This document shows positions 1-64,000 of a stretch of DNA of 64,000 bases, piece after piece. The number at the start of each line of letters is the position of its first letter. Position 1 is the stretch's first letter. Below the pieces are notes generated by a model, which made no database searches, was not told the origin of the DNA, and saw only the letters and a list, made by a program, of their open reading frames with translations. Origin of the DNA: Agromyces ramosus (GTDB lineage Bacteria; Actinomycetota; Actinomycetes; Actinomycetales; Microbacteriaceae); contig NZ_SGWY01000003.1 in the NCBI RefSeq assembly GCF_004216665.1, forward strand, positions 372,001 to 436,000. Direction: 5' to 3'. The position numbers and the translations under genes were made by a program.

Positions 1-15
1 ACAGCCCGGAACCGG

Positions 16-36
16 ATGTTCCACTCGACGGGACAT
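16..36. promoter_or_regulatory. candidate IclR-type operator upstream of dctP
   Basis: An imperfect 21-bp inverted repeat has arms ATGTTCCA and CGGGACAT around CTCGA; 6 of 8 positions pair. Read on the minus strand it contains TCCC-N5-GTGGAACAT, and it matches the dyad upstream of the second IclR pair (8331-8347) at 13 of 18 positions. It lies about 180 bp upstream of the transporter gene. That an IclR regulator binds here is inference from the shared sequence. Confidence 0.45.
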
Positions 37-214
37 GGCTTTGCGAACCGATCGAAGTCCGTCAGAGTCGGCACTGCCACCGGGCCGTAACCTGACAGCG
101 TGGTCGACGAGGATCTCGCCCCGTGCGAGCGGTGTCGACCGGATGTCGCGCTCCGGCCATCGAATGTCACGTCAGAGCTCGCACGAGGACGTGCGCAAAC
201 AAGAGGAGAGTCCC

Positions 215-1273
215 ATGGGCACAGCCCGCTCGACGCGCCGAGGCCGAATCGCCGCGTCGGTGCTCGCAGCAACCACCCTCGTCGTCACCGGCTGTGCCGG
301 AGGCGGCGGCGCTCCCGAAGAGACCGGCGACGCGGGCGCGTCTGAGAACAAGCCCGTCACACTCAGTGTGGCGACGAGCCAGAACGAGCAGACGCCGAAC
401 TACTTCTGCGGCGTCGAGCTGCTGAAGGAGCGCCTGGAGGAGGCCGACATCGGCTTCACCGTCGACCTGTATCCGGCCAGTCAGCTCGGACCGGACGCCG
501 ACCGCTTCCCGCAGGTCCAGGCAGGTGACATCGACATCGACCTGCAGGGTGCATCCGCGCTCAGTGCCACGTACGAGCCGATCGGCGTCGTGGATGCCGC
601 GTACGCGTTCAACGACGTGGACCACGCGTTCGAGTGGATCGATGAGAGCTCGGAGGACCTGTTCTCGGGCTTCCACGAGGCCACGGGTGTCAACATCGTC
701 GACGGCTGGTACTTCGGCAACCGTACCTTCACGACCAAGGACGTCGAGGTGCACGGCCCCGAGGACCTGGCGGGCGTGCCCATCCGGTTCCCGAACTCCC
801 CGATCTTCCTCGCGAACGCGGAGGCGCTCGGTGTGACCAACCCCGTCTCGGTTGCGGTGGAGGAGGTCTACACCGCCCTGCAGCAGGGGATCGCCGTGGG
901 CCAGGAGAACCCCATCGTCGCGACGCGCTCGTCGAGCTACGACGAGGTCCTGAACACCGCGATCCTCAACGACCACAACGTCGGCATCCACTGGATCCTC
1001 GTCAGCGACAAGACGTACGAGAAGATGAGCGAGGAGCAGACGGCACTGCTCGAGGAGACGATCCACGAGATCCGCCCCGAGAACCGCGAGTGCGTCGATG
1101 AGGCGACCGAGGAGATCCTCGACGAGTACCGCGCGAACGACGCGTTCACGGTGATCGAGCAGGAGGACATCGACATGGATGCCTTCATCGGCCAGGCGGA
1201 GGAGTACTTCGAGGGATACTTCACCGGCGAGAACCTCGAGGCCTACCAGGCCATCCGCGAGACCGCCGGCTGA
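215..1273 (+). CDS. dctP: TRAP transporter solute-binding lipoprotein (DctP family)
   Basis: This extracytoplasmic receptor of a tripartite ATP-independent transporter binds an organic acid and hands it to membrane subunits. The 352-residue protein starts with a basic region, a hydrophobic stretch and a lipobox ending VVTGC (Cys27), so it should be a membrane-anchored lipoprotein. The rest follows the DctP fold, including the motif around LAGVPIRFPNSP. The ATG at 215 was chosen because AAGAGGAGAG lies 5 nt upstream; the open frame reaches back to 35 without signal-peptide sense. No DctQ/DctM membrane genes follow; they may lie upstream of the window or elsewhere. The neighbouring shikimate genes suggest shikimate, quinate or a similar acid as ligand, which is inference. 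Confidence 0.88.
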   Translation: MGTARSTRRGRIAASVLAATTLVVTGCAGGGGAPEETGDAGASENKPVTLSVATSQNEQTPNYFCGVELLKERLEEADIGFTVDLYPASQLGPDADRFPQVQAGDIDIDLQGASALSATYEPIGVVDAAYAFNDVDHAFEWIDESSEDLFSGFHEATGVNIVDGWYFGNRTFTTKDVEVHGPEDLAGVPIRFPNSPIFLANAEALGVTNPVSVAVEEVYTALQQGIAVGQENPIVATRSSSYDEVLNTAILNDHNVGIHWILVSDKTYEKMSEEQTALLEETIHEIRPENRECVDEATEEILDEYRANDAFTVIEQEDIDMDAFIGQAEEYFEGYFTGENLEAYQAIRETAG

Positions 1274-1288
1274 CTCCGGCGACCGGCG

Positions 1289-1322
1289 AACGGGGTGGGT
1301 GCGAATGGGCACCCACCCCGTT
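1289..1322. terminator. rho-independent-type terminator after dctP
   Basis: A perfect 14-bp stem (AACGGGGTGGGTGC pairing with GCACCCACCCCGTT) encloses a 6-nt loop between the convergent ends of dctP and the first IclR gene. There is no T tract, as is common in actinobacteria, so it probably serves both directions. Confidence 0.8.
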
Positions 1323-1340
1323 TCCGTGGTGGTCACCGGA

Positions 1341-2105
1341 TCAGTGCTGGCCTGCGGCGGCGATCCGACGACTCAGCGTGATGGCCGCGGCATGAACGGC
1401 CGGCGCGATGCGATCCGGAACCACGTTCGAGACCGAGCCGGTCGCGGAGATCGCGGCGATGGGCGCCCCGCCTTGGCCGAGGATCGCGCTCGCCGCGCAG
1501 GCGCGGCCGTTCACGCTCTCCTCCTTCTCGGTCGCCACCCCGAGCCTGCGGATGTCCACCAACTCGCGCAGGAACGCCGACGGTTCGGAGACGGAGTGCC
1601 GCGTGTGCACGTCCGGTCGACCCTGGATGATGCGCCCGACGACATCTTCTGGAGCGAACGCCAGGATGGCCTTTCCGAGCGCCGTCGCGTGCGCGGGGAG
1701 GCGGCCGCCGATCCTCGCCAGCGGGGTGCAGGTGGGCTCTCCGTGCACGATCGCGACGAAGACCACGTCGGCGCCGTCGAGAACAGCGAGGTTCACCGTT
1801 TGACCGGTCGCGTCGCGCAGCTCGGTCATCACGGGGAGCGCGAAGTGGCGAAGCCTTCGCGGCTGCTCGACGCTCTGGGCCAGCTCGAAGAGGCGGACAC
1901 CGAGAAAGAGCCTGTCGCCGTCGCGGTCGAGGAAACGCTGCGCGACGAGGTCGGCGGCGATCCTCGAGACCGTGGACTTCGGAAGGTTGGCGCGCCGGGC
2001 CAGCTCCGAGACTCCCAGCCCTTCGTCGTGCTCGCCGAACGCGTCGAAGACGGCCGTCACACGGTCGAGCACGCTGACCGACTCGGTCCAGTCGGCGGTC
2101 CGCAT
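1341..2105 (-). CDS. IclR-family transcriptional regulator (downstream member of pair 1)
   Basis: A 254-residue IclR protein: an N-terminal winged helix-turn-helix around residues 10-70 (GLGVSELARRANLPKSTVSR) and a C-terminal effector-binding domain with the typical GGRLPAHATALGKAILAF stretch. It follows the second IclR gene after only 3 nt, so the two are co-transcribed. It resembles the 6755-7525 gene much more than its own operon neighbour, sharing the run SVLDR/GVLDR, LGxSELAxRAxLPKSTVSR and EQPRxLRxxALPVMxxLR. IclR regulators of aromatic catabolism usually respond to a pathway intermediate; the effector here is unknown. Confidence 0.88.
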   Translation of the reverse strand: MRTADWTESVSVLDRVTAVFDAFGEHDEGLGVSELARRANLPKSTVSRIAADLVAQRFLDRDGDRLFLGVRLFELAQSVEQPRRLRHFALPVMTELRDATGQTVNLAVLDGADVVFVAIVHGEPTCTPLARIGGRLPAHATALGKAILAFAPEDVVGRIIQGRPDVHTRHSVSEPSAFLRELVDIRRLGVATEKEESVNGRACAASAILGQGGAPIAAISATGSVSNVVPDRIAPAVHAAAITLSRRIAAAGQH

Positions 2106-2108
2106 GTC

Positions 2109-2867
2109 TCACGCAGCCGAGAGTCGACGACTGACGGACGTGCCTGCGGCACGCACCAAGGGCGCGACGCGATCCGGGTCCATCGCTCCGCTGGGACCGG
2201 CGATGGAGATCGCGCCCAGCACGATGCGGTCACCCGAGAGCACGGGACTCGCGACCGCGAGGATGCCGGGGTACGAGACCTCCAGGTCCGTCGCCACGAC
2301 CGCAGCGCGCACGTGAGTGAGCTCGTCGCGGAACCGGTCGGCGGCGGTGTCGATGAGCGGCGCACTCACGCGGTCCACGACGCCCTGGTCGGCGCAGAAG
2401 GCGAGGTAGGCCTTGCCGCTGGCGGTCGTCAGTGCGGGCGAGTGCATGCCGGCGCGGGTGGGGAGCATCGGAAGGCGGCCGGCGACGGCGGCGATCGACA
2501 CCATGTCCGTCCCCTGCTGGACCCAGAGCCCGACGCGTTCTCCCGTGATATCCCGGAGTTGCCGGATGACGGGCGCCGCGGCGGTGAGGAGCCGGCGAGG
2601 GAGGCTCGCGCGGGCACCGAGCTCCCAGAGACGGAGCCCGAGCGTCACGCCGTCGTCCGTGCGCTCCAGGTAACGCTGGCCGGTCAGCTCCGCGACGAGG
2701 CGCGAGACGGTGGATTTCGGCAGGTCGGTGCGCATCGAGAGATCGGTGATCGAGATCGAGCCGCCGGATTCCTTCACCGCGTCGAGGATCGCGATCATGC
2801 GACCGAGCACGGAGACCGGTGCGCCCGAGGGAGCGGGGATCGTGTTCCATTCGGCGAGACTCGTCAT
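2109..2867 (-). CDS. IclR-family transcriptional regulator (upstream member of pair 1)
   Basis: A 252-residue IclR regulator with HTH residues TDLPKSTVSRLVAELTGQRY and an effector domain. The ATG at 2867 is preceded by GGAAGGGG at SD spacing; the open frame extends to 3065 but the extra residues look like non-coding translation. It is transcribed divergently from the dehydratase operon and directly upstream of the other IclR gene. Its closest relative in the window is the 7529-8269 gene (shared PVSVL, IPKSTVSR/LPKSTVSR, LELGARAS-PRRL). It is well placed to control the divergent 3002 operon and itself. Confidence 0.88.
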   Translation of the reverse strand: MTSLAEWNTIPAPSGAPVSVLGRMIAILDAVKESGGSISITDLSMRTDLPKSTVSRLVAELTGQRYLERTDDGVTLGLRLWELGARASLPRRLLTAAAPVIRQLRDITGERVGLWVQQGTDMVSIAAVAGRLPMLPTRAGMHSPALTTASGKAYLAFCADQGVVDRVSAPLIDTAADRFRDELTHVRAAVVATDLEVSYPGILAVASPVLSGDRIVLGAISIAGPSGAMDPDRVAPLVRAAGTSVSRRLSAA

Positions 2868-2878
2868 CGAGTATCCCC

Positions 2879-2893
2879 TTCCAGCGGCTTGAA
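2879..2893. promoter_or_regulatory. possible IclR half-site dyad TTCCA-N5-TTGAA
   Basis: The dyad TTCCA-GCGGC-TTGAA lies just upstream of the start of the 2109-2867 IclR gene and overlaps its ribosome binding site. It differs at one position from the TTCCA-N5-TGGAA pattern found upstream of pobA. Autoregulation would be the natural role. Short motif, so modest confidence. Confidence 0.3.
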
Positions 2894-2922
2894 TCGTCGT
2901 CGATCGCCCTTCGACTTCGAAC

Positions 2923-2936
2923 GTACTAGTTAGTAC
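2923..2936. promoter_or_regulatory. palindrome in divergent promoter region
   Basis: The 14-bp palindrome GTACTA-GT-TAGTAC is AT-rich against a GC-rich background. It sits midway between the divergent IclR pair and the dehydratase operon, so it probably overlaps promoter elements of one or both. It is unlike the TTCCA-type dyads, and might serve the operon-encoded TetR regulator (6074-6748), which is inference. Confidence 0.4.
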
Positions 2937-3001
2937 AGATCCATGCAATGCTGTTCCGAGAAACCCGCGGGTACCATCGCCGGTGGCCGCAGAAAGGCGC
3001 C

Positions 3002-4849
3002 ATGCGCACATCGATCGCCACGGTCTGCCTGAGCGGCACACTCGATCAGAAGCTCGTCGCGGCACACGAGGCGGGATTCGATGGAGTCGAGGTATTCGAG
3101 CCGGATCTGGTGGCCTCCCCCCGGTCGCCTGAGGCGATCCGCGCGCGAGCCGAGCAGCTCGGGCTGTCGCTCGACCTGTACCAGCCCTTTCGCGATTTCG
3201 AGGGCGTCGGCCCCGAACTCCTCGAGCAGAACCTTCGTCGAGCGGCGGCGAAGTTCGCCCTCATGAATCGCCTGGGCATCGCGACCATGCTGCTGTGCAG
3301 CAATGTCGCGACGGCCCGCAGCGGGGATGAGCAGCTCGCCGCGGTCCAATTGCGGCAACTGGGGGACGTCGCCGACCGCTTCGGTGTTCGCATCGCCTAC
3401 GAGGCGCTCGCCTGGGGCCGATTCGTCGACAGCTATGAAGCGGCCGCCCGAATCGTGCGCCTCGCCGACCATCCACGCGTGGGCCTGTGCCTGGACAGCT
3501 TCCACATCCTGTCGAAGGGGCATGATCCCGAGGCGATCGAGACCATACCCGCCGACTCGATCTTCTTCGTCCAGATGGCCGACGCCCCACTCCTCTCGAT
3601 GGACGTGCTCTCGTGGAGCCGGCACCACCGCCTCTTCCCAGGCGAGGGCGGCTTCGACCTCGGGACCTTCATGGCGCACCTCGTCCGCACGGGCTACGAC
3701 GGTCCCGTCTCGCTCGAGGTCTTCAACGACACGTTCCGCCAGGTCGATCCGCTCGCTACGGCGGTCGAGGCCCGACGCTCACTGCGCTGGCTCGAGCATG
3801 TGACGGCCCTGTCCTTGGGCTCCGCTGCCGGCGGCGGCGCCGCTCGGATGTCGACCGCCTCGCTTCCGGCCGTCGCGCCGCCTGCCGACGTGAACTACGT
3901 GGAGTTGCGAACCGGCGAGCTGCAGGAGCTCAGGCGCCTCCTCATGCAGTTGGGCTTCCGCTCCCATGGAGAGCACCGGACCAAGCGCGTCGAGCTGTGG
4001 TCGCATGGGGCCGCTCGGGTCGTGATCGGAGCGCCGGACTCCGAGCACGTGCAGCCGACGGTGGCCGGCATCGGCCTCTCGGTGAGGGATCCGGCCACCG
4101 CATTGCGACGGGCGAAGGACCTCTTCGCGTCCGAGGTTCCCCGGGACGAGCGACCAGGCGAAGAACCGCTCCTCGGTGTTCGAGCTCCCGACGGGTCGGA
4201 GGTGTTCTTCGGCGCCGAGGGGGCAACGGAGCCGAGATGGGTGAGTGAGTTCGGCATTCCCGGACACGATGACCCGCACCTGATCGAACGTGTCGATCAC
4301 GTCAACCTCGCCCAGCCCTGGCAGCGCTTCGATGCCGCGGTGCTCTTCTTCCACTCGGTGCTCGATCTCGGCGCCGAGGCATCGATCGACGTGGCCGCAC
4401 CGGTGGGCCTCGTACGCAGCCAGGTCCTTCGCAGTGCCGACGGAATCCTGCGAATCGCCCTGAACCTGGTGCCCTCAGGAGCCAGCGACGATGCGATCCT
4501 CCCGCAGCACATCGCCTTCGCGTCCTCCGATGTCATCGCGCTCGCCCGAGGGGCGCGCGAGCGCGGCTTCGAACCGCTCGACATCCCCGGCAACTACTAC
4601 GACGATGTCGAGGCGCGCTACCAGCTCGAACCCGGCCTCATGGAGGAGCTCAGGGAACTGAACGTCATGTACGACCGGGACGAGGACGGGGAGTTCCTGC
4701 ACTTCTATACCCATCCCATCGGGACCGTGTTCCTCGAGGTCGTCGAGCGACGTGGAGGATACGCCGGATATGGCGCGCTCAACGCGCCCGTCCGGCTCGC
4801 TGCCCAGTACGAGCATCGCCGCGTCGCAAGTCAGGGAGCTCCCGCGTGA
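3002..4849 (+). CDS. qsuB: two-domain 3-dehydroshikimate dehydratase (QsuB-like)
   Basis: Converts 3-dehydroshikimate to protocatechuate. The 615-residue protein has an N-terminal sugar-phosphate isomerase-like TIM barrel (about 1-275) and a C-terminal hydroxyphenylpyruvate dioxygenase-like domain (about 295-600). In the barrel the metal-ligand pattern of this family is present: Glu134 (YEALAWG), Asp165 (LDSFH), Gln191 (VQMAD), Glu239 (SLEVFND). The C-terminal domain keeps the dioxygenase metal motifs DHVN, QHIAF and FLEVVERR. Start ATG 3002 follows AGAAAGG; the upstream frame to 2948 is intergenic. First gene of a four-gene operon with GTGA/ATGA overlaps. A plain HPPD is excluded by the N-terminal barrel. 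Confidence 0.88.
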   Translation: MRTSIATVCLSGTLDQKLVAAHEAGFDGVEVFEPDLVASPRSPEAIRARAEQLGLSLDLYQPFRDFEGVGPELLEQNLRRAAAKFALMNRLGIATMLLCSNVATARSGDEQLAAVQLRQLGDVADRFGVRIAYEALAWGRFVDSYEAAARIVRLADHPRVGLCLDSFHILSKGHDPEAIETIPADSIFFVQMADAPLLSMDVLSWSRHHRLFPGEGGFDLGTFMAHLVRTGYDGPVSLEVFNDTFRQVDPLATAVEARRSLRWLEHVTALSLGSAAGGGAARMSTASLPAVAPPADVNYVELRTGELQELRRLLMQLGFRSHGEHRTKRVELWSHGAARVVIGAPDSEHVQPTVAGIGLSVRDPATALRRAKDLFASEVPRDERPGEEPLLGVRAPDGSEVFFGAEGATEPRWVSEFGIPGHDDPHLIERVDHVNLAQPWQRFDAAVLFFHSVLDLGAEASIDVAAPVGLVRSQVLRSADGILRIALNLVPSGASDDAILPQHIAFASSDVIALARGARERGFEPLDIPGNYYDDVEARYQLEPGLMEELRELNVMYDRDEDGEFLHFYTHPIGTVFLEVVERRGGYAGYGALNAPVRLAAQYEHRRVASQGAPA

Positions 4850-5148
4850 TCCGACACGTCGCCGTCTTTCGATTCGTCCCCGAGTTCACGACCGAGCATC
4901 GGGAGCACTGGATGGCGCTCGTGCGGGCCCTGCCGGACCGGATCCCCCAACTGCGCAGCATGACCGTCGGTGCGGACGTGCTGCGTGGCCCGGCGTCGTA
5001 CGAGCTCGCGATCGTCGCCGACTTCGATGATCTCGACGGCTTGGAGGCCTACACGCGGCATCCGGCACACGCCGAGGTGCTGAGGATCTCCGCACCGGTG
5101 AAGGCATCGCTTGCGACGGTCGACTTCGAGATCCCGGATGCGTCGTGA
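4846..5148 (+). CDS. Dabb-domain (stress-responsive alpha/beta barrel) protein
   Basis: A 100-residue protein with the dimeric alpha/beta-barrel fold of the Dabb family: an early IRHVAVFRF strand and a closing VDFEI strand. Such proteins occur as small enzymes or accessory proteins in catabolic operons; no specific reaction can be assigned. The GTG start overlaps the stop of the dehydratase gene (GTGA), and its own stop overlaps the next GTG, so it is translationally coupled on both sides and very likely works in the same pathway. Confidence 0.8.
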   Translation: MIRHVAVFRFVPEFTTEHREHWMALVRALPDRIPQLRSMTVGADVLRGPASYELAIVADFDDLDGLEAYTRHPAHAEVLRISAPVKASLATVDFEIPDAS

Positions 5149-6077
5149 CCGATCAGATGCGAGCCCCCGGATCTCCTCCCGGGCCGCGGCCCGGACCGTT
5201 CCTCGTCGGCCTGATCGGCGAAGGCATCGGAGCATCGTTGACCCCGGCGATGCATGAAGCGGAGGCCACGCAGATGGGACTCGACTACGAGTACCGCATC
5301 TTCGACCTCATCGAGCTCGGCCGGCCAGCCGGCGACGTCGGAGCGATACTCGCCGAGGCGAGGGCCGACGGCTTCACGGCGATGAACATCACCCACCCCT
5401 GCAAGCAGCTCGTCCTCGAACTCGTCGATGAGCTGGACGCGGATGCCGCACACCTCGGAGCGGTGAACCTCGTGGTGTTCGACGACGACCGCCTGGTCGG
5501 GTACAACACGGATTGGATGGGGTATCGCGACGGTCTCACGACGGGCCTGCCGGGAGCGTCGTTCGAGCGCGTCGTGCAGATCGGCTGCGGCGGCGCGGGC
5601 GCTGCGACCGCATACGCGCTCCTGACGAAGGGCGCGGAGCGGCTCGAGCTGTCGGACGTCGACGACACTCGCGCGGAGGATCTCGCCGCCCGGATGCGCG
5701 CCCATTTCCCGACGCAGACCATCGTGACGCTCGAGCCGGGCGACCTTCCCCAGGCCATCGCCCGCGCAAGCGGCGTCGTCCATGCGACACCGTTGGGGAT
5801 GCTCCACCATCCGGGGACGGCGTTCGACCTCGACCTGCTGCGGGAGGGAGCCTGGGTGTCGGATGTCGTGTACCGACCGCTCGAGACGGATCTCGTGCGG
5901 CAGGCGGCCGAGCGAGGGCATGCCGTGCTCGACGGCGGTCGGATGGCCGTGGGCCAGGCATGCGCTAGTCTCCGAATCATCACGGGCATGCTGCCCGATC
6001 GTGACCGGATGCAACGGCACTTCCGTGCGCTCATCAGCGCTGAGGAGCAGTTCGGCGCTGGAGGGGGCCAACAATGA
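5145..6077 (+). CDS. shikimate/quinate dehydrogenase family protein (AroE-like, catabolic type)
   Basis: Predicted to oxidise shikimate (or quinate) to 3-dehydroshikimate (or 3-dehydroquinate), feeding the dehydratase encoded just upstream. The 310 residues show the substrate-binding SLTPAMHE motif, the catalytic lysine in NITHPCKQ (Lys87), the NTD motif (121-123), a nucleotide-binding GCGGAGAAT loop (147-155) and the C-terminal GGRMAVGQA. The GTG start overlaps the preceding stop. The operon context argues for a catabolic QsuD-like role rather than biosynthetic AroE. A dehydroquinate dehydratase is not in this cluster, so growth on quinate would need one from elsewhere. Confidence 0.85.
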   Translation: MTDQMRAPGSPPGPRPGPFLVGLIGEGIGASLTPAMHEAEATQMGLDYEYRIFDLIELGRPAGDVGAILAEARADGFTAMNITHPCKQLVLELVDELDADAAHLGAVNLVVFDDDRLVGYNTDWMGYRDGLTTGLPGASFERVVQIGCGGAGAATAYALLTKGAERLELSDVDDTRAEDLAARMRAHFPTQTIVTLEPGDLPQAIARASGVVHATPLGMLHHPGTAFDLDLLREGAWVSDVVYRPLETDLVRQAAERGHAVLDGGRMAVGQACASLRIITGMLPDRDRMQRHFRALISAEEQFGAGGGQQ

Positions 6078-6748
6078 GCGAGCGGTTGAGCGAGGTCAGC
6101 GACAGCGGGATGACCGAGCGTGCCATCCGGACCCAGGGCGACATCCTCGAGGTCGCCACCGCCGAGTTCGCAGCGAACGGCTACGCGGGTGCGCGGGTCG
6201 ACGAGATCGCCGCCCGCACGCGCACGACGAAGCGCATGATCTACTACTACTTCGGCTCGAAGGAGGGGCTCTACCTCGCGGTCCTGGAACGCGTGTACGC
6301 GCAGATCCGACGGGTCGAGCGCGGCATCCACATCGACGAGATGTCACCGGACGAGGCGCTGCGCACGCTCGCGGAGGCGACGTACGACCACCACACGACG
6401 CACGAGGAATTCATCCAGCTCGTCAGCATCGAGAACATCCATCGGGCCGAGCATCTGCGTCAGTCGCAGACGATCCTGCGCGAGAACGTCACGGCCATCA
6501 CCCTGCTCGAGCAGGTCATCGAGCGAGGTGTGCGTGAGGGCATCTTCCGCGACGATGTCGATGCGCTGGACGTGCACATGGTGATCAGCGCCTACGCGTG
6601 CTTCCATGTGGCCAACCGGCACACGTTCGCTGCCATCTTCGATCGGGACATGCTCGACCCCGCGCTCCAGGAATCGCACCGACGACTCATCGGCGACATG
6701 ATCGTCGCCACGATGACGGATCGTCGCAGCGCCGGAGGCGAGCGCTGA
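6074..6748 (+). CDS. TetR-family transcriptional regulator
   Basis: A 224-residue TetR protein with an N-terminal HTH (about residues 20-65; ARVDEIAARTRTTKRMIYYYFGSKEGLY) and a helical ligand domain. Its ATG overlaps the stop of the dehydrogenase gene (ATGA), making it the last gene of the operon and so probably a local feedback regulator. The residues around IYYYFGSKE are typical of TetR regulators of aromatic or fatty acid catabolism. The ligand is unknown; the palindrome at 2923-2936 is a possible site. Confidence 0.86.
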   Translation: MSERLSEVSDSGMTERAIRTQGDILEVATAEFAANGYAGARVDEIAARTRTTKRMIYYYFGSKEGLYLAVLERVYAQIRRVERGIHIDEMSPDEALRTLAEATYDHHTTHEEFIQLVSIENIHRAEHLRQSQTILRENVTAITLLEQVIERGVREGIFRDDVDALDVHMVISAYACFHVANRHTFAAIFDRDMLDPALQESHRRLIGDMIVATMTDRRSAGGER

Positions 6749-6754
6749 GGGGCG

Positions 6755-7525
6755 TCAGACCGCCCTCGACCCGCCCGGGGCCAGGCGACGCGTGAGCATC
6801 AGCGCAGCAGCCCGGATGGCCGGAGCGAACCGGTCGGCATCGAATCCGTCCGCGCATCCCGAGACCGACACCGCCCCGACGAGCCTGCCCGAGGGCGCGA
6901 ACACCGCGCTCGCCGCGCAGGACACGCCGGCCCCGAATTCCCCGACCTCGGTCGCGAGTCCGCCCCCTCGGATGTCGTCGAGCTGACGGCACAGCACCGC
7001 CGGATCGCGGATCGTGTGGGCCGTCCATGCCTCGAGTCCTGCGGCGACGACCTCCTCGACGTCGGCAGCGGGTGCGTGCGCGAGCACGGCCTTCCCCAGC
7101 GCGGTGGCGTGGATGGGGAGCCGCCCGCCGATGCGGACGGTCGGCGGTGCTGCGAAGCGACCGCGCATGACGGCGATGCAGACCATCTCGCGCCGGTCGC
7201 GGATGGCCAGGTGCACGTTCTCCCCCGTCGTGGTGCGAAGGTCGGCCATCACCGGCAGGGCGGCGGCCCTGAGCTCCCGCGGCTGCTCGGCGAGCTGCCC
7301 GAGCTCGAAGAGCCGCAGGCCCAGATGGATCCGCTTCCCATCGCGCTCGAGGTATCTCTGCCGCACGAGCGTCGCGACCAGCCGGGAGACCGTGGACTTG
7401 GGAAGGCCGGCGCGCAGCGCGAGCTCGGAGATGCCCAATCCCCGGTCGTCCTGGTCGAAGGCCTCGAGGATGGAGGTCATGCGGTCGAGGACGCCGAGCG
7501 CGTCGCCTGCGGCAGCGTCGCGCAT
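6755..7525 (-). CDS. IclR-family transcriptional regulator (downstream member of pair 2)
   Basis: A 256-residue IclR protein with HTH residues GLGISELALRAGLPKSTVSR and an effector domain containing GGRLPIHATALGKAVLAH. It lies 3 nt downstream of the 7529-8269 gene, exactly the spacing seen in pair 1, and resembles the downstream member of that pair (1341-2105). It converges with the TetR gene, with only 6 nt between the stops. Two IclR proteins expressed together may form heteromers, which is inference. Confidence 0.87.
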   Translation of the reverse strand: MRDAAAGDALGVLDRMTSILEAFDQDDRGLGISELALRAGLPKSTVSRLVATLVRQRYLERDGKRIHLGLRLFELGQLAEQPRELRAAALPVMADLRTTTGENVHLAIRDRREMVCIAVMRGRFAAPPTVRIGGRLPIHATALGKAVLAHAPAADVEEVVAAGLEAWTAHTIRDPAVLCRQLDDIRGGGLATEVGEFGAGVSCAASAVFAPSGRLVGAVSVSGCADGFDADRFAPAIRAAALMLTRRLAPGGSRAV

Positions 7526-7528
7526 GGA

Positions 7529-8269
7529 TCACGCCACCTGCAGTGCCAGCCGGTGCGTGAGGGCGAGCGCCGCGTGCCGCACCAGCGGCATCATCCGGTT
7601 CGCGTCCATGTTCGTCACCGGGCCCGCGACGGAGATCGCGGCGACCGGCAGCCGTTCCGGTGACAGGACCGGGCTTGCCACCCCGACCACTCCGGGGAAC
7701 GTCTCGCAGCGGTCGACGGCGACGGATTCCGTGCGAACCGTGGCGAGCTCCCGTTCGAGCATGTGACGCCGCTGGGGGTCGAGGCCGGCCATCACGCTGG
7801 CGAGGATGGACTCGTCGCTCGTGAATGCGAGGACCGCCTTGCCGAGCGCGGTCGTCGCCGAAGGCACTCGGACTCCCGCCCGGGACGGGACCGGTCGCAA
7901 CCGGCCCCGCACCGAGATCACCGAGAGCATGTCACGCCCCTCCTGAACCGCGACGTTCAGGTGCTCGCCGGTCGCGTTGAACAGCTCGGCCAGCACCGGC
8001 AGTGCCGCGATGCTGAGGCGCCGCGGGGTGCTGGCGCGCGCTCCGAGCTCGAAGAGCCTCAGGCCGATCACGACTCCGTCTTCGGCGCGCGTCAGGTATC
8101 GCTGCCGGATGAGGTCGCCGACGAGCCGTGACACGGTGGATTTCGGGATGCCGGTGGCCAGCGCGAGCTGGGTGATCGTGGTCGTGCCGTGCGACTCGCG
8201 GACCGTGTCGAGGATGGCGAGGATCCTGTCGAGCACGGACACCGGCTCGTCTCTGAGAGCGGATCGCAT
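7529..8269 (-). CDS. IclR-family transcriptional regulator (upstream member of pair 2)
   Basis: A 246-residue IclR protein (HTH ATGIPKSTVSRLVGDLIRQR) most similar in the window to the 2109-2867 gene. Start ATG 8269 is preferred over upstream in-frame starts near 8329: a possible -10 element GATACT ends 6 nt before it, the spacing of the many leaderless genes here, and the dyad at 8331-8347 would otherwise lie at the start codon. It is the first gene of the second IclR pair. Confidence 0.85.
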   Translation of the reverse strand: MRSALRDEPVSVLDRILAILDTVRESHGTTTITQLALATGIPKSTVSRLVGDLIRQRYLTRAEDGVVIGLRLFELGARASTPRRLSIAALPVLAELFNATGEHLNVAVQEGRDMLSVISVRGRLRPVPSRAGVRVPSATTALGKAVLAFTSDESILASVMAGLDPQRRHMLERELATVRTESVAVDRCETFPGVVGVASPVLSPERLPVAAISVAGPVTNMDANRMMPLVRHAALALTHRLALQVA

Positions 8270-8330
8270 GAGTGCAGTATCCGTCGAGTTCACGGGGGCG
8301 GCAAGCGCGCCTCGCATCGACGCTGCCATG

Positions 8331-8347
8331 GTCCCACTCACTGGAAC
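8331..8347. promoter_or_regulatory. IclR-type dyad upstream of regulator pair 2
   Basis: GTCCCA-CTCAC-TGGAAC is a near-perfect inverted repeat (5 of 6 pairs) followed by AT. It lies about 60 bp upstream of the start of the first IclR gene, a usual position for IclR-family binding. It shares TCCC...A.TGGAACAT with the dyad upstream of dctP. Confidence 0.5.
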
Positions 8348-8454
8348 ATCGGCGTCCGTGGGCGCCATCGCGTGGCGCGCAGCGGGGGCCCGAACTCGTC
8401 CACGCGGACGGGTTCGGACCCCTTCTCGTCGGGCCAGCGTGCCGTGATGCGGCG

Positions 8455-9417
8455 TCAGGCCGCGCAGAACGGCTTGATGCCCATGGCGCTTTCGAGGCCC
8501 CCCAGCACGTGCTGCTTGAAGAACTCGTCGCCCGCCAGCGGAGCATCGGTCCAGGCAGCAGCGTCGTGACCGAGCGTCGTCAGCCACGCCCGACCGCCGT
8601 CGTAGTACTGGCACCAGCTCACGGGGTGGGATTCGCCGTGGCCGGCCGGGGTCGCCTCGCTCGTGGCCTGGTCGACCTCGAGCAGCACGTTGACGAAGCT
8701 GGGATACGGCACCAGGTTGTACCACTCGTCCTTGAACGCCCACGTCTCCGGCAGGAACGACGTCGAGACGTCGTTGCGGTTGATGGTCTCGACCGTTCCG
8801 TCGCGGTTCGGTCCGTGGTTGTAGAAGTTCGCTCCGCCCAACAGGCCTTCGTAGTACGGCCAGTGGTACTCGGCTCCGAACGCGTTGTGGATGCCGACGA
8901 AGCCGCCGCCGCCGCGGATGTACTGCATGAGCGTCGTCTGCGCCGAGTCGTCCAGCGTGTCGCGGTTGGAACTCAGGAACACGACCGCCTGGTAGTTGTT
9001 CAGGCGGAACTGCGAGAGGTCCTCGGTGTAGTCGGCTGCGATCCCTCGCTCCGCCGCCCAGGCGATGAGGGCGGCCTGGGCGATGTTGTTGGCGTTCAGC
9101 GGCGGGTTCAACCCCGGTGCCAGCGGCGTGCCGAGGTGGGCGTGGCGCGGACCCGCGGTGCGGCTCCAGATGAGGATGCGCTTCGGCTCATCCGCGGTCC
9201 AGCCGTTGCCCCATTCGTTGTAGCAGGCGGGATCGGCACCGCGGCACACGCCGTAATCCTTGATCTCGTCGAGGTAGATCTGGCTGGCGGTCGCGGGCTG
9301 TCCGGAGAGTCCGTTCCCGGGGTCCTTGTCATTCAAGGCCGTTCCCCCGACCGCCATGCCCGCGCCGAGCGCTGCCGCGGCGACGAGGGCGACTCCCGAG
9401 CGTATGAGCGATTTCAT
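8455..9417 (-). CDS. secreted ThuA-domain protein
   Basis: A 320-residue protein with an N-terminal signal peptide (about residues 1-27, MKSLIRS then an Ala-rich core) and a ThuA-like class I glutamine-amidotransferase-fold domain from about residue 75. The domain motif IHNAFGAEYHWPYYEG is visible. ThuA-type domains are linked to sugar utilisation, but the reaction of secreted members is not established. Start ATG 9417 is preceded by AAAGGAG. It stands alone, on the strand opposite to the propeller gene. Confidence 0.78.
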   Translation of the reverse strand: MKSLIRSGVALVAAAALGAGMAVGGTALNDKDPGNGLSGQPATASQIYLDEIKDYGVCRGADPACYNEWGNGWTADEPKRILIWSRTAGPRHAHLGTPLAPGLNPPLNANNIAQAALIAWAAERGIAADYTEDLSQFRLNNYQAVVFLSSNRDTLDDSAQTTLMQYIRGGGGFVGIHNAFGAEYHWPYYEGLLGGANFYNHGPNRDGTVETINRNDVSTSFLPETWAFKDEWYNLVPYPSFVNVLLEVDQATSEATPAGHGESHPVSWCQYYDGGRAWLTTLGHDAAAWTDAPLAGDEFFKQHVLGGLESAMGIKPFCAA

Positions 9418-9707
9418 GTGATCTCCTTTGATCGTTCGTGCTGATGCCTCGGGTGCGCCAAGCGCGATCGGCCCGGGGGTGGTGTGAATCTAGGCGTCCC
9501 CGAAGCCGGCGGGCAAAGCTCGTTCCACCCAGTAAGCCGGCCGGGTCCTGCAGCCCGTGAGATCCGTTTCAGGCGCTCGCCAGGGGTGGATCGGTCGGCT
9601 CTCGCCTGGGCGACGAACCTGCGTCGATGGCCGTCGCCCGTCTCAGTGGATGGATCCGGGATGGACACGGACGTCGGACGTGCCCTTCACTGGAGAGCGG
9701 AGGCGCG

Positions 9708-10658
9708 ATGGACGACGGACGATTGCTCGTCGTATGCAAGGACGACAGCTCGCTCGAGGTGATCGACCTGGAGATGTCGAGAGCCGCGGGGGCGGTGCTC
9801 GCCTCGGGCTTCACGCCGCATGAAGTCGTGGCGACGCGCGACGGACGACGTGCCTACATGCCCGTCTACGGCGACACGGGCGTCGGGTCCGCGGGAAGCG
9901 ACGGTCAGCGGGTCGATGTCGTCGATCTCCTCACGTTTCAGCTCGTCGGCGCAATCCGGCTGCCCTTCCCGAGCCGTCCGCACCAGTCCGGTCTGCTCCC
10001 GAACGGTCGCGTGATCGTCTCGACGGAGCTCGACGAATCAGTCAGCGTCATCGACCCGCGAACCCTCCGCGTCGTCGCGCGGCTGCCGACCGGCCAGGCG
10101 GAGTCCCACACGTTCGCGGTCAGCGTCGACGGACGTCGCCTCGTGACGGCCAATGTCGGGCCTGGGAGCGTGAGTGTCATCGATGTCCCGTCGCGTAGGC
10201 TCCGCGGCGTCGTGCCGGTCGCAGGGAAGGTGAATCGCATCTGCCTCGAACCCGATGGACGGCTCGGCTACACGGCTGACCAGGGTTCGCCTCGCATCGC
10301 CGTCATCGATGCACAGCTCATCGAGCAGGTCGCCTCCATCGAGCTGCCATCGATCGGATTCGGCACGGCGGTGACGTCGGGCGGTTCGCACCTCGTCGTG
10401 GCGCTCAGGACGGCGTCGGAGATCGCGGTGGTCGATCTCCGATCCCGCGAAGTCGTGCATCGAGTCGCGACGCCGGATCACCCGCAGGCGATCGTCCTTC
10501 ATCCGGACGGCGTCCGCGCGTACTCCGCTTGCGACGCCGCCGCCTGCGTCGTCGAGGTCGACATCCGGGCGGGGCGGCTGCTGCGTCGCATGGAGACCGG
10601 TCGCAATCCCGATGGGATCGCCTGGTGCCCGCGCCCCACGCCGGCCTCGAAGGACTGA
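9708..10658 (+). CDS. YVTN-type beta-propeller repeat protein
   Basis: A 316-residue protein made of about seven 40-45-residue repeats, each with a strand pair such as VSVIDPRTLRVVARLPTG or IAVVDLRSREVVHRVATP, the hallmark of YVTN/surface-antigen beta-propellers. No signal peptide is seen, so it may be cytoplasmic. The ATG at 9708 has GCGGAGG 4 nt upstream; the longer frame from 9627 is not needed. A role as lactonase-like enzyme or as binding scaffold is possible; none can be chosen. Confidence 0.72.
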   Translation: MDDGRLLVVCKDDSSLEVIDLEMSRAAGAVLASGFTPHEVVATRDGRRAYMPVYGDTGVGSAGSDGQRVDVVDLLTFQLVGAIRLPFPSRPHQSGLLPNGRVIVSTELDESVSVIDPRTLRVVARLPTGQAESHTFAVSVDGRRLVTANVGPGSVSVIDVPSRRLRGVVPVAGKVNRICLEPDGRLGYTADQGSPRIAVIDAQLIEQVASIELPSIGFGTAVTSGGSHLVVALRTASEIAVVDLRSREVVHRVATPDHPQAIVLHPDGVRAYSACDAAACVVEVDIRAGRLLRRMETGRNPDGIAWCPRPTPASKD

Positions 10659-10783
10659 TACGCCGTATTCATCTGGCCGTCGCTCCCGAGCCGCGTGATT
10701 GCGCGGCATCCGCGCGGACTGGAACTCGAAGAGTCACCGGATCGATGCCGGTCGGAGCCATTTGCAACCATGCGTACTCATGC

Positions 10784-11347
10784 TCAGAGCTCCGCCGACT
10801 CCGGACCGAAGTCGCTCGGGACTTGCTCGGTCATTCGGGACGGTCTCGGCGCGGTGGGAGCCTCGTCTGCCACAGGTACGGCTCCCTGCGCGAGTTTGAG
10901 ACGAGTCCAGACGTTCATGTTGATGATCACCGCGGCGATCTCAGCGACCTCCTTCTCGTCGAAGTGGGTGCGGAGCTCATCGTGCAGCTCGGCGAAGTGC
11001 GAGATGTCGTACTGCGTGAGGCCCTCGCAGTACGCGAGCGCGACCTTCTCGGCGTGCGAGAACCTGTCACTCTCTCGCCAACTCGGGAGATGGGCGACCA
11101 CATCCGACGGGATCCCCAGTCGGGCTGCCACCTCGGTGTGAAGGATGAGACAGTACGAGCACGGGTTGAGCTGGGCCACCCGCAGGCGCAGGAGTTCGGC
11201 AAGACGTGGACTCAACGACAGCTCGGCCCTGTAACCGAATCGCGCCGCCATCTGCTTCGCGAGGTCGTGGAACGGCGTGAGGTCGGGATCGAAGCGGGTG
11301 TTCTCGAACCGAACTCCCGACCGGCGGATCTCCCTGTCAGCGCGCAT
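10784..11347 (-). CDS. AhpD-like / carboxymuconolactone decarboxylase-family protein
   Basis: A 187-residue member of the AhpD-like family with the redox motif NPCSYCLILH: Cys63, Cys66 and His70 in the expected CxxCxxxH spacing. Such proteins act as alkylhydroperoxidases or related thiol enzymes. The start overlaps the end of the oxidoreductase gene by 11 nt, and it is the last gene of a three-gene operon with the epoxide hydrolase. The C-terminal 30 residues are Pro/Ser-rich and probably disordered. Despite the family name it is not the pathway PcaC, which is fused into pcaL. Confidence 0.8.
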   Translation of the reverse strand: MRADREIRRSGVRFENTRFDPDLTPFHDLAKQMAARFGYRAELSLSPRLAELLRLRVAQLNPCSYCLILHTEVAARLGIPSDVVAHLPSWRESDRFSHAEKVALAYCEGLTQYDISHFAELHDELRTHFDEKEVAEIAAVIINMNVWTRLKLAQGAVPVADEAPTAPRPSRMTEQVPSDFGPESAEL

Positions 11348-12287
11348 CCGCCGCGCTGTCGTTCGAGTCGGCGACCGTCACCGCGATGATCGTCCGGCCC
11401 CGAATGCGCTGGCCGGGCTCGAAGGCCGCAGCGGCTTCACCGAGCGGGCGTACGGCGCCGACGATCGGCCTGAGGCGACCGTCCTGAAGCCGCCGACCCA
11501 GATACACGAGGCGAGCCCGGTCGGGCTCGACGACGAAGAAGATCGCCTGGCCAATCCGCGGCTGTCGTGGCGGGGGCTCGGCCATGGTGACGATCCTCCC
11601 GCCGGCACGCAGGACGCCGAGGGACCGCTCGAAGACCTCGCCGCCGATGACGTCGAAGACGACGTCCACCGGGTCGATGCCCTCGAGGTCGTCGGATTGC
11701 AGATCCACGAATGCGTCGGCTCCGAGCTCCATCACGAAGTCTCGATCCTGGGCGCGGCCCGTGCCGACGACCCGGGCGCCGGCATCGCGAGCGAGCTGCA
11801 CGGCGATGGAGCCGACGCTGCCGGCCGCGCCGTGGATGAGGACGGTCTGCCCTGTCTCGAGGCATCCGTGATCGAAGAGTCCCTGCCATGCCGTGAGGCC
11901 GGAGATCGGCACAGCGGCTGCGGTGACGAAGTCCACGCTCGCCGGCAGCGGTGCGAGGTTGCGCGCCTCGACGGCGACGTACTCGGCCAGCGAGCCGTTG
12001 CGGGTCCAGTCCGTCAGACCGAACACACGCTGCCCGACGGTGAGCCCGGTGGTGCCGAAGCCCAGTTCGGCGACGACACCTGCCACCTCGTGACCCGGGA
12101 CGCTCGGGGAGCGGTCCCGCCCCGCACGGTCGACCCAGGTGCCGGCCCACGTCAGTTCGCCGCGCGTGAAGCCGGCTGCGTGGACGCGGACGACGACGTC
12201 GTTCTCGAGGCTCGGCGGGTAGTCGATGTCGGTAAGCGTCATCGATTCGACGCCGTCCCCCCTCTTGGCCACGGTGATGGCCTTCAT
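11337..12287 (-). CDS. NAD(P)-dependent quinone oxidoreductase-like MDR protein
   Basis: A 316-residue medium-chain dehydrogenase/reductase without the zinc-binding Cys pattern, so of the quinone oxidoreductase or enoyl reductase type. The GroES-like N-terminal domain has VPGHEVAGVV; the nucleotide loop is HGAAGSVGSIAVQLA near residue 155. It is the middle gene of the epoxide hydrolase operon. It probably reduces reactive enones or quinones; the substrate cannot be told from sequence. Confidence 0.82.
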   Translation of the reverse strand: MKAITVAKRGDGVESMTLTDIDYPPSLENDVVVRVHAAGFTRGELTWAGTWVDRAGRDRSPSVPGHEVAGVVAELGFGTTGLTVGQRVFGLTDWTRNGSLAEYVAVEARNLAPLPASVDFVTAAAVPISGLTAWQGLFDHGCLETGQTVLIHGAAGSVGSIAVQLARDAGARVVGTGRAQDRDFVMELGADAFVDLQSDDLEGIDPVDVVFDVIGGEVFERSLGVLRAGGRIVTMAEPPPRQPRIGQAIFFVVEPDRARLVYLGRRLQDGRLRPIVGAVRPLGEAAAAFEPGQRIRGRTIIAVTVADSNDSAADAR

Positions 12288-12303
12288 GACGAGCTCCCCG
12301 CCT

Positions 12304-13506
12304 TCAGCGCAGTGAACGGAACGCAGCCCTCAGTTCATCGGTGAAGAGTCCTGGTTCCTCCCAGGCGGCGAAGTGGCCGCCCCTGTCGGCCTCGCTGAAG
12401 TAGGCGAGGTCGGGATAGACCGCTTCGACCCAGCTCCGGGGGGAGGCCCAGATCTCACCAGGGAATGTCGTGAAGCCGACCGGCACGCTCACCGGCGGCG
12501 GCGCCTGCCCGCTCGCCAGCGATGCGGCCAGTGCTCGTGCGTCCTCCCAGTACGACCGTGCCGCCGAGTCCGCCGTGCCGGTCAGCCAGTACAGGGTGAT
12601 GTTGTCCAGGATGTGGTCCCGCGTGAGATTGCCCACCGGCGCGTGGTCGACGAAGGCGCGGGTGATCTTGTAATAGCTGTCCGTGTCGTGGTCGAGCATC
12701 CAGCCCGCCAGCCCGACGGGTGAATCCAGCAGGGAGTAGCTGATCGTCTGCGGTCGCGTCGCCATCTCGAGGAAGTAGCCGAAGCCGTCCTCGCGGAACG
12801 TCCCGAAGGCCGTGGCCGCGGCCCGTTCCTGTTCGGATTCCCTGGGCAGGTGATCACCGACCGCGAGCGCCGCGGTGAGCAGGTTCAGGTGGTACCCGGC
12901 GAGGCCCTCGACCGCCTGCCGGCCCATCAGATCCGTGACCAGCGCACCCACGTCACCGCCCTGGGCGACGTAACGGGTGTAGCCGAGGCGGCGCATCAGC
13001 TCCGCCCACGCACGAGCGGTGCGGGCGGAGTCCCACCCGAGCTCGGTCGGCTCACTCGAGAACCCGTAACCGGGCAACGACGGCAGCACCAGGTGGAATG
13101 CGTCGTCGGCGGTGCCGCCGTGCGCGGTCGGGTCGGTCAGCGGGCCGACGGTCTCCAGCAGCTCGATCACCGAGCCGGGCCAACCGTGCGACATGATCAG
13201 CGGCAACGCGTTCTCATGCGGCGACCTGACGTGGATGAAGTGGACCTGCACCCCGTCGATCTCGGTCGTGAACTGCGGCAACGCGTTCAGCTTCGCCTCG
13301 CACCGCCGCCAGTCGTACTCGTCCGTCCAGTACCGGGCCAGCTCCTGCAACGTCGCGAGCTGCACCCCCTGAGAGCGATCCGAAACCAGCTCTTGGGTGG
13401 GCCAGCGCGTCGCAGACACCCGCCGACGCAGATCATCCAGCCGCTCCCCGGGGATCTCGACCTGGAACGACTGGATTTCCGACGTGGTACCGATGGTGTT
13501 GCTCAT
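12304..13506 (-). CDS. epoxide hydrolase (alpha/beta hydrolase with EHN domain)
   Basis: Hydrolyses an epoxide to a diol. The 400-residue protein begins with the epoxide hydrolase N-terminal region, then the oxyanion motif HGWPGS (107-112), the nucleophilic aspartate in GGDVG (Asp185) and the late histidine in GGHFAAWEEP. Tyrosines in the cap are candidates for epoxide activation. GAGGAG precedes the ATG. First gene of an operon with the oxidoreductase and AhpD-like genes, suggesting detoxification of an epoxide and its products. Confidence 0.85.
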   Translation of the reverse strand: MSNTIGTTSEIQSFQVEIPGERLDDLRRRVSATRWPTQELVSDRSQGVQLATLQELARYWTDEYDWRRCEAKLNALPQFTTEIDGVQVHFIHVRSPHENALPLIMSHGWPGSVIELLETVGPLTDPTAHGGTADDAFHLVLPSLPGYGFSSEPTELGWDSARTARAWAELMRRLGYTRYVAQGGDVGALVTDLMGRQAVEGLAGYHLNLLTAALAVGDHLPRESEQERAAATAFGTFREDGFGYFLEMATRPQTISYSLLDSPVGLAGWMLDHDTDSYYKITRAFVDHAPVGNLTRDHILDNITLYWLTGTADSAARSYWEDARALAASLASGQAPPPVSVPVGFTTFPGEIWASPRSWVEAVYPDLAYFSEADRGGHFAAWEEPGLFTDELRAAFRSLR

Positions 13507-13935
13507 GATGTCTCCTCAAGCGCAGCGGCCTGAAGGCACCACCGATCCCAGTCGTGGAGAGGTCCGGCTCATGCCAGGCCGCAGGGGTGGTTTGGGATCT
13601 CGCTTCGCGCGACCTGAGGGGTCGATGACCTCGCCAAGGGTACTCTCCTGCTCCGCATCTCGCACCCGTCGAAGGCCCGACTGCTGGGGACCCCGAGTCC
13701 GTCGGAGTCCTCGTGCGCTTCGCCGAACTCATCGGCCCCGCCGGACACTCATTGCCCCGCCGCACGAGTCCGGGCCGGGCTGAGCGACTCCTCGCCAGAG
13801 GATCGGCGACTCATCGGGTAGGGCGGCCCCAGGTTCCGACGGGCGCTCCTCCGGGCCGATGCTGATCCAGATCTCGATGGGGTCGGGCGCGCCGACCGAC
13901 CACGTGCTTCCAGCCTCCGGCGCGGGGATGGGGCG
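13507..13935. other. intergenic region without recognised gene
   Basis: About 430 bases between the divergent epoxide hydrolase and glycosyltransferase operons. Several frames are open here on both strands, but none has a convincing start, codon bias or family match. One minus-strand frame ending near 13731 contains protein-like stretches such as IEIWISIGPEERP, but it has no credible start before running antisense into the glycosyltransferase. No terminator or repeat was seen. Confidence 0.5.
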
Positions 13936-13941
13936 TAGTGT
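13936..13941 (+). promoter_or_regulatory. -10 element (leaderless) of the glycan operon
   Basis: TAGTGT ends exactly 6 nt before the GTG at 13948. The same spacing recurs at many genes of this window and implies a transcript starting at or next to the start codon. Confidence 0.45.
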
Positions 13942-13947
13942 CGCAGC

Positions 13948-14091
13948 GTGACGAGAACAGCTCCAGCGCGGCTCGGCGGGGACACGTTTCGTCGTGCTCG
14001 GTGTGCCGATCGCAGGAGTGCTCGAGCCGGTGACTCCATCGTGATGGCCGAGATCGGTGCCGGCGCGCGGCGCGAGCGGCCCCGGCGATGA
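13948..14091 (+). CDS. possible small leader protein (47 aa)
   Basis: A small open frame starts with GTG 6 nt after TAGTGT and ends in a TGA overlapping the ATG of the first glycosyltransferase (ATGA). Promoter spacing and coupling suggest it is translated. The Arg/Ala-rich product resembles no known family, so it may serve mainly to couple translation of the downstream gene. It could also be chance. Confidence 0.35.
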   Translation: MTRTAPARLGGDTFRRARCADRRSARAGDSIVMAEIGAGARRERPRR

Positions 14092-15122
14092 GGGTGGCGA
14101 TGCTCGGCCCGATCGCGTGGCGCACGCCGCCGCGGCACTACGGCCCGTGGGAGCGGGTGACGAGCCTGCTCACCGAGGGGCTCGTGCGCCGGGGCGTCGA
14201 CGTCACCCTCTTCGCGACGGCCGACTCGCGGACGTCGGCGACGCTCGAGTCGGTGGCTCCGCATGGCTATGCCGAGGACGCCGACATGGACGGCCGGGTA
14301 TGGGAGGCACTGCACATCGCGCATGCGATGGACCTCTCGTCGGGGTTCGACCTCGTGCACAACCAGCTCGACTGGCTTCCGCTCGCCTTCGGCGCCCAGT
14401 GGGGTGCGCCGATGGTCACGACGATCCATGGCTTCTCGGGTGACGCGATCCTCCCTGCCTATGAGCGGGCGCGTTCGACGTTCGTCTCGATCTCGGACGC
14501 CGACCGCTCGCCCGCCCTCACCTACGCGGCGACGGTGCAGCACGGCATCGACATGGCCGAGTTCGACACGCCGGATGTCGCCACGACGGCGACGGCGCGC
14601 GACGACCTCGTCGTCTTCGGCCGCATCCACCCCGACAAGGGCATCGCTGACGCGATCGAGATCGCCGCCCGCGTGGGGCGTCGACTCGTCATCTGCGGAA
14701 TCGTGCAGGATGCCGCGTACTTCGCGGATCAGGTCGAACCACGCGTCGACGGTGACCGCGTCGTGTATCGCGGATCGGTGGGCCCCGAGGAGCGGACCGA
14801 GGTGCTTGCGTCGGCAGCAGTGCTGCTGCATCCGATCCACTTCGCCGAGCCGTTCGGCCTCTCGGTCATCGAAGCCATGGCATGCGGAACACCCGTCGTC
14901 GCCTTCCGACGAGGTTCGATGCCCGAGGTGGTCGAGGACGGCTTGACGGGGTTCGTCGTCGATGGTGTCGCCGAGGCCGTCGAGGCGGTGCCTCGCGCCG
15001 CCGCCCTCGACCGCACCGCCGTGCGGCGGCGAGCGCGCGAGCGCTTCGACGTGGAGCGCATGGTCGACGGCTATCTCGAGGTGTACCGCACCGTGCTCGG
15101 ACGAACGGGGAGGCTCGCATAG
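14088..15122 (+). CDS. GT4-family glycosyltransferase
   Basis: A 344-residue GT-B retaining glycosyltransferase. The N-terminal domain has MRVAMLGPIAWRTPP and a Rossmann pattern; the C-terminal donor domain has FGRIHPDKGIADAIEIA and the EPFGLSVIEAMACGTPVVAF motif that binds the nucleotide sugar. First clear gene of a four-gene set with another GT4, an alpha-barrel-like protein and a GH130 enzyme. Donor and acceptor are unknown; mannosyl or glucosyl transfer would suit the GH130 neighbour. Confidence 0.85.
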   Translation: MRVAMLGPIAWRTPPRHYGPWERVTSLLTEGLVRRGVDVTLFATADSRTSATLESVAPHGYAEDADMDGRVWEALHIAHAMDLSSGFDLVHNQLDWLPLAFGAQWGAPMVTTIHGFSGDAILPAYERARSTFVSISDADRSPALTYAATVQHGIDMAEFDTPDVATTATARDDLVVFGRIHPDKGIADAIEIAARVGRRLVICGIVQDAAYFADQVEPRVDGDRVVYRGSVGPEERTEVLASAAVLLHPIHFAEPFGLSVIEAMACGTPVVAFRRGSMPEVVEDGLTGFVVDGVAEAVEAVPRAAALDRTAVRRRARERFDVERMVDGYLEVYRTVLGRTGRLA

Positions 15123-15277
15123 CCGTGGTGTATGGTGCGGAGCACAGCGCGCCCCTGCTCCCGGGCCGCGTGAACCGGACCGCGGCAGCGCAGGCGTAGT
15201 TCCACGAGGGTTGCCGTTGGCAGACGTCTCGAAGGCACCGGGCATCGACAGGTGCTCGGCCGAAAGAGAAGGTCGCC

Positions 15278-16414
15278 ATGCCCCGCTACGGATTCCTCTC
15301 CACCTACCCGCCGACCCGTTGCGGGCTCGCGACGTTCACCGAGGCCCTCGCGGGCGCCCTCGTCGGCAACGGAACCCGGGATGCCACGATCGTGCGCGTG
15401 CTCGATTCCCCCGTCGACCGATCGGATCCGACCGTCGTCGGCCGCATTCCCACCACGCGCGAACTCATCGCGGACGACATGGTCAGTCTCGGGGCGTCGG
15501 TTCGCGCCCTCGAGGAGTGCGATATCGCGATCGTGCAGCATGAGTACGGCATCTACGGCGGACGTGACGGCGACGAGGTCGTCACGCTGCTCCGGATGCT
15601 CGGCACCCCGACGATCGTCGTCCTGCACACCGTCCTTGCGGCGCCGTCGAGGAACCAGCGCGAGGTGCTGGAGTCGGTCTGCGAATCCGCCGCAGCGGTC
15701 GTGGTCATGACCGAGAACGCACGCGACATCCTGATGAGGACGTACCGCGTCATGCCGATGAAGGTCCGCGTCATCCCCCACGGAGTCCCCGTGCAGCACG
15801 CGGCCTCCGCGCCCAGGCGCAACTCGACCAAGCGGGTGCTGACGTGGGGGCTGATCTCGCCCGGCAAGGGCCTCGAGTGGGGCATCCGCGCGATCGCAGA
15901 ACTCGGCGACCTCACGTCCCCCGTCGAGTACGTCATCGCCGGTCAGACCCACCCGAAGGTGGTCGCACGCGACGGCGAGCGATACCGCGAGGCACTGCAG
16001 CGACTCATCACCGAGCTCGGGCTCGACGACACCGTCACGATGGACGACCGGTACCTCGACGCTGCACAGCTCGCCGACCTGGTGACGACGGCGGACGTCG
16101 TGCTGCTGCCCTACGACTCTCGCGACCAGGCGACCTCCGGCGTCCTGGTCGAGGCGATCGCCGCCGGGGTGCCCGTCGTCTCGACCGGATTCCCCCACGC
16201 GGTCGAGCTGCTCGGCGGCGGGGCCGGCCTGATCGCCCGGCACGGCGACCCGGAATCGATGGCGGCCGCGATCCGCACCATCGTGGAGACCGAGGAGACG
16301 GCCAGGCAGATGCACGAGGCCGCCCTCCGCGATGCGCACGACTCGTCGTGGCCGGTCGTCGGCGAGCACTATCGCGCGCTCGCCGCCCGGATCGCAGCGG
16401 CGCGCGCCGCGTGA
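15278..16414 (+). CDS. GT4-family glycosyltransferase
   Basis: A 378-residue GT-B protein, starting RYGFLSTYPPTRCGLATFT, an N-terminal signature of a GT4 branch found next to GH130 enzymes. The C-terminal domain has LISPGKGLEWGIRAI and LLPYDSRDQATSGVLVEAIAAG. GAGAAGG precedes the ATG. The 155-nt gap from the previous gene may hold its own promoter. The stop overlaps the next GTG (GTGA). It shares only the fold with the upstream GT, so it is not a recent duplicate. Confidence 0.85.
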   Translation: MPRYGFLSTYPPTRCGLATFTEALAGALVGNGTRDATIVRVLDSPVDRSDPTVVGRIPTTRELIADDMVSLGASVRALEECDIAIVQHEYGIYGGRDGDEVVTLLRMLGTPTIVVLHTVLAAPSRNQREVLESVCESAAAVVVMTENARDILMRTYRVMPMKVRVIPHGVPVQHAASAPRRNSTKRVLTWGLISPGKGLEWGIRAIAELGDLTSPVEYVIAGQTHPKVVARDGERYREALQRLITELGLDDTVTMDDRYLDAAQLADLVTTADVVLLPYDSRDQATSGVLVEAIAAGVPVVSTGFPHAVELLGGGAGLIARHGDPESMAAAIRTIVETEETARQMHEAALRDAHDSSWPVVGEHYRALAARIAAARAA

Positions 16415-17442
16415 CCATGTCGGGCCGCGCGCCGTCCTATTCCCACCTCGTCGCGCTGATGGACGAGCACGGCATCTTCGAGCATGCGCTGTTCGACGTC
16501 CCGCGTCGGGGCGATGGCTACTGCGTCGATGACGTGGCTCGCGCCCTCATCGTGCTGGTACGCGAACCGGACCAGACGCCCGAGCTCGCCGCCCTCGCCG
16601 AGACGTGCCTCGGGTTCCTGGAGGATGCGGTCGAAGTCGACGGCCGCGCGCACAACCGCATGGCGGCCGGCGGCGGCTGGACCGACGACCCCGCGCTCGG
16701 CGACTGGTGGGGCCGCGCGCTGTGGGCGCTCGGCGTCACGGCCGTCCGTGCGCCGACGGAGACCGCGCGCACGCGCGCACTGGTCGCGTTCCACCGTGCG
16801 GCATCCGCCAGGTCGCCGCACGGACGGGCCATGGCGTTCGCGACACTCGGTGCCGCCGACGTGCTGGCCGCACACCCTGACGACCTCGCCGCGTGCTCGC
16901 TGCTGCTCGACGGAGTGGCGACGATCGAGATCCCGCGAGACGACCCCTGGGGCTGGCCGGAGCCTCGACTCCGCTACGCCAACGCGGTGCTTCCCGAAGC
17001 CCTGCTGGCCGCCGGGATGGCGATGGTCAGCCCTCGTATCGTGAGCCGCGGGCTCGGGATGCTGCGCTTCCTCGTCGGGGTCGAGACGGCCGGCGGACGC
17101 CTCTCCGTGACGGGTGCCGGCGGTCGTGGTCCCGGGCAGACGGCGGCCCAGTTCGACCAGCAGCCGATCGAGGTCGCCGCCCTCGCGGATGCCTGTGCAC
17201 GCGCGTTCGACATCACGGACGAGTCGTCGTGGCGCCACGCCGTCGCCGCGTCATGGGCGTGGTTCATGGGCGACAATGACGCGACGACCCCGATGTTCGA
17301 CGAGGAGTCGGGTGCCGGTTTCGACGGACTGGAGAAGGACGGGCGGAACGAGAACCGCGGGGCGGAGTCGACGCTCGCGGCGCTGAGCACCTATCAGCAG
17401 GCCCGGCGCCTCGGCGTCCTCGAGACGGTGCGCTCACGATGA
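16411..17442 (+). CDS. GH130-associated alpha-barrel-like protein
   Basis: A 343-residue protein starting GTG 16411, overlapping the preceding stop (ATG 16417 is the alternative). It carries conserved blocks seen in proteins linked to GT4/GH130 genes: RGDGYCVDDVARAL near residue 32, DWWGRALWALG near 105, and the late NENRGAESTLAAL. The Trp- and helix-rich pattern suggests an (alpha/alpha) six-hairpin barrel as in several glycosidases. No catalytic assignment is possible. The coupling to both neighbours indicates a role in the same glycan step. Confidence 0.65.
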   Translation: MTMSGRAPSYSHLVALMDEHGIFEHALFDVPRRGDGYCVDDVARALIVLVREPDQTPELAALAETCLGFLEDAVEVDGRAHNRMAAGGGWTDDPALGDWWGRALWALGVTAVRAPTETARTRALVAFHRAASARSPHGRAMAFATLGAADVLAAHPDDLAACSLLLDGVATIEIPRDDPWGWPEPRLRYANAVLPEALLAAGMAMVSPRIVSRGLGMLRFLVGVETAGGRLSVTGAGGRGPGQTAAQFDQQPIEVAALADACARAFDITDESSWRHAVAASWAWFMGDNDATTPMFDEESGAGFDGLEKDGRNENRGAESTLAALSTYQQARRLGVLETVRSR

Positions 17443-18905
17443 TCCACGCACACCCGGCGCACCTCGAGCACGATCCGTCACGAGTCGTCGGCAGGTTCTT
17501 CCTGCCGGGAGACGGGCTCCCATCGTCGCACTCGCGCGTCACGCAGATCGTCGCTCGCGTTCTCGACAGCCCCCCTCGGCTCACCCAGGAGACCGCCGCT
17601 CGTCTCGTTGACGAGCTCGCGGAACGACACGCGGGGGCGGCCGAGCTGATCCTGGCGAACGCCCGGGCGGTCGGCAGCCGGGTCCGGAACTCCGCCGTGC
17701 TGACGGAGTCCCAGGCACTCGTGGTCGGTGCGGCGTTCACGGCGGAGTATGCGGTCGAGGGAGCCGCGCTCTGCAACCCGAGCGCAGTCGCGCATCCGTC
17801 CCAGGAAGGTCTCGCTCCCGACGACCTCCGGGTGGCGATCGCGCTCCGCTGCATCGGCGAAGGACACATCTCGTCGATCGGCTTCGCCGAAGCCGTGATC
17901 GGCGCCGACGGCACGTGGACATTCTCGCCGAGGGCGGCGCCGATCACCGGCCCCGTGGTCTCGGGAGGTGACTGGTCACGGCTCCACTTCGGTCGCGCAC
18001 TCGAGCACGAGGGCCATCTCGGCGATCTCGCGAACGCGGTCGTGGGCAACCTGCCCGAACGCTTCACGAGCGTCGAGCTCGAGCAGGCGCTGCTCGCGCT
18101 GCCGGAACAGCTCTCCACACGTCCGGACAGCCGTGAGCCGACGCAGTCGTTGCGCGACATGGCGGCATCCGCGTATCGCGCCGAGTTCCCCGAATCCGTC
18201 CCGCTGAGTGCACGCGTGCTGCTCCCCGTCGCCGCCGAGGAGGACCACGGCATCGAGGATGCCCGCTTCGTCCGTTTCACGGACGTCGACGGGACCATCG
18301 GGTACCGCGCCACCTACACGGCCTACGACGGGCGGGACGTCGCACCCAGGCTCATCACCTCTCCCGATCTGACCTCGTTCGCCGTCCATCGCCTCACCGG
18401 CACCGGCGCTCACAACAAGGGCATGGCACTGTTCCCACGCCTCGTCGCCGGCCAGCACCTCGCCCTCAGTCGCACCGACGGTGAGAACATCTCGCTCGCG
18501 CGGTCGGCTGACGGCGTGATCTGGGACGACCTCGGTATCGTGCATCGCCCCATGGAACTGTGGGAGCTCGTGCAATTGGGCAACTGCGGTTCCCCGGTCG
18601 AGACCGACGCAGGGTGGGTGGTGCTCACCCATGGAGTGGGACCGCTGCGCACGTACTCGCTCGGCGCACTCCTGCTCGACCTCGACGACCCGTCGCGGGT
18701 CATCGCGCGCACGACCATGCCGCTGCTGGAGCCGACCGGCGACCTGCGGGATGGCTACGTCCCGCGGGTCGTGTACTCGTGTGGCGCGATCCTCCACCGG
18801 GGGACCCTGTGGATCCCCGTGGGCGTGGGGGACGCCCGCATCCGGGTGTTCTCCGTTTCGATCGATGAGCTCATCGCGTCGATGACCCGGCCTTCTTCCA
18901 GCTGA
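17439..18905 (+). CDS. GH130-family glycoside phosphorylase/hydrolase
   Basis: A 488-residue five-bladed beta-propeller enzyme of the GH130 type; known members phosphorolyse or hydrolyse beta-mannosides. The key motif GIEDARFVRF is present, with Asp274 at the position of the catalytic aspartate; the usual Pro of GIEDPR is Ala. Further blade motifs are AHNKGMALFPR and LGNCGSPVETDAGWVVLTHG. The roughly 190-residue N-terminal extension includes NARAVGSRVRNSAVLTESQ. ATG 17439 overlaps the upstream stop (ATGA). Phosphorylase or hydrolase cannot be decided from sequence. Confidence 0.78.
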   Translation: MIHAHPAHLEHDPSRVVGRFFLPGDGLPSSHSRVTQIVARVLDSPPRLTQETAARLVDELAERHAGAAELILANARAVGSRVRNSAVLTESQALVVGAAFTAEYAVEGAALCNPSAVAHPSQEGLAPDDLRVAIALRCIGEGHISSIGFAEAVIGADGTWTFSPRAAPITGPVVSGGDWSRLHFGRALEHEGHLGDLANAVVGNLPERFTSVELEQALLALPEQLSTRPDSREPTQSLRDMAASAYRAEFPESVPLSARVLLPVAAEEDHGIEDARFVRFTDVDGTIGYRATYTAYDGRDVAPRLITSPDLTSFAVHRLTGTGAHNKGMALFPRLVAGQHLALSRTDGENISLARSADGVIWDDLGIVHRPMELWELVQLGNCGSPVETDAGWVVLTHGVGPLRTYSLGALLLDLDDPSRVIARTTMPLLEPTGDLRDGYVPRVVYSCGAILHRGTLWIPVGVGDARIRVFSVSIDELIASMTRPSSS

Positions 18906-18945
18906 CGCGTTCGTGACGCGCGAGTACGGCGCTCACGTCCGCAGA

Positions 18946-18967
18946 TCGGACTCCGTCACGAGTCCGA
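18946..18967. terminator. hairpin between convergent genes
   Basis: An 8-bp perfect stem TCGGACTC/GAGTCCGA with a 6-nt loop lies between the GH130 gene and the convergent small gene, overlapping the latter's stop. Likely a shared terminator. Confidence 0.5.
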
Positions 18968-19231
18968 ATCATCCGTGATCCGGACCTGGCTGAGGAAGCA
19001 TTGCTCGACCACGTCGTCCAGGTCCTCACCGGAGCCGAGGACATCGACGCGTCCCGACGGATCCTCCGATCCGTATGCGATCCACCGCGCGTTCTCGTGG
19101 AAGACCGCGCCGAGGTAGAGTCCGTCGGGATCATCGTCGCCGACATGGACCACGAAGCCGAGAGCCTCGGAGAGCGGGAACGCCGTCACGGTGAGGGCAC
19201 CCTCGCTGAGGTAGATCCGCGGCGCCGCCAT
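18956..19231 (-). CDS. conserved small hypothetical protein (91 aa)
   Basis: Acidic 91-residue protein beginning APRIYLSEGALTVTAF, with alternating strands and no signal peptide or membrane segment. Coding bias is good, and a TACCCT -10 element ends 6 nt before the ATG, so it is very likely a real leaderless gene. No function is recognised. Confidence 0.68.
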   Translation of the reverse strand: MAAPRIYLSEGALTVTAFPLSEALGFVVHVGDDDPDGLYLGAVFHENARWIAYGSEDPSGRVDVLGSGEDLDDVVEQCFLSQVRITDDSDS

Positions 19232-19237
19232 GCGTGC

Positions 19238-19243
19238 AGGGTA
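19238..19243 (-). promoter_or_regulatory. -10 element (leaderless) of the 91-aa gene
   Basis: On the minus strand TACCCT is followed by GCACGC and then ATG, the recurring 6-nt leaderless spacing. Confidence 0.45.
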
Positions 19244-19284
19244 CCGCCGGGAACGAACGGACGGAAGGCGCCGCCGACCGGCGG

Positions 19285-19581
19285 TCAGACCGATCCGCCG
19301 CCGAGGTCGCCGAAGAGGAATCCCGCTCGCTGCTCGCGTGCCGTCCGCTCGATCTCCATCGGGTCCATCTCCGCGGCGTCGTCCGCGACCACGGCCGGGC
19401 CGCCGGGATCGCCGGCGGCGACGCTCACCGGATCGGCCTCGCCACGGAGGCGCTCGTCGGCGGCGTGCTCGACGAGCGCCGGAATGTACTCACGCACCCG
19501 GCCGGCCTCGAGGCGGGCGAGCTCCTCGTCGACCACCTGCTGCACGCGATCGCGAGCCAGCGTCGGGAAGCGCTCGGTCAA
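19285..19581 (-). CDS. three-helix-bundle dimerisation-domain protein
   Basis: A 98-residue frame starting at TTG 19581 resembles small actinobacterial proteins with an N-terminal helical dimerisation domain (RLxxRFP, VRxYIPxLVEHAA). The family-like sequence EHHAVENVIARL continues upstream in the same frame to a TGA, but with no start codon. A -1 shift would join it to an ATG at 19628 encoding MSDP. So the annotated start may be an artefact of a frameshift. The C-terminal third is acidic and Gly-rich. Confidence 0.55.
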   Translation of the reverse strand: MTERFPTLARDRVQQVVDEELARLEAGRVREYIPALVEHAADERLRGEADPVSVAAGDPGGPAVVADDAAEMDPMEIERTAREQRAGFLFGDLGGGSV

Positions 19582-19820
19582 TCGTGCGATGACGTTCTCG
19601 ACCGCGTGGTGCTCAACGGATCACTCATGCGTGCATTGTCTTCCGGTCGCGGGCATCGAGCAACGGCCGGCCGGTGAAGAGCACATGAACACGCTGGTGG
19701 ATCCTCCGGTCGAGCCGGTGGTGCCGGACGCCGCCCGCGCCGACCTCGAGCGTGCCCTGCATCGTAGAATCACCGTGAGATCGGCGCTGAACGGCAGCGC
19801 GCACGTGGATCGGGGGCCGC

Positions 19821-20705
19821 ATGGTGGAGGCGGACTCGCCGCACCGGGAACGGCGAAGCCCTCGGCATCCCGCATCGACCCTCACCGAACGGTGGACGAG
19901 GATCGACGGCGTCGACGTGTTCTATCGCGAAGCCCCCGGCCCGCCCGGCGCGCCCGCGATGGTGCACGTGCACGGGTTCGGCCTCTCGGGGCGATACCTG
20001 CTGCCGACGGCGGAACGCCTGAGCGACGAGTTCCACACGCTCGTTCCCGACCTGCCCGGATTCGGCCTGAGCTGGCGGGCGCCCCGAGCGCTCGACATGC
20101 CCGGCCTCGCCCACGCCGCAGCGAGCTTCCTCGACGATCGAGGGGTCGAGTCGGCCACGCTCGTGGGCAACTCCATGGGCTGCCCGGTCATCAGCGAGTT
20201 CGCCTACCGCTATCCCGAGCGGATCGACCGGGCGGTGCTCGTGTCGCCGGCCGGAGGCAAGTACAACCAGCCGCTGATCGGCGCGATGACCCAGATCGCG
20301 CGCGACGGGACGCGAGAGCCCAACCAGTTGATGCGGGTGGCCGTTCCCGACTACCTGCGCTTCGGCATCCCCAGCACGGTGCGGATGTTCCGCGCCCTCA
20401 CCCGCTACCCGACCCTGGAGCGCCTGCTCGGCCTGCGCATCCCGACGCTCATCGTCGTCGGGGACCGGGATCCGCTGATGCCGCCCCCGTCGGTCGTGCG
20501 CGAGATCGCGGCCAAGACCGACAACGACTCCGCGGTGCTGGTGATGATCGAGGGAGCGGCGCACGCCATCAACTTCAGCCATCCCGCCGAGCTCGCCCAC
20601 ATCATCCGCCTCTTCATGGCGGATCGGCCGATCGTCGACGATCCCGATGCGCCCGGCAACGCCCGCGCGGTGGAGCTCCACCGGGGGACCCGTCCCCCCG
20701 CGTGA
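19821..20705 (+). CDS. alpha/beta hydrolase
   Basis: A 294-residue serine hydrolase: oxyanion motif HVHGFG, nucleophile GNSMG, acid GDRDPLMP and histidine GAAHAINFSHP. ATG 19821 is the first start after an in-frame stop. A possible -10 (TAGAAT, 19765-19770) lies about 50 bp upstream. It resembles meta-cleavage-product or enol-lactone type hydrolases in general shape, but the substrate is not evident. It is adjacent to, but on the opposite strand from, the pca operon. Confidence 0.8.
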   Translation: MVEADSPHRERRSPRHPASTLTERWTRIDGVDVFYREAPGPPGAPAMVHVHGFGLSGRYLLPTAERLSDEFHTLVPDLPGFGLSWRAPRALDMPGLAHAAASFLDDRGVESATLVGNSMGCPVISEFAYRYPERIDRAVLVSPAGGKYNQPLIGAMTQIARDGTREPNQLMRVAVPDYLRFGIPSTVRMFRALTRYPTLERLLGLRIPTLIVVGDRDPLMPPPSVVREIAAKTDNDSAVLVMIEGAAHAINFSHPAELAHIIRLFMADRPIVDDPDAPGNARAVELHRGTRPPA

Positions 20706-20739
20706 CCGCGGCCGACAGCGACCGAGAGACCCGCACCGC

Positions 20740-20847
20740 ATGCAGCTCCGCCCCGAACGCCCCGGCGACGAGGACGCCATCCACCACCTCACCGCGATCG
20801 CCTTCGAACCCATGCCGTTCGGCGACGGCTCGGAGGCGCAGGGGTAG
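20740..20847 (+). pseudogene. truncated GNAT acetyltransferase (N-terminal 35 codons)
   Basis: A 35-codon frame begins QLRPERPGDEDAIHHLTAIAF, the usual N-terminus of a GNAT acetyltransferase of about 160 residues. It then stops at TAG only 29 bp before the end of pcaF. The acetyl-CoA-binding part is missing. The break coincides with the boundary of the pca operon, so the gene was probably cut by the rearrangement that placed the operon here. Confidence 0.6.
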
Positions 20848-20875
20848 CGACCGCCCTCGGCGCCGCTCCAGCGCG

Positions 20876-22093
20876 TCACGCGGCTCGTTCGAACACCGCC
20901 GCGAGGGCCTGCCCGCCACCGATGCACATGGTCTCGAGCGCGAGCTCGCCGTCGAGTGCGGGCAGCTCGTGCGCGAGGGTCGCGAGCATGCGGATGCCGG
21001 TGGCGCCGATCGGGTGCCCGATCGAGATGCCGCTGCCGCGCGGATTCAGTCGGGGATCCTCCGCATCGAGGCCCCAGTCGGCGAGGCACGCGAGCACCTG
21101 CACCGCGAAGGCCTCGTTGAGTTCGATCACGTCGAGGTCATCGAAGCGGATGCCGGCGCGCCGCAGCGCGAGGTTCGCCGCGGGAACGGGAGCCACGCCG
21201 AAGTGCAGCGGGTCGTTGCCCGCCACCGCCCACGACCGGAGCCGCAGCATCGGCGTGAGCCCGAGCTCGGCCGCGCGCTCGGGCGTCGTGACGATGCACG
21301 CGGCGGCGGCGTCGTTCTGCCCGCTGGAGTTGCCGGCCGTCACGGTCGCCGCGGCATCCGCGCGTTGCAGGAGGGGGCGCAGGGCGGCGAGCGCCTCGAG
21401 CGACGTGTCGGCCCGAGGATGCTCGTCGCGATCGACGGTCACGCTGCCACGCCGCCCCGAGACCTCCACCGGCACGAGCTCGGCGTCGAACGCGCCCGAC
21501 TCCTGGGCGGACACCGCCCGCCGGTGCGAGCGCAGGGCCAGGGCGTCCTGGACCTCGCGAGGGATGCCGTACTCGGCGCGCAGCACCTCGGCGGCGCCGA
21601 CGTTGCCCTCGGGCGTCGGGAACCGGGAGCCGCCGACCGTCGCCCGCCCCCGGGCGAGCGCGTCATGCAGCATGAGCCCTCCGCCCGGGATGCCGCGACG
21701 GCCCTCGACCGTGTAGAGCGGCGCGTTCGACATCGATTCCGCTCCGAGGGCGATCACGACGTCGGCGATACCCGTCTGCACCTCCATCGCCGCGTTGGCG
21801 ACCGCCTGGAGCCCCGAACCGCAGCGACGGTCGAGCTGGTAGCCGGTCGTCGTCTCGGGGAAGCCGGCGTCGAGCGCCGCGACCCGGCCGAACGCCGGCG
21901 CCTCCATCGTCGGGTATCCCTGCGCGCCGATCACCCCGTCGACCACGGCGGGGTCCAGGCCCGTGCGGTCGAGGAGCGCGCGCAGCACCGTCGTGGCCAG
22001 CTCCAGCGCCGACGCGGGCGCCAGCACGCCGCCCATGCGTCCGACGGGCGTGCGCAGCGGCGAGCAGACGACGACCTCGCGCAGCTCGGTCAC
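20876..22093 (-). CDS. pcaF: beta-ketoadipyl-CoA thiolase
   Basis: Cleaves 3-oxoadipyl-CoA with CoA to succinyl-CoA and acetyl-CoA, the last step of the pathway. The 405-residue thiolase has the acyl-accepting cysteine in [11 protein letters not shown], the ELNEAFAVQ motif, the GHPIGATG histidine and the C-terminal CIGGGQA cysteine. The GTG start overlaps the pcaJ stop (GTGA). Sequence alone fits a general acetyl-CoA acetyltransferase; the operon position makes PcaF the best call. Confidence 0.87.
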
Positions 22094-22743
22094 GACGTCG
22101 CCGACAGCTCGGCGGGCACGCGGAGCGGTGCGCCCGTGGCATCCGTCACCTGCTCGACCGTCACCCCCGGCGCGAGCTCGACGAGCACGAGCCCGTCGGC
22201 GGTGACGTCGATCACCGCCAGGTCGGTGATGATCCGGTCGACGCACGCCCGCCCGGTCAGCGGCAGCGTGCACTGCTCGACGAGCTTCGCCGAGCCGTCC
22301 TTCGCGATGTGCTCCATGACCACGATGACCCGCTCGGCGCCGTTGACGAGGTCCATCGCCCCGCCCATTCCCTTCACCATCCGGCCCGGCACCGCCCAGT
22401 TGGCGATGTCCCCGTGAGACGACACCTGCATCGCCCCGAGCACCGCGGTCGTGATACGGCCGCCCCGGATCATGCCGAAGCTCGCGGCCGAGTCGAAGTA
22501 CGCGGCCCCGGGCAGCACGGTCACGGTCTCCTTGCCGGCATTGATGAGCTTCGGATCCTCCTCGCCCTCCCACGGGTAGGGCCCGACGCCGAGGATGCCG
22601 TTCTCGGAATGGAGGACCACCTCGACCCCGTCGGGGAGGTGGTTGGGGATGAGCGTCGGCAGGCCGATGCCGAGGTTCACGTAGGTGCCGTCCTGCAGCT
22701 CGCGGGCGGCGCGGGCGGCCATCTCGTCGCGGGTGAGCGGCAT
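22090..22743 (-). CDS. pcaJ: 3-oxoadipate CoA-transferase subunit B
   Basis: Beta subunit of the succinyl-CoA:3-oxoadipate CoA-transferase. The 217-residue protein has the catalytic glutamate in the SENG motif ([12 protein letters not shown]) and the family's NLGIGLPT start. Its ATG overlaps the pcaI stop by one base (TGATG). It acts in a complex with PcaI, activating 3-oxoadipate for the thiolase. Confidence 0.9.
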
Positions 22744-23522
22744 CAGGCGTCCCTCCTCGGACGGGTGGTGACCTTCTCGATGGGCAGGTCGGCGGACTCC
22801 TCCGGACTCAGCACGACGATGCGGTCCACGTAGATGCCCGGCAGGTGGATGTCGTCGGGATCGAGCACGCCCGGTTCCACGAGCTCGTCGACCTCGGCGA
22901 TGGTGAACCGGCCGGCCATGCCCGCGAGCGGGTTGAAGTTGCGCGCGGCCTTCTCGAACCGCAGGTTGCCGTGCCGGTCGCCGACGGCGGCCCGCACGAG
23001 GCCCACGTCGGTGCGGATCGCGCGTTCGAGCACGTACTCGCGCGTGCGGCCGAACGCGTCGAAGGGGCGCAGCTCCTTGGGGTCGCTCGCGAGCGCCACG
23101 GAGCCGTCCGCCGCGTACCGGATCGGCATGCCGCCGTCGGACACCGCGGTGCCCGCGCCGGTGGCGGTGTAGAACGCCGGGATGCCGACGCCGCCCGCGC
23201 GGAGCCGTTCGGCGAGGGTGCCCTGCGGGGTGAGCTCGACCTCGACCTCGCCGCCGAGGTACTGGCGGGCGAACTCCCTGTTCTCGCCGATGTACGACGC
23301 GATCACGCGCCGGATGCGACCGGCGGCCAGCAGTTCGCCGAGGCCCCAGCCGTCGACGCCGCAGTTGTTCGAGACCACCTCGAGGTCGCGGGTGCCCTGC
23401 GCGAGCAGCGCCCGGATCAGCACGATCGGCACCCCCGACAGCCCGAACCCGCCGACGGCGAGCGATGCGCCGTCGGGGATGTCGGCGACCGCCTCGGTCG
23501 CGCTCGCGTACGTCTTATCCAT
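22743..23522 (-). CDS. pcaI: 3-oxoadipate CoA-transferase subunit A
   Basis: Alpha subunit of the CoA-transferase, 259 residues, with GGFGLSGVP in the CoA-binding loop and the [12 protein letters not shown] stretch. Start ATG 23522 is preceded by GAGGAG; an unrelated open frame continues to 23945 antisense to coding sequence of pcaL. Start overlaps the pcaL stop by 8 nt. Confidence 0.9.
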
Positions 23523-24738
23523 CGGTCTCCTCGGCGTGGGTCTCTTCGGTGAACACCTCGCGCGCGATGGCGAGGGCGGTGTTGGCCGCCGGCAGGCCGG
23601 CGTAGAGGGCGGTGTGCAGGATGACCTCGGTGATCTCGGCACGCTCGAGCCCGTTGCGCCGGGCGGCCCGAACGTGCATCCGGATCTCGGCCTCGTGGCC
23701 GCCCGTGACGAGGCTCGCGAGCGTGGCGATCGAGCGCTCGCGTCGCGACAGGTCGGGACGCGACCAGATCTCGCCCCACGCGTAGCGGGTGATGAAGTCC
23801 TGGAACGGCGCGGTCTCGGGAGTGGCGGCCGCGACGGCGGCGTCGACGTGGGCGTCGCCGAGCACGGCACGGCGCACGGCCATGCCGCGGGTCGCGGCGT
23901 CGGCCGGCGCGGCGGGGTCGCCCTCGGAGGCGCCGGTCGCGGCATCCGTCGACGCCACCCGTTCGGCGATGAGCGCGGCTACCTCGTCGGGCCGGTCGAG
24001 CGGCGGCAGGTGCGCCGAGCCGGCGAGCTCGACGAACCGCGCACCCGGCACCTCGGCGGCGAGCGCGCGCATCGCCTCAGTCGTGGTGACCCCGTCGTGC
24101 TCGCCCGCGACGAAGAGCGCGGGCACCGCCAGCCCGGTGGCCTCCACGGTGCGATCGAACCCGCCGAGTGCCTCGCAGCAGCGTGCATAGGACTCGTCGT
24201 CGACGTCGACGAGCAGGCGCAGCGCGCGCCCGCCCGGTCCGTCGGGCTCCCGCTCGAGGTAGCCGGGAGCGAACCAGCGCTGCGCGCTGCCCCCGACGAG
24301 CGACGCCGTGCCCGACGCCCGCACGCTCGCGGCCCGCTCGGCCCAGCCCTCGGCGGTGCCGATGCGGGCCCCGCTCGCCAGCATCGTGAGGCTCGCGATC
24401 CGGTCGGATGCCGCGACCGCGAGCTCGAGCGCGATGACGCCGCCGAGGGAGTCGCCGGCGACGTGGAAGCGTCCCCCGCCCACCTCGTCGACCACGCGCA
24501 GCACGCCCTCGGCGAGCTCGGGGATCGTGAGCGGATCGCGGGCGACCGGGCTGGCGCCGTGTCCGGGGAGATCGACCCGGAGGATCCGCACGGCGGGGAG
24601 CGTCGGACGCAGCGCCGCGACGACGCGGTCCCACAGCTCGGTGGTGGTGCCGAGCGAGGGCAGCAGCACGAGGAGCTCGGTCGCGTCGGCCGTCGGAGCC
24701 GCCGCGGTCACCGATCCGGTGAGGCGGGGAACGGTCAT
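23515..24738 (-). CDS. pcaL: fused 3-oxoadipate enol-lactonase / 4-carboxymuconolactone decarboxylase
   Basis: One 407-residue protein carries two successive steps. The N-terminal alpha/beta hydrolase (about 15-265) is PcaD-like with nucleophile Ser97 in AGDSLGG and a late GSAHLPPL histidine. The C-terminal part (about 290-400) is the PcaC decarboxylase with RYAWGEIWSRPDLSRRERS. The fusion, known as PcaL, occurs in actinobacteria. ATG 24738 overlaps the pcaB stop (ATGA). Confidence 0.9.
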   Translation of the reverse strand: MTVPRLTGSVTAAAPTADATELLVLLPSLGTTTELWDRVVAALRPTLPAVRILRVDLPGHGASPVARDPLTIPELAEGVLRVVDEVGGGRFHVAGDSLGGVIALELAVAASDRIASLTMLASGARIGTAEGWAERAASVRASGTASLVGGSAQRWFAPGYLEREPDGPGGRALRLLVDVDDESYARCCEALGGFDRTVEATGLAVPALFVAGEHDGVTTTEAMRALAAEVPGARFVELAGSAHLPPLDRPDEVAALIAERVASTDAATGASEGDPAAPADAATRGMAVRRAVLGDAHVDAAVAAATPETAPFQDFITRYAWGEIWSRPDLSRRERSIATLASLVTGGHEAEIRMHVRAARRNGLERAEITEVILHTALYAGLPAANTALAIAREVFTEETHAEETDG

Positions 24739-25940
24739 GGTGCGACCTCCGTGGCGGCGCGGTATCGGGCGACGGCGTCGTCGACGACCGTTCCGGCGGC
24801 AGCGACGACCGCGGCGCGGTCGCGCACGAGTTCGGGGCCGAGCGCCAGGGTGCGCTCGATCGCGTCGTGCACGACGGCGAGCCCGGCGACGAGGTCGGCG
24901 GCGGCATCCGCGCTCTCGGCAGCCAGGCGCAGCAGCGATCGGAACGCCTGCCACTCGGCATGCCACTCCCCCGTGGGCCGGGCGTCCGCCGACACGGCCG
25001 CCGCGTGCAGCGTGGCGACGAGGCCCGCGGCCCGCAGTCCGTTCGCGGTGAGCAGCACGGCGTCGACGGGATTGCGCTTGTGCGGCATGGCCGATGATCC
25101 GCCGGCGCGCGCGACCGCGACCTCGCCGATCTCGGTGCGGGCGAGGAACGCGACGTCACGTCCGAGGCGGGCGCAGGCCGCGACCACCGCCGCCGCGGCG
25201 TTGCCGAGGGCCAGCACGGCGGTGCGGTCGGTGTGCCACGCGCGTCCCGGGTCGTCGAGGCCGAGCCGTGCGGCCGTCGCGGCACGCAGGCGGGGCGTGA
25301 CGCCGGGCTGCCGCTCGTCGAACGCGAGCCCGGTGCCGACCGCGCCGCCGAGCTGCACCGGGAAGGCGACGGCGTGCACGACCTCGATCGCGCTCGTGAC
25401 GGCGTCGAGCCAGGTCGCGACCTGCGCGCCGACCGTCGACGCCTCGGCATGCTGGCCGAGCGTGCGGGCCATCGAGACGGTCGCGCGCTCGGCATGGGCG
25501 AGTCGGGCCAGGCCCTCCCCCGCCGCGATCAGCCGGGCGCGCCCGGCGTCGAGCACGCGCTTCGCGACGAGCACGAGGGCGGAGTCGAGGATGTCCTGGC
25601 TCGTGGCGCCGTCGTGCACGCGCGATCCCCATCCCGGGTGGGCCGCGTCGGCCTGTGCGCGGAGCTGTACCACGAGCGCGATCACGGGCACGCCGCCCTC
25701 GCGCGCACCGGCGAGCAGCGCGTCGGCGTCGAGCGCCTCGACGCGGAGGGCATCGGCCACGGCCCGCGACGCGCCGCGGGCGGCGTCGGCGTCGGCCGCG
25801 TCGGACACGTCGCCCCACGCGAGCACCAGCGCGCGTTCCACGTCGACGAGTGCTGCGAGCACGGCGTCATCGGATGCCGCGGCGGCCGCCCCGCCCAGGG
25901 GCTCGAGGAGCCCCCAGTCGAACGCCGCCGGTGCCGTCAT
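24735..25940 (-). CDS. pcaB: 3-carboxy-cis,cis-muconate cycloisomerase
   Basis: Lactonises carboxymuconate to 4-carboxymuconolactone. The 401-residue protein belongs to the fumarase/argininosuccinate lyase superfamily with the signature GGSSAMPHKRNPV and the earlier HDGATSQDILDS block. The C-terminus is shorter than that of the roughly 450-residue proteobacterial enzymes. Start overlaps the pcaG stop (ATGA). Confidence 0.9.
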   Translation of the reverse strand: MTAPAAFDWGLLEPLGGAAAAASDDAVLAALVDVERALVLAWGDVSDAADADAARGASRAVADALRVEALDADALLAGAREGGVPVIALVVQLRAQADAAHPGWGSRVHDGATSQDILDSALVLVAKRVLDAGRARLIAAGEGLARLAHAERATVSMARTLGQHAEASTVGAQVATWLDAVTSAIEVVHAVAFPVQLGGAVGTGLAFDERQPGVTPRLRAATAARLGLDDPGRAWHTDRTAVLALGNAAAAVVAACARLGRDVAFLARTEIGEVAVARAGGSSAMPHKRNPVDAVLLTANGLRAAGLVATLHAAAVSADARPTGEWHAEWQAFRSLLRLAAESADAAADLVAGLAVVHDAIERTLALGPELVRDRAAVVAAAGTVVDDAVARYRAATEVAP

Positions 25941-26524
25941 CGCGCGACGCCCTCGAACTGGAGGAACACCGTCTCGCCGTCGCCCTGCAGCCGGATGTCG
26001 AACCGATAGCCGCCCGAGGCGTCGGCCTCGGCGATGAGCGTCCCGCGCCGCGAGGCGTCGACGCTCGCGAGGAACGGGTCGCGTGCGTTGCGCTCGTCCT
26101 CATCCGCGAAGTAGGCCCGGGTGAAGAGGTGGTGGGTCAGTCCGCGGGCGAACACGGTCACCAGCACGTGGGGTGCGGCATCGGGGCGCGCGGCGCCGGG
26201 CTTGATCGTGGTGAACGCGTAGTGGCCGTCGCGGTCCACCGCGGTGCGCCCGAAGCCCGTGACGCCGTGGCCGTCGCGCTCGAGGCTGCCGCGCACGGCG
26301 ATGGGGCGACCCGCGGCATCCGCGTGCCAGATCTCGACGACCGCGTCGGGCACCGGATCGCCCGCGCCGTCGTACACCGTGCCGTGGAAGCGAACGGCGT
26401 CGGGATGCCACGGCGGCGCCACGTCGGGACCGCCGGGGTAGGGCAGCGCGTAGCCGAAGAACGGACCGACCGTCTGCGACGGGGTCTGCAGGAACGGGCC
26501 CTGCGGCGACGGGGTGTCAGGCAT
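25937..26524 (-). CDS. pcaG: protocatechuate 3,4-dioxygenase alpha subunit
   Basis: A 195-residue intradiol dioxygenase alpha chain with TPSQTVGPFFGYALP near the N-terminus and the EIWHADAAGRP block. It lacks the iron ligands, as alpha subunits do, and pairs with PcaH. The start overlaps the pcaH stop by 8 nt. Confidence 0.92.
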   Translation of the reverse strand: MPDTPSPQGPFLQTPSQTVGPFFGYALPYPGGPDVAPPWHPDAVRFHGTVYDGAGDPVPDAVVEIWHADAAGRPIAVRGSLERDGHGVTGFGRTAVDRDGHYAFTTIKPGAARPDAAPHVLVTVFARGLTHHLFTRAYFADEDERNARDPFLASVDASRRGTLIAEADASGGYRFDIRLQGDGETVFLQFEGVAR

Positions 26525-27374
26525 GATCGGCGTCCTCCGGTTCCATCCAGGTGGCCCGCGACCCGGTGAGCACCACGTCCCACCGATAGCCGAGCGCCCA
26601 CTCCGGTTCGCTCACGTCGTGGTCGTATCGTGCCACGAGCCGCTCGCGCGCCGCAGGGTCGACGATCGACTGGTAGATCGGGTCGAGCGCGAACAGCGGG
26701 TCGCCGGGGAAGTACATCTGCGTGATGAGGCGCTGCGTGAACGCCGAGCCGAAGAACGAGAAGTGGATGTGCGCCGGCCGCCACGCGTTGCGGTGGTTCT
26801 TCCACGGGTACGCGCCCGGCTTGATGGTCGTGAGCCGGTACCCGCCGTCGTCGCCGGTGATCACGCGGCCGACGCCCGTGAAGTTCGGATCGAGCGGCGC
26901 GGGATGCTGGTCGCGCTTGTGCACGTAGCGGCCGGCGGCGTTCGCCTGCCAGATCTCGACGAGCTGGTTGCGCACCGGGCGGCCGTCTCCGTCCAGGATC
27001 CGCCCCGTCACGATGATGCGCTCGCCGAGCGGCTCGCCCGTGTGCTGGATGGTGAGGTCGCCCTCCTCGGCGGCCACGTCGGTGTGCCCGAACGCTGGTG
27101 AGACGAGCTCGATCTCCTCGGGGTGAGCGCGCACGAGCTCGTGCGTCGGATGCCGCAGCGTCGTCGAGCGGTAGGGCGCGAAGTCGCGCGGGGGATGCAC
27201 GGGCACTGCGCGGCCGGCGGCGGACGCGTCCTCGCGGACGGCCCGATGGCGTTCGGCGATCTCGGCCGAGATCGTCGCCTGCTCGAGCGTCGGCTGGCCG
27301 CCGACGACGACCCGATCGGCGGCGGGCTCGAGGCCGGCGTGGATCTCGGGTTCGTCTCGGTCGATGTCGGTCAT
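26517..27374 (-). CDS. pcaH: protocatechuate 3,4-dioxygenase beta subunit
   Basis: Iron-bearing subunit that cleaves protocatechuate to 3-carboxy-cis,cis-muconate. In 285 residues the ligand tyrosine of GRYVHKRDQ, the tyrosine of KPGAYPWKNH and both histidines of RPAHIHFS are visible. It is longer than many beta chains because of a roughly 45-residue N-terminal extension. GAGGAG precedes the ATG, 34 nt after the pobA stop. Confidence 0.92.
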   Translation of the reverse strand: MTDIDRDEPEIHAGLEPAADRVVVGGQPTLEQATISAEIAERHRAVREDASAAGRAVPVHPPRDFAPYRSTTLRHPTHELVRAHPEEIELVSPAFGHTDVAAEEGDLTIQHTGEPLGERIIVTGRILDGDGRPVRNQLVEIWQANAAGRYVHKRDQHPAPLDPNFTGVGRVITGDDGGYRLTTIKPGAYPWKNHRNAWRPAHIHFSFFGSAFTQRLITQMYFPGDPLFALDPIYQSIVDPAARERLVARYDHDVSEPEWALGYRWDVVLTGSRATWMEPEDADHA

Positions 27375-27408
27375 GGTGCTCCTCGGGTGGACGGGGGTGC
27401 GGGTCGAC

Positions 27409-28593
27409 TCAGAAGGGAAGGCCGGCGTACTGCTCCGCCAGGCTGCGCATGGCGTGCTCGGAGCCGGTCACGTACTCGAGCTGGCCGACCTGGCTGCGGT
27501 AGCGGAACGCGCGCGCCGAGGCATCCGGAACCTCGTGGTGCACGTGCAGCATCTCGGTCATCCACTGGGAGAAGTGCTGCACCTTCCACTGGCGCGCGAG
27601 CGCCCGGTCGCTGTACCGGTCGAGGCCGGTGGAGTCGCCCGCCCGGTGGTCGAGGAGGGCTCGTCCGAGCATCGCGACGTCGGCGATCGCCGAGTTGAGG
27701 CCCTTCGCGCCGGTGGGCGGCACGATGTGGCCGGCGTCGCCGGCGAGGAACATCCGCCCGCTCGACATCGTCGAGACGACGAAGCTGCGCATCGGGGTGA
27801 TCGACTTCTCGGTGATCGGGCCCTCCTGCAGCTCCCAGCCGTCGACGCCGAGACGTGTCTGCAGCGCGTCCCAGATGCGGGCGTCGCTCCATGCGTCGAT
27901 CGACTCGTCGGGGCCGACCTGCACGTAGAGGCGAGACACCTCGAGCGAGCGCATGGAGTGCATGCCGAATCCGTCGGCGTGAAGCGCGTAGATGAGGTCG
28001 TCGGTCGAGGGCGGCACGTCGGCGAGGATGCCGAGCCAGCCGAACGGGTAGCTGCGCTCGAAGACCTGCAGGTCGCCGGCGGGCACCCGCTGGCGGCAGA
28101 TGCCGTGGTAGCCGTCGGCGCCCACGACGAAGTCGCACGCGAGCTCGTGCACCTCGCCGTCCTTCGTGTAGATGACCTCGGGACGCTTGCCGGCGATGCC
28201 GACGGGCTCGACGTCCTCGGCCTCGAACACGATGCGCGAACCGAGGCGCTCGTGCTCGGCGAGCAGGTCGGCGACGAGCGCCTGCTGGCCGTAGACGGTG
28301 ACGGTGCGGCCGACGAGCTCCTGGAAGTCGACGTGGTGCCGCTGGCGCTCGAACTGCAGGTAGATGCCGTGGTGGGTGAGGCCGCGCTCGCGCAGCCGGG
28401 CGTCGAGGCCGAGCTCGGCGAGGATGTCGACCGATCCCTGTTCCAGCACGCCGGCGCGGATGCGGCCGAGCACGTGCTCGCGCGACGAGCGCTCGAGGAT
28501 CGTGAACGGCACCCCGGCCTGGCCGAGGATGTGGCCGAGCAGCAGGCCCGCCGGGCCCGCGCCGATGATCGCCACTCCGGTGGTCTGGTGCAC
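27409..28593 (-). CDS. pobA: 4-hydroxybenzoate 3-monooxygenase
   Basis: A flavoprotein hydroxylase making protocatechuate from 4-hydroxybenzoate. The 394-residue protein has the FAD motif GAGPAG (11-16), the VVGADG motif and GDAGHIVPPTGAKGLN, at the family's usual length. The GTG start at 28593 is preceded by AAAGAGG; the frame remains open to 29307 only as antisense of the regulator gene. First gene of the eight-gene catabolic operon. Confidence 0.92.
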   Translation of the reverse strand: MHQTTGVAIIGAGPAGLLLGHILGQAGVPFTILERSSREHVLGRIRAGVLEQGSVDILAELGLDARLRERGLTHHGIYLQFERQRHHVDFQELVGRTVTVYGQQALVADLLAEHERLGSRIVFEAEDVEPVGIAGKRPEVIYTKDGEVHELACDFVVGADGYHGICRQRVPAGDLQVFERSYPFGWLGILADVPPSTDDLIYALHADGFGMHSMRSLEVSRLYVQVGPDESIDAWSDARIWDALQTRLGVDGWELQEGPITEKSITPMRSFVVSTMSSGRMFLAGDAGHIVPPTGAKGLNSAIADVAMLGRALLDHRAGDSTGLDRYSDRALARQWKVQHFSQWMTEMLHVHHEVPDASARAFRYRSQVGQLEYVTGSEHAMRSLAEQYAGLPF

Positions 28594-28665
28594 GGATGCC
28601 GCCTCTTTCGCGTCGCTGGGAGGATGGGTCGATCCTCGCCTTTCCCCCGCCGCGCCGGGGCGCGA

Positions 28666-28682
28666 CTTCCACCCAGTGGAAG
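28666..28682. promoter_or_regulatory. perfect dyad, likely IclR operator of the pob/pca operon
   Basis: CTTCCAC-CCA-GTGGAAG is a perfect 17-bp inverted repeat between the IclR regulator gene and pobA, 73-89 bp upstream of the pobA start. Its core TTCCA-N5-TGGAA recurs imperfectly near the other IclR genes. It is the best candidate binding site for the adjacent regulator. Confidence 0.65.
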
Positions 28683-28700
28683 AATCGGACGGTCGCGGCG

Positions 28701-29456
28701 TCAGGGCCGCCAGCCGAGCGCCGTCGAGACGCCTCGCGCTGCCATCCGCACGCCGAGCGCGAACTGCGGCTCCGACACGCGCTCGACGTGCGCGATGATC
28801 GACACCGCCGCGACGACCTCCCCCGAGGCATCCCGCACCGGCGCGGCGACCGAGAACGCGCCCGGCGTCAGCTCCTCGACCGCCGTCGAGATGCCGATCG
28901 AGCGGATCTCGGCGAGGCGGATCCGCAGCTCCCGCTCCTCGGTGAGCGTGTTGGGCAGGTACTTGCGCGGATGCGACGCGAGCACCTCGCCGAGCACCTC
29001 CGGCGGCGCGTGCGCGAGCAGCACGAGGCCGACACCCGTCGCGTGCAGCGGCAGGCGCGATCCCACGTCGGAGATCACCGGCACGGCGTCGCGCCCGGAG
29101 AGCCGCTCGAGGTAGATCGCCCCGAGGCCGTCGCGCACCGCCAGGTGCACGTGCTCGCGCGTGGACTCGAGCAGGTCCTCGAGGTACGGCAGCGCCGCGC
29201 TGCGCAGGCGACGGGCGGTGGGCTGACGAGCGCCCAGCCGCCAGAGCTTGAGGCCGAGCCGGTACCGTCCGTCGTCGCCGCGCACCAGGCCGCCCCACGC
29301 GACCCACTCGGCGACCAGGCGGTGTGCGGTCGACAACGGCAGACGCGCCCGCGCGGCGATCTCGCTGAGCGAGAGGTCCTCCCCGGTGGCGAAGGCGTCG
29401 GCGATCGCGAAGAGCTTGTCCGCGACCGAGCGATCGTCGGCAGCACGACCCGACAT
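28701..29456 (-). CDS. IclR-family regulator of the pob/pca operon
   Basis: A 251-residue IclR protein (HTH LSLSEIAARARLPLSTAHRLV, effector domain around DVGSRLPLHATGVGLVLLAH). It is encoded immediately upstream of pobA in the same direction, with the perfect dyad in between, as for PcaR/PobR-type regulators. It is clearly distant from the four IclR proteins of the shikimate region: its HTH reads PLSTAHR instead of PKSTVSR. TAGAGT ends 6 nt before the ATG. The effector may be 4-hydroxybenzoate, protocatechuate or 3-oxoadipate. Confidence 0.85.
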   Translation of the reverse strand: MSGRAADDRSVADKLFAIADAFATGEDLSLSEIAARARLPLSTAHRLVAEWVAWGGLVRGDDGRYRLGLKLWRLGARQPTARRLRSAALPYLEDLLESTREHVHLAVRDGLGAIYLERLSGRDAVPVISDVGSRLPLHATGVGLVLLAHAPPEVLGEVLASHPRKYLPNTLTEERELRIRLAEIRSIGISTAVEELTPGAFSVAAPVRDASGEVVAAVSIIAHVERVSEPQFALGVRMAARGVSTALGWRP

Positions 29457-29462
29457 GCGCCC

Positions 29463-29468
29463 ACTCTA
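29463..29468 (-). promoter_or_regulatory. -10 element (leaderless) of the pob/pca regulator
   Basis: On the minus strand TAGAGT-GGGCGC-ATG shows the 6-nt leaderless spacing. Confidence 0.5.
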
Positions 29469-29493
29469 GTGACGACGCGCGCGAGGCCGCCGG

Positions 29494-30282
29494 TCAGAAG
29501 GCCCTGAGGCCCAGCGCCACCGTGCCCGCGGAGCTGAGCCGCGCGACCGCGAGCCCGTAGCCCCTCGCGCCGTACTCGACCGCCAGCCCGTCGAGCGGGA
29601 AGATCCCGTTCACCGTGCACGCGCGGCGGAACGGACCGTTCGGCAGCACCAGCACGAGGCAGACGTCCACGCCGTCGACCGTGCGCACGAAGTACGCGGA
29701 CGGCCCGTCGGTGCGGACGGCGAGCAGCCGCACGGACGACTCGTCGATGTCGTCGTCGAGCCCCGCCACCCTCGGTGCCTCGTCCGCGAGCGGGAGCCGA
29801 TCGAAGAGCGGCAGGAGGAGCGTGTCGCCGAGCGGAACCCCCGGAGCCGGCGTCCACTCCGCGTAGAGCGTCGGCGACGAGGTCGAGCGCTCGGGCACCC
29901 GCTGGCCGGCGGTCCACCCGAGCGCCGCACCGAGCGAGATCCCGACCAGCCCCGCGACCGCCGCCCACCGCACGACGCGGCGACGGTTCGCGTGGTCGTC
30001 GACGGGCGCGGCGGGCGGCTGCGCGAGCTCTGCGGCATCCGACCCCGCGGCCTGAACGCCCGCTGTCTGCCCCGAGGACTCCGCCGCCGCGGTCGCCACC
30101 TCCGCGTCGACCGGCGCGTCGGCGTCGGCGCCCGCCTCGGTCGGCGTCGTGTCGCGGTCGGCCTGCTCCGCCGCGGCGAGCGCGGTGAGCTCTGCGGCCG
30201 CTCGCGCGCGGTCGGCGTCGCTGGAGTCGGCGCCGTACGCGATCCGCTGCAACGAGCGGAGACGGCGCTCCATGGCGTCCAC
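29494..30282 (-). CDS. membrane-anchored hypothetical protein
   Basis: A 262-residue protein with an acidic Ala-rich N-terminal part (about 1-115), one membrane helix (WAAVAGLVGISLGAALGWTA, about 122-141) and a folded C-terminal domain. A helical LRSLQRIAYG...ADRARAAAEL segment starts the cytoplasmic part. GTG 30282 is chosen because GAAGGGG lies about 5 nt upstream; ATG 30273 is the alternative. The architecture recalls membrane sensors or anti-sigma proteins, but no family is recognised. Confidence 0.6.
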   Translation of the reverse strand: MDAMERRLRSLQRIAYGADSSDADRARAAAELTALAAAEQADRDTTPTEAGADADAPVDAEVATAAAESSGQTAGVQAAGSDAAELAQPPAAPVDDHANRRRVVRWAAVAGLVGISLGAALGWTAGQRVPERSTSSPTLYAEWTPAPGVPLGDTLLLPLFDRLPLADEAPRVAGLDDDIDESSVRLLAVRTDGPSAYFVRTVDGVDVCLVLVLPNGPFRRACTVNGIFPLDGLAVEYGARGYGLAVARLSSAGTVALGLRAF

Positions 30283-30400
30283 CTGGTCCCCTTCACCGCT
30301 TCGGGCCAGCATGCAACACGGATCGCCCGGCGGCAAGGGCGGCAGAACGGGGTGCCACGGCGTCGCGGGTCGCCGCCCCGCACCGGCGTCAGCGTCAGCG

Positions 30401-31330
30401 TCAGCGGCGCAGCGTCTCCGACGGGTTCTCGCCGAAGGCCCGCCGGTACGCCTCGGCGAATCGCTGCAGGTGGGCGAACCCCCAGCGCCGGGCCACCTCG
30501 GCGACGGTGGCCTCGGGCCCGGCGGCCAGGAGGTCGGCGCGCGCGCCGTCGAGCCGGATCCGCCGCAGGACCTGCGCCGGCGACTCGCCGAGGTCGCGGG
30601 TGAACGCGTAGTGGAGGCCGCGCGTGGAGATGAACGCGGCCGCCGCGACATCCGAGATCGTGATGGGCTCGCCCGCGTGGGCGTGCATGTAGTCGACGGC
30701 GCGCCGGACGACGGCCGAGCCGCCCTTCCGGCCGTCGGCCTGCTCGAGCCAGTTGGTCGGGAACGCGTGCAGGAACGCCGTCGCGAGGTGGCGGAAGGTC
30801 GCCTCCGCCAGCAGTGGCTCGTCGAGCATCTCGGGCGACGCGTCGAGCGTCGAGCGGATGCCGCGCAGCAGCGTCGCCCAGTAGACCGCGAGCTCGGGCG
30901 ACAATGGCGCCGTGCCCGTGCGCCGCAGCCTGAGCGACGCGTCGCCCGACGCGACCCGTGCGATCTCCTCGACCGCGGCGAGGTCGAGCACGACGATGCT
31001 CGCGTGATGCGTCTCCCAGCTGGCCGCGAGTTCCTCGGCCGGCGCGAGGAAGTGGCGGGGATCGATCTCGGTCCGCCCGTGGGACAGGCGGTAGCCGCGT
31101 CCGCCGCTCGCCACGACGGTCAGATCGGATGACCCGGTGATCGCCGCTCCGGGCACGTCCCATGCCGCGTCGACGAACGAGAATCGATCGGCCGTCGCGA
31201 CCTCCATGCGAACGCTGACGCTCGCCCGGTCGACGGAACCGTACCGGAGCGCCGGGAAGAACCCGCCGAGGGCCTGCTGGACGCCGTCGAGGTCGTGGAA
31301 CGACCGGGATTCGCGCTGCAGCCCGACCAT
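30401..31330 (-). CDS. AraC-family transcriptional regulator
   Basis: A 309-residue regulator with an AraC-binding-like N-terminal domain and the double HTH at the C-terminus (PITISDVAAAAFISTRGLHYAF; VAEVARRWGFAHLQRFAEAYRR). ATG 31330 follows GAGAGGAGCC. The two-domain plan is that of regulators responding to small aromatic or lipid molecules. It is divergent from the DUF7882 gene, and CGGTCCG repeats lie in between. Confidence 0.84.
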   Translation of the reverse strand: MVGLQRESRSFHDLDGVQQALGGFFPALRYGSVDRASVSVRMEVATADRFSFVDAAWDVPGAAITGSSDLTVVASGGRGYRLSHGRTEIDPRHFLAPAEELAASWETHHASIVVLDLAAVEEIARVASGDASLRLRRTGTAPLSPELAVYWATLLRGIRSTLDASPEMLDEPLLAEATFRHLATAFLHAFPTNWLEQADGRKGGSAVVRRAVDYMHAHAGEPITISDVAAAAFISTRGLHYAFTRDLGESPAQVLRRIRLDGARADLLAAGPEATVAEVARRWGFAHLQRFAEAYRRAFGENPSETLRR

Positions 31331-31397
31331 GCTCGGCTCCTCTCGTCCGGCGCTGTGGCCGGGCATCCATCGTAGGACCTGCCGGCGGATCAGCGAA

Positions 31398-31425
31398 CGG
31401 TCCGATTTCAGTACGGCTCGGTCCG
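31398..31425. promoter_or_regulatory. direct repeats CGGTCCG, candidate AraC-type site
   Basis: Two identical CGGTCCG heptamers start 21 bp apart (31398 and 31419), two helical turns, upstream of the AraC gene and in the divergent promoter region. AraC proteins with two HTHs bind such direct repeats. The second copy is also part of a TCCG-CAAT-CGGA dyad. Confidence 0.45.
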
Positions 31426-31474
31426 CAATCGGACGGACATGCCCGGGTGGCGCGGCATCCGGTCACGGGGACCC

Positions 31475-31480
31475 TAGCGT
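31475..31480 (+). promoter_or_regulatory. candidate -10 element of the DUF7882 gene
   Basis: TAGCGT lies 115 bp upstream of the GTG at 31596 and would give a leader of about 110 nt, which contains the hairpin at 31545-31572. Confidence 0.3.
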
Positions 31481-31544
31481 TGGCCGCGGGCAAGCGGAAC
31501 GGCGAACGGGGGACGCGCCGCTCCGCACTCGGCTTCGGCCGCCC

Positions 31545-31572
31545 GCCGCATCGGATCACCCGACGATGCGGC
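31545..31572 (+). promoter_or_regulatory. leader hairpin upstream of the DUF7882 gene
   Basis: GCCGCATCG and CGATGCGGC form a perfect 9-bp stem with a 10-nt loop, ending 11 nt before the AGGAGA ribosome binding site. It could regulate translation or stabilise the transcript. Confidence 0.35.
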
Positions 31573-31595
31573 AGCAGCATCGACAGGAGACCCCC

Positions 31596-32009
31596 GTGGG
31601 CATGCTGGTCTACAACGGTCGAATGACCCTCTCCGTGGACGACCGGGTGCTCGCGCACCTGCAGGTCGTCGTCATCAACAAGCTCCGCCGACGCGAGTCG
31701 TTCACGTTCACGTGGGACGACGGCTCTCAGGAGGCGGTCTGCTGGATCGGTCCCTCGATCCCGCTCGAATTCGTCTACGCCGGCAATCGCCGGCCCCTGC
31801 TGAATCGCGAGTGGCTCGAGCTCATGGCGTCGTCCGCGAACGCGAACTCCGGACTCGTCGTGATGCCGGAGCCGACGCCGACCACCCGCATCGACGAGCC
31901 CAGACGACCTCACCAGCCGCAGCCCGAGGAGCCACGGCGGCCCGCGCGGCCGAGCCGGCCGTCGCCGGAGCCGGCGCCCGCGCCGACCGGCGAGCCCGTC
32001 AGCGCCTGA
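31596..32009 (+). CDS. DUF7882-type small protein
   Basis: A 137-residue protein of a type common in Microbacteriaceae: start (M)GMLVYNGRMTLSVDDRVLAHLQ, then LRRRESFTFTW, WIGPSIPLEFVYAG and NREWLELMASSANANSGL, then VMPEP. The last 45 residues are Pro/Arg-rich and disordered. Function is unknown; homologues are sometimes mislabelled as DNA ligase. GTG 31596 follows AGGAGA at 5 nt; ATG 31602 is also possible. Confidence 0.75.
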   Translation: MGMLVYNGRMTLSVDDRVLAHLQVVVINKLRRRESFTFTWDDGSQEAVCWIGPSIPLEFVYAGNRRPLLNREWLELMASSANANSGLVVMPEPTPTTRIDEPRRPHQPQPEEPRRPARPSRPSPEPAPAPTGEPVSA

Positions 32010-32067
32010 GCCGCTCCGCAGGCCGGCTCGTGCGTTCGACCCGACCGTCGCGCCGTCGCAGCCGCGG

Positions 32068-32087
32068 TAGAGTCAGCACATGCTGAC
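32068..32087 (+). promoter_or_regulatory. leaderless promoter with overlapping CmtR operator
   Basis: TAGAGT (32068-32073) ends 6 nt before the ATG at 32080. A perfect inverted repeat GTCAGCA-CA-TGCTGAC (32072-32087) covers the end of the -10, the expected transcription start and the first codons. A bound repressor would therefore block polymerase at the promoter. Confidence 0.6.
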
Positions 32088-32421
32088 CATTGCGACCCGC
32101 CTCGACGTGATGAACCGCGTGGGCCGAGCCCTGGCCGACCCGACGAGGTCGCGCATACTGCTGAGCCTCCTCGACGCTCCCGGATACCCGGGCGCCCTCG
32201 CGCGAGAGCTCGACCTGACGCGCACGAACGTGTCGAACCACCTGGCCTGCCTGCGGGGCTGCGGGATCGTGGTGGCGGTGCCCGAGGGTCGGCGGACCCG
32301 GTACGAGATCGCCGATCCGCACCTCACCCGCGCGATCGGCGAGCTCATCGGCAGCGTGCTCGCCGTCGACGAAGGGGCCCCGTGCATGGACGAGCGCTGC
32401 ACCGTTGCGGGCTGCTGCTGA
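32080..32421 (+). CDS. cmtR: ArsR/SmtB-family metal sensor, CmtR type
   Basis: A 113-residue winged-helix repressor closely resembling mycobacterial CmtR, the cadmium/lead sensor: RALADPTRSRIL, LTRTNVSNHLACLRGCG. The three ligand cysteines of CmtR fall at the same numbers, Cys57, Cys61 and Cys102; three further cysteines (107, 112, 113) end the protein. Its stop overlaps the start of the efflux gene (TGATG), so it controls its own operon, released by metal binding. Confidence 0.9.
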   Translation: MLTIATRLDVMNRVGRALADPTRSRILLSLLDAPGYPGALARELDLTRTNVSNHLACLRGCGIVVAVPEGRRTRYEIADPHLTRAIGELIGSVLAVDEGAPCMDERCTVAGCC

Positions 32422-33179
32422 TGGCCGCCGATTCCATGCCCGCAGGGGTCGACCGGTCCATCTCGCCCCGCACGGCGCTGCTGCGCCGACGCATCCGATT
32501 CATCGTGGCGTTCACCATCGCCTACAACGTGATCGAGGCGACCGTCGCCCTCCTCGCCGGCGGCGCGGCCTCGTCGGCGGCCCTCATCGGCTTCGGGCTC
32601 GACTCCATCGTCGAGGTGCTCTCGGCGGCGGCCGTGGCCTGGCAGTTCGCCGCGCCCGACCCCGAGCGGCGCGAGCGCACGGCGCTGCGCGTCATCGCGC
32701 TCTCGTTCTTCGGCCTGGCCGCCTACGTCTCGGTCGACGCCGCGCTCTCGCTCGCCGGACTGCGCGAGCCGGAGCACAGCCCGGTGGGCATCGCGCTCGC
32801 GGCGATCAGCCTCATCGTGATGCCGACGGTGAGCTGGATCGAGCGACGCACCGGGCGCGAGCTCGGGTCCGCGTCGGCCGTCGCCGACTCGAAGCAGACC
32901 CTCGTCTGCGCATACCTCTCGGGCGCGCTGCTCGCGGGCCTGCTCCTCAATTCGCTGCTCGGCTGGGCATGGGCCGACTCGGTCGCGGCGCTCGTGATCG
33001 CCGGCTTCGCGATCCGCGAGGGCATGGAGGCGTGGCGCGGCGATGCATGCGCCGTGCCGGTCGCCGCCCTCACGGGCGAGCGGGTCGTCGAGCACGACCA
33101 CCACGGGCACGACCACAGCCACGAGCAGGGGCCGGCGGATGCCGCTGGCCCGCCCGATCACTCGCCGGGGCGCACGTAG
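32421..33179 (+). CDS. cation efflux (CDF-like) membrane transporter
   Basis: A 252-residue protein with about six membrane helices and a cation-diffusion-facilitator-type pattern (GFGLDSIVEV in helix 2, WADSVAALVIAGFAI in helix 5). There is no long cytoplasmic C-terminal domain; it ends in a His/Asp-rich tail (HDHHGHDHSHE) suited to metal binding. Coupled to cmtR, so cadmium, lead or zinc export is likely. Its 3' end overlaps the convergent next gene by 22 bp. Confidence 0.85.
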   Translation: MAADSMPAGVDRSISPRTALLRRRIRFIVAFTIAYNVIEATVALLAGGAASSAALIGFGLDSIVEVLSAAAVAWQFAAPDPERRERTALRVIALSFFGLAAYVSVDAALSLAGLREPEHSPVGIALAAISLIVMPTVSWIERRTGRELGSASAVADSKQTLVCAYLSGALLAGLLLNSLLGWAWADSVAALVIAGFAIREGMEAWRGDACAVPVAALTGERVVEHDHHGHDHSHEQGPADAAGPPDHSPGRT

Positions 33180-33508
33180 ACCCACGCCTCGCGTCCCGAC
33201 GCGAGGCGCACCGAGACGCGGTGGTAGTCGTCGACCTCGTACGCATCGGCCGCGTCGAGCTGGTCGGCGGACAGTTCCAGCACCGCACCGGCGACCCGGT
33301 CGTGCGCGTCATCGGTGCGCTCCAGGATCGGATGCTCCGCGCTCCCGCTGAGGGCCACCACCGCCGGGTCCGTGATGCGCAGCACGCCGAGCCGCCAGCC
33401 GACCAGTTCGTCGTCGCTCGTCGGAAGCTCGGCGCCGAACGTCGCGCGCTGCACCTCGGGCAGGCGAAGCGTGCCGTAGCTGAACAGGGACTCGCTCCGA
33501 CCGGCCAT
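33158..33508 (-). CDS. gamma-glutamylcyclotransferase-like (AIG2) protein
   Basis: A 116-residue protein with the AIG2/GGCT fold motif FSYGTLRLPEVQ near the N-terminus and the ADAYEVDDYHRVSV stretch in the expected place. Members act on gamma-glutamyl amines, or their activity is unknown. ATG 33508 is chosen from homology and a possible -10 CAGCAT 6 nt upstream; the frame continues to 33613. Confidence 0.78.
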   Translation of the reverse strand: MAGRSESLFSYGTLRLPEVQRATFGAELPTSDDELVGWRLGVLRITDPAVVALSGSAEHPILERTDDAHDRVAGAVLELSADQLDAADAYEVDDYHRVSVRLASGREAWVYVRPGE

Positions 33509-33605
33509 GCCGACATGCTGCCATGCGTGGCTCCGAGCCGGAGCATCCGCCGGTGCGGCTGTCAAGGGGCGGGCGGGGCCGCCGCCCGCGTGCGACGCTG
33601 GCTCG

Positions 33606-33818
33606 ATGGACACTCAGGATGCACCGATCCAAGACGGCAGCGACGAGGCGACGAACGCCGAGAAGATCGCGGGCCTCGCCCAGCAGATGCGCGCCGACGC
33701 CGACGCCGGAATCGTCGACGACCTCCGGGGAATGGCGCGACAGCGGCTCGAGGAGGCGCAGCTGCCCACCGACGAGGCGACCGTCGACCAGGTCGTGGGC
33801 GGCATCCGCCCGTCCTAG
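33606..33818 (+). CDS. small acidic hypothetical protein (70 aa)
   Basis: A 70-residue helical, acidic protein (EKIAGLAQQMRADADAGIVDDL). A possible weak -10 GACGCT ends 6 nt before the ATG. Its TAG stop shares the palindromic CTAG with the stop of the convergent PHP gene. No family recognised. Confidence 0.6.
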   Translation: MDTQDAPIQDGSDEATNAEKIAGLAQQMRADADAGIVDDLRGMARQRLEEAQLPTDEATVDQVVGGIRPS

Positions 33819-34855
33819 GCGGCGCGCTTCTTCGATCCCGCCCACTCCAGCAGGCGGTCGACCGGCCAGGTCGTGACGATGCGATCGGCGGGCACCCCGT
33901 TGGCCTCCGCGCGCGCGGCCCCGAGGTCGAGAAACGAGAAGTGGCCGGGCGCGTGCGCGTCGGTGTCGATGCTGAAGCGGCATCCGGCCTCGAGGGCGAC
34001 CTGGATGAGGTCGTCGGGCGGGTCCTGCCGCTCGGGCCGCGAGTTGATCTCCACGGCGACGTCGTGCTCGGCACAGGCGGCGAAGACCGCACGGGCGTCG
34101 AAGGTCGACTGGGGGCGGGTGCCGCGGGAGCCCTCGACCAGGCGCCCGGTGCAGTGCCCGAGCACGTTCATGCGCGGATCCTCGATGGCACGCAGCATCC
34201 GCTCGGTCATCTCGCGCGACTCCATGCGGAGCTTCGAGTGCACGCTCGCGACGACCACGTCGAGGCGATCGAGCAGCTCGGGGGCCTGGTCGAGCGTGCC
34301 GTCGAGCAGGATGTCGGTCTCGATGCCCGAGAGCAGCCGGATGCCGCCGCCGCCGAGCTCGTCGACGGCGTTCAGCTCGTCGAGCACGCCGAGCTGCTCC
34401 TGCAGGCGCTCGGCGCTCAACCCGTTCGCGACCGTGAGATTCGGCGAGTGATCGGAGATCACGAGGTACTCCAGTCCGACGAGCCGCGCGGCGCGCGCCA
34501 TCGTGGCGATCGGGGTCGTGCCGTCGGACCACTCGGTGTGGCTGTGCAGGTCGCCCTTCAGCTGCGCTCTCAGCCCCAGCCGCGACTCCGCGATCGCCGG
34601 GCCGCTCCGCTCCCGGAGGTCGGCGAGGTAGGCGGGCACCGCTCCCCCGACCGCCTCGGCGATCACCGTGTACGTCGTGTCGCCGATGCCCTTCGTTCGC
34701 TTCAGCCGCCCGTCGCGCACCCGGGCGGCGAGCTCGTCGGCGGAGTACGCGCCGATGACGTCGGCCGCCCGCCGGAACGCCTTCGACTTGAACGAGGAGG
34801 CGCGGTCGCGCTCCAGCAGGAAGGCGATCTCCTCGAGTGCGGCCACGGGGTCCAT
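33815..34855 (-). CDS. PHP-domain phosphoesterase with N-terminal helix-hairpin-helix region
   Basis: A 346-residue protein with the architecture of the C-terminal part of bacterial DNA polymerase X. An N-terminal helical region (AFLLERDRASSFKSKAFRRAAD) is followed by an HhH (LKRTKGIGDTTYTVIAEAVG) and a PHP metal-dependent domain with GDLHSHTEWSDG, SDHSPNL and DTDAHAPGHF. No polymerase palm domain is present. ATG 34855 has CAGAAT 6 nt upstream; the alternative GTG 34879 overlaps the permease stop (GTGA). It likely cleaves phosphate esters in DNA repair or metabolism. Confidence 0.8.
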   Translation of the reverse strand: MDPVAALEEIAFLLERDRASSFKSKAFRRAADVIGAYSADELAARVRDGRLKRTKGIGDTTYTVIAEAVGGAVPAYLADLRERSGPAIAESRLGLRAQLKGDLHSHTEWSDGTTPIATMARAARLVGLEYLVISDHSPNLTVANGLSAERLQEQLGVLDELNAVDELGGGGIRLLSGIETDILLDGTLDQAPELLDRLDVVVASVHSKLRMESREMTERMLRAIEDPRMNVLGHCTGRLVEGSRGTRPQSTFDARAVFAACAEHDVAVEINSRPERQDPPDDLIQVALEAGCRFSIDTDAHAPGHFSFLDLGAARAEANGVPADRIVTTWPVDRLLEWAGSKKRAA

Positions 34856-34875
34856 CCGCCCATTCTGGCCCTGCG

Positions 34876-36180
34876 TCACTCGTATCGCAGCGATTCCACC
34901 GGGTCCTGTCGCGCGGCTCGCGCCGCCGGCAGGGTTCCGGCGAGGAAGGCGACCCCCATCACCACGAGGATGATCACCGCGATCGACACGGGATCGAAGG
35001 CGATGAGCGTGAGTCCCGGCAGGTTGGCGAGCAGGGCTCCCGAGAGCGCCGAGCTCACCGCGGTGCCCACCACGACGCCGACCAGCGCGCCGATCGCGCT
35101 CCCGAGGAAGCCGATGAACACGGCCTCGAGGCTGAACAGCCCGAAGACCCGCCCGCTCCCCATGCCCATCGCCTTCATCAGGCCGATCTCGCGGGTGCGT
35201 TCCTGCACCGACATCAGCAGCGTGTTCACGATCCCGAAGCTCGCGGCGAGCAGCGCGATGACGGCGAACGCGTTGAGCACGAGCACGATGCCGTCGATGA
35301 CGGCCTTGAACGAGCCGAGCTGCTCCTCGACCGTGGTCGAGTCGTACCCGGCCTCGGTGAGGCGGTCCTGCAGGGCGGTGACCGCCTCGGGCGTGGCGGC
35401 CGGGTCGTACCAGACCGTCGCCTGGGTGAACGAGTCCTGGTCGGCCGGGTCGAGTCCGGTCGACTGCGCGGCGAAGAGCGCATCCGTGTACGCGTCGTTC
35501 GGCACCACCGAGTCGGTCGTTCCGAGGCTCGCCTCCGAGACGCCGACGACTTCCGCCTCGAGTTCGTGCTGCACGCCGTCGCCGTCGGTGACCGCGATCG
35601 CCACCGTCTCGCCGATCGCGGCATCCGCGGCGTCGAAGCCGAGCGCGTCGACGTACGAGTCGGGGATGACCACCTGGTACCCGGATGCCGCGGCGTCGGG
35701 TTGCTCGCCCGCGGCGAGCTGGAGCCGCATGCCGTTCACGAATGCACCCACGTCGATCACGTAGCGCGTGCCGTCGCCCGCGACGACGTAGTCGGCGTCG
35801 ATCGACTTCACGGGCTGCACGCGCTGCACGCCGTCGACGGCGGCGAGCTCGTCGAGCTGCGAACCGCCGATGGGTGCGACGATGCTCGTGCTGCCGGGAG
35901 GGCCCGGCACGGGGGCGCCGGCGACCGCATCGGGATCGTACTCACGCGGGCCGTCACCGGCATCCGTGGCGTTCTCGGCGATCTTCGTGACCGTCATGAC
36001 GTCCTCGGCGCCGATCGCCGCGACCGTGTCGTCGATGTACCGGTTGATGCCGGTTCCCAGGCCGTTCGTGATGGTGAGCGTGAACGCGCCGACGAAGATC
36101 GCGAGGATCGTCAGGATGGTGCGGGTCTTGGACCGGAAGGTGTTGCCGATCGCGGAGCCGACGAGGTCGAGCGCCTTCAT
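34876..36180 (-). CDS. MacB/FtsX-type ABC transporter permease
   Basis: A 434-residue permease with one N-terminal membrane helix, a large extracellular domain (about 50-290) and three C-terminal helices including TREIGLMKAMGMGSGRVF. It forms a dimer with the ATPase encoded upstream; start overlaps the ATPase stop (ATGA). MacB-like systems export lipids, peptides or signal envelope stress. No membrane-fusion partner is next to it, as usual in Gram-positives. Confidence 0.86.
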   Translation of the reverse strand: MKALDLVGSAIGNTFRSKTRTILTILAIFVGAFTLTITNGLGTGINRYIDDTVAAIGAEDVMTVTKIAENATDAGDGPREYDPDAVAGAPVPGPPGSTSIVAPIGGSQLDELAAVDGVQRVQPVKSIDADYVVAGDGTRYVIDVGAFVNGMRLQLAAGEQPDAAASGYQVVIPDSYVDALGFDAADAAIGETVAIAVTDGDGVQHELEAEVVGVSEASLGTTDSVVPNDAYTDALFAAQSTGLDPADQDSFTQATVWYDPAATPEAVTALQDRLTEAGYDSTTVEEQLGSFKAVIDGIVLVLNAFAVIALLAASFGIVNTLLMSVQERTREIGLMKAMGMGSGRVFGLFSLEAVFIGFLGSAIGALVGVVVGTAVSSALSGALLANLPGLTLIAFDPVSIAVIILVVMGVAFLAGTLPAARAARQDPVESLRYE

Positions 36181-36872
36181 GCCGCCACCGCCTCGTCGTC
36201 GACGATGCGTCCGTCGCGGATGTGGATGCGGCGGTCGCACCTGGCCGCGAGCTCCTCGTCGTGCGTGACGACGATCAGGGTGATGCCCTGCTCCCGGTGC
36301 AGTCCGAAGAGCAGGTCCTCGACGACCGCGCCGGTGGCGGTGTCGAGGTTGCCGGTCGGCTCGTCGGCGAAGATGATCCGCGGGTCGTTCACGAGCGCGC
36401 GGGCGATCACGGATCGCTGCTTCTGGCCGCCCGAGAGATTCACGGCGGCGTTCCTCGCCTTGTCGGCGAGCTCGAGCTGCTCGAGCACCGCCAGTCCCCG
36501 GCGGCGGCGCTCCCGGCGCCCGACGCCCGCGATCTTCAACGGGAGGACCACGTTCTCGAGCACCGACGCGTTCGGCGTGAGGAAGAACTGCTGGAAGACG
36601 AACCCGAACGTGGTGTTGCGCGTGCGGTTGAGGCTCGCCCCGCGCAGCGTGCCGGTGTCCGCGCCGGCGAGTTCCACGGTGCCGTCGGTGGGCGTGTCGA
36701 GCAGGGCGAGCACGTGCATGAGGGTGGACTTGCCCGATCCGCTCCGGCCGATGATCGCGACGCTCTCGCCCTCGTGGATGTCGAGGCTCACCCCCTTGAG
36801 CGCATCGAAGCGGTTGGACCCGCGGCCGTACGACTTGCGCACGTCGCGGGCCGAGAGGATGGGGGTGGTCAC
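36177..36872 (-). CDS. MacB/LolD-type ABC transporter ATPase
   Basis: A 231-residue ATPase with Walker A GRSGSGKST, Q loop FVFQQFFLTPNASVLENV, signature LSGGQKQR, Walker B IIFADEPTG and the H-loop VTHDEE. The GTG start 36872 is preceded by AAGGAG. It powers the permease encoded next. Confidence 0.9.
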   Translation of the reverse strand: MTTPILSARDVRKSYGRGSNRFDALKGVSLDIHEGESVAIIGRSGSGKSTLMHVLALLDTPTDGTVELAGADTGTLRGASLNRTRNTTFGFVFQQFFLTPNASVLENVVLPLKIAGVGRRERRRRGLAVLEQLELADKARNAAVNLSGGQKQRSVIARALVNDPRIIFADEPTGNLDTATGAVVEDLLFGLHREQGITLIVVTHDEELAARCDRRIHIRDGRIVDDEAVAA

Positions 36873-37066
36873 GATGACGCTCCTTGCTGGCGTGGGCGGG
36901 TCCCTCCAGCCTGACGGCCGTGCCGGCCCCGGTCATCCGCCCGGCGCAGTCACTCCGCCTACTCCCCCGGGGGTACGACCGATGCCGCGGAGTGCGGATG
37001 CCGCTGAGTGCGTGCGCGCGCGTCGTGCGCCTGTCGTGGGGCCCGCATCCCGGGCGCCCGCGCGAC

Positions 37067-37072
37067 TAGGGT
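37067..37072 (+). promoter_or_regulatory. candidate -10 element of the LacI gene
   Basis: TAGGGT lies 28 bp before the GTG start at 37101, leaving room for the GGAGGAG ribosome binding site at 37091-37098. No clear -35 is seen. Confidence 0.35.
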
Positions 37073-37100
37073 GCAGGCAGGCGATGGATTCGGAGGAGCC

Positions 37101-38072
37101 GTGGGCGGGGTGACGAGCGCGGACGTCGCGCGCGAGAGCGGGGTGTCGCGCACGACCGTGAGCTACGTGCTGAACGGCACCGCGGGCACGTCCATCTCGG
37201 AGGCCACGCGCAGGCGCGTGCTCGAGGCCGCCGAGCGGTTGGGCTACGCGCCGTCGGCCGCGGCGCGCACCCTGCGGAGCGGCCGCAGCGATCTCGTGCT
37301 GTGCGTGCTGCCCGACTGGCCGGTGGGACCCGTGGTCGAGACGATGCTCGACCACCTCGCCGACGAGCTCGCCGAACGCGAGCTCTCGGTGCTCGTGCAC
37401 CATGTGCGCGGCGAGCGGCCCCTGTCGCACCTGTGGCGCACCGTCACGCCCCGCACCGTCGTCGGCCTCGCCCCGTTCGAGCCCGGCGAGGTGCGAGCCA
37501 TGCGGCAGGCCGGCATCCAGGTGGTCGGCGACGACGGCGCCGGGCGGGGGGCGGCCATGGTCGACCCGCAGCCGCTCATCGGACGGCTGCAGGCGGAGCG
37601 ATTGGCGGCGAGGGGCTGCCGTCGCGTCGGCTACGCCACCACCGACGACCCGCGCGTCGCCGACTTCGCGGAACGGCGGCTGGCCGGCGTTCGCGCCGCG
37701 TGCGTCGAGCGGGGGCTCTCGGAGCCGGTCGTGATCCCGGTGCGCGTCGATCCCGCGGCGGGCGCCGAGGCGGTCGCCGCGTGGATGCAGGCCGACGTCG
37801 ACGGCGTCGCGGCCTACAACGACGACGTCGCCTTCGCCGTGCTCGCGGGGGCCCGCGCCGCCGGTCTCGCCGTTCCGGCCGACCTCGCCGTGATCGGCGT
37901 CGACGACGTGCCGCTGGCCGCGCTCGCCTCGCCGCCGCTGACGACCGTGACGCAGTCGATCGAACGCGAGGCGTCGTACCTCGCGGCGTGCGTGCTCGCC
38001 GCGCTCGACGGCGAGGACGCCCCGCCGCGCCCCCGCGACGCACCCGCGCTCGTCGAACGCGACTCGGCCTGA
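37101..38072 (+). CDS. LacI-family transcriptional regulator
   Basis: A 323-residue LacI protein: HTH VTSADVARESGVSRTTVSYVLNG, hinge APSAAARTLRSGRS, and a periplasmic-binding-protein-like domain. GTG 37101 directly follows GGAGGAG. LacI regulators normally sense sugars. It converges with the secreted beta-helix gene, so that gene is not obviously in its operon; the target is unclear. Confidence 0.87.
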   Translation: MGGVTSADVARESGVSRTTVSYVLNGTAGTSISEATRRRVLEAAERLGYAPSAAARTLRSGRSDLVLCVLPDWPVGPVVETMLDHLADELAERELSVLVHHVRGERPLSHLWRTVTPRTVVGLAPFEPGEVRAMRQAGIQVVGDDGAGRGAAMVDPQPLIGRLQAERLAARGCRRVGYATTDDPRVADFAERRLAGVRAACVERGLSEPVVIPVRVDPAAGAEAVAAWMQADVDGVAAYNDDVAFAVLAGARAAGLAVPADLAVIGVDDVPLAALASPPLTTVTQSIEREASYLAACVLAALDGEDAPPRPRDAPALVERDSA

Positions 38073-38113
38073 AGGCTGCGGGTTGAGGCGTCGCGAAACG
38101 ACCCCGGCGCGAG

Positions 38114-38171
38114 CGAGTCGTCGGTGACAGCGCGCCCCGGGGCATCCGGGGCGGCCGTCACCGACGACTCG
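38114..38171. terminator. nested bidirectional terminator
   Basis: A 15-bp perfect outer stem (38114-38128 with 38157-38171, CGAGTCGTCGGTGAC) encloses a second 7-bp hairpin (GCCCCGG-GGCAT-CCGGGGC, 38134-38152). It lies between the convergent LacI and beta-helix genes. Confidence 0.8.
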
Positions 38172-38184
38172 GCGGATCAGCGCG

Positions 38185-40080
38185 TCACGGCAGCGGGAAC
38201 TGCGTGACGTACTGCGGCACGCCGATCACGGTGGTGTCGGCGGTGCCGCCGACGCCGTTCACGACGTGGTTGATCACGCCCGCGCTCAGGTTCACCGTCA
38301 TGATGTGGTGCAGCGATATCCCCTCGCCCTCCGGTGCCTCGAACCCGTTCTCGGTGACGATCGACGGGTTGTTCTGGTTGAACACGTAGACCCCGGCGCC
38401 GTGGAGCGCGTGCTCGGTCACGTCGTCGGCCACCTTGTAGCCGGGGTAGCCGAGCGTTCCGTCGGGCTGCGTCCAGTCCGCCTGGGTGGGCGGGTCGTAC
38501 GGCAGCTCGTTCTGGTAGAGCACCGTCGTGCCTCGCTCGCCGTTCCAGACGGTGTTGAACTGCTGGAAGTGCTCGACGAAGAGGCCGGTCGCCGTGACGT
38601 CGTCGCCGTTCACGACCACGCCGGTGCGCCCGGTGTTCGTGTTCCAGCGGTCGGTGTCGCCGTTGACGCCCTCGGTGAAGCCCTCGACGCCGTGGTCGCC
38701 GCGCCACACCCAGGTGTGGTCGATGAGCACGTGATCGCTGTTCACGACGAGCGCCGTGTCCGCCTTGCCGATGTGCGGTCCGCCGACGCGGAAGTACACG
38801 TCGGACAGCGTGATCGGGTTCGCGGGGTCGACCTTCTTGGCGTGGCCGTCGCCGGACTGGCCGACCTGCAGCAGCACGGGCGACTCGACGGTGCCGGCGT
38901 CGATCGTGACGCCCGCGACGACGATACCGGGGGCATCGGCGACCTTCAGCGGCACCGCACCGTCGACGGCGGTGAGCGTCGCGTGGCCCATGCCGAGCAC
39001 GACCGTGTCGGCGCGCTTGACGTTGATGGTGCTGTCGACGTCGTACACGCCCGGCGTGAGCAGCAGGTGCTTGCCCATCGCGAGTGCGGCGTTGATCGAG
39101 CCGACGGAGTCGCCCGGCTTCGCGATGTGGAAGTCGGTGATGGGGACGGTGCGGCCCGGCGTCTCGCCGTCGGCCCAGGTGACCCCGCGGCTGTCGGTCT
39201 GCGCCTCGGGTACGCGAACGGCGTAGCGGCCGTCCGCGTCGACGAAGAGGTACGGCTTCTCGCGGCTGACGGGCGTCTCGTCGAGCGTCGTGTACGGCGG
39301 GTTCGGGAAGGCCGCGTCATCCGGGGCGCCCTCGACGCCCGAGAAGACCTGGTTCCAGACCGCGTTGGACCAGCCGGCGACCTCGCTGTTGCGGGTCAGC
39401 CACTGCTGCTGGGACCCGTTGATCACGAACGGAAGACGGGAGTCGGCGATGAAGCCGCCGCTCGCGTACTGCGGGCCGGCGGTGCAGTAGTCCATGAGCG
39501 AGAGGTTGCCGCCCGAGACGTCGAGGCGGCGCATCGACACCGCCTGCGAGACGGCCCAGAAGTTCGCGGAGGCGCGGCATCCGTCCTGCCCGGCGCCGTT
39601 CACCTGCAGCGAGAGGTTCGAGATCGTGCGCCAGAAGTTCACGAGGGCGAGGCAGTTCGACGTCCCGCCGTCGGCGAGGCAGCGGTTGTAGACCTCGATC
39701 TTGCCCGTGATGTCGACGTCGCCGGGGGAGGCGCCGAGGCCGGCGATCTCCGTGTAGTAGCCGACGCGCGCCTGCAGTGGATGCTCCGCGGTGCCGTAGG
39801 CGCCCGGCAGGAAGAGCACGCTGTGGCGTGCGGTCGACATCTCGGCATCGACCTGGGCGGTCACGAGGTCGTCGAGCATCGCCTGCACCTCGTCGAGCGG
39901 TGTGTCGGGCGAGACGACGGCGACGTTGGGCCCGAAGTCGGGCGCGAACGGGTCGACCTGCTGGCCGGGAGCGGCCTGCGCCGCTCCCGCCGTGCCGGCC
40001 ACGGCGATCATGGCGGCCGTGACGGCCAGTGCGGCGGCCGCACCACGCGGGATGCGCGTGGGCCTGGGGTGGGTGCTCAT
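38185..40080 (-). CDS. secreted right-handed beta-helix protein
   Basis: A 631-residue exported protein: signal peptide ending AAQAAP near residue 40, then two parallel beta-helix regions joined near residue 300, as in pectate-lyase-3/GH55-like proteins. Many DGAVPLKVADAPGIVVAGVT-type turns are visible, and TWVWRGDHGVEGF near residue 480. Homologues are often mislabelled adenylyl cyclase. A carbohydrate-active role is likely, the substrate unknown. GAGGAGGACA precedes the ATG. Confidence 0.72.
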   Translation of the reverse strand: MSTHPRPTRIPRGAAAALAVTAAMIAVAGTAGAAQAAPGQQVDPFAPDFGPNVAVVSPDTPLDEVQAMLDDLVTAQVDAEMSTARHSVLFLPGAYGTAEHPLQARVGYYTEIAGLGASPGDVDITGKIEVYNRCLADGGTSNCLALVNFWRTISNLSLQVNGAGQDGCRASANFWAVSQAVSMRRLDVSGGNLSLMDYCTAGPQYASGGFIADSRLPFVINGSQQQWLTRNSEVAGWSNAVWNQVFSGVEGAPDDAAFPNPPYTTLDETPVSREKPYLFVDADGRYAVRVPEAQTDSRGVTWADGETPGRTVPITDFHIAKPGDSVGSINAALAMGKHLLLTPGVYDVDSTINVKRADTVVLGMGHATLTAVDGAVPLKVADAPGIVVAGVTIDAGTVESPVLLQVGQSGDGHAKKVDPANPITLSDVYFRVGGPHIGKADTALVVNSDHVLIDHTWVWRGDHGVEGFTEGVNGDTDRWNTNTGRTGVVVNGDDVTATGLFVEHFQQFNTVWNGERGTTVLYQNELPYDPPTQADWTQPDGTLGYPGYKVADDVTEHALHGAGVYVFNQNNPSIVTENGFEAPEGEGISLHHIMTVNLSAGVINHVVNGVGGTADTTVIGVPQYVTQFPLP

Positions 40081-40302
40081 CGGGATGTGTCCTCCTCGTC
40101 GAGGGCTTGCGCGGACGCCGCTCGTGCCGGTCGACGGCGTCGGGCACTCCATGGGTGACTCGTGTCACCCCGCGGCGTACCGCCCACGTTAGGGATCGCG
40201 GCGCCGTCGCACAAGAGGGTCGCCCACGATCGCAGACCGAGGCGTCGGCGGGTCCGGGCCCTCGCTCGACTCCCGCGCCCGCTCGAGTGGCACCGCCCGC
40301 GG

Positions 40303-41346
40303 CTAGAGCTCGACGACCGTCATGCCCGAGCCCGGGCCGCCCGCCGTGCCCATGGCGGCGAGCGCCTCGGGCACCTCGTCGAGCGTGATGCGGCGCCCGA
40401 CGAGCTCGATCGGCCGGAAGTCGCCCGACGCCACCGCGCCGAGCATCGACGGGTACTCGCGCGCGGCCATGCCATGACTGCCCATGATCTCGAGCTCGCC
40501 CGCGATCACGGCGTCCATCGGCATCGCGGCGAGCGCGTTGTCGCCGAACATCAGGCCGACCTGCACGTGGCGGCCGCGCTTCCTGAGGCTCCGCACCGAG
40601 GCGAACGAGGTCTCGGTACTGCCGAACGCGTCGACCGACACGTCGACGCCGCCGCCGGATGCCGCGACGATCCGCTCCGCGGCTCCCTCGCCGCCGCGCA
40701 CCGGCACGGCTCCGAGCCGCTCGGCCGCGGCGAGCGCGGCATCGGACACGTCGACCCCGTAGACGGTCACGCCGGCCGCGACGGCGATCATGATCGCCGA
40801 CAGGCCGACGCCGCCGCATCCGTGCACCGCGATCTGCTCGCCCGGGGCGAGCCGGCTTCGCGACACGATCGCGCGGTAGGCGGTGGCGAAGCGGCATCCG
40901 AGCGACGCGGCCTCGACGAAGCCGAGCGAGTCGGGGAGCCGGATGAGGTTGAGGGCCGCCTCGTCGACGACGACGTACTCGGCGAACGAGCCCCAGTGCG
41001 TGAAGCCCGGCTGCGACTGCGCATCGCAGACCTGCTCGTTGCCCGAACGGCACTCCGCGCACCGTCCGCAGGCGCAGATGAACGGCGCGGTGACGCGGTC
41101 GCCCACCCGCCAGCCCGCATCGGCATCGACCTCGGCGCCGAGCTCGGCGATCTCGCCGGCGAACTCGTGCCCCGGCACGTGCGGCAGTGCCACGGTGTCG
41201 TCGTGGCCCATCCAGGCGTGCCAGTCGCTGCGGCAGACCCCCGTGGCGCGCACGCGGATCACGGCGCCGCGCGGCGGGCACGCCGGCTCCGGCACGTCCG
41301 CGAGTCGGGGGTTCTCGCCGAAGGCGTTCACGAGCACGGCGCGCAC
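40303..41346 (-). CDS. zinc-dependent alcohol dehydrogenase
   Basis: A 347-residue medium-chain dehydrogenase. Catalytic zinc motifs GVCRSDWHAWMG and GHEFAGEI, the structural-zinc cluster CACGRCAECRSGNEQVC, and the NAD-binding HGCGGVGLSAIM are all present. GTG 41346 is preceded by GGAGGA; the frame stays open to 41463. The type that acts on simple alcohols or formaldehyde-like aldehydes; the substrate is not evident. Confidence 0.87.
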   Translation of the reverse strand: MRAVLVNAFGENPRLADVPEPACPPRGAVIRVRATGVCRSDWHAWMGHDDTVALPHVPGHEFAGEIAELGAEVDADAGWRVGDRVTAPFICACGRCAECRSGNEQVCDAQSQPGFTHWGSFAEYVVVDEAALNLIRLPDSLGFVEAASLGCRFATAYRAIVSRSRLAPGEQIAVHGCGGVGLSAIMIAVAAGVTVYGVDVSDAALAAAERLGAVPVRGGEGAAERIVAASGGGVDVSVDAFGSTETSFASVRSLRKRGRHVQVGLMFGDNALAAMPMDAVIAGELEIMGSHGMAAREYPSMLGAVASGDFRPIELVGRRITLDEVPEALAAMGTAGGPGSGMTVVEL

Positions 41347-41504
41347 AGGGGTCCTCCGTTTCGGGTCGACGGACGTCGCGGCGGCTCGGCGTCGGGTCGC
41401 CCGGCGGATGCCGCGGGGGCGGGGCATCCGTCGCAGCACATCGTGCGCGACATCCGCGAGCATACCCGGCTCGTGCCTCGACGCAGATTGTGTAACAATA
41501 TGGG

Positions 41505-42551
41505 ATGCGTTTCGTGGTTGCGGTGCTGCTCGCCTCGGTGTGCTTCGGCACGACGGGCACGGCCCAGGCCCTCGGGCCCGACGCGAGCTCCGCGTCGGTC
41601 GGCGCCGCGCGCATCCTCATCGGCGGTGGCGCGCTCGGACTCGTCGCCCTCGCCCTCCACGTCGCCGGGCGTCGGCGCGGTGCGACCGGGACATCCGCCG
41701 CGTCGACGTCCGGCGTCGCAACGCGGCATCCGCTGCCCTCGTGGCTGCTGGTCGCGGTCGGCGCCCTCGGGGTGCTCGCCTACCAGCCGGCGTTCTTCGC
41801 GGGGACCGCGGTGAACGGCGTCGCCGTCGGCACGGTGGTGGCGCTCGGTTCGGCCCCGATCATCACGGGCGCCCTCGACTGGGCGCTGCGGAGCCGCTAC
41901 CCCGGGCACCGCTGGCTCGTCGCGACCACGATCGCGACGGCGGGCGTCGCCATCCTCGCGGGGGCGTCGGAGCCGGGGCGCGCGGCGGCCGATCCGATCG
42001 GGCTGCTGGCCTCGCTCGGCGCCGGGTGCGCCTACGCGGTCTACACGCTCGCGGCGAAGGCGCTCCTCGATCGTGGCTGGACGCCGATCGGCAGCATGGG
42101 CGGGCTGTTCGGCGTCGCGGCGGTCGCGAGCGCTCCGCTCCTCCTCGCAACGGATGCCTCGTGGCTCGCGACCGGGCCGGGCCTCGCGATGGCGCTCTGG
42201 CTCGGGCTCGTCGCCACGACCCTCGCCTACGTGCTCTTCGCCCGTGGCCTGCGCGGACTGGCGCCGGCGACCGTGTCGACCCTCACCCTCGCCGAGCCAC
42301 TCACCGCGGGCATCCTCGGGGTCGCCGTGCTCGGCGAGACGCTCAGCGCCGGCGGGGTCGTCGGCCTCCTCGTACTGGCCGCCGGCATCGTCGTGCTGGC
42401 CACGGCCGGCGCCCGCCGCGCGCCACGGGACGTGGCGGCCCGGGCCGACGGCACACCCCCTCCGATGTCGGCGGGCGGCGATAGCGTCGAGCCATGGACG
42501 TCATCCTCATCCCCGGTTTCTGGCTCGATGCATCGTCGTGGGAGCGGGTGA
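41505..42551 (+). CDS. EamA/DMT-family transporter
   Basis: A 348-residue drug/metabolite transporter with ten predicted helices in two EamA repeats (SVCFGTTGTAQAL; LGAGCAYAVYTLAAK) and the typical LAEPLTAGILGVAVLGE. A -10-like TAACAAT lies just before the ATG. The last 19 codons overlap the next gene by 58 bp in another frame, so the C-terminus after about residue 325 is a non-conserved tail. Confidence 0.85.
   Translation: MRFVVAVLLASVCFGTTGTAQALGPDASSASVGAARILIGGGALGLVALALHVAGRRRGATGTSAASTSGVATRHPLPSWLLVAVGALGVLAYQPAFFAGTAVNGVAVGTVVALGSAPIITGALDWALRSRYPGHRWLVATTIATAGVAILAGASEPGRAAADPIGLLASLGAGCAYAVYTLAAKALLDRGWTPIGSMGGLFGVAAVASAPLLLATDASWLATGPGLAMALWLGLVATTLAYVLFARGLRGLAPATVSTLTLAEPLTAGILGVAVLGETLSAGGVVGLLVLAAGIVVLATAGARRAPRDVAARADGTPPPMSAGGDSVEPWTSSSSPVSGSMHRRGSG
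42482..42487 (+). promoter_or_regulatory. -10 element (leaderless) inside the EamA gene
   Basis: TAGCGT-CGAGCC-ATG: the 6-nt leaderless spacing, located within the coding sequence of the upstream transporter. Confidence 0.5.
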
Positions 42552-43195
42552 CGCCGCTCATCGAAGAGGCCGGTCACCGGGTGAATCCGCTCACCCTTCC
42601 CGGGCTCGAGGCGGCCGACGCCGACCGCTCGGGCATCGGCCTGCGCGACCACATCGACGCGGTGGTCGAGATCGTCGACGCCGCTCCAGCCGATGCGCAG
42701 ATCGTGCTCGTCGGGCACTCCGGCGGCGGCGCGATCGCGCACGGCGTCGTCGATGCCCGGCCCGATCGCATCGCGCACGTCGTCTACGTCGACGCGGGGC
42801 CACTCGGCGACGGCCTCTCGATCAACGACGAGCTGCCCGTGGTCGACGGCGAGATCCCGCTGCCCGACTGGTCGGTGTTCGACGATGCCGACCTCGTCGA
42901 CCTCGACGACGCCCTGCGCGCCGAGTTCCGCGCGCGCTCGATCCCCGAGCCCAAGGGCGTCGCCTACGACCCGATCTCGCTCGGCGACGAGCGTCGCTAC
43001 GACGTTCCGATCACGATCATCGCGTCGGAGTTCCCGAGCAGCGCACTCGTCGAGTGGATCGCCGCCGACTCGCCGTTCACCCGCGAGCTCGCCCGGGTCA
43101 AGCAGGTCGCCTACGTCGACCTGCCCACCGGGCACTGGCCGCAGTTCACCAAGCCCGTGCAGCTGGGCCAGGCGATCGTCGCGGCGCTCGCCTGA
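42494..43195 (+). CDS. alpha/beta hydrolase
   Basis: A 233-residue hydrolase: LIPGFWLDASSW oxyanion region, nucleophile Ser76 in GHSGGG, and the late histidine in LPTGHWPQF. It begins inside the 3' end of the EamA gene with its own leaderless-type promoter. It resembles small esterases of the MhpC/RsbQ type; substrate unknown. Confidence 0.85.
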   Translation: MDVILIPGFWLDASSWERVTPLIEEAGHRVNPLTLPGLEAADADRSGIGLRDHIDAVVEIVDAAPADAQIVLVGHSGGGAIAHGVVDARPDRIAHVVYVDAGPLGDGLSINDELPVVDGEIPLPDWSVFDDADLVDLDDALRAEFRARSIPEPKGVAYDPISLGDERRYDVPITIIASEFPSSALVEWIAADSPFTRELARVKQVAYVDLPTGHWPQFTKPVQLGQAIVAALA

Positions 43196-43244
43196 CCGGT
43201 TCGACGATGTCGCCTCTTTCCTCGGCCCGGCATCGCAGCGTGAT

Positions 43245-43568
43245 CAAGATACGGGCGGTGCGAGGAACTCCGACACGGCGGTGGTGATCCGGTCGCGCGG
43301 GACCTCGTCGCTCGCGGTCGCGACCCCGTCGCCGGGCTGCGGGCCGTAATCGCCGAAGGCGGCGTAGGCCGTGAATGCGGCGAGCGGGCGCGAGTCGAAG
43401 GACGCGAGGTTGAGCGGCGGCTCGGTGATGACGACGGTGGCACCGGCCTCGGCGACGATGCCGCTGAGCCCGCCATCACCGTGTGCGCGTAGACGAGGAA
43501 CACCACGACGGCGAGCGCGAGCGCGGCGACCACGGCGAGCGCGATGCGCCCGACGCGCCCGGGGTCAC
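43245..43568 (-). pseudogene. decayed membrane-anchored alpha/beta hydrolase
   Basis: Pieces of one hydrolase gene can be read in different frames. A GTG overlaps the metallopeptidase stop (GTGA); a -1 shift after codon 3 gives PGRVGRIALAVV...VFLVYAHTVM, an N-terminal membrane helix. A second shift leads to LSGIVAEAGATVVITEPPLN and then FGDYGPQPGDGVATASDE, the middle and C-terminal parts of such hydrolases, ending at TGA 43245. The catalytic-serine region is missing, so several hundred bases were deleted. Operon-like overlap suggests it once worked with the upstream gene. Confidence 0.7.
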
Positions 43569-44431
43569 AGCTGCGAGGCCGAGAACGTGTCGCAGGCGCC
43601 CGCGCCCTGCTGGAACCCGGTCAGGAACCAGCGCTGGCGCTGCTCGCTCGACCCGTGCGTGAAGGAGTGCGGGGTCACCTGTCCCTGCGTCGCCTCTTGG
43701 ATGCGGTCGTCGCCGACCGCCGAGGCCGCGCTCAGCGCGTCGGCGATCTGGGCATCGGTGATCGGCTGGAGGAACGGGGTGCCGCTCTCGTCGGGCACCT
43801 CGGAGGCGTTCGCCGCCCAGGCCCCCGCGAAGCAGTCGGCCTGCAGCTCGACGCGCACGGCGTTCGACGTCGGGCCGGTCTGCCCGTCCTGCGCGCGCTC
43901 GAGGATGCCGGCGAGGTTCTGGATGTGGTGGCCCCACTCGTGGGCGACCACGTACATCTCGGCCAGCGGTCCGCCGCTCGAGCCGAACCGCCCGCGCAGC
44001 TCGTCGTAGAACGAGACGTCGATGTAGATGGTCTGGTCGGGCGGGCAGTAGAACGGCCCAGTGGCCGACGAGGCGCTGCCGCAGCCGGTCGTGGTGGCCT
44101 GGTCGAAGAGCACGAAGTCCTGCGGGCCGACGTAGTCCAGGCCGAGCTCGGGACCCTCCTGCGCCCAGTAGGCGTCCAATGACGCGGCGGCGCCGACCAT
44201 GCGGCACTCGACGTTCTCGTTCGCGTCGGCGCCGGTCTGGCACTGCTCGAGCGAGGACTCCGTCTCGGGCGCCGCGCCGCCGCCCACGAGCCCCGTGAGG
44301 TCGACCCCGAGGAACTGGGAGATCACGAAGAGCGCGATCACGCCGAGACCGCCGCCGACGGCGATGCCCGTGTTGCGTCCGCGCTTCGAGACCCTGCCGC
44401 CGCCGATGTCGGAGTTCGGGTTGAACGTCAT
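43565..44431 (-). CDS. neutral zinc metallopeptidase (YpfJ family)
   Basis: A 288-residue membrane-anchored peptidase: cytoplasmic Arg-rich N-terminus, one membrane helix (about 23-45), then an extracellular domain with the zinc motif HEWGHHIQ and a downstream ELQADCFAGAW glutamate. The YPF-type C-terminal block FTHGSSEQRQRWFLTGFQQG is present. TAGCGT lies 6 nt before the ATG. Confidence 0.87.
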   Translation of the reverse strand: MTFNPNSDIGGGRVSKRGRNTGIAVGGGLGVIALFVISQFLGVDLTGLVGGGAAPETESSLEQCQTGADANENVECRMVGAAASLDAYWAQEGPELGLDYVGPQDFVLFDQATTTGCGSASSATGPFYCPPDQTIYIDVSFYDELRGRFGSSGGPLAEMYVVAHEWGHHIQNLAGILERAQDGQTGPTSNAVRVELQADCFAGAWAANASEVPDESGTPFLQPITDAQIADALSAASAVGDDRIQEATQGQVTPHSFTHGSSEQRQRWFLTGFQQGAGACDTFSASQL

Positions 44432-44440
44432 GGTCAGACG

Positions 44441-47336
<2,896 letters not shown>

Positions 47337-47364
47337 CCCCCGACGCCCCGGCGAGAGGCTTGGC

Positions 47365-48174
47365 ATGACGGAAACGCTCGACCTGGCACCCTACGTGCTG
47401 GCCGTCGACGAGCAGTTCGACGGCGACGACCTCGACGACACGCGCTGGTTCCCGTACTACACGCCGCACTGGAGTTCGCGCGCGGCGACCCGAGCACGCT
47501 ACGAGGTCTCCGGCGGCACCCTGAAGCTCCGCATCGACGCCGACACGCCACGGTGGTCTCCCGAGTTCGACGGCGACGTGCGGGTGTCCCACCTGCAGAC
47601 CGGGCAGTTCTCGGGGCCGGTCGGCAGCGGGGTCGGCCAGCACCGCTTCCGGCGGGGCCTGGTGGTGCGCGAGGCGCAGGACGAGGAGCGACTCTGGCTG
47701 CCGCACTTCGGCGTCATCGAGGCGCGGGCCCGCGGCATCCGCCACCCGTCGGCGATGGTCGCACTCTGGCCGATCGGGTTCGAGGACGAGCCCCGCGACT
47801 GCGGCGAGCTGTGCGTCTTCGAGATCTTCGGCAGCGAGCTCGACGACGAGGGCGGACTCGTCGGCGTCGGCGTAAAGCCGCAGAACGATCCGCGCCTCGA
47901 GCTCGACTTCGAGAAGGTGCGTGTCGACGGCGACCTCACCGAGTTCCACGACTACGCGGTCGAGTGGCTGCCCGATCGTCTGCGGTTCTTCGTCGACGGG
48001 CGGCTCGTGAAGACCGTCGAGCAGGCGATCCGGTATCCGGTGCAGCTCATGCTCGACGTGTACGAACTGCCCGCGGATGCCCCGCGCGATCTCGACGCCC
48101 TGCCGTTCGTGTTCGAGGTGGCGCACGTGCGCGAGTACGTGCCGCGCGAGTGGCCGCCCGCCGGCGCCTCGTAG
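47365..48174 (+). CDS. GH16-like concanavalin-fold protein
   Basis: A 269-residue beta-jelly-roll protein of the GH16 type without a signal peptide. The usual ExDxxE active-site motif reads E148-L-C150-V-F-E153: both glutamates are kept but the middle aspartate is cysteine. Preceding WPIGFE and the later FHDYAVEWLPDRLRFFVDG, typical of GH16, support the fold. ATG 47365 follows GAGAGG. It may be a glucanase with altered activity or a binding protein. Confidence 0.72.
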   Translation: MTETLDLAPYVLAVDEQFDGDDLDDTRWFPYYTPHWSSRAATRARYEVSGGTLKLRIDADTPRWSPEFDGDVRVSHLQTGQFSGPVGSGVGQHRFRRGLVVREAQDEERLWLPHFGVIEARARGIRHPSAMVALWPIGFEDEPRDCGELCVFEIFGSELDDEGGLVGVGVKPQNDPRLELDFEKVRVDGDLTEFHDYAVEWLPDRLRFFVDGRLVKTVEQAIRYPVQLMLDVYELPADAPRDLDALPFVFEVAHVREYVPREWPPAGAS

Positions 48175-48177
48175 GCT
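48172..48177 (+). promoter_or_regulatory. -10 element (leaderless) of the 57-aa membrane protein gene
   Basis: TAGGCT-GGGCGC-ATG; its TAG is at the same time the stop codon of the GH16-like gene. Confidence 0.5.
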
Positions 48178-48183
48178 GGGCGC

Positions 48184-48357
48184 ATGGCCTCCGAATCCAC
48201 GCCCGGCGCACGACGCAAGCAGCTCATCATCGGACTCGCCGTCGGCGCGCTCGTGGGCGTCGGCATCAGCTTCTGGACGGGATTCTGGCTCTGGCTCGCC
48301 GCGGGCCTCGCGGTCGGCCTCGCCGCGGGCGCGCTGATCAAGCCCCCGGCGGAGTAA
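48184..48357 (+). CDS. small two-helix membrane protein (57 aa)
   Basis: A 57-residue frame: a basic start (GARRKQ), a hydrophobic helix LIIGLAVGALVGVGISFW, a short turn and a second Gly/Ala-rich helix ending KPPAE. Clear coding bias and the leaderless -10 support it. The stop TAA lies 20 bp inside the convergent TetR gene. No family recognised. Confidence 0.65.
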   Translation: MASESTPGARRKQLIIGLAVGALVGVGISFWTGFWLWLAAGLAVGLAAGALIKPPAE

Positions 48358-49147
48358 CCGACTCAGCCGGCGCGTGCCGCTCGGCGAGCAGGGCGACGTA
48401 GGCCTCGATGCCGTCGATGACGCGCGCGAGCCCGAACTCGAACGCCCGCGCGGGGTCGGCGGCGGCGCCGTACTCCTCGCCGGCGGCGGTGCCCACACGG
48501 CCCGAGATGGGATACCTCGAGGGGTCCATGATCTGCTCGAGCACCGGGGCGTTGCGCGCCCACCACTCCTCGTCGCTCTCGGTCGACGTGCGGTGCAGCC
48601 GCTCGGCGTCCACGTAGGCGCGCGCCGGCCCGGCCACGAATCCGGTCACGAGCGTGATCACCTGGTCCATGTCGAGGTCGCTGAGTCCGAGTCCCTCGAT
48701 CGCGCGCAGGCTCCACTCCCAGCGATCCGAGACGTTCGGCCCGAGCGGAGGACGACTCGTGTCGATCGAGAGCAGCCACGGATGCCGCAGGAACTCGTTC
48801 CACGTGAGCCGCGCGACCTGCACGAGGCGTTCCCGGAGCGACCCGGCGGGTTCCGGCAACGGCTCCTCGCCGGCGGCGCGGTCGACCATCAGGTCGATGA
48901 GCTCGGCCTTGCCCGGCACGTAGGTGTACACCGACATCGGCTTGAGTCCCAGCCGCTCGGCGATGCGGCGCATCGACAGCGCCTCCATGCCCTCCTCGTC
49001 GGCGATCTCGATCGCAGTGTCCACCACGACGTCGACGCTGGTGCGCTGCTTCGGGCCCCTCGACCCCACCGGATCGCCGAGCCGATGGCGCCACAGCAAC
49101 CGAAGGGTGCGGTCGGGCTCGCCGTGCCCGGTGGATTCGCTCGACAT
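48338..49147 (-). CDS. TetR-family regulator of the adjacent ABC exporter
   Basis: A 269-residue TetR protein with the TetR_C architecture of TetR-class drug-resistance regulators. HTH: TAIEIADEEGMEALSMRRIAERLGLKPMSVYTYVPGKAEL. It is divergent from a DrrAB-type exporter and shares a promoter region with two identical-type operator sites. A TAGGCT -10 lies 7 nt before the ATG at 49147. Confidence 0.85.
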   Translation of the reverse strand: MSSESTGHGEPDRTLRLLWRHRLGDPVGSRGPKQRTSVDVVVDTAIEIADEEGMEALSMRRIAERLGLKPMSVYTYVPGKAELIDLMVDRAAGEEPLPEPAGSLRERLVQVARLTWNEFLRHPWLLSIDTSRPPLGPNVSDRWEWSLRAIEGLGLSDLDMDQVITLVTGFVAGPARAYVDAERLHRTSTESDEEWWARNAPVLEQIMDPSRYPISGRVGTAAGEEYGAAADPARAFEFGLARVIDGIEAYVALLAERHAPAESVTPPGA

Positions 49148-49154
49148 GGGGGCT

Positions 49155-49160
49155 AGCCTA
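49155..49160 (-). promoter_or_regulatory. -10 element of the TetR gene
   Basis: On the minus strand TAGGCT ends 7 nt before the ATG; near-leaderless. Operator 1 (49168-49180) would lie just upstream, in the spacer. Confidence 0.4.
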
Positions 49161-49167
49161 CATTCTC

Positions 49168-49208
49168 CGTATGGTGTACGGTCATAGAATAACACCGTAT
49201 AGCGTACG
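49168..49208. promoter_or_regulatory. two TetR operators in the divergent promoter
   Basis: CGTATGGTGTACG (49168-49180) and CGTATAGCGTACG (49196-49208) are 13-bp near-palindromes of the form CGTAY-N3-GTACG, with starts 28 bp apart. They cover the TetR promoter and the region upstream of the exporter gene, which fits autoregulation plus repression of the exporter. Confidence 0.6.
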
Positions 49209-49221
49209 TTGAAGGGAAGCG

Positions 49222-50201
<980 letters not shown>

Positions 50202-50205
<4 letters not shown>

Positions 50206-51053
50206 CCACGACGACCCCGCCGACCCCGTCCCGACCCGCCATCGCCGCGGCGCCCGGGTTGCGCGACCGCCGATCGAACCCGTTGCGGGAGGGCGCACTC
50301 ATCGCCGGGCGCGACCTCCTGCACTGGGTGCGCGAGCCCTGGGGCTTCGTGTTCGGCCTCGCGTTCAACCTCATGCTCGTCCTCATGTTCGGCTTCCTCT
50401 TCGGCGGTGCCATCGAGGTGCCGGGCGAGGGCGACTACATCGCCTTCCTGCTGCCGGGCATGTTCGCGCTCGCGATGCTGTTCGGGCTCGAGGCGACGAT
50501 GACGGCGATGGCCGAGGACTCGAAGCGCGGCATCACCGACCGGTTCCGATCCCTCCCGATCGCCAGCGCCTCGGTGGCCCTCGGGCGTGCCCTCGCCGAC
50601 CTGGCGAACTCCGTGGTCGGCCTCGCCGTGCTCATGATCGGCGGTCTCCTCATCGGCTGGCGGCCCACGACCGGGCCGGCCGAGATCGCCCTCGGCGTGG
50701 TATTGCTGCTCTGGCTCCGATTCGCCCTGCTCTGGGTCGGGATCTTCCTCGGACTGCGCTTCCGCGGCACGGGTGCGACCACGGCCGTGCAGGTGCTCGT
50801 CTGGCCGATCGGCTTCCTCTCGACCGTGTTCGTGTCGGCCGAGACCATGCCCGGCTGGCTGGGCGTGATCGCCGAATGGAACCCCGTCTCGGCGACCGCC
50901 ACGGCGGCCCGCGAGCTGTTCGGCAACCCCACGGGTGTGACGAGCGGGTGGCTCGCCGAGTACGCCGTGCTCGCGGCATCCGTCTGGCCGCTCGTGATCA
51001 CGCTGGTCTTCCTGCCGCTCGCGGCGTCGGCCTACCGGGGCCTGCGGCGCTAG
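50202..51053 (+). CDS. DrrB-type ABC-2 exporter permease
   Basis: A 283-residue permease with six helices of the ABC-2 type: REPWGFVFGLAFNLMLVLMFGFLFGG, a TDRFRSLPIASASVALGRALADL coupling segment, and SAETMPGWLGVIAEWNPVSATATAARELFG. Start overlaps the ATPase stop (ATGA). Exports a hydrophobic compound, possibly an antibiotic or lipid. Confidence 0.9.
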
Positions 51054-51075
51054 GCCGAGGGCGCGGCCGAAACGC

Positions 51076-51110
51076 CGAAGGCCGGACCCCGTGCAGGGGT
51101 CCGGCCTTCG
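51076..51110. terminator. bidirectional terminator
   Basis: A perfect 15-bp stem (CGAAGGCCGGACCCC/GGGGTCCGGCCTTCG) with a GTGCA loop lies between the convergent permease and acyl-CoA oxidase genes. Confidence 0.88.
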
Positions 51111-51122
51111 CGTGAGCGGATG

Positions 51123-53252
51123 CTAGCGGCTCGCCTTCTCGGGAACCGGCAGCGTGCCCGCGGCCCGCCGTGCGGCGTAGTATGCACGGGCCTCGTCCTG
51201 GCGCTCCTGCTCGGCGCCGCTGGCGATCTGCGCGCGCAGGTGCTCGGGACGGTAGCCGAACGCGTCGACGAGGTCCTGCGCGTGCGGGCGCAGGCGCTCG
51301 ATGAGCCGGTCGATGTAGGCCGTCACCGCCTGGGCGCGCTGCGGCGACAGGCGTCCGTGGATGAGGTACCAGGCGAGGTGCTTCTCGATCAGGCCCAGGC
51401 CGAAGAGGTCGCGCACCCAGGTGAGCACCTGCTTCGTGCCCGGGTCGGTCGTGTGCGCGAGTCCGCGCGTGAAGGCCTCCCACTGCAGCAGCTCGGCGTG
51501 GGCGCGGGCGGCCTCGATGAGCTCGTTCTGGTTGCGGTTGAATGCCGCCGCGGCATCCGCCTTGGGCAGCTTGCGCGCGTCGCGGAGCCGGCCGGCGATC
51601 TCGGCGATCATGGCCTCGACGCGGTCGGTGAGCAGCTCGCGCTGCGTCTCCTCGTCGCGGAGCTCGGCGACCGCACGGCGTGTCGACCCGAAGTCGGCGA
51701 TCGTCTGCGCCAGGCGCCGGAGCCCGGTGCCGTGATAGGCGCGCTCGGCGGTCTGCGAGACCACGTACCGCGCCATCGCGCCGGCATCCGCGTTGGCGAA
51801 CTGCCGTGAGAAGTCGGTGAGCAGGCGCTTCGCGACGAGCTGCAGCAGCACGTTGTTGTCGCCCTCGAACGTCACGTAGACGTCGAGGTCCTGGCGGAGT
51901 CCGACGATGCGGTTCTCGGCGAGGAACCCCGCGCCGCCGCACGCCTCGCGCGCCTCCTGCAGCGTCTCGAGGGCGTGCCACGTGGACAGGGGCTTGAGCG
52001 CGGCGGCGATCGTCTCCAGGTCCTGGCGGTCGTCGTCGGTGTCGGCCTTGCCGGAGAAGACCGCGTCGAACTTCACGAGGAACTCGTCGTGCGCGAAGAC
52101 CTGCGCGTACGTGGTCGCGAGCTTCGGCAGCAGGCGCCGCTGGTGGCGCTGGTAGTCGAGCAGCACCTCCTCGTCGGTGTCGCTCGCGGCGTTGAACTGG
52201 CGGCGCTGGTTGCCGTACGTGATGGCGATCGTCAGCGCCATGGCCGCGGCGGAGGTCGCCGCGCCGTCGAGCGAGACGCGCCCCTGCACGAGCGTGCCGA
52301 GCATCGTGAAGAACCGGCGGCCGGGGCTCGCGATGGGGCTCGAGTAGGTGCCGTCCTCGGCCACCGAGCCGTAGCGGTTCAGCAGGTTCTCGCGCGGCAC
52401 GCGCACGTTCGTGAAGTGCAGGCGTCCGTTGTCGATGCCGTTGAGCCCGCCCTTCAGGCCGTCGTCCTCGCCGCCGATGCCCTTCAGGAATCCGCCCTTG
52501 GCGTTGCGGAGCGGCACGTAGAACGCGTGCACGCCGTGGTTCACGCCCTTCGTGATGAGCTGGGCGAACACCACGGCGGCGGTGCCGTGCAGCGCGGCGT
52601 TGCCGAGGTAGTCCTTCCATGCGCCGCGGAACGGCGTGTCGATCACGAACTGCTGCTTCGCCTCGTCGTACGTCGCAGTCGTGCCGATCGCCGCGACATC
52701 CGAGCCGTGGCCCGTCTCGGTCATGGCGAACGCCCCCGGGACCTTCAGCGACATGATGTCGGGAAGGAAGGTGCGGTGGTGGTACTCCGTGCCGAGGTGG
52801 AGCACCGCGGCGCCGAAGAGCCCCCACTGCACGCCCGACTTGATCTGCAGGCTGGGGTCGGCGAGCACGAGCTCCTCGAACGCGGCGATGTTGCCGCCGT
52901 GGTCCTCCTCGCCGCCGAGCTCCTTGGGGAACGCCTTGTGCACGGCGCCCTGCTCGACGAGGGTCTTGAGTTGGCCGAGCACCCGCTCGCGGTGCTCCGC
53001 CATGGGCTGGCCCTCGATGCGCTGGAGGTCGGGCTTCGCCGCGCGCTCGCGCGCCGCGACGCGGATGTCCGCCCACGTACCGAGGAGCTGTCGGCCGAGC
53101 AGTTCCACGTCGATGCGCGGCGACGCCGGCTGGGCGTCGGCGCGAGGGGCCGGGATCGGCGCCGCGACCTCGTCGCGCGCGGGCTTCGGGGGCACGGTGG
53201 CGGGTCGCTTGCCCGAGGTCTTCGGGGTGCTGCGGGATGCCGTGTCAACCAT
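51123..53252 (-). CDS. acyl-CoA oxidase / long acyl-CoA dehydrogenase-type protein
   Basis: A 709-residue flavoprotein. The length and the C-terminal helical domain (about 480-690) are those of acyl-CoA oxidases rather than the roughly 380-residue dehydrogenases. FAD/substrate motifs AMTETGHGSDV, ACGGAGFLAENRI and TFEGDNNVLLQLVAK are visible. The first 45 residues are Pro/Ala-rich and variable. It oxidises acyl-CoA in fatty-acid breakdown, probably passing electrons to oxygen. Confidence 0.85.
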   Translation of the reverse strand: MVDTASRSTPKTSGKRPATVPPKPARDEVAAPIPAPRADAQPASPRIDVELLGRQLLGTWADIRVAARERAAKPDLQRIEGQPMAEHRERVLGQLKTLVEQGAVHKAFPKELGGEEDHGGNIAAFEELVLADPSLQIKSGVQWGLFGAAVLHLGTEYHHRTFLPDIMSLKVPGAFAMTETGHGSDVAAIGTTATYDEAKQQFVIDTPFRGAWKDYLGNAALHGTAAVVFAQLITKGVNHGVHAFYVPLRNAKGGFLKGIGGEDDGLKGGLNGIDNGRLHFTNVRVPRENLLNRYGSVAEDGTYSSPIASPGRRFFTMLGTLVQGRVSLDGAATSAAAMALTIAITYGNQRRQFNAASDTDEEVLLDYQRHQRRLLPKLATTYAQVFAHDEFLVKFDAVFSGKADTDDDRQDLETIAAALKPLSTWHALETLQEAREACGGAGFLAENRIVGLRQDLDVYVTFEGDNNVLLQLVAKRLLTDFSRQFANADAGAMARYVVSQTAERAYHGTGLRRLAQTIADFGSTRRAVAELRDEETQRELLTDRVEAMIAEIAGRLRDARKLPKADAAAAFNRNQNELIEAARAHAELLQWEAFTRGLAHTTDPGTKQVLTWVRDLFGLGLIEKHLAWYLIHGRLSPQRAQAVTAYIDRLIERLRPHAQDLVDAFGYRPEHLRAQIASGAEQERQDEARAYYAARRAAGTLPVPEKASR

Positions 53253-53338
53253 CGTCGGTTCTCGTCCTTCGTGTGCGGCGGTCAGGCTCGTTCCACGGTA
53301 GGACGGTGCGCGGCGGCGCGGAAACGGGGCGTCCGCGG

Positions 53339-53391
53339 CCTACAAACCGCTCGCGCGACGCCTCGCGGTCGACTGTCGAGACCCTACAAAC
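53339..53391. promoter_or_regulatory. direct repeat CCTACAAAC and -10 upstream of the acyl-CoA oxidase gene
   Basis: CCTACAAAC occurs at 53339-53347 and 53383-53391, 44 bp apart (about four helical turns). On the minus strand the second copy reads GTTTGTAGGGT and includes a TAGGGT -10 (53381-53386) directed at the oxidase gene. The repeat may bind a regulator. Confidence 0.35.
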
Positions 53392-53422
53392 GCGGGTTCG
53401 TCACGCGTTGCAGTGTCCACAA

Positions 53423-53442
53423 GCGGATGCCGCGGCATCCGC
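53423..53442. terminator. perfect 20-bp palindrome downstream of the first membrane paralogue
   Basis: GCGGATGCCGCGGCATCCGC is fully self-complementary. It follows the 53457-53852 gene in its reading direction and could form an 8-bp stem with a 4-nt loop. It consists of two inverted copies of the window's abundant CGGATGCC octamer. Confidence 0.5.
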
Positions 53443-53456
53443 TCGCCCGTTTCGGC

Positions 53457-53852
53457 TCACTCGCGGAAGAACGCGGTCGCGCGCCGCGTCCAGAGCAGGA
53501 TGAGCACCACCACGGCTATCGCGATGCTGAAGTACTCGCCGATGGCCCCGGCGGGGTATGCGATCGCGAGGAACACCGAGCCGATGATCGACAGCATCTG
53601 GAAGATGGTCATGACGATGCGCGACGCGTTGTTGCCGCGCAGCAGGCCGATGGCGACCACGATGACGACGACGCCGACCAGGATCGTGAACAGCGCGGAG
53701 GCGATCAGCTGGCTCGCGCCGCCGAACTGCTCGACCGTCGCGGCGACGCTCGTCTGGAACAGCAGCAGCGTGCCGCTGAACACGTCGAGCGCACCCGAGA
53801 TCCACGCGAGCACCGCGACGAGGGTCACGCCCCCGGGTCGTTCGATCGCCAT
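53457..53852 (-). CDS. four-helix membrane protein, paralogue 1
   Basis: A 131-residue protein with four membrane helices, of the same family as the next two genes. Shared elements are PxGVxxVAVLAxxSGxxDVxxGxLLL, an FGG in the first loop and the end VVLILLWTRRATAFFRE. ATG 53852 follows GAGGAG at 5 nt; a GTG two codons earlier is less likely. A TAGCAT -10 lies at 53900-53905. Confidence 0.75.
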   Translation of the reverse strand: MAIERPGGVTLVAVLAWISGALDVFSGTLLLFQTSVAATVEQFGGASQLIASALFTILVGVVVIVVAIGLLRGNNASRIVMTIFQMLSIIGSVFLAIAYPAGAIGEYFSIAIAVVVLILLWTRRATAFFRE

Positions 53853-53899
53853 GACCACTCCTCACGTCGGCGCCGCCGGGACGCGGCGCATCTGCTGCG

Positions 53900-53905
53900 A
53901 TGCTA
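53900..53905 (-). promoter_or_regulatory. -10 element of paralogue 1
   Basis: On the minus strand TAGCAT-CGCAGC, about 47 nt before the ATG. The same TAGCATCG occurs at paralogue 2. The TAG doubles as the stop codon of paralogue 2. Confidence 0.4.
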
Positions 53906-54340
53906 GTCCGAGGCGACCTCGCTGGCGCGGAAGAACGCGCTCGCCGGCCGCGTCCAGAGCAGGATCAGCACGATCGCCGACACGAGCACGCTCGCCCACT
54001 CGCCGACCGGGTTGCCGAGGTTGGCCACCGCGAGGAACAGCGACTGGATCAGCGAGAGCGCCTGCAGCACCGTGACGATCATGCGCGCGACCCACCGGCC
54101 CAGCCAGATCAGGAAGGACAGGGCCAGCACCACGACGCCGAGGAGGATCGAGCCGATGGCGGCGGCGAGCACGCCGTTCGGTCCGCCGAACGCTTCGCTG
54201 ATCTCGGGGTTGCCGCCCTCGAACATCAGCAGGATGCCGGTGATGACATCGACGACACCCGAGAGGCCCGCCAGCACGGCGACGATCGCGACCCCGATCG
54301 GCCGGTGCACTGCGTTCGCTTCCGCTTCCGCTTCCGACAT
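53903..54340 (-). CDS. four-helix membrane protein, paralogue 2
   Basis: A 145-residue member of the tandem family: acidic start SEAEAEANAVHRP, four helices, FGGPNG loop, and LILLWTRPASAFFR at the end, nearly the same as in paralogue 1. GGGGAA serves as ribosome binding site. No function is known; the WTRxAxxFFR end facing the cytoplasm is the most conserved part. Confidence 0.75.
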   Translation of the reverse strand: MSEAEAEANAVHRPIGVAIVAVLAGLSGVVDVITGILLMFEGGNPEISEAFGGPNGVLAAAIGSILLGVVVLALSFLIWLGRWVARMIVTVLQALSLIQSLFLAVANLGNPVGEWASVLVSAIVLILLWTRPASAFFRASEVASD

Positions 54341-54391
54341 GATGCGTTCCCCAATCGCTCGCCGCCGCCCCAGTGCGACGGTCCTGGGCCG

Positions 54392-54397
54392 ATGCTA
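54392..54397 (-). promoter_or_regulatory. -10 element of paralogue 2
   Basis: On the minus strand TAGCAT-CGGCCC, about 51 nt before the ATG. Confidence 0.4.
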
Positions 54398-54404
54398 GCG
54401 CGGC

Positions 54405-54440
54405 GACGGATGCCGCGGCGAGAGCGCCGCGGCATCCGTC
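54405..54440. terminator. terminator downstream of paralogue 3
   Basis: A 15-bp perfect stem (GACGGATGCCGCGGC/GCCGCGGCATCCGTC) with a 6-nt loop GAGAGC. It is again an inverted pair of the CGGATGCC octamer. Confidence 0.75.
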
Positions 54441-54448
54441 ATCGATCC

Positions 54449-54880
54449 TCAGCTCGTGGGCTGGTCGGGTGCGAGGCCCTTGAAGTAGCGCGTGGCCTCT
54501 CCCGACCAGAGCAGCATCAGGATGGCCAGGGCGACGAGTGCGCTCACGATCTCGGTGGCGAGGGTCGACGGCTGGGCGATGCCGATCCAGATCGAGCCGG
54601 CGAGTGAGAGCGCCTGCACGACCGTCGCCGCGATGCGCGCGACCGCGTTGCCCCGCAGCAGGCCGAATGCGATGAGCAGCATGAAGATGCCGAGCACGAT
54701 CTCCATGATCGCGATGGTGGTGGCGATGCCGGCACCGCCGAATGCATCGGCCACGTCGGGATCGGACTGCGTCGCGAGCAGCACGATGCCGCCGATGACG
54801 TCGAAGGTGCCGGCGATGATCGCGAGTGCGGCGACGATCGTGACGCCCAGCGGACGCTTCGGGCCGAATTGGTCGGACAT
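54449..54880 (-). CDS. four-helix membrane protein, paralogue 3
   Basis: A 143-residue member, the first in reading direction, with SDQFGPKRPLGVTIVAALAIIAG, FGGAG loop, FGLLRGNAVARIAATVVQALSLAGS and LLWSGEATRYFK. AGGGAG precedes the ATG. It is more diverged at the C-terminus than the other two. Confidence 0.75.
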   Translation of the reverse strand: MSDQFGPKRPLGVTIVAALAIIAGTFDVIGGIVLLATQSDPDVADAFGGAGIATTIAIMEIVLGIFMLLIAFGLLRGNAVARIAATVVQALSLAGSIWIGIAQPSTLATEIVSALVALAILMLLWSGEATRYFKGLAPDQPTS

Positions 54881-54932
54881 GGCGCTCCCTGTTCGAGATC
54901 ACGGATGCCGCGGCCGCGGCCCGCTGAGCGTG

Positions 54933-54938
54933 ATCCTA
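54933..54938 (-). promoter_or_regulatory. -10 element of paralogue 3
   Basis: On the minus strand TAGGAT-CACGCT, about 52 nt before the ATG. A GATCACG...CGTGATC dyad (54897-54935) lies in the leader. Confidence 0.35.
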
Positions 54939-55040
54939 GCCGCACCAGGTGTCCGCCAGGCGGCGACGCGTCGCCCCGGGACGACCGCAGCGCGGGTGCG
55001 GCGCGGGTGCCGGCGCGGGTGCCGGAGGCGGCGCGACGCT

Positions 55041-57074
55041 CTACGCCGCGCCCACCACCGCCAGCAGCGCCTCGCCGTAGGCCTCGAGCTTCTTCGCGCC
55101 GATGCCGCTGATGCCGTCGAGGTCACCGAGGCTCGAGGGCCTGGCGACGGCCACCGCCCGCAGGGTGGCGTCGCCGAAGACGATGTACGCAGGCACGCCC
55201 TGCTCGCGGGCCTCCCCCGCGCGCCACGAACGGAGCGCCTCGAAGAGCTCGGCCTGCGCCGGCTCGAGGTCGGCCGCGGCGGGCGCGGCCCTCGGTCCGC
55301 GCGAGCGCGCCACACGCTCGGGCTCGGTGCGGAGCATGACGTTGCGCGCACCCGACAGCACCTCGGACGCGGCATCCGTGACCGTCAGCGTTCCGTACTC
55401 GCCGTGCGTGGCGAGCAGGCCCTGCGCGAGCAGCTGTCGCACCACCCCGCGCCACTGCTGCTCGGAGAGGTCGGCGCCGATGCCCCACGTGGCCAACGCG
55501 TCGTGGCCGTACTGGCGCACCCGAGGCGTCTCCTTGCCGCGGAGGATGTCGATGAGGTGCCCGGCCCCGAACTTCTGCCGGCGCTCGCGCTGCAGTCGCA
55601 CGATCGTGGACATCAGCTTCTGGGCGGGCACCGTGCCGTCCCACGCGGCGGGCGGCTCGAGGCACGTGTCGCAGTTGCCGCACGGCTCGCTGGCCTCGCC
55701 GAAGTACGCCAGCAGGTTCTGCCGACGGCACTGCACGGTCTCGCAGAGCGCCAGCATGGCGTCGAGATGCTGTGACAGGCGTCGTCGGTGCGCCAGGTCG
55801 CCCGGGCTCTCGTCGATCATGCGGCGCTGCTGCACGACGTCCTGCAGTCCGTAGGCGAGCCACGCGGTCGCGGGGGCGCCGTCGCGACCGGCACGGCCCG
55901 TCTCCTGGTAGTACCCCTCGACCGACTTGGGCAGGTCGACGTGCGCGACGAACCGCACGTCGGGCTTGTCGATGCCCATGCCGAACGCGATCGTCGCGAC
56001 GATCACGACGCCGTCTTCGCGGAGGAAGCGCTCCTGGGTGCTGCGGCGCAGCGCGGCGTCGAGACCCGCGTGGTACGGCAGCGCGTTCACGCCGTTGGCG
56101 GAGAGGTGGGCGGCGATCTTCTCGGTGCTCGCGCGCGACAGGGCGTAGACGATGCCCGAGACGGGGGTGCCCGAGGCATCCGTGCCCTCGCTACGCACGA
56201 AGTCGAGCAGTTGCCTGCGCACCTCGAGCTTGGGGGCGATGCGGTACTGGATGTTGGGACGGTCGAAGCTCGACACGAAGTGCCTGGCGCCGTCGAGCGA
56301 GAGTCGCGACGTGATCTCGCGATGCGTGGCCTCGGTGGCCGTCGCGGTGAGGGCGATGCGCGGCACATCGGGCCAGCGTTCGGCGAGCTCGGAGAGTGCG
56401 AGGTAGTCGGGGCGGAAATCGTGGCCCCACTGCGCCACGCAGTGCGCCTCGTCGATCGCGAAGAGGGCGATGCGGCCGCCCTCGAGGAACCGCTTGGTGG
56501 ACTCGGAGTTGAGCCGCTCGGGGGCGACGTAGAGCAGGTCGAGCTCGCCGGCCAGGTACGCGCGCTCGACCTGGGCCCGCTCGGCCGGTTGCTGGCTCGA
56601 GTTGAGATAGGCGGCGCGCACCCCGTTGCGCACCAGGGCGTCGACCTGGTCGTGCATGAGCGCGATGAGGGGCGACACCACGACACCCGTGCCCTCGCGC
56701 AGGAGCGCCGGGATCTGGTAGCAGAGGCTCTTGCCGCCACCGGTGGGCATGAGCACGACGGCGTCGCCGCCGCCGGCGACCTGGGCGATGATCTCGGCCT
56801 GCTCGCCGCGGAAGGCGTCGTAGCCGAAGACGGTGTGCAGCGCCTCGGCGGCCGTGTCGAACCGCGGCGGCGCGGCGCTCACGACGCGGGGAACCGACGA
56901 CGCGGGCCCCGCCGGCGTGCGCATCGGCGCGGCCGCGGGTGCCCCCCGGCGAGCCGGGAGTTGTGGCGCCCAGCCGTCGTCGGCGGGCGGCGCCCAGTCG
57001 TCGTCAGCCGGCGGGAGCTCGTCTGGATCCCAGGGGACCTCGTCGGGGTCGTGGGATTCGGGGTTCCAGCTCAC
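55041..57074 (-). CDS. recQ: ATP-dependent DNA helicase RecQ
   Basis: A 677-residue 3'-5' helicase for recombination and repair. An acidic, Pro/Trp-rich extension (1-70) is followed by motif 0 FRGEQ, Walker A TGGGKSLCYQ (Lys115), DEAHC, and motif VI QETGRAGRDG. Then come the zinc cysteines (CRRQNLLAYFGE, CGNCDTC), the winged helix and a C-terminal HRDC domain (about 600-670). The GTG start has TACACT 6 nt upstream. Confidence 0.93.
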   Translation of the reverse strand: MSWNPESHDPDEVPWDPDELPPADDDWAPPADDGWAPQLPARRGAPAAAPMRTPAGPASSVPRVVSAAPPRFDTAAEALHTVFGYDAFRGEQAEIIAQVAGGGDAVVLMPTGGGKSLCYQIPALLREGTGVVVSPLIALMHDQVDALVRNGVRAAYLNSSQQPAERAQVERAYLAGELDLLYVAPERLNSESTKRFLEGGRIALFAIDEAHCVAQWGHDFRPDYLALSELAERWPDVPRIALTATATEATHREITSRLSLDGARHFVSSFDRPNIQYRIAPKLEVRRQLLDFVRSEGTDASGTPVSGIVYALSRASTEKIAAHLSANGVNALPYHAGLDAALRRSTQERFLREDGVVIVATIAFGMGIDKPDVRFVAHVDLPKSVEGYYQETGRAGRDGAPATAWLAYGLQDVVQQRRMIDESPGDLAHRRRLSQHLDAMLALCETVQCRRQNLLAYFGEASEPCGNCDTCLEPPAAWDGTVPAQKLMSTIVRLQRERRQKFGAGHLIDILRGKETPRVRQYGHDALATWGIGADLSEQQWRGVVRQLLAQGLLATHGEYGTLTVTDAASEVLSGARNVMLRTEPERVARSRGPRAAPAAADLEPAQAELFEALRSWRAGEAREQGVPAYIVFGDATLRAVAVARPSSLGDLDGISGIGAKKLEAYGEALLAVVGAA

Positions 57075-57080
57075 CCGTCG

Positions 57081-57086
57081 AGTGTA
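57081..57086 (-). promoter_or_regulatory. -10 element (leaderless) of recQ
   Basis: On the minus strand TACACT-CGACGG-GTG, with the 6-nt spacing. Confidence 0.5.
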
Positions 57087-57119
57087 ACGAGCGCCCCCGA
57101 CGGGTGAGCCGGATCATCC

Positions 57120-57767
57120 TCAGGCGCGGCGACGCACCACGAGCCAGGTGCCGATGGCGGCGATCGCGGCCAGGAGCACGCCGCCGCCGATCCACAGGGC
57201 GTCGAGCGGTGACGAGGTCGCCGCGGCATCCGACCCCTGGGTCGTCGCGTCGGTCGAGGGCTCTGGCGTGCTCACCACGGCGTCGCCGGCGCTGCCTCCG
57301 CCGCACGCGAGCGGCTCGTCCGATCCGTCGCCGAGCTCGACGCCCTCGGCCGGCTGCCACGTGAACGCCCACGTGCCCGAGATCGGGTGGCCGTCGGTCG
57401 AGACGACCTTCCACGCCACGGTGTACTCGCCGGGAGCCCCGAGCACCACCTTCGTCTCGGCGGAGGGACCGGCCACCGCAGTGCAGCCGTCGCTGTAGAA
57501 GCGCCCGTCGGGCCCGCGGACCTGGATCACGGCGCCGTCCTCGACCTCGAGCAGGTCGTCGTTGGTCTCGAGCGACACGGTGCCGGGCTGTTCGGTCAGC
57601 ACCGCGCCAGCGGCCGGCGCCGACGACACGAGGTAGTTGTGGGCCGCTGCCGGCAGCGCGGGCACCACGACCAGGGCAGCGGATGCCGCGACGAGCAGCG
57701 CGATGCCGGAACGGCGTGCTCTCCGCGGCGCCACCGCACTTGCGCTCGGGCGGGACACGGCGAGCAT
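57120..57767 (-). CDS. copC: CopC-domain copper protein
   Basis: A 215-residue secreted protein: signal peptide ending PAAAHN, so the mature form starts with the copper-binding histidine, then a CopC beta-barrel (SSAPAAGAVLTEQPGTVSLETND; DGHPISGTWAFTW). An acidic Ser/Thr linker and one C-terminal membrane helix (about 188-210) with an RRRA anchor follow. Overlaps the ycnI stop by one base (TGATG). Confidence 0.88.
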   Translation of the reverse strand: MLAVSRPSASAVAPRRARRSGIALLVAASAALVVVPALPAAAHNYLVSSAPAAGAVLTEQPGTVSLETNDDLLEVEDGAVIQVRGPDGRFYSDGCTAVAGPSAETKVVLGAPGEYTVAWKVVSTDGHPISGTWAFTWQPAEGVELGDGSDEPLACGGGSAGDAVVSTPEPSTDATTQGSDAAATSSPLDALWIGGGVLLAAIAAIGTWLVVRRRA

Positions 57768-58474
57768 CAGACGTCCGATCGCGGACGGCGAGCCGTGATC
57801 GCGAGGACGATGCCCACGACGCCGACCACGAGCCCGCCGATGCCGAGCACGCGAGCCACCGTGTCGGTCGAGCCGCTCGCGGCATCCGAGGCGGTCGCGG
57901 TCGCCTCGTCGTGGTCGCCATGCTCGTCGGGCGTCGTGTCGGCGACGTCGTCGGTCGCACCGCCGTGACCGTGCTCGTCACCCGTGGCCTCGGTGACGAC
58001 GATGACGGGGGCGGGGCTCTCCGGTTCCTCCTCGCCCTCCTCGGCGACCTGGTTCCAGTTCGTCTCCCCGACCTCGCAGGTCTGCAGCACCGGGAACGAG
58101 AGCGTCTCACCCGCGGCGTCGTCGGGCAGGCGCATCGAGAGCTCGATGGTGTCGCGGTATCCGTCTTCCACCGGCGTGATCGCCGTGTACACGACCTGCG
58201 AGGTGCGGTCGCCGTCGGCGACCTTCTCGATGGTGTAGTTCGGGTTGAGCGTCGGCGAGACGCTCTCGATCGACTCGGGGATGTCGATGGCGAGGGCCGT
58301 CGTGGGCGAGCCCTCGCATCCGTGGCCGAACGCGAAGGTGAGCACGGTGTAGCTGCCGGCCGCGGTGCCGCTCGGGGTCACGGTGACGTGTGCGCTCGCG
58401 ACGAGCGGCACGGCGGTGAGTGCGAGGACGGCCCCGGCGGCGAGGCCGACGGCGGAGAGGCGTGCGATACGCAT
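57767..58474 (-). CDS. ycnI: YcnI-like (DUF1775) copper-binding protein
   Basis: A 235-residue secreted protein; the signal peptide ends VASA before mature AHVTVTP, where the histidine binds copper in YcnI. The DUF1775 domain (about 28-150) is followed by a His/Asp-rich linker (GDEHGHGG, DEHGDHDE) that may also bind metal, and a C-terminal helix with an ARRPR anchor. Co-transcribed with copC; together a membrane-anchored copper-handling pair. Confidence 0.87.
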   Translation of the reverse strand: MRIARLSAVGLAAGAVLALTAVPLVASAHVTVTPSGTAAGSYTVLTFAFGHGCEGSPTTALAIDIPESIESVSPTLNPNYTIEKVADGDRTSQVVYTAITPVEDGYRDTIELSMRLPDDAAGETLSFPVLQTCEVGETNWNQVAEEGEEEPESPAPVIVVTEATGDEHGHGGATDDVADTTPDEHGDHDEATATASDAASGSTDTVARVLGIGGLVVGVVGIVLAITARRPRSDV

Positions 58475-58548
58475 GTTGGAGGGTTCTTTCGTGGTCGAGG
58501 TCGGGCGCGCGTGAGGGCGTCCAGGTGTGATTCGGAGTCGTCAGCGGA

Positions 58549-59139
58549 TCAGGCCGCCGCCGCCACGGCCGGGGGACCACGGGACCCCATCGCGGCGTGC
58601 AGGAGGGCGCCGACGAGGCGCGGGCGCGGGCCGTCGACGGGAATGCGGAGCGTCGGCGCGACGACCGGCGTCGGCACCCGGGTGAGCCGCCGAACGAGCA
58701 CGCGAACGGCTCCGCCGATGGTGTCCGCGATGCGGTCGGCGAGCACGAGCGCGGCGAGCGTGATGGCGGCCGCCACGAGGTGGGCGGCCGGCATCCAGGC
58801 ATTGCCGTGGTCGACGGCGGCGACGGGCGGAGCCGGCAGCTCCAGGCCGGCATGGTGGTGACCGGCGTGCATGGTGGAGGCGAGGGGGGTGGCACCGCCC
58901 ATCGCGTAGGTGAGGTGCAGGGCGGCCTGCGCGACGAGCGCCGACACCGCGGTGCGCGCCAGGCGTGCCCGTGCTCCGCTGAGCGCCATCGCGAGCGGGA
59001 CCGAGAAGGCGAGGGCCACCATCAGCGCGACCGGCCCTGGCGGGGCACCGCCGCCGACCGTGTGCGCCAGGGACGCCGCGAAGATCGCGAACACGGCCAC
59101 GGCCGTTCCGCGAGCTGCGCGAGCGCCTCGAGAAGTCAC
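58549..59139 (-). CDS. membrane protein of the copper module
   Basis: A 196-residue protein with about five membrane helices and a His-rich extracellular loop (STMHAGHHHAG). Encoded 74 bp upstream of ycnI in the same direction. It recalls small membrane proteins near ycnI/copC in other actinobacteria. A role in copper binding or transfer is inferred from context and the histidines. GTG start with TAAGCT 6 nt upstream. Confidence 0.7.
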   Translation of the reverse strand: MTSRGARAARGTAVAVFAIFAASLAHTVGGGAPPGPVALMVALAFSVPLAMALSGARARLARTAVSALVAQAALHLTYAMGGATPLASTMHAGHHHAGLELPAPPVAAVDHGNAWMPAAHLVAAAITLAALVLADRIADTIGGAVRVLVRRLTRVPTPVVAPTLRIPVDGPRPRLVGALLHAAMGSRGPPAVAAAA

Positions 59140-59145
59140 CCGACC

Positions 59146-59151
59146 AGCTTA
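59146..59151 (-). promoter_or_regulatory. -10 element (leaderless) of the copper-module membrane gene
   Basis: On the minus strand TAAGCT-GGTCGG-GTG, with the 6-nt spacing. Confidence 0.5.
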
Positions 59152-59215
59152 ACCGGCGGCCCTCGACGGGAACTGGAGGTCGGATGCCACGGCGGCACGT
59201 CCCCTCAACGCGGGA

Positions 59216-59244
59216 ACGGCCCCGGGCATCGCGCCCGGGGCCGT
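59216..59244. terminator. terminator of the nuclease/nucleotidase gene
   Basis: A perfect 12-bp stem ACGGCCCCGGGC/GCCCGGGGCCGT with a 5-nt loop lies just past the stop of the 59263-62964 gene. Confidence 0.8.
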
Positions 59245-59262
59245 CCTCGTTCAGGGATCCGA

Positions 59263-62200
59263 CTAGCCGACGTTCAGCACGAACGAGCTCGTGGTTCCGG
59301 TGGTCGGCACGTTGATGTCGAACCGCGTGGGTCCTGACGTGCCGGCCGGAATGGTGAACTCGACCGTGGCCTTGCCGATCTCGTCGACCGTCGGGGTGTA
59401 GGCCCGGTCGACCGGCGAGGTGTCGAGCTGAGCACCGCCGAACGACACCACGACCGTGCCGGCAGCCGGCTCGTTGCGGCTGAAGTCGAGCGACGACAGG
59501 TTCACCGTCACCAGCTCGCCCGGTGCGTAGGTGCCGTCGCCGGCGACCTGCACGCCGACGGCCCGCTGGGCGTTGTCGGGCGAGATCGTGTTCTGCGGCT
59601 GCGCGGCGAAGTAGTCGACCATCGACTCGAGGTCGATCTTGCCGCTGTCGGCCTTGTTCGTGCCCAGCGCGAGGGTGAAGAAGTTGTCTCCACCCGCTGC
59701 GAGGAACGAGTTGGCGCCGACCGAGTAGGTCGCTGCCGGATTGATCGGAACGCCGTTCAGGAGCAACTCGGTGACTCGGTTGCCCGCCGGACCCGCCGGG
59801 TTGTACGTGTACTCGAGCTCCTTGTTCACGCCGAGCTTGAGGAACGGACGCGTCGCACCCTGTGGCTGCCACTGCTCCTCGAGCACCTGCTTGACCTGGG
59901 CCCCTGTGAGGTTGAGCGTCACCAGGGTGTTGGCGAACGGTTGCACGTCGGCCGCCTCGCGGTAGGTGACCTCGCCACCCGCCAGGTCGGCGCGCAGGCC
60001 GCCCGGGTTCATGAAGGCGATGTCCACGTCGCGAGTGCCGTCCTCGTTGAGCGACCAGAGCTGCACGTCGGCCACGAGGTTGCCGAGCGTCGACTCACCA
60101 CCGCGGTTCTCGGGCAGCGACTGACCGGGCACCGGGGCCGACGCCACAGCCCGACCGAAGTCGGCGGTCGCCGTGCCGAGCACCACGTTGCCGAGTTGGT
60201 TGGCAACCTTGACGGCCTCGTCGACGATCGGCTTGACCGCGGGGTCATCCGCGTACAGCGCAGTCGCACCATCCATGAGGTTGAAGATCTCGTTCTTCAT
60301 GGTGAAGGTCTTGGTCTTCTTGTCGTACTGGATGTCCATCTTGGAGAACCGCTCGCCGTACTGCCCGCTCGAGATCACCGGCATCGGCTCGTGGTCGAAC
60401 TGCGGGCTGTCAGCGCGGGTGATCACGTGGTTGTACGCGAGGTGCGTGTGCCCCGAGACGATGGCGTCGATGTTGCCGTTGACGCCGAGCACGATCTCGC
60501 CGAATCGCGAGCTCCCGTCGATCGCCGACGACTTGGCCGTGGTGGCGGCACCCTCGTGCACGAGCAGCACCACGATGTCCGCCTCGCCGTTCTCGTCGAT
60601 GCCGTCGCTGAGCTGGTCGGCCACCCGATTGGCTGCCTCGGTCGGGTCGCCCACCGTGATGTCGGCGATGCCGTCGGGGCTGACCAGCGAGGGCAGCTCG
60701 TCGGTGACCGCGCCCACGAAGCCGATGGTCACGCCCTCGAACTCCTGGGTCCAGTACTCGGGAAGTGCCGGCTCGGTCGTGCCCTTCTTGTAGATGTTGG
60801 CGCCGAGGTACTCCCAGAGCGCGAGCGGCATCACCCGGTCGGTGAGGTCGGCGAAGCCCTGGTCGAACTCGTGGTTGCCCACCGAGCTCACGTCGAGGCC
60901 GGCGGCGTTCAGCCCCTCGATCGTGGGAACGTCCTTCTGGATGAACGACGTGAACGTCGATGCGCCGATCATGTCGCCGGCGGCGGCGAAGATCGTGTTC
61001 GGGTTCCCGCCGCGGATCTGCTTCACCGCGGTCGAAAGCGCGGCGATGCCGCCCGATGGCGCCGACTGCTCGATGCGGCCGTGGAAGTCGTTCACGGTCA
61101 CGAGGTCGATGTCGACCGTGGCCGGAGGAACCTCCGACCCGACGCCCACGACGATCGGGTCGTGGTCACTCGACCGGAACGGCGTGCCAGGCTCGGCGGC
61201 GGTGCCGAAGTACTCGCGTCCGGCCCACTCCGGGGAGTTGATCGACCAGACCGCCGCGTTCGTGACGCGGGTGTTCGCGGCCGGGGACGCGATCACGTGG
61301 TCGAGCGAGCCGAGCTCACCGTCGAACGTGTAGGTGTACTGACCGCGGGCCTTCGTGAGGAGCACGTCGCTCCAGCCCTCCTCCGTGAAGACCTTGATCG
61401 GGTCCTCCTTGGCGTAGGAGTTGAAGTCGCCCACGAGGTAGACCGCGTTCTTGCGACCCTCGGAGAGGCTGTTCGCGAACGTCAGCAGCGACTTCGCCTG
61501 CTCTACGCGCTCGTCGTTGAAGGCATCCTGTCCCGTCTGGGGTGTCGGGTCGGTGCCGCTCTTCGACTTGAAGTGGTTGGCGACCACGGTGACGAACGTC
61601 TTGCCGTACTTGAACGTCTGCGCGATCGGCTCGCGCGCGATGTCCCATACGGTCTCGTCGATGATGGTCTTCGCCTCGCCCGACGGCGTCACCGCGGCGG
61701 GCTTGTAGATGATCGCGTTGGAGATGACGTCGGTGATCGCGGCGTCGTGGAGCGCGGCGGGCGTGCGTACGTAGTCCCACACGTTCGGACCTGCCGCGGC
61801 GTTGAGGCCCGCCACCAGGTCGGCGAGCGCCTCGTCGGGAGCCTCGCCGAGCTTCACCGAGTTCTCGATCTCCTGCAGCGCCACGACGTCGGCGTCCAGG
61901 CCGTTGATCGCGGTGACGATCTTCGACTTCTGGATCGCGAACTCCTCTGCGGTCCGCGCGCCGCGGGCGTCGGGGTTCTGGGAGGTCAGCGTCGTGAAGT
62001 AGTTGAGCACGTTGAATGCCGCGACCGTGATGTCGCCGCCGACCGCGGGAACGGTCGCCGGACGCAGGTTGGCAGCCGTGAAGGTCGGCTTCAGGTTCGG
62101 CGCACTCGCGTCGGTGAGCGGCGTCGGCGGCTGCAGGCGCCAGTTGCTGAAGCCGAAGCTCAGCAGCGAACCGCCGGCCGGGAAGGTGATGGCGTCGCCG

Positions 62201-62964
62201 TTGCGCACCACCACGTCCTTCGTGAAGTAGGGCTGGTCGCCCGGGTGCGAGGCGTCGCTGACCGAGACGCTGTAGCCGTCATCGAGGATCAGGCGGGCGT
62301 TGTTGTTCGCGGTCGTGATGGAGTTCGCCGCCGTCGTGCCGGGCGCCTGCGACTCGAACGCCTCGACCGGCATGGCCGTGCCGGCGCTCGTCCAGAGCTC
62401 GCCGAAGCTCTGCAGGTTGTGGCTCGACACCACGCGGTACACGCTCGAGGGGCGCACGAGCATGCCCTCGAACGCCTCACGGGCGCTGCCGAGCACCGTG
62501 TTGGGCAGCGGGGTCACCGCGGGCACGCCGACGCCGGCTTGGACCAGCTGGACCGAGCCGGCTGCCGAGGCGGTGATGCGGGTGACGCCACCGCTCTCGT
62601 TCACCAGGCCCGTGACGGAGACGCGGTCGCCGATCGCGACGCCGGCAGCCGGGTTGCTCTCGAGGAGGATGAAGATGCCGTCGGAGGCGTTCGGCGTGGC
62701 ATCCGTGGGCCCGCCCGAGCCGGCGGTCTGCACGTAGATGCCGCGGAACCCACCGGTGCGGTGGTCGCCGGTGACGATACCCTCGACCGTCACGGTCTGG
62801 CCCGCGAGCGGGGAGGTCGCGACGTTGGTGCCCTGCACCTGCGCGATGGTGTGGCTCGGCTCGGCGGCGTATGCCGGCGGCGCGGCGAGGAGTCCCGCCA
62901 CGATCGTGCCCGCCGCGGCGACCGCCACGGCTGACAAGCGCTGTATGGTGCTGCGACGTGGCAT
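59263..62964 (-). CDS. secreted ExeM/NucH-type nuclease fused to 5'-nucleotidase
   Basis: A 1233-residue extracellular protein. Signal peptide to about residue 33 (PPAYA), an OB-like/lamin-type region (about 40-180), an endonuclease/exonuclease/phosphatase domain (about 330-630; VAALQEIENS, VVANHFKSK, VGDFNSYAKED, SSDHDPIVV), then a 5'-nucleotidase: metallophosphatase VNDFHGRIE, GNHEFDQG, SGHTHLAYNH, and C-terminal MNPGGLRADL, SFLAAGGDNF. It ends in a roughly 85-residue Ig-like domain with no sorting signal. It can degrade DNA and dephosphorylate the nucleotides. AGAGGAG precedes ATG 62964. Confidence 0.88.
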   Translation of the reverse strand: MPRRSTIQRLSAVAVAAAGTIVAGLLAAPPAYAAEPSHTIAQVQGTNVATSPLAGQTVTVEGIVTGDHRTGGFRGIYVQTAGSGGPTDATPNASDGIFILLESNPAAGVAIGDRVSVTGLVNESGGVTRITASAAGSVQLVQAGVGVPAVTPLPNTVLGSAREAFEGMLVRPSSVYRVVSSHNLQSFGELWTSAGTAMPVEAFESQAPGTTAANSITTANNNARLILDDGYSVSVSDASHPGDQPYFTKDVVVRNGDAITFPAGGSLLSFGFSNWRLQPPTPLTDASAPNLKPTFTAANLRPATVPAVGGDITVAAFNVLNYFTTLTSQNPDARGARTAEEFAIQKSKIVTAINGLDADVVALQEIENSVKLGEAPDEALADLVAGLNAAAGPNVWDYVRTPAALHDAAITDVISNAIIYKPAAVTPSGEAKTIIDETVWDIAREPIAQTFKYGKTFVTVVANHFKSKSGTDPTPQTGQDAFNDERVEQAKSLLTFANSLSEGRKNAVYLVGDFNSYAKEDPIKVFTEEGWSDVLLTKARGQYTYTFDGELGSLDHVIASPAANTRVTNAAVWSINSPEWAGREYFGTAAEPGTPFRSSDHDPIVVGVGSEVPPATVDIDLVTVNDFHGRIEQSAPSGGIAALSTAVKQIRGGNPNTIFAAAGDMIGASTFTSFIQKDVPTIEGLNAAGLDVSSVGNHEFDQGFADLTDRVMPLALWEYLGANIYKKGTTEPALPEYWTQEFEGVTIGFVGAVTDELPSLVSPDGIADITVGDPTEAANRVADQLSDGIDENGEADIVVLLVHEGAATTAKSSAIDGSSRFGEIVLGVNGNIDAIVSGHTHLAYNHVITRADSPQFDHEPMPVISSGQYGERFSKMDIQYDKKTKTFTMKNEIFNLMDGATALYADDPAVKPIVDEAVKVANQLGNVVLGTATADFGRAVASAPVPGQSLPENRGGESTLGNLVADVQLWSLNEDGTRDVDIAFMNPGGLRADLAGGEVTYREAADVQPFANTLVTLNLTGAQVKQVLEEQWQPQGATRPFLKLGVNKELEYTYNPAGPAGNRVTELLLNGVPINPAATYSVGANSFLAAGGDNFFTLALGTNKADSGKIDLESMVDYFAAQPQNTISPDNAQRAVGVQVAGDGTYAPGELVTVNLSSLDFSRNEPAAGTVVVSFGGAQLDTSPVDRAYTPTVDEIGKATVEFTIPAGTSGPTRFDINVPTTGTTSSFVLNVG

Positions 62965-63199
62965 GACTCTCCTCTGAATTCCACCCCGGGAAGGCACCCG
63001 CGCGGCGAATGGTTCGGGTCGTGCGTGCGCGAGTGCTGGTCGAAGCCTAAGCACCGCCGCCCACGGTGCCAAGGGGGTTCCATTGCAATATCCGCACGTT
63101 TTCACACAGAGTTCACGCCGCGCGCGCAGATGTGCATCGTCCCTCCCCCCGGCTGCTCGGATGAGCACGCCTTCCGGGCGCCGCTACATTTGAACGGTC

Positions 63200-64000
63200 A
63201 TGCTCACCGCCGTCTTCTCGCTCGCCGGAGCACTCGTGTTCGGCGCGGCCGACTTCCTCGGCGGGCTCGCCGCGAAGCGGGTGAGCTCGGTGCTCGTGAC
63301 CGCGGTCGCCGCCGTCACCGGCTTCGTGCTGCTCGCGGCCGCGGCGCCGTTCCTCGGCGGAGTATGGAGCGCACACGACGTGCTCTGGGGCGTGCTCTCC
63401 GGTGTCGCCGGGGCGGTGGCCATCTCCCTGCTCTACGCCTGCCTCGCGATCGGACCGATGAGCATCCTCTCGCCGCTGACGGCGGTGGTCTCGGCCGTGG
63501 TGCCCATGGTCTGGGGACTCCTCATCGCAGGAGAGCGGTTCGCGCCGCTCGGGTACTGGGCCCTCGGGCTCGCACTCGTCGCCGTCGTGCTCGTGGGCTT
63601 CGTGCCCGAGCGCGGGGCCGTGCGGCCGAGCCTCCGCGGCATCCTGATGGCGATCGGCTCCGGCGTCGCGATCGGCACGTTCTTCGTGACGATCGACCAG
63701 ACCTCGGAGGAGAGCGGCGTGGTGCCGCTCCTCCTCAACCGCGCCGTGACGGCGACCATCATGTTCGCGGCCGTCGGCGTGCTCGCGCTCGTCGCGGCGT
63801 CGCGGGCGGCCACGCGCCACCCGTCCGCCGCCGATGCGGGCCCGGTCGGCGCGCGCTCGACCGAGCGGATGCCGCTCCCGGCGCCCGTGGGAACGGCCTT
63901 CGCCCCGGCGCGATCGGCCACCGCGTCGGGCGTGCGCCTCGCGATCGCGTGCGGCGTGGTCGACGTGACGGCGAACGGCCTGCTCCTCATCGGCATCCGC
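63200..64000 (+). CDS. EamA/DMT-family transporter (partial, runs off the window)
   Basis: 267 codons are present with no stop. N-terminal EamA repeat with FGAADFLGGLAAKRVSS, LYACLAIGPMSILSPLTAVVSAVVPMVWG and GERFAPLGYWALGLAL, then the start of the second repeat. A Pro/Ala-rich loop (about 215-250) separates the halves. A TACATT -10-like element lies 9 nt before the ATG. Not closely similar to the 41505 transporter. Confidence 0.82.
   Translation, partial: MLTAVFSLAGALVFGAADFLGGLAAKRVSSVLVTAVAAVTGFVLLAAAAPFLGGVWSAHDVLWGVLSGVAGAVAISLLYACLAIGPMSILSPLTAVVSAVVPMVWGLLIAGERFAPLGYWALGLALVAVVLVGFVPERGAVRPSLRGILMAIGSGVAIGTFFVTIDQTSEESGVVPLLLNRAVTATIMFAAVGVLALVAASRAATRHPSAADAGPVGARSTERMPLPAPVGTAFAPARSATASGVRLAIACGVVDVTANGLLLIGIR

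What the first reader, a model, noticed from the sequence alone, without database searches (positions are those of the whole stretch)
1341..8269. Duplicated two-gene IclR module flanking a shikimate catabolic operon
Four IclR genes form two pairs. Within each pair the genes are separated by exactly 3 bp, and each member resembles its counterpart in the other pair more than its neighbour. So a two-gene regulator unit, not single genes, was duplicated. One pair is divergent from the QsuB/Dabb/SDH/TetR operon, the other convergent to it. With the TetR gene, five regulators serve three enzyme-type genes and one transporter gene. Obligate IclR pairs suggest heteromeric regulators or two-signal logic, which I do not know to be described.
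Basis: partly seen in the sequence, partly recalled or inferred. Interest (0 to 1): 0.72.

Follow-up and report, generated by a model that had tools for sequence, protein, structure and literature searches.

The report
Duplicated obligate IclR regulator pair
In soil bacteria of the Agromyces/Microbacterium group, two sister regulator genes are kept side by side as a two-part switch for a predicted plant-acid (shikimate/quinate) eating gene cluster; one partner keeps its DNA-reading part and lets its sensing part decay while the other keeps its sensing part, which suggests a regulator split between two different subunits.

Summary
Observation confirmed. A1/B1 (1341-2867) and A2/B2 (6755-8269) are co-directional IclR pairs with 3-bp gaps; A1/A2 are 49%, B1/B2 50%, A/B 40-43% identical. 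In a tree with 49 pairs, A1, A2, B1 and B2 each form supported groups. Every one of the 49 distinct B-type genes found has an A gene directly downstream.

New: (1) A keeps its DNA-binding domain while its effector domain decays (identity .48-.50, against .73-.77 in B); 9 of 49 A's but 0 of 49 B's lost part of it. (2) One 17-bp IclR-type operator precedes the quinoprotein, TRAP, QsuB/B1, ThuA and B2 genes. (3) Pair 1 adjoins DctP; pair 2 adjoins ThuA and in three genomes lies far from the operon. (4) TetR has a separate candidate palindrome before QsuB.

Best reading: a two-subunit IclR regulator, B sensing and A reading DNA, duplicated as a unit over a predicted shikimate/quinate cluster. Heteromer formation is inferred, not shown. 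A lone shortened relative in one genome weakens the truncation argument.

The parts
1341..2105 (-). A1: IclR-type regulator, DNA-reader-like member of pair 1 (254 aa)
   Evidence: Pfam HTH_IclR + IclR_C; A1 clade 27 rows 98/91; AlphaFold model pLDDT 82 with IclR fold
2109..2867 (-). B1: IclR-type regulator, sensor-like member of pair 1 (252 aa); first codons MTSLAEWN overlap an operator-like site
   Evidence: Pfam; B1 clade 27 rows 100/99; site overlap
2844..2860 (+). Operator-like site GTTCCATTCGGCGAGAC, inside the B1 5' coding region and facing QsuB
   Evidence: PWM 26.9 bits; the full pattern without mismatch occurs at 3 places in the genome, all in this cluster
2919..2936 (.). Candidate TetR operator GAACGTACTAGTTAGTAC (palindrome GTACTAGTTAGTAC at 2923-2936) between B1 and QsuB
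   Evidence: single site in the 3.84 Mb genome at up to 2 mismatches, control 0; presence follows TetR in relatives with stated exceptions
3002..4849 (+). QsuB-like 3-dehydroshikimate dehydratase (TIM barrel plus HPPD/VOC-like half)
   Evidence: Pfam AP_endonuc_2, Glyoxalase; NCBIfam QuiC 531 bits, below the cut-off of 1200
4846..5148 (+). Dabb (stress-responsive A/B barrel) protein
   Evidence: Pfam PF07876
5145..6077 (+). Shikimate/quinate dehydrogenase (AroE/QsuD type)
   Evidence: NCBIfam NF009201 373 bits, cut-off 235
6074..6748 (+). TetR-type regulator, last gene of the operon
   Evidence: Pfam TetR_N, TetR_C_29
6755..7525 (-). A2: IclR-type regulator, DNA-reader-like member of pair 2 (256 aa)
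   Evidence: Pfam; A2 clade 22 rows 100/99
7529..8269 (-). B2: IclR-type regulator, sensor-like member of pair 2 (246 aa)
   Evidence: Pfam; B2 clade 22 rows 100/96
8331..8347 (.). Operator-like site upstream of B2 (GTTCCAGTGAGTGGGAC, read towards B2)
   Evidence: at -79/-78 or -58/-57 of B2 in the 22 class-2 pairs
8455..9417 (-). ThuA-domain protein, upstream of and co-directional with pair 2
   Evidence: Pfam PF06283; directly upstream of B2 in 20 of 22 class-2 pairs, and interrupted by an insert in a 21st
9522..9538 (+). Operator-like site GTTCCACCCAGTAAGCC upstream of ThuA
18..34 (+). Operator-like site GTTCCACTCGACGGGAC between DctP and the divergent GFO-type oxidoreductase gene
35..1273 (+). 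DctP, substrate-binding protein of a TRAP transporter (the true start is probably the ATG at 215, behind GAGGAG)
   Evidence: Pfam PF03480; start codon; convergent neighbour of A1 in 26 of 27 class-1 pairs

Best explanation
Each pair encodes one two-subunit IclR-type regulator. B and A are made from one message in near-equal amounts and assemble, as a heterodimer or mixed tetramer, on 17-bp IclR-type operators. B carries the working effector pocket and senses a pathway compound; A mainly contributes DNA binding, and its own sensor is dispensable. A tandem duplication of a singly encoded, self-regulated IclR gene gave B-A, and the B-A unit was then copied. Pair 1 controls the TRAP/oxidoreductase, quinoprotein and QsuB promoters and its own; pair 2 controls ThuA and its own promoter; the sites are similar enough for cross-talk. 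TetR acts on the QsuB operon through a separate palindrome. Shown: pairing, phylogeny, domain-wise constraint, conserved sites. Inferred: physical heteromer, which subunit senses, which pair acts on which site, the ligand and the sign of regulation.
For: Each of 49 distinct B genes has A directly downstream. B monophyletic 100/100; A as one clade not rejected (AU p 0.498); A1, A2, B1, B2 each supported. Mean identity over the same genome pairs, class 1: DNA-binding domain A .79 B .69, effector domain A .48 B .73; class 2.82/.80 and .50/.77. With A's of 238 aa or more only, effector A<B in 253 of 253 and 136 of 136 comparisons. Single-gene controls.79/.76 over 19 PcaR-like orthologues.54/.50 over 12 sister singles. 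dN/dS: effector domain A > B in 12 of 12 comparisons; DNA-binding domain A lower than B in 10 of 12, one tie, one higher. 9 of 49 A's are 183-221 aa, 5 changes on the tree, against 0 of 49 B's; the model of a short A keeps the sheet core and last helix. Shared 17-bp operator-like site at the cluster's promoters.
Against: No physical interaction is shown; only monomers could be modelled. IclR homodimers can bind imperfect sites (asymmetry of TtgV is noted in PMC8222616, passage). The asymmetry of sites is not universal: B2's own site is near-palindromic (mean 5.95 of 8). A singly encoded relative outside the A clade, in G180, is itself shortened to 226 aa, so a shortened effector domain does not require a partner. 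B's own constraint is close to that of single IclRs; only A is unusual. Another IclR tandem pair of the family (L171, L172) has two full-length members.
Confidence: 0.5

Rival explanations
1. A and B are separate homo-oligomeric regulators that compete for the same operators: B is the inducible one, and A is an ordinary or nearly constitutive competitor that sets a threshold.
For: The recognition region PKSTVSR is nearly the same in A and B, and one operator type serves the whole cluster. The IclR structures matched in the PDB carry single-regulator names.
Against: Does not by itself explain why B was never found without A (49 of 49) or why the genes lie within a few bases of each other.
Confidence: 0.3
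2. A is a redundant copy on its way out; pairing is a historical remnant.
For: The effector domain of A decays, and the tree needs five changes for its shortening.
Against: A's DNA-binding domain is under strong purifying selection (dN/dS 0-0.26, under 0.1 in 11 of 12 comparisons), and an A open frame is kept in all 49 pairs, across several genera.
Confidence: 0.12
3. Two-signal logic: A and B each sense a different compound, and A's effector domain changes quickly because its ligand differs between species.
For: 40 of 49 A's are 238 aa or longer; dN/dS in A's effector domain is at most 0.50.
Against: Repeated loss of two helices of A's effector domain fits loss of sensing better than a change of ligand.
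Confidence: 0.08

Closest known systems
IclR-family regulators (PcaR/PcaU/PobR, BhcR, TtgV, E. coli IclR)
   Same: HTH_IclR plus IclR_C domains, IclR fold; operator-like sites fit the published group 1 motif GKTYCRYW3-4RYGRAMC (PMC8222616, passages read)
   Different: PDB relatives are listed under single-regulator names; these come as a pair of diverged paralogues with unequal domain constraint. NCBIfam scores of A1 and B1 are far below the equivalog and subfamily cut-offs
PafBC of mycobacteria (WYL family)
   Same: Described as heterodimeric, encoded by two genes in one operon (starts of abstracts in the listings: PMC11804915, PMC5656591)
   Different: Different protein family and function (DNA-damage response); no homology is claimed here
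Other tandem IclR pair in Microbacteriaceae (L171 in G118, L172 in G091)
   Same: Two IclR genes adjacent on one strand, seen in two genomes
   Different: Gaps 29 and 22 bp, both members full length; not close to A or B by eye, not placed in the tree
qsu/qui shikimate-quinate catabolic clusters (for example Corynebacterium qsu; recalled)
   Same: QsuB/QuiC-like dehydratase, dehydroquinase, shikimate dehydrogenase
   Different: Here with a TRAP transporter, a quinoprotein dehydrogenase, ThuA, a TetR gene and two IclR pairs

Membership tests
IclR family of transcription regulators | N-terminal HTH_IclR and C-terminal IclR_C above curated cut-offs | tested here: met
   All four proteins
IclR family of transcription regulators | IclR fold | tested here: met
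   A1 model against PDB: best hits are IclR entries (7cuo, 7dqb, 2g7u), best E 1.4e-22; the short A of L122 also. B was matched by sequence only
IclR family of transcription regulators | Operator of a known IclR motif type | tested here: met
   GTTCCACTGAGCGGAAC-type sites fit group 1 of PMC8222616; comparison by eye, binding not tested
Named NCBIfam groups PcaR/PcaU/PobR, BhcR, IclR, KdgR, AllR | Score above the NCBIfam cut-off | tested here: not met
   A1 136.6 bits to BhcR (cut-off 350), 121 to PcaR/PcaU/PobR (285); B1 71 bits at best; A2 and B2 not scanned
Heteromeric two-gene regulator (works like PafBC) | Two adjacent paralogous regulator genes, never apart | tested here: met
   49 of 49 distinct B genes. 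A-profile search of 396 family genomes: hits over 260 bits are either A's of pairs or singles already placed outside the clade; the one doubtful partial hit, G180, is a sister single. Weaker hits were not all placed
Heteromeric two-gene regulator (works like PafBC) | Physical A-B complex | not testable with these tools
   Only monomer predictions were available
Shikimate/quinate catabolic cluster | Dehydroquinase, dehydroshikimate dehydratase and quinate/shikimate dehydrogenase together | tested here: inconclusive
   AroQ above two NCBIfam subfamily cut-offs and the shikimate dehydrogenase above NF009201's; the QuiC-like protein scores 531 bits, below the cut-off of 1200; growth on the substrates not tested

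The most novel reading that the evidence does not exclude
The first heteromeric IclR regulator: a sensor subunit (B) and a DNA-reading subunit (A) that arose by tandem duplication, divided the two domains' jobs between them, and were then duplicated again as a unit to run two neighbouring regulons.
Probability: 0.45. Interest if true: 0.65.

Novelty: new variant of a known kind. Interest (0 to 1): 0.5.

Why it matters
IclR proteins are a large bacterial regulator family described as binding DNA as dimers or tetramers (PMC8222616, passage), and are generally treated as homomers (recalled). A conserved pair in which one paralogue loses sensing while the other keeps it would be a clean natural case of subfunctionalisation of a one-component regulator, with 49 sequence pairs, shortened variants and candidate operators ready for testing. 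It also defines a predicted regulon for shikimate/quinate use in Agromyces and Microbacterium.

Tried and rejected
Considered and rejected or left open: (a) pair duplication as two separate gene duplications: class 1 stays with class 1 and class 2 with class 2 in all 49 pairs. (b) Both pairs serving the same operon: pair 2 is unlinked from it in G206, G300 and G096. (c) The short A's as frameshifts: in seven of the nine the frame runs on into conserved C-terminal motifs; two (L119, L095) also lack the last strands and may be degenerate. (d) Single-pair loci L121/L122 (ThuA-B-A-DctP) as the ancestral state: their A and B fall inside class 1, so loss of pair 2 is as likely. (e) Exact 3-bp spacing as a signature: only 21 of 49.

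Results against or limiting the reading: G180 has a lone, shortened (226 aa) TRAP-linked IclR outside the A/B clade. Operator asymmetry holds for the DctQ, DctP, B1 and ThuA sites but not for B2's own. The motif matrix was trained on these same loci, so its scores are circular; position and cross-species identity are the evidence. At up to 2 mismatches the genome has 102 pattern hits against 49 for the reversed control, so weak sites mean little. The tandem-pair control (60 genomes) printed only its best-scoring matches, so the two other IclR tandems seen are a lower bound; a third candidate (L173) has a 442-bp gap. The 12 dN/dS comparisons reuse some genomes and are not independent. The genome-contig scan used two peptide patterns and kept the best 80 of 159 relatives; the family and phylum searches scored at most 6 candidates a genome. 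The sister-single control held one sequence twice; one search repeats it without. In one search, hits under about 260 bits were not all placed in a tree. A as one clade appears in 27% of 200 bootstrap trees and 12% in the smaller tree. The substrate is inferred from enzymes only.

Literature: the searches listed no heteromeric IclR pair. One search found 2,173 papers, of which the 15 listed do not hold the word IclR, so it says nothing. Searches asked about shikimate/TRAP and about PafBC. Absence in this open-access library is not proof.
Full report
Observation. Within each pair B is upstream, A downstream, with TGA-NNN-ATG junctions. All four have both IclR domains. A1/A2 and B1/B2 are 49% and 50% identical, A/B 40-43%. 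The genome holds 8 IclR_C matches; the window's fifth IclR, at about 28.7 kb, is a different, singly encoded PcaR-like gene beside pca-type genes (the pca names are recalled).

Surroundings. Just outside the window lie a PQQ-type quinoprotein dehydrogenase, DctQ, DctM and a type II 3-dehydroquinate dehydratase on the + strand, and a flavoprotein and a GFO-type oxidoreductase on the - strand. With DctP, the QsuB-like protein, Dabb, shikimate dehydrogenase and ThuA this is a predicted uptake and breakdown cluster for shikimate/quinate-type compounds. AroQ passes two NCBIfam subfamily cut-offs and the dehydrogenase passes NF009201's; the QsuB-like protein and the quinoprotein pass none.

Distribution. 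Searches of 398 family genomes and 396 phylum genomes added five genera of the same family; their hits in another family scored only 161-167 bits, not B-type. The named-genome scan gave 25 B-type loci (L101-L125) in Agromyces, Microbacterium, Leifsonia, Mycetocola, Frigoribacterium, Occultella (Ruaniaceae by the tree's labels) and one contig labelled Mycobacterium. After removing 2 duplicate pairs of 51 there are 49 distinct A-B pairs. In all 49, A follows B directly, gap -4 to +19 bp, 3 bp in 21. A search with the A profile in 396 family genomes gave one doubtful case, G180; its gene proved to be a lone shortened IclR outside the A/B clade.

Phylogeny. In a tree of 138 proteins (49 A, 49 B, 40 single), A+B stand together (99/93), B is one clade (100/100), and A1 (27), A2 (22), B1 (27), B2 (22) are each supported. 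A as one clade is not rejected (p-AU 0.498), though only 27% of 200 bootstrap trees show it. No pair mixes classes. So a tandem duplication most likely made B-A, and the unit was then duplicated. The nearest relatives are encoded singly, including TRAP-linked ones in G096, G180 and G209.

Which genes go with which pair. DctP is the convergent neighbour of A1 in 26 of 27 class-1 pairs; the remaining one (L109) is at a contig end. ThuA is directly upstream of B2 in 20 of 22 class-2 pairs; in L048 it lies there too but is interrupted by an insert of about 1.5 kb, and in L049 it is some 7 kb away. In G206, G300 and G096 pair 2 sits with ThuA and a quinoprotein gene, far from the TRAP locus. Pair 2 is therefore not simply a second regulator of the shikimate operon.

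Division of labour. Comparing the same genome pairs, A's DNA-binding domain is as conserved as B's or more so (class 1.79 against .69; class 2.82 against .80), while A's effector domain is far less conserved (.48 against .73.50 against .77). Leaving out A's under 238 aa, the effector-domain difference holds in 253 of 253 and 136 of 136 comparisons, and A's DNA-binding domain is the more conserved in 249 of 253 and 100 of 136. Singly encoded IclRs show near-equal values for the two domains.79/.76 (19 PcaR-like) and .54/.50 (12 sister singles). So A is the unusual one; B is close to a normal IclR, with its DNA-binding domain somewhat the laxer in class 1. dN/dS in the effector domain is higher in A in 12 of 12 comparisons (A .16-.50, B .02-.18); in the DNA-binding domain A is lower in 10, tied in 1 and higher in 1. 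Nine of 49 A's are 183-221 aa long, no B is (243-255), and the tree needs five changes. The lost part corresponds to helices 153-161 and 175-188 of the A1 model; the model of the short A from L122 keeps the sheet core and the last helix. Where the effector pocket lies in this fold is recalled, not computed.

Operators. Upstream regions share a 17-bp IclR-type site, fitting the group 1 motif of PMC8222616 (abstract and passages seen). Sites precede the quinoprotein gene (in this genome 173 and 235 bp before its likely start), DctQ, DctP/GFO, B1/QsuB, ThuA and B2. The pattern GTYCCAYTSRNYGRGAC occurs without mismatch three times in 3.84 Mb, all in this cluster. In B1 the site lies inside the first codons, which would explain the constant MTSLAEWN start; the 17-mer is identical in 14 of 27 B1 genes. 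In 7 singly encoded relatives a significant site begins at +4 of their own reading frame. DctQ, B1, DctP and ThuA sites are asymmetric (means 3.95 over 21 sites, 3.56 over 27, 4.11 over 19, 3.25 over 12, of 8 symmetric positions; three of the 27 B1 values come from loci without a convincing site), quinoprotein sites intermediate (4.8 over 5), B2's own sites are not asymmetric (5.95 over 22), and the 14 of 29 single-gene starts with a significant site average about 5.4. This suits different subunits on the two half-sites at some promoters but is not decisive.

TetR. A palindrome GTACTAGTTAGTAC before QsuB is unique in the genome. It, or a one-base variant, is present in 21 of the 24 TetR-bearing loci scanned (missing in L116, L119 and in L123, whose contig ends inside SDH) and absent from the other 7 loci, of which L125 holds only a cut end of a TetR gene. 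This suggests that TetR has its own operator, separate from the IclR sites.

Mechanism and rivals. The most likely reading is a two-subunit regulator with B as sensor and A as DNA reader (0.5). Independent competing homo-oligomers (0.3), a decaying copy (0.12) and two-signal logic (0.08) remain. PafBC is the nearest known case of how it would work (starts of abstracts in search listings only). No heteromeric IclR was listed in the searches.

Noticed in passing
L171 (G118:C1:992000-998000) and L172 (G091:C16:46500-51500): Another IclR tandem pair (gaps 29 and 22 bp) is present in two other Microbacteriaceae genomes, both members full length; the two pairs look orthologous by eye.
   Followed up: partly
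window 23515-29456: Genes that look like a protocatechuate (pca) operon with its own single PcaR-like IclR at 28701-29456, about 14 kb beyond ThuA: a likely outlet for the cluster's product. The pca names are recalled.
   Followed up: no
L009 324-1592 (upstream of the window): A second TIM-barrel protein matching QsuB at 48% identity (202 bits), in a region that also holds an aldehyde dehydrogenase-type gene.
   Followed up: no
L123 (JAQSXQ010000345.1, 1-3922): A contig labelled Mycobacterium carries ThuA, B2, A2, TetR and SDH; its B2 and A2 group with those of two Microbacterium loci (L112, L115), so it is probably misbinned.
   Followed up: partly
L048 about 12611-14092 (G046): The ThuA gene upstream of B2 is interrupted by an insert of about 1.5 kb in one Agromyces genome.
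   Followed up: no
window 53457-54880: Three tandem small (133-145 aa) membrane-protein-like paralogues in a row on the - strand (by eye).
   Followed up: no
L204 8995-9675 (G180): A lone, shortened (226 aa) IclR between DctP and a shikimate dehydrogenase, outside the A/B clade: a natural test of whether a shortened IclR works alone.
   Followed up: yes
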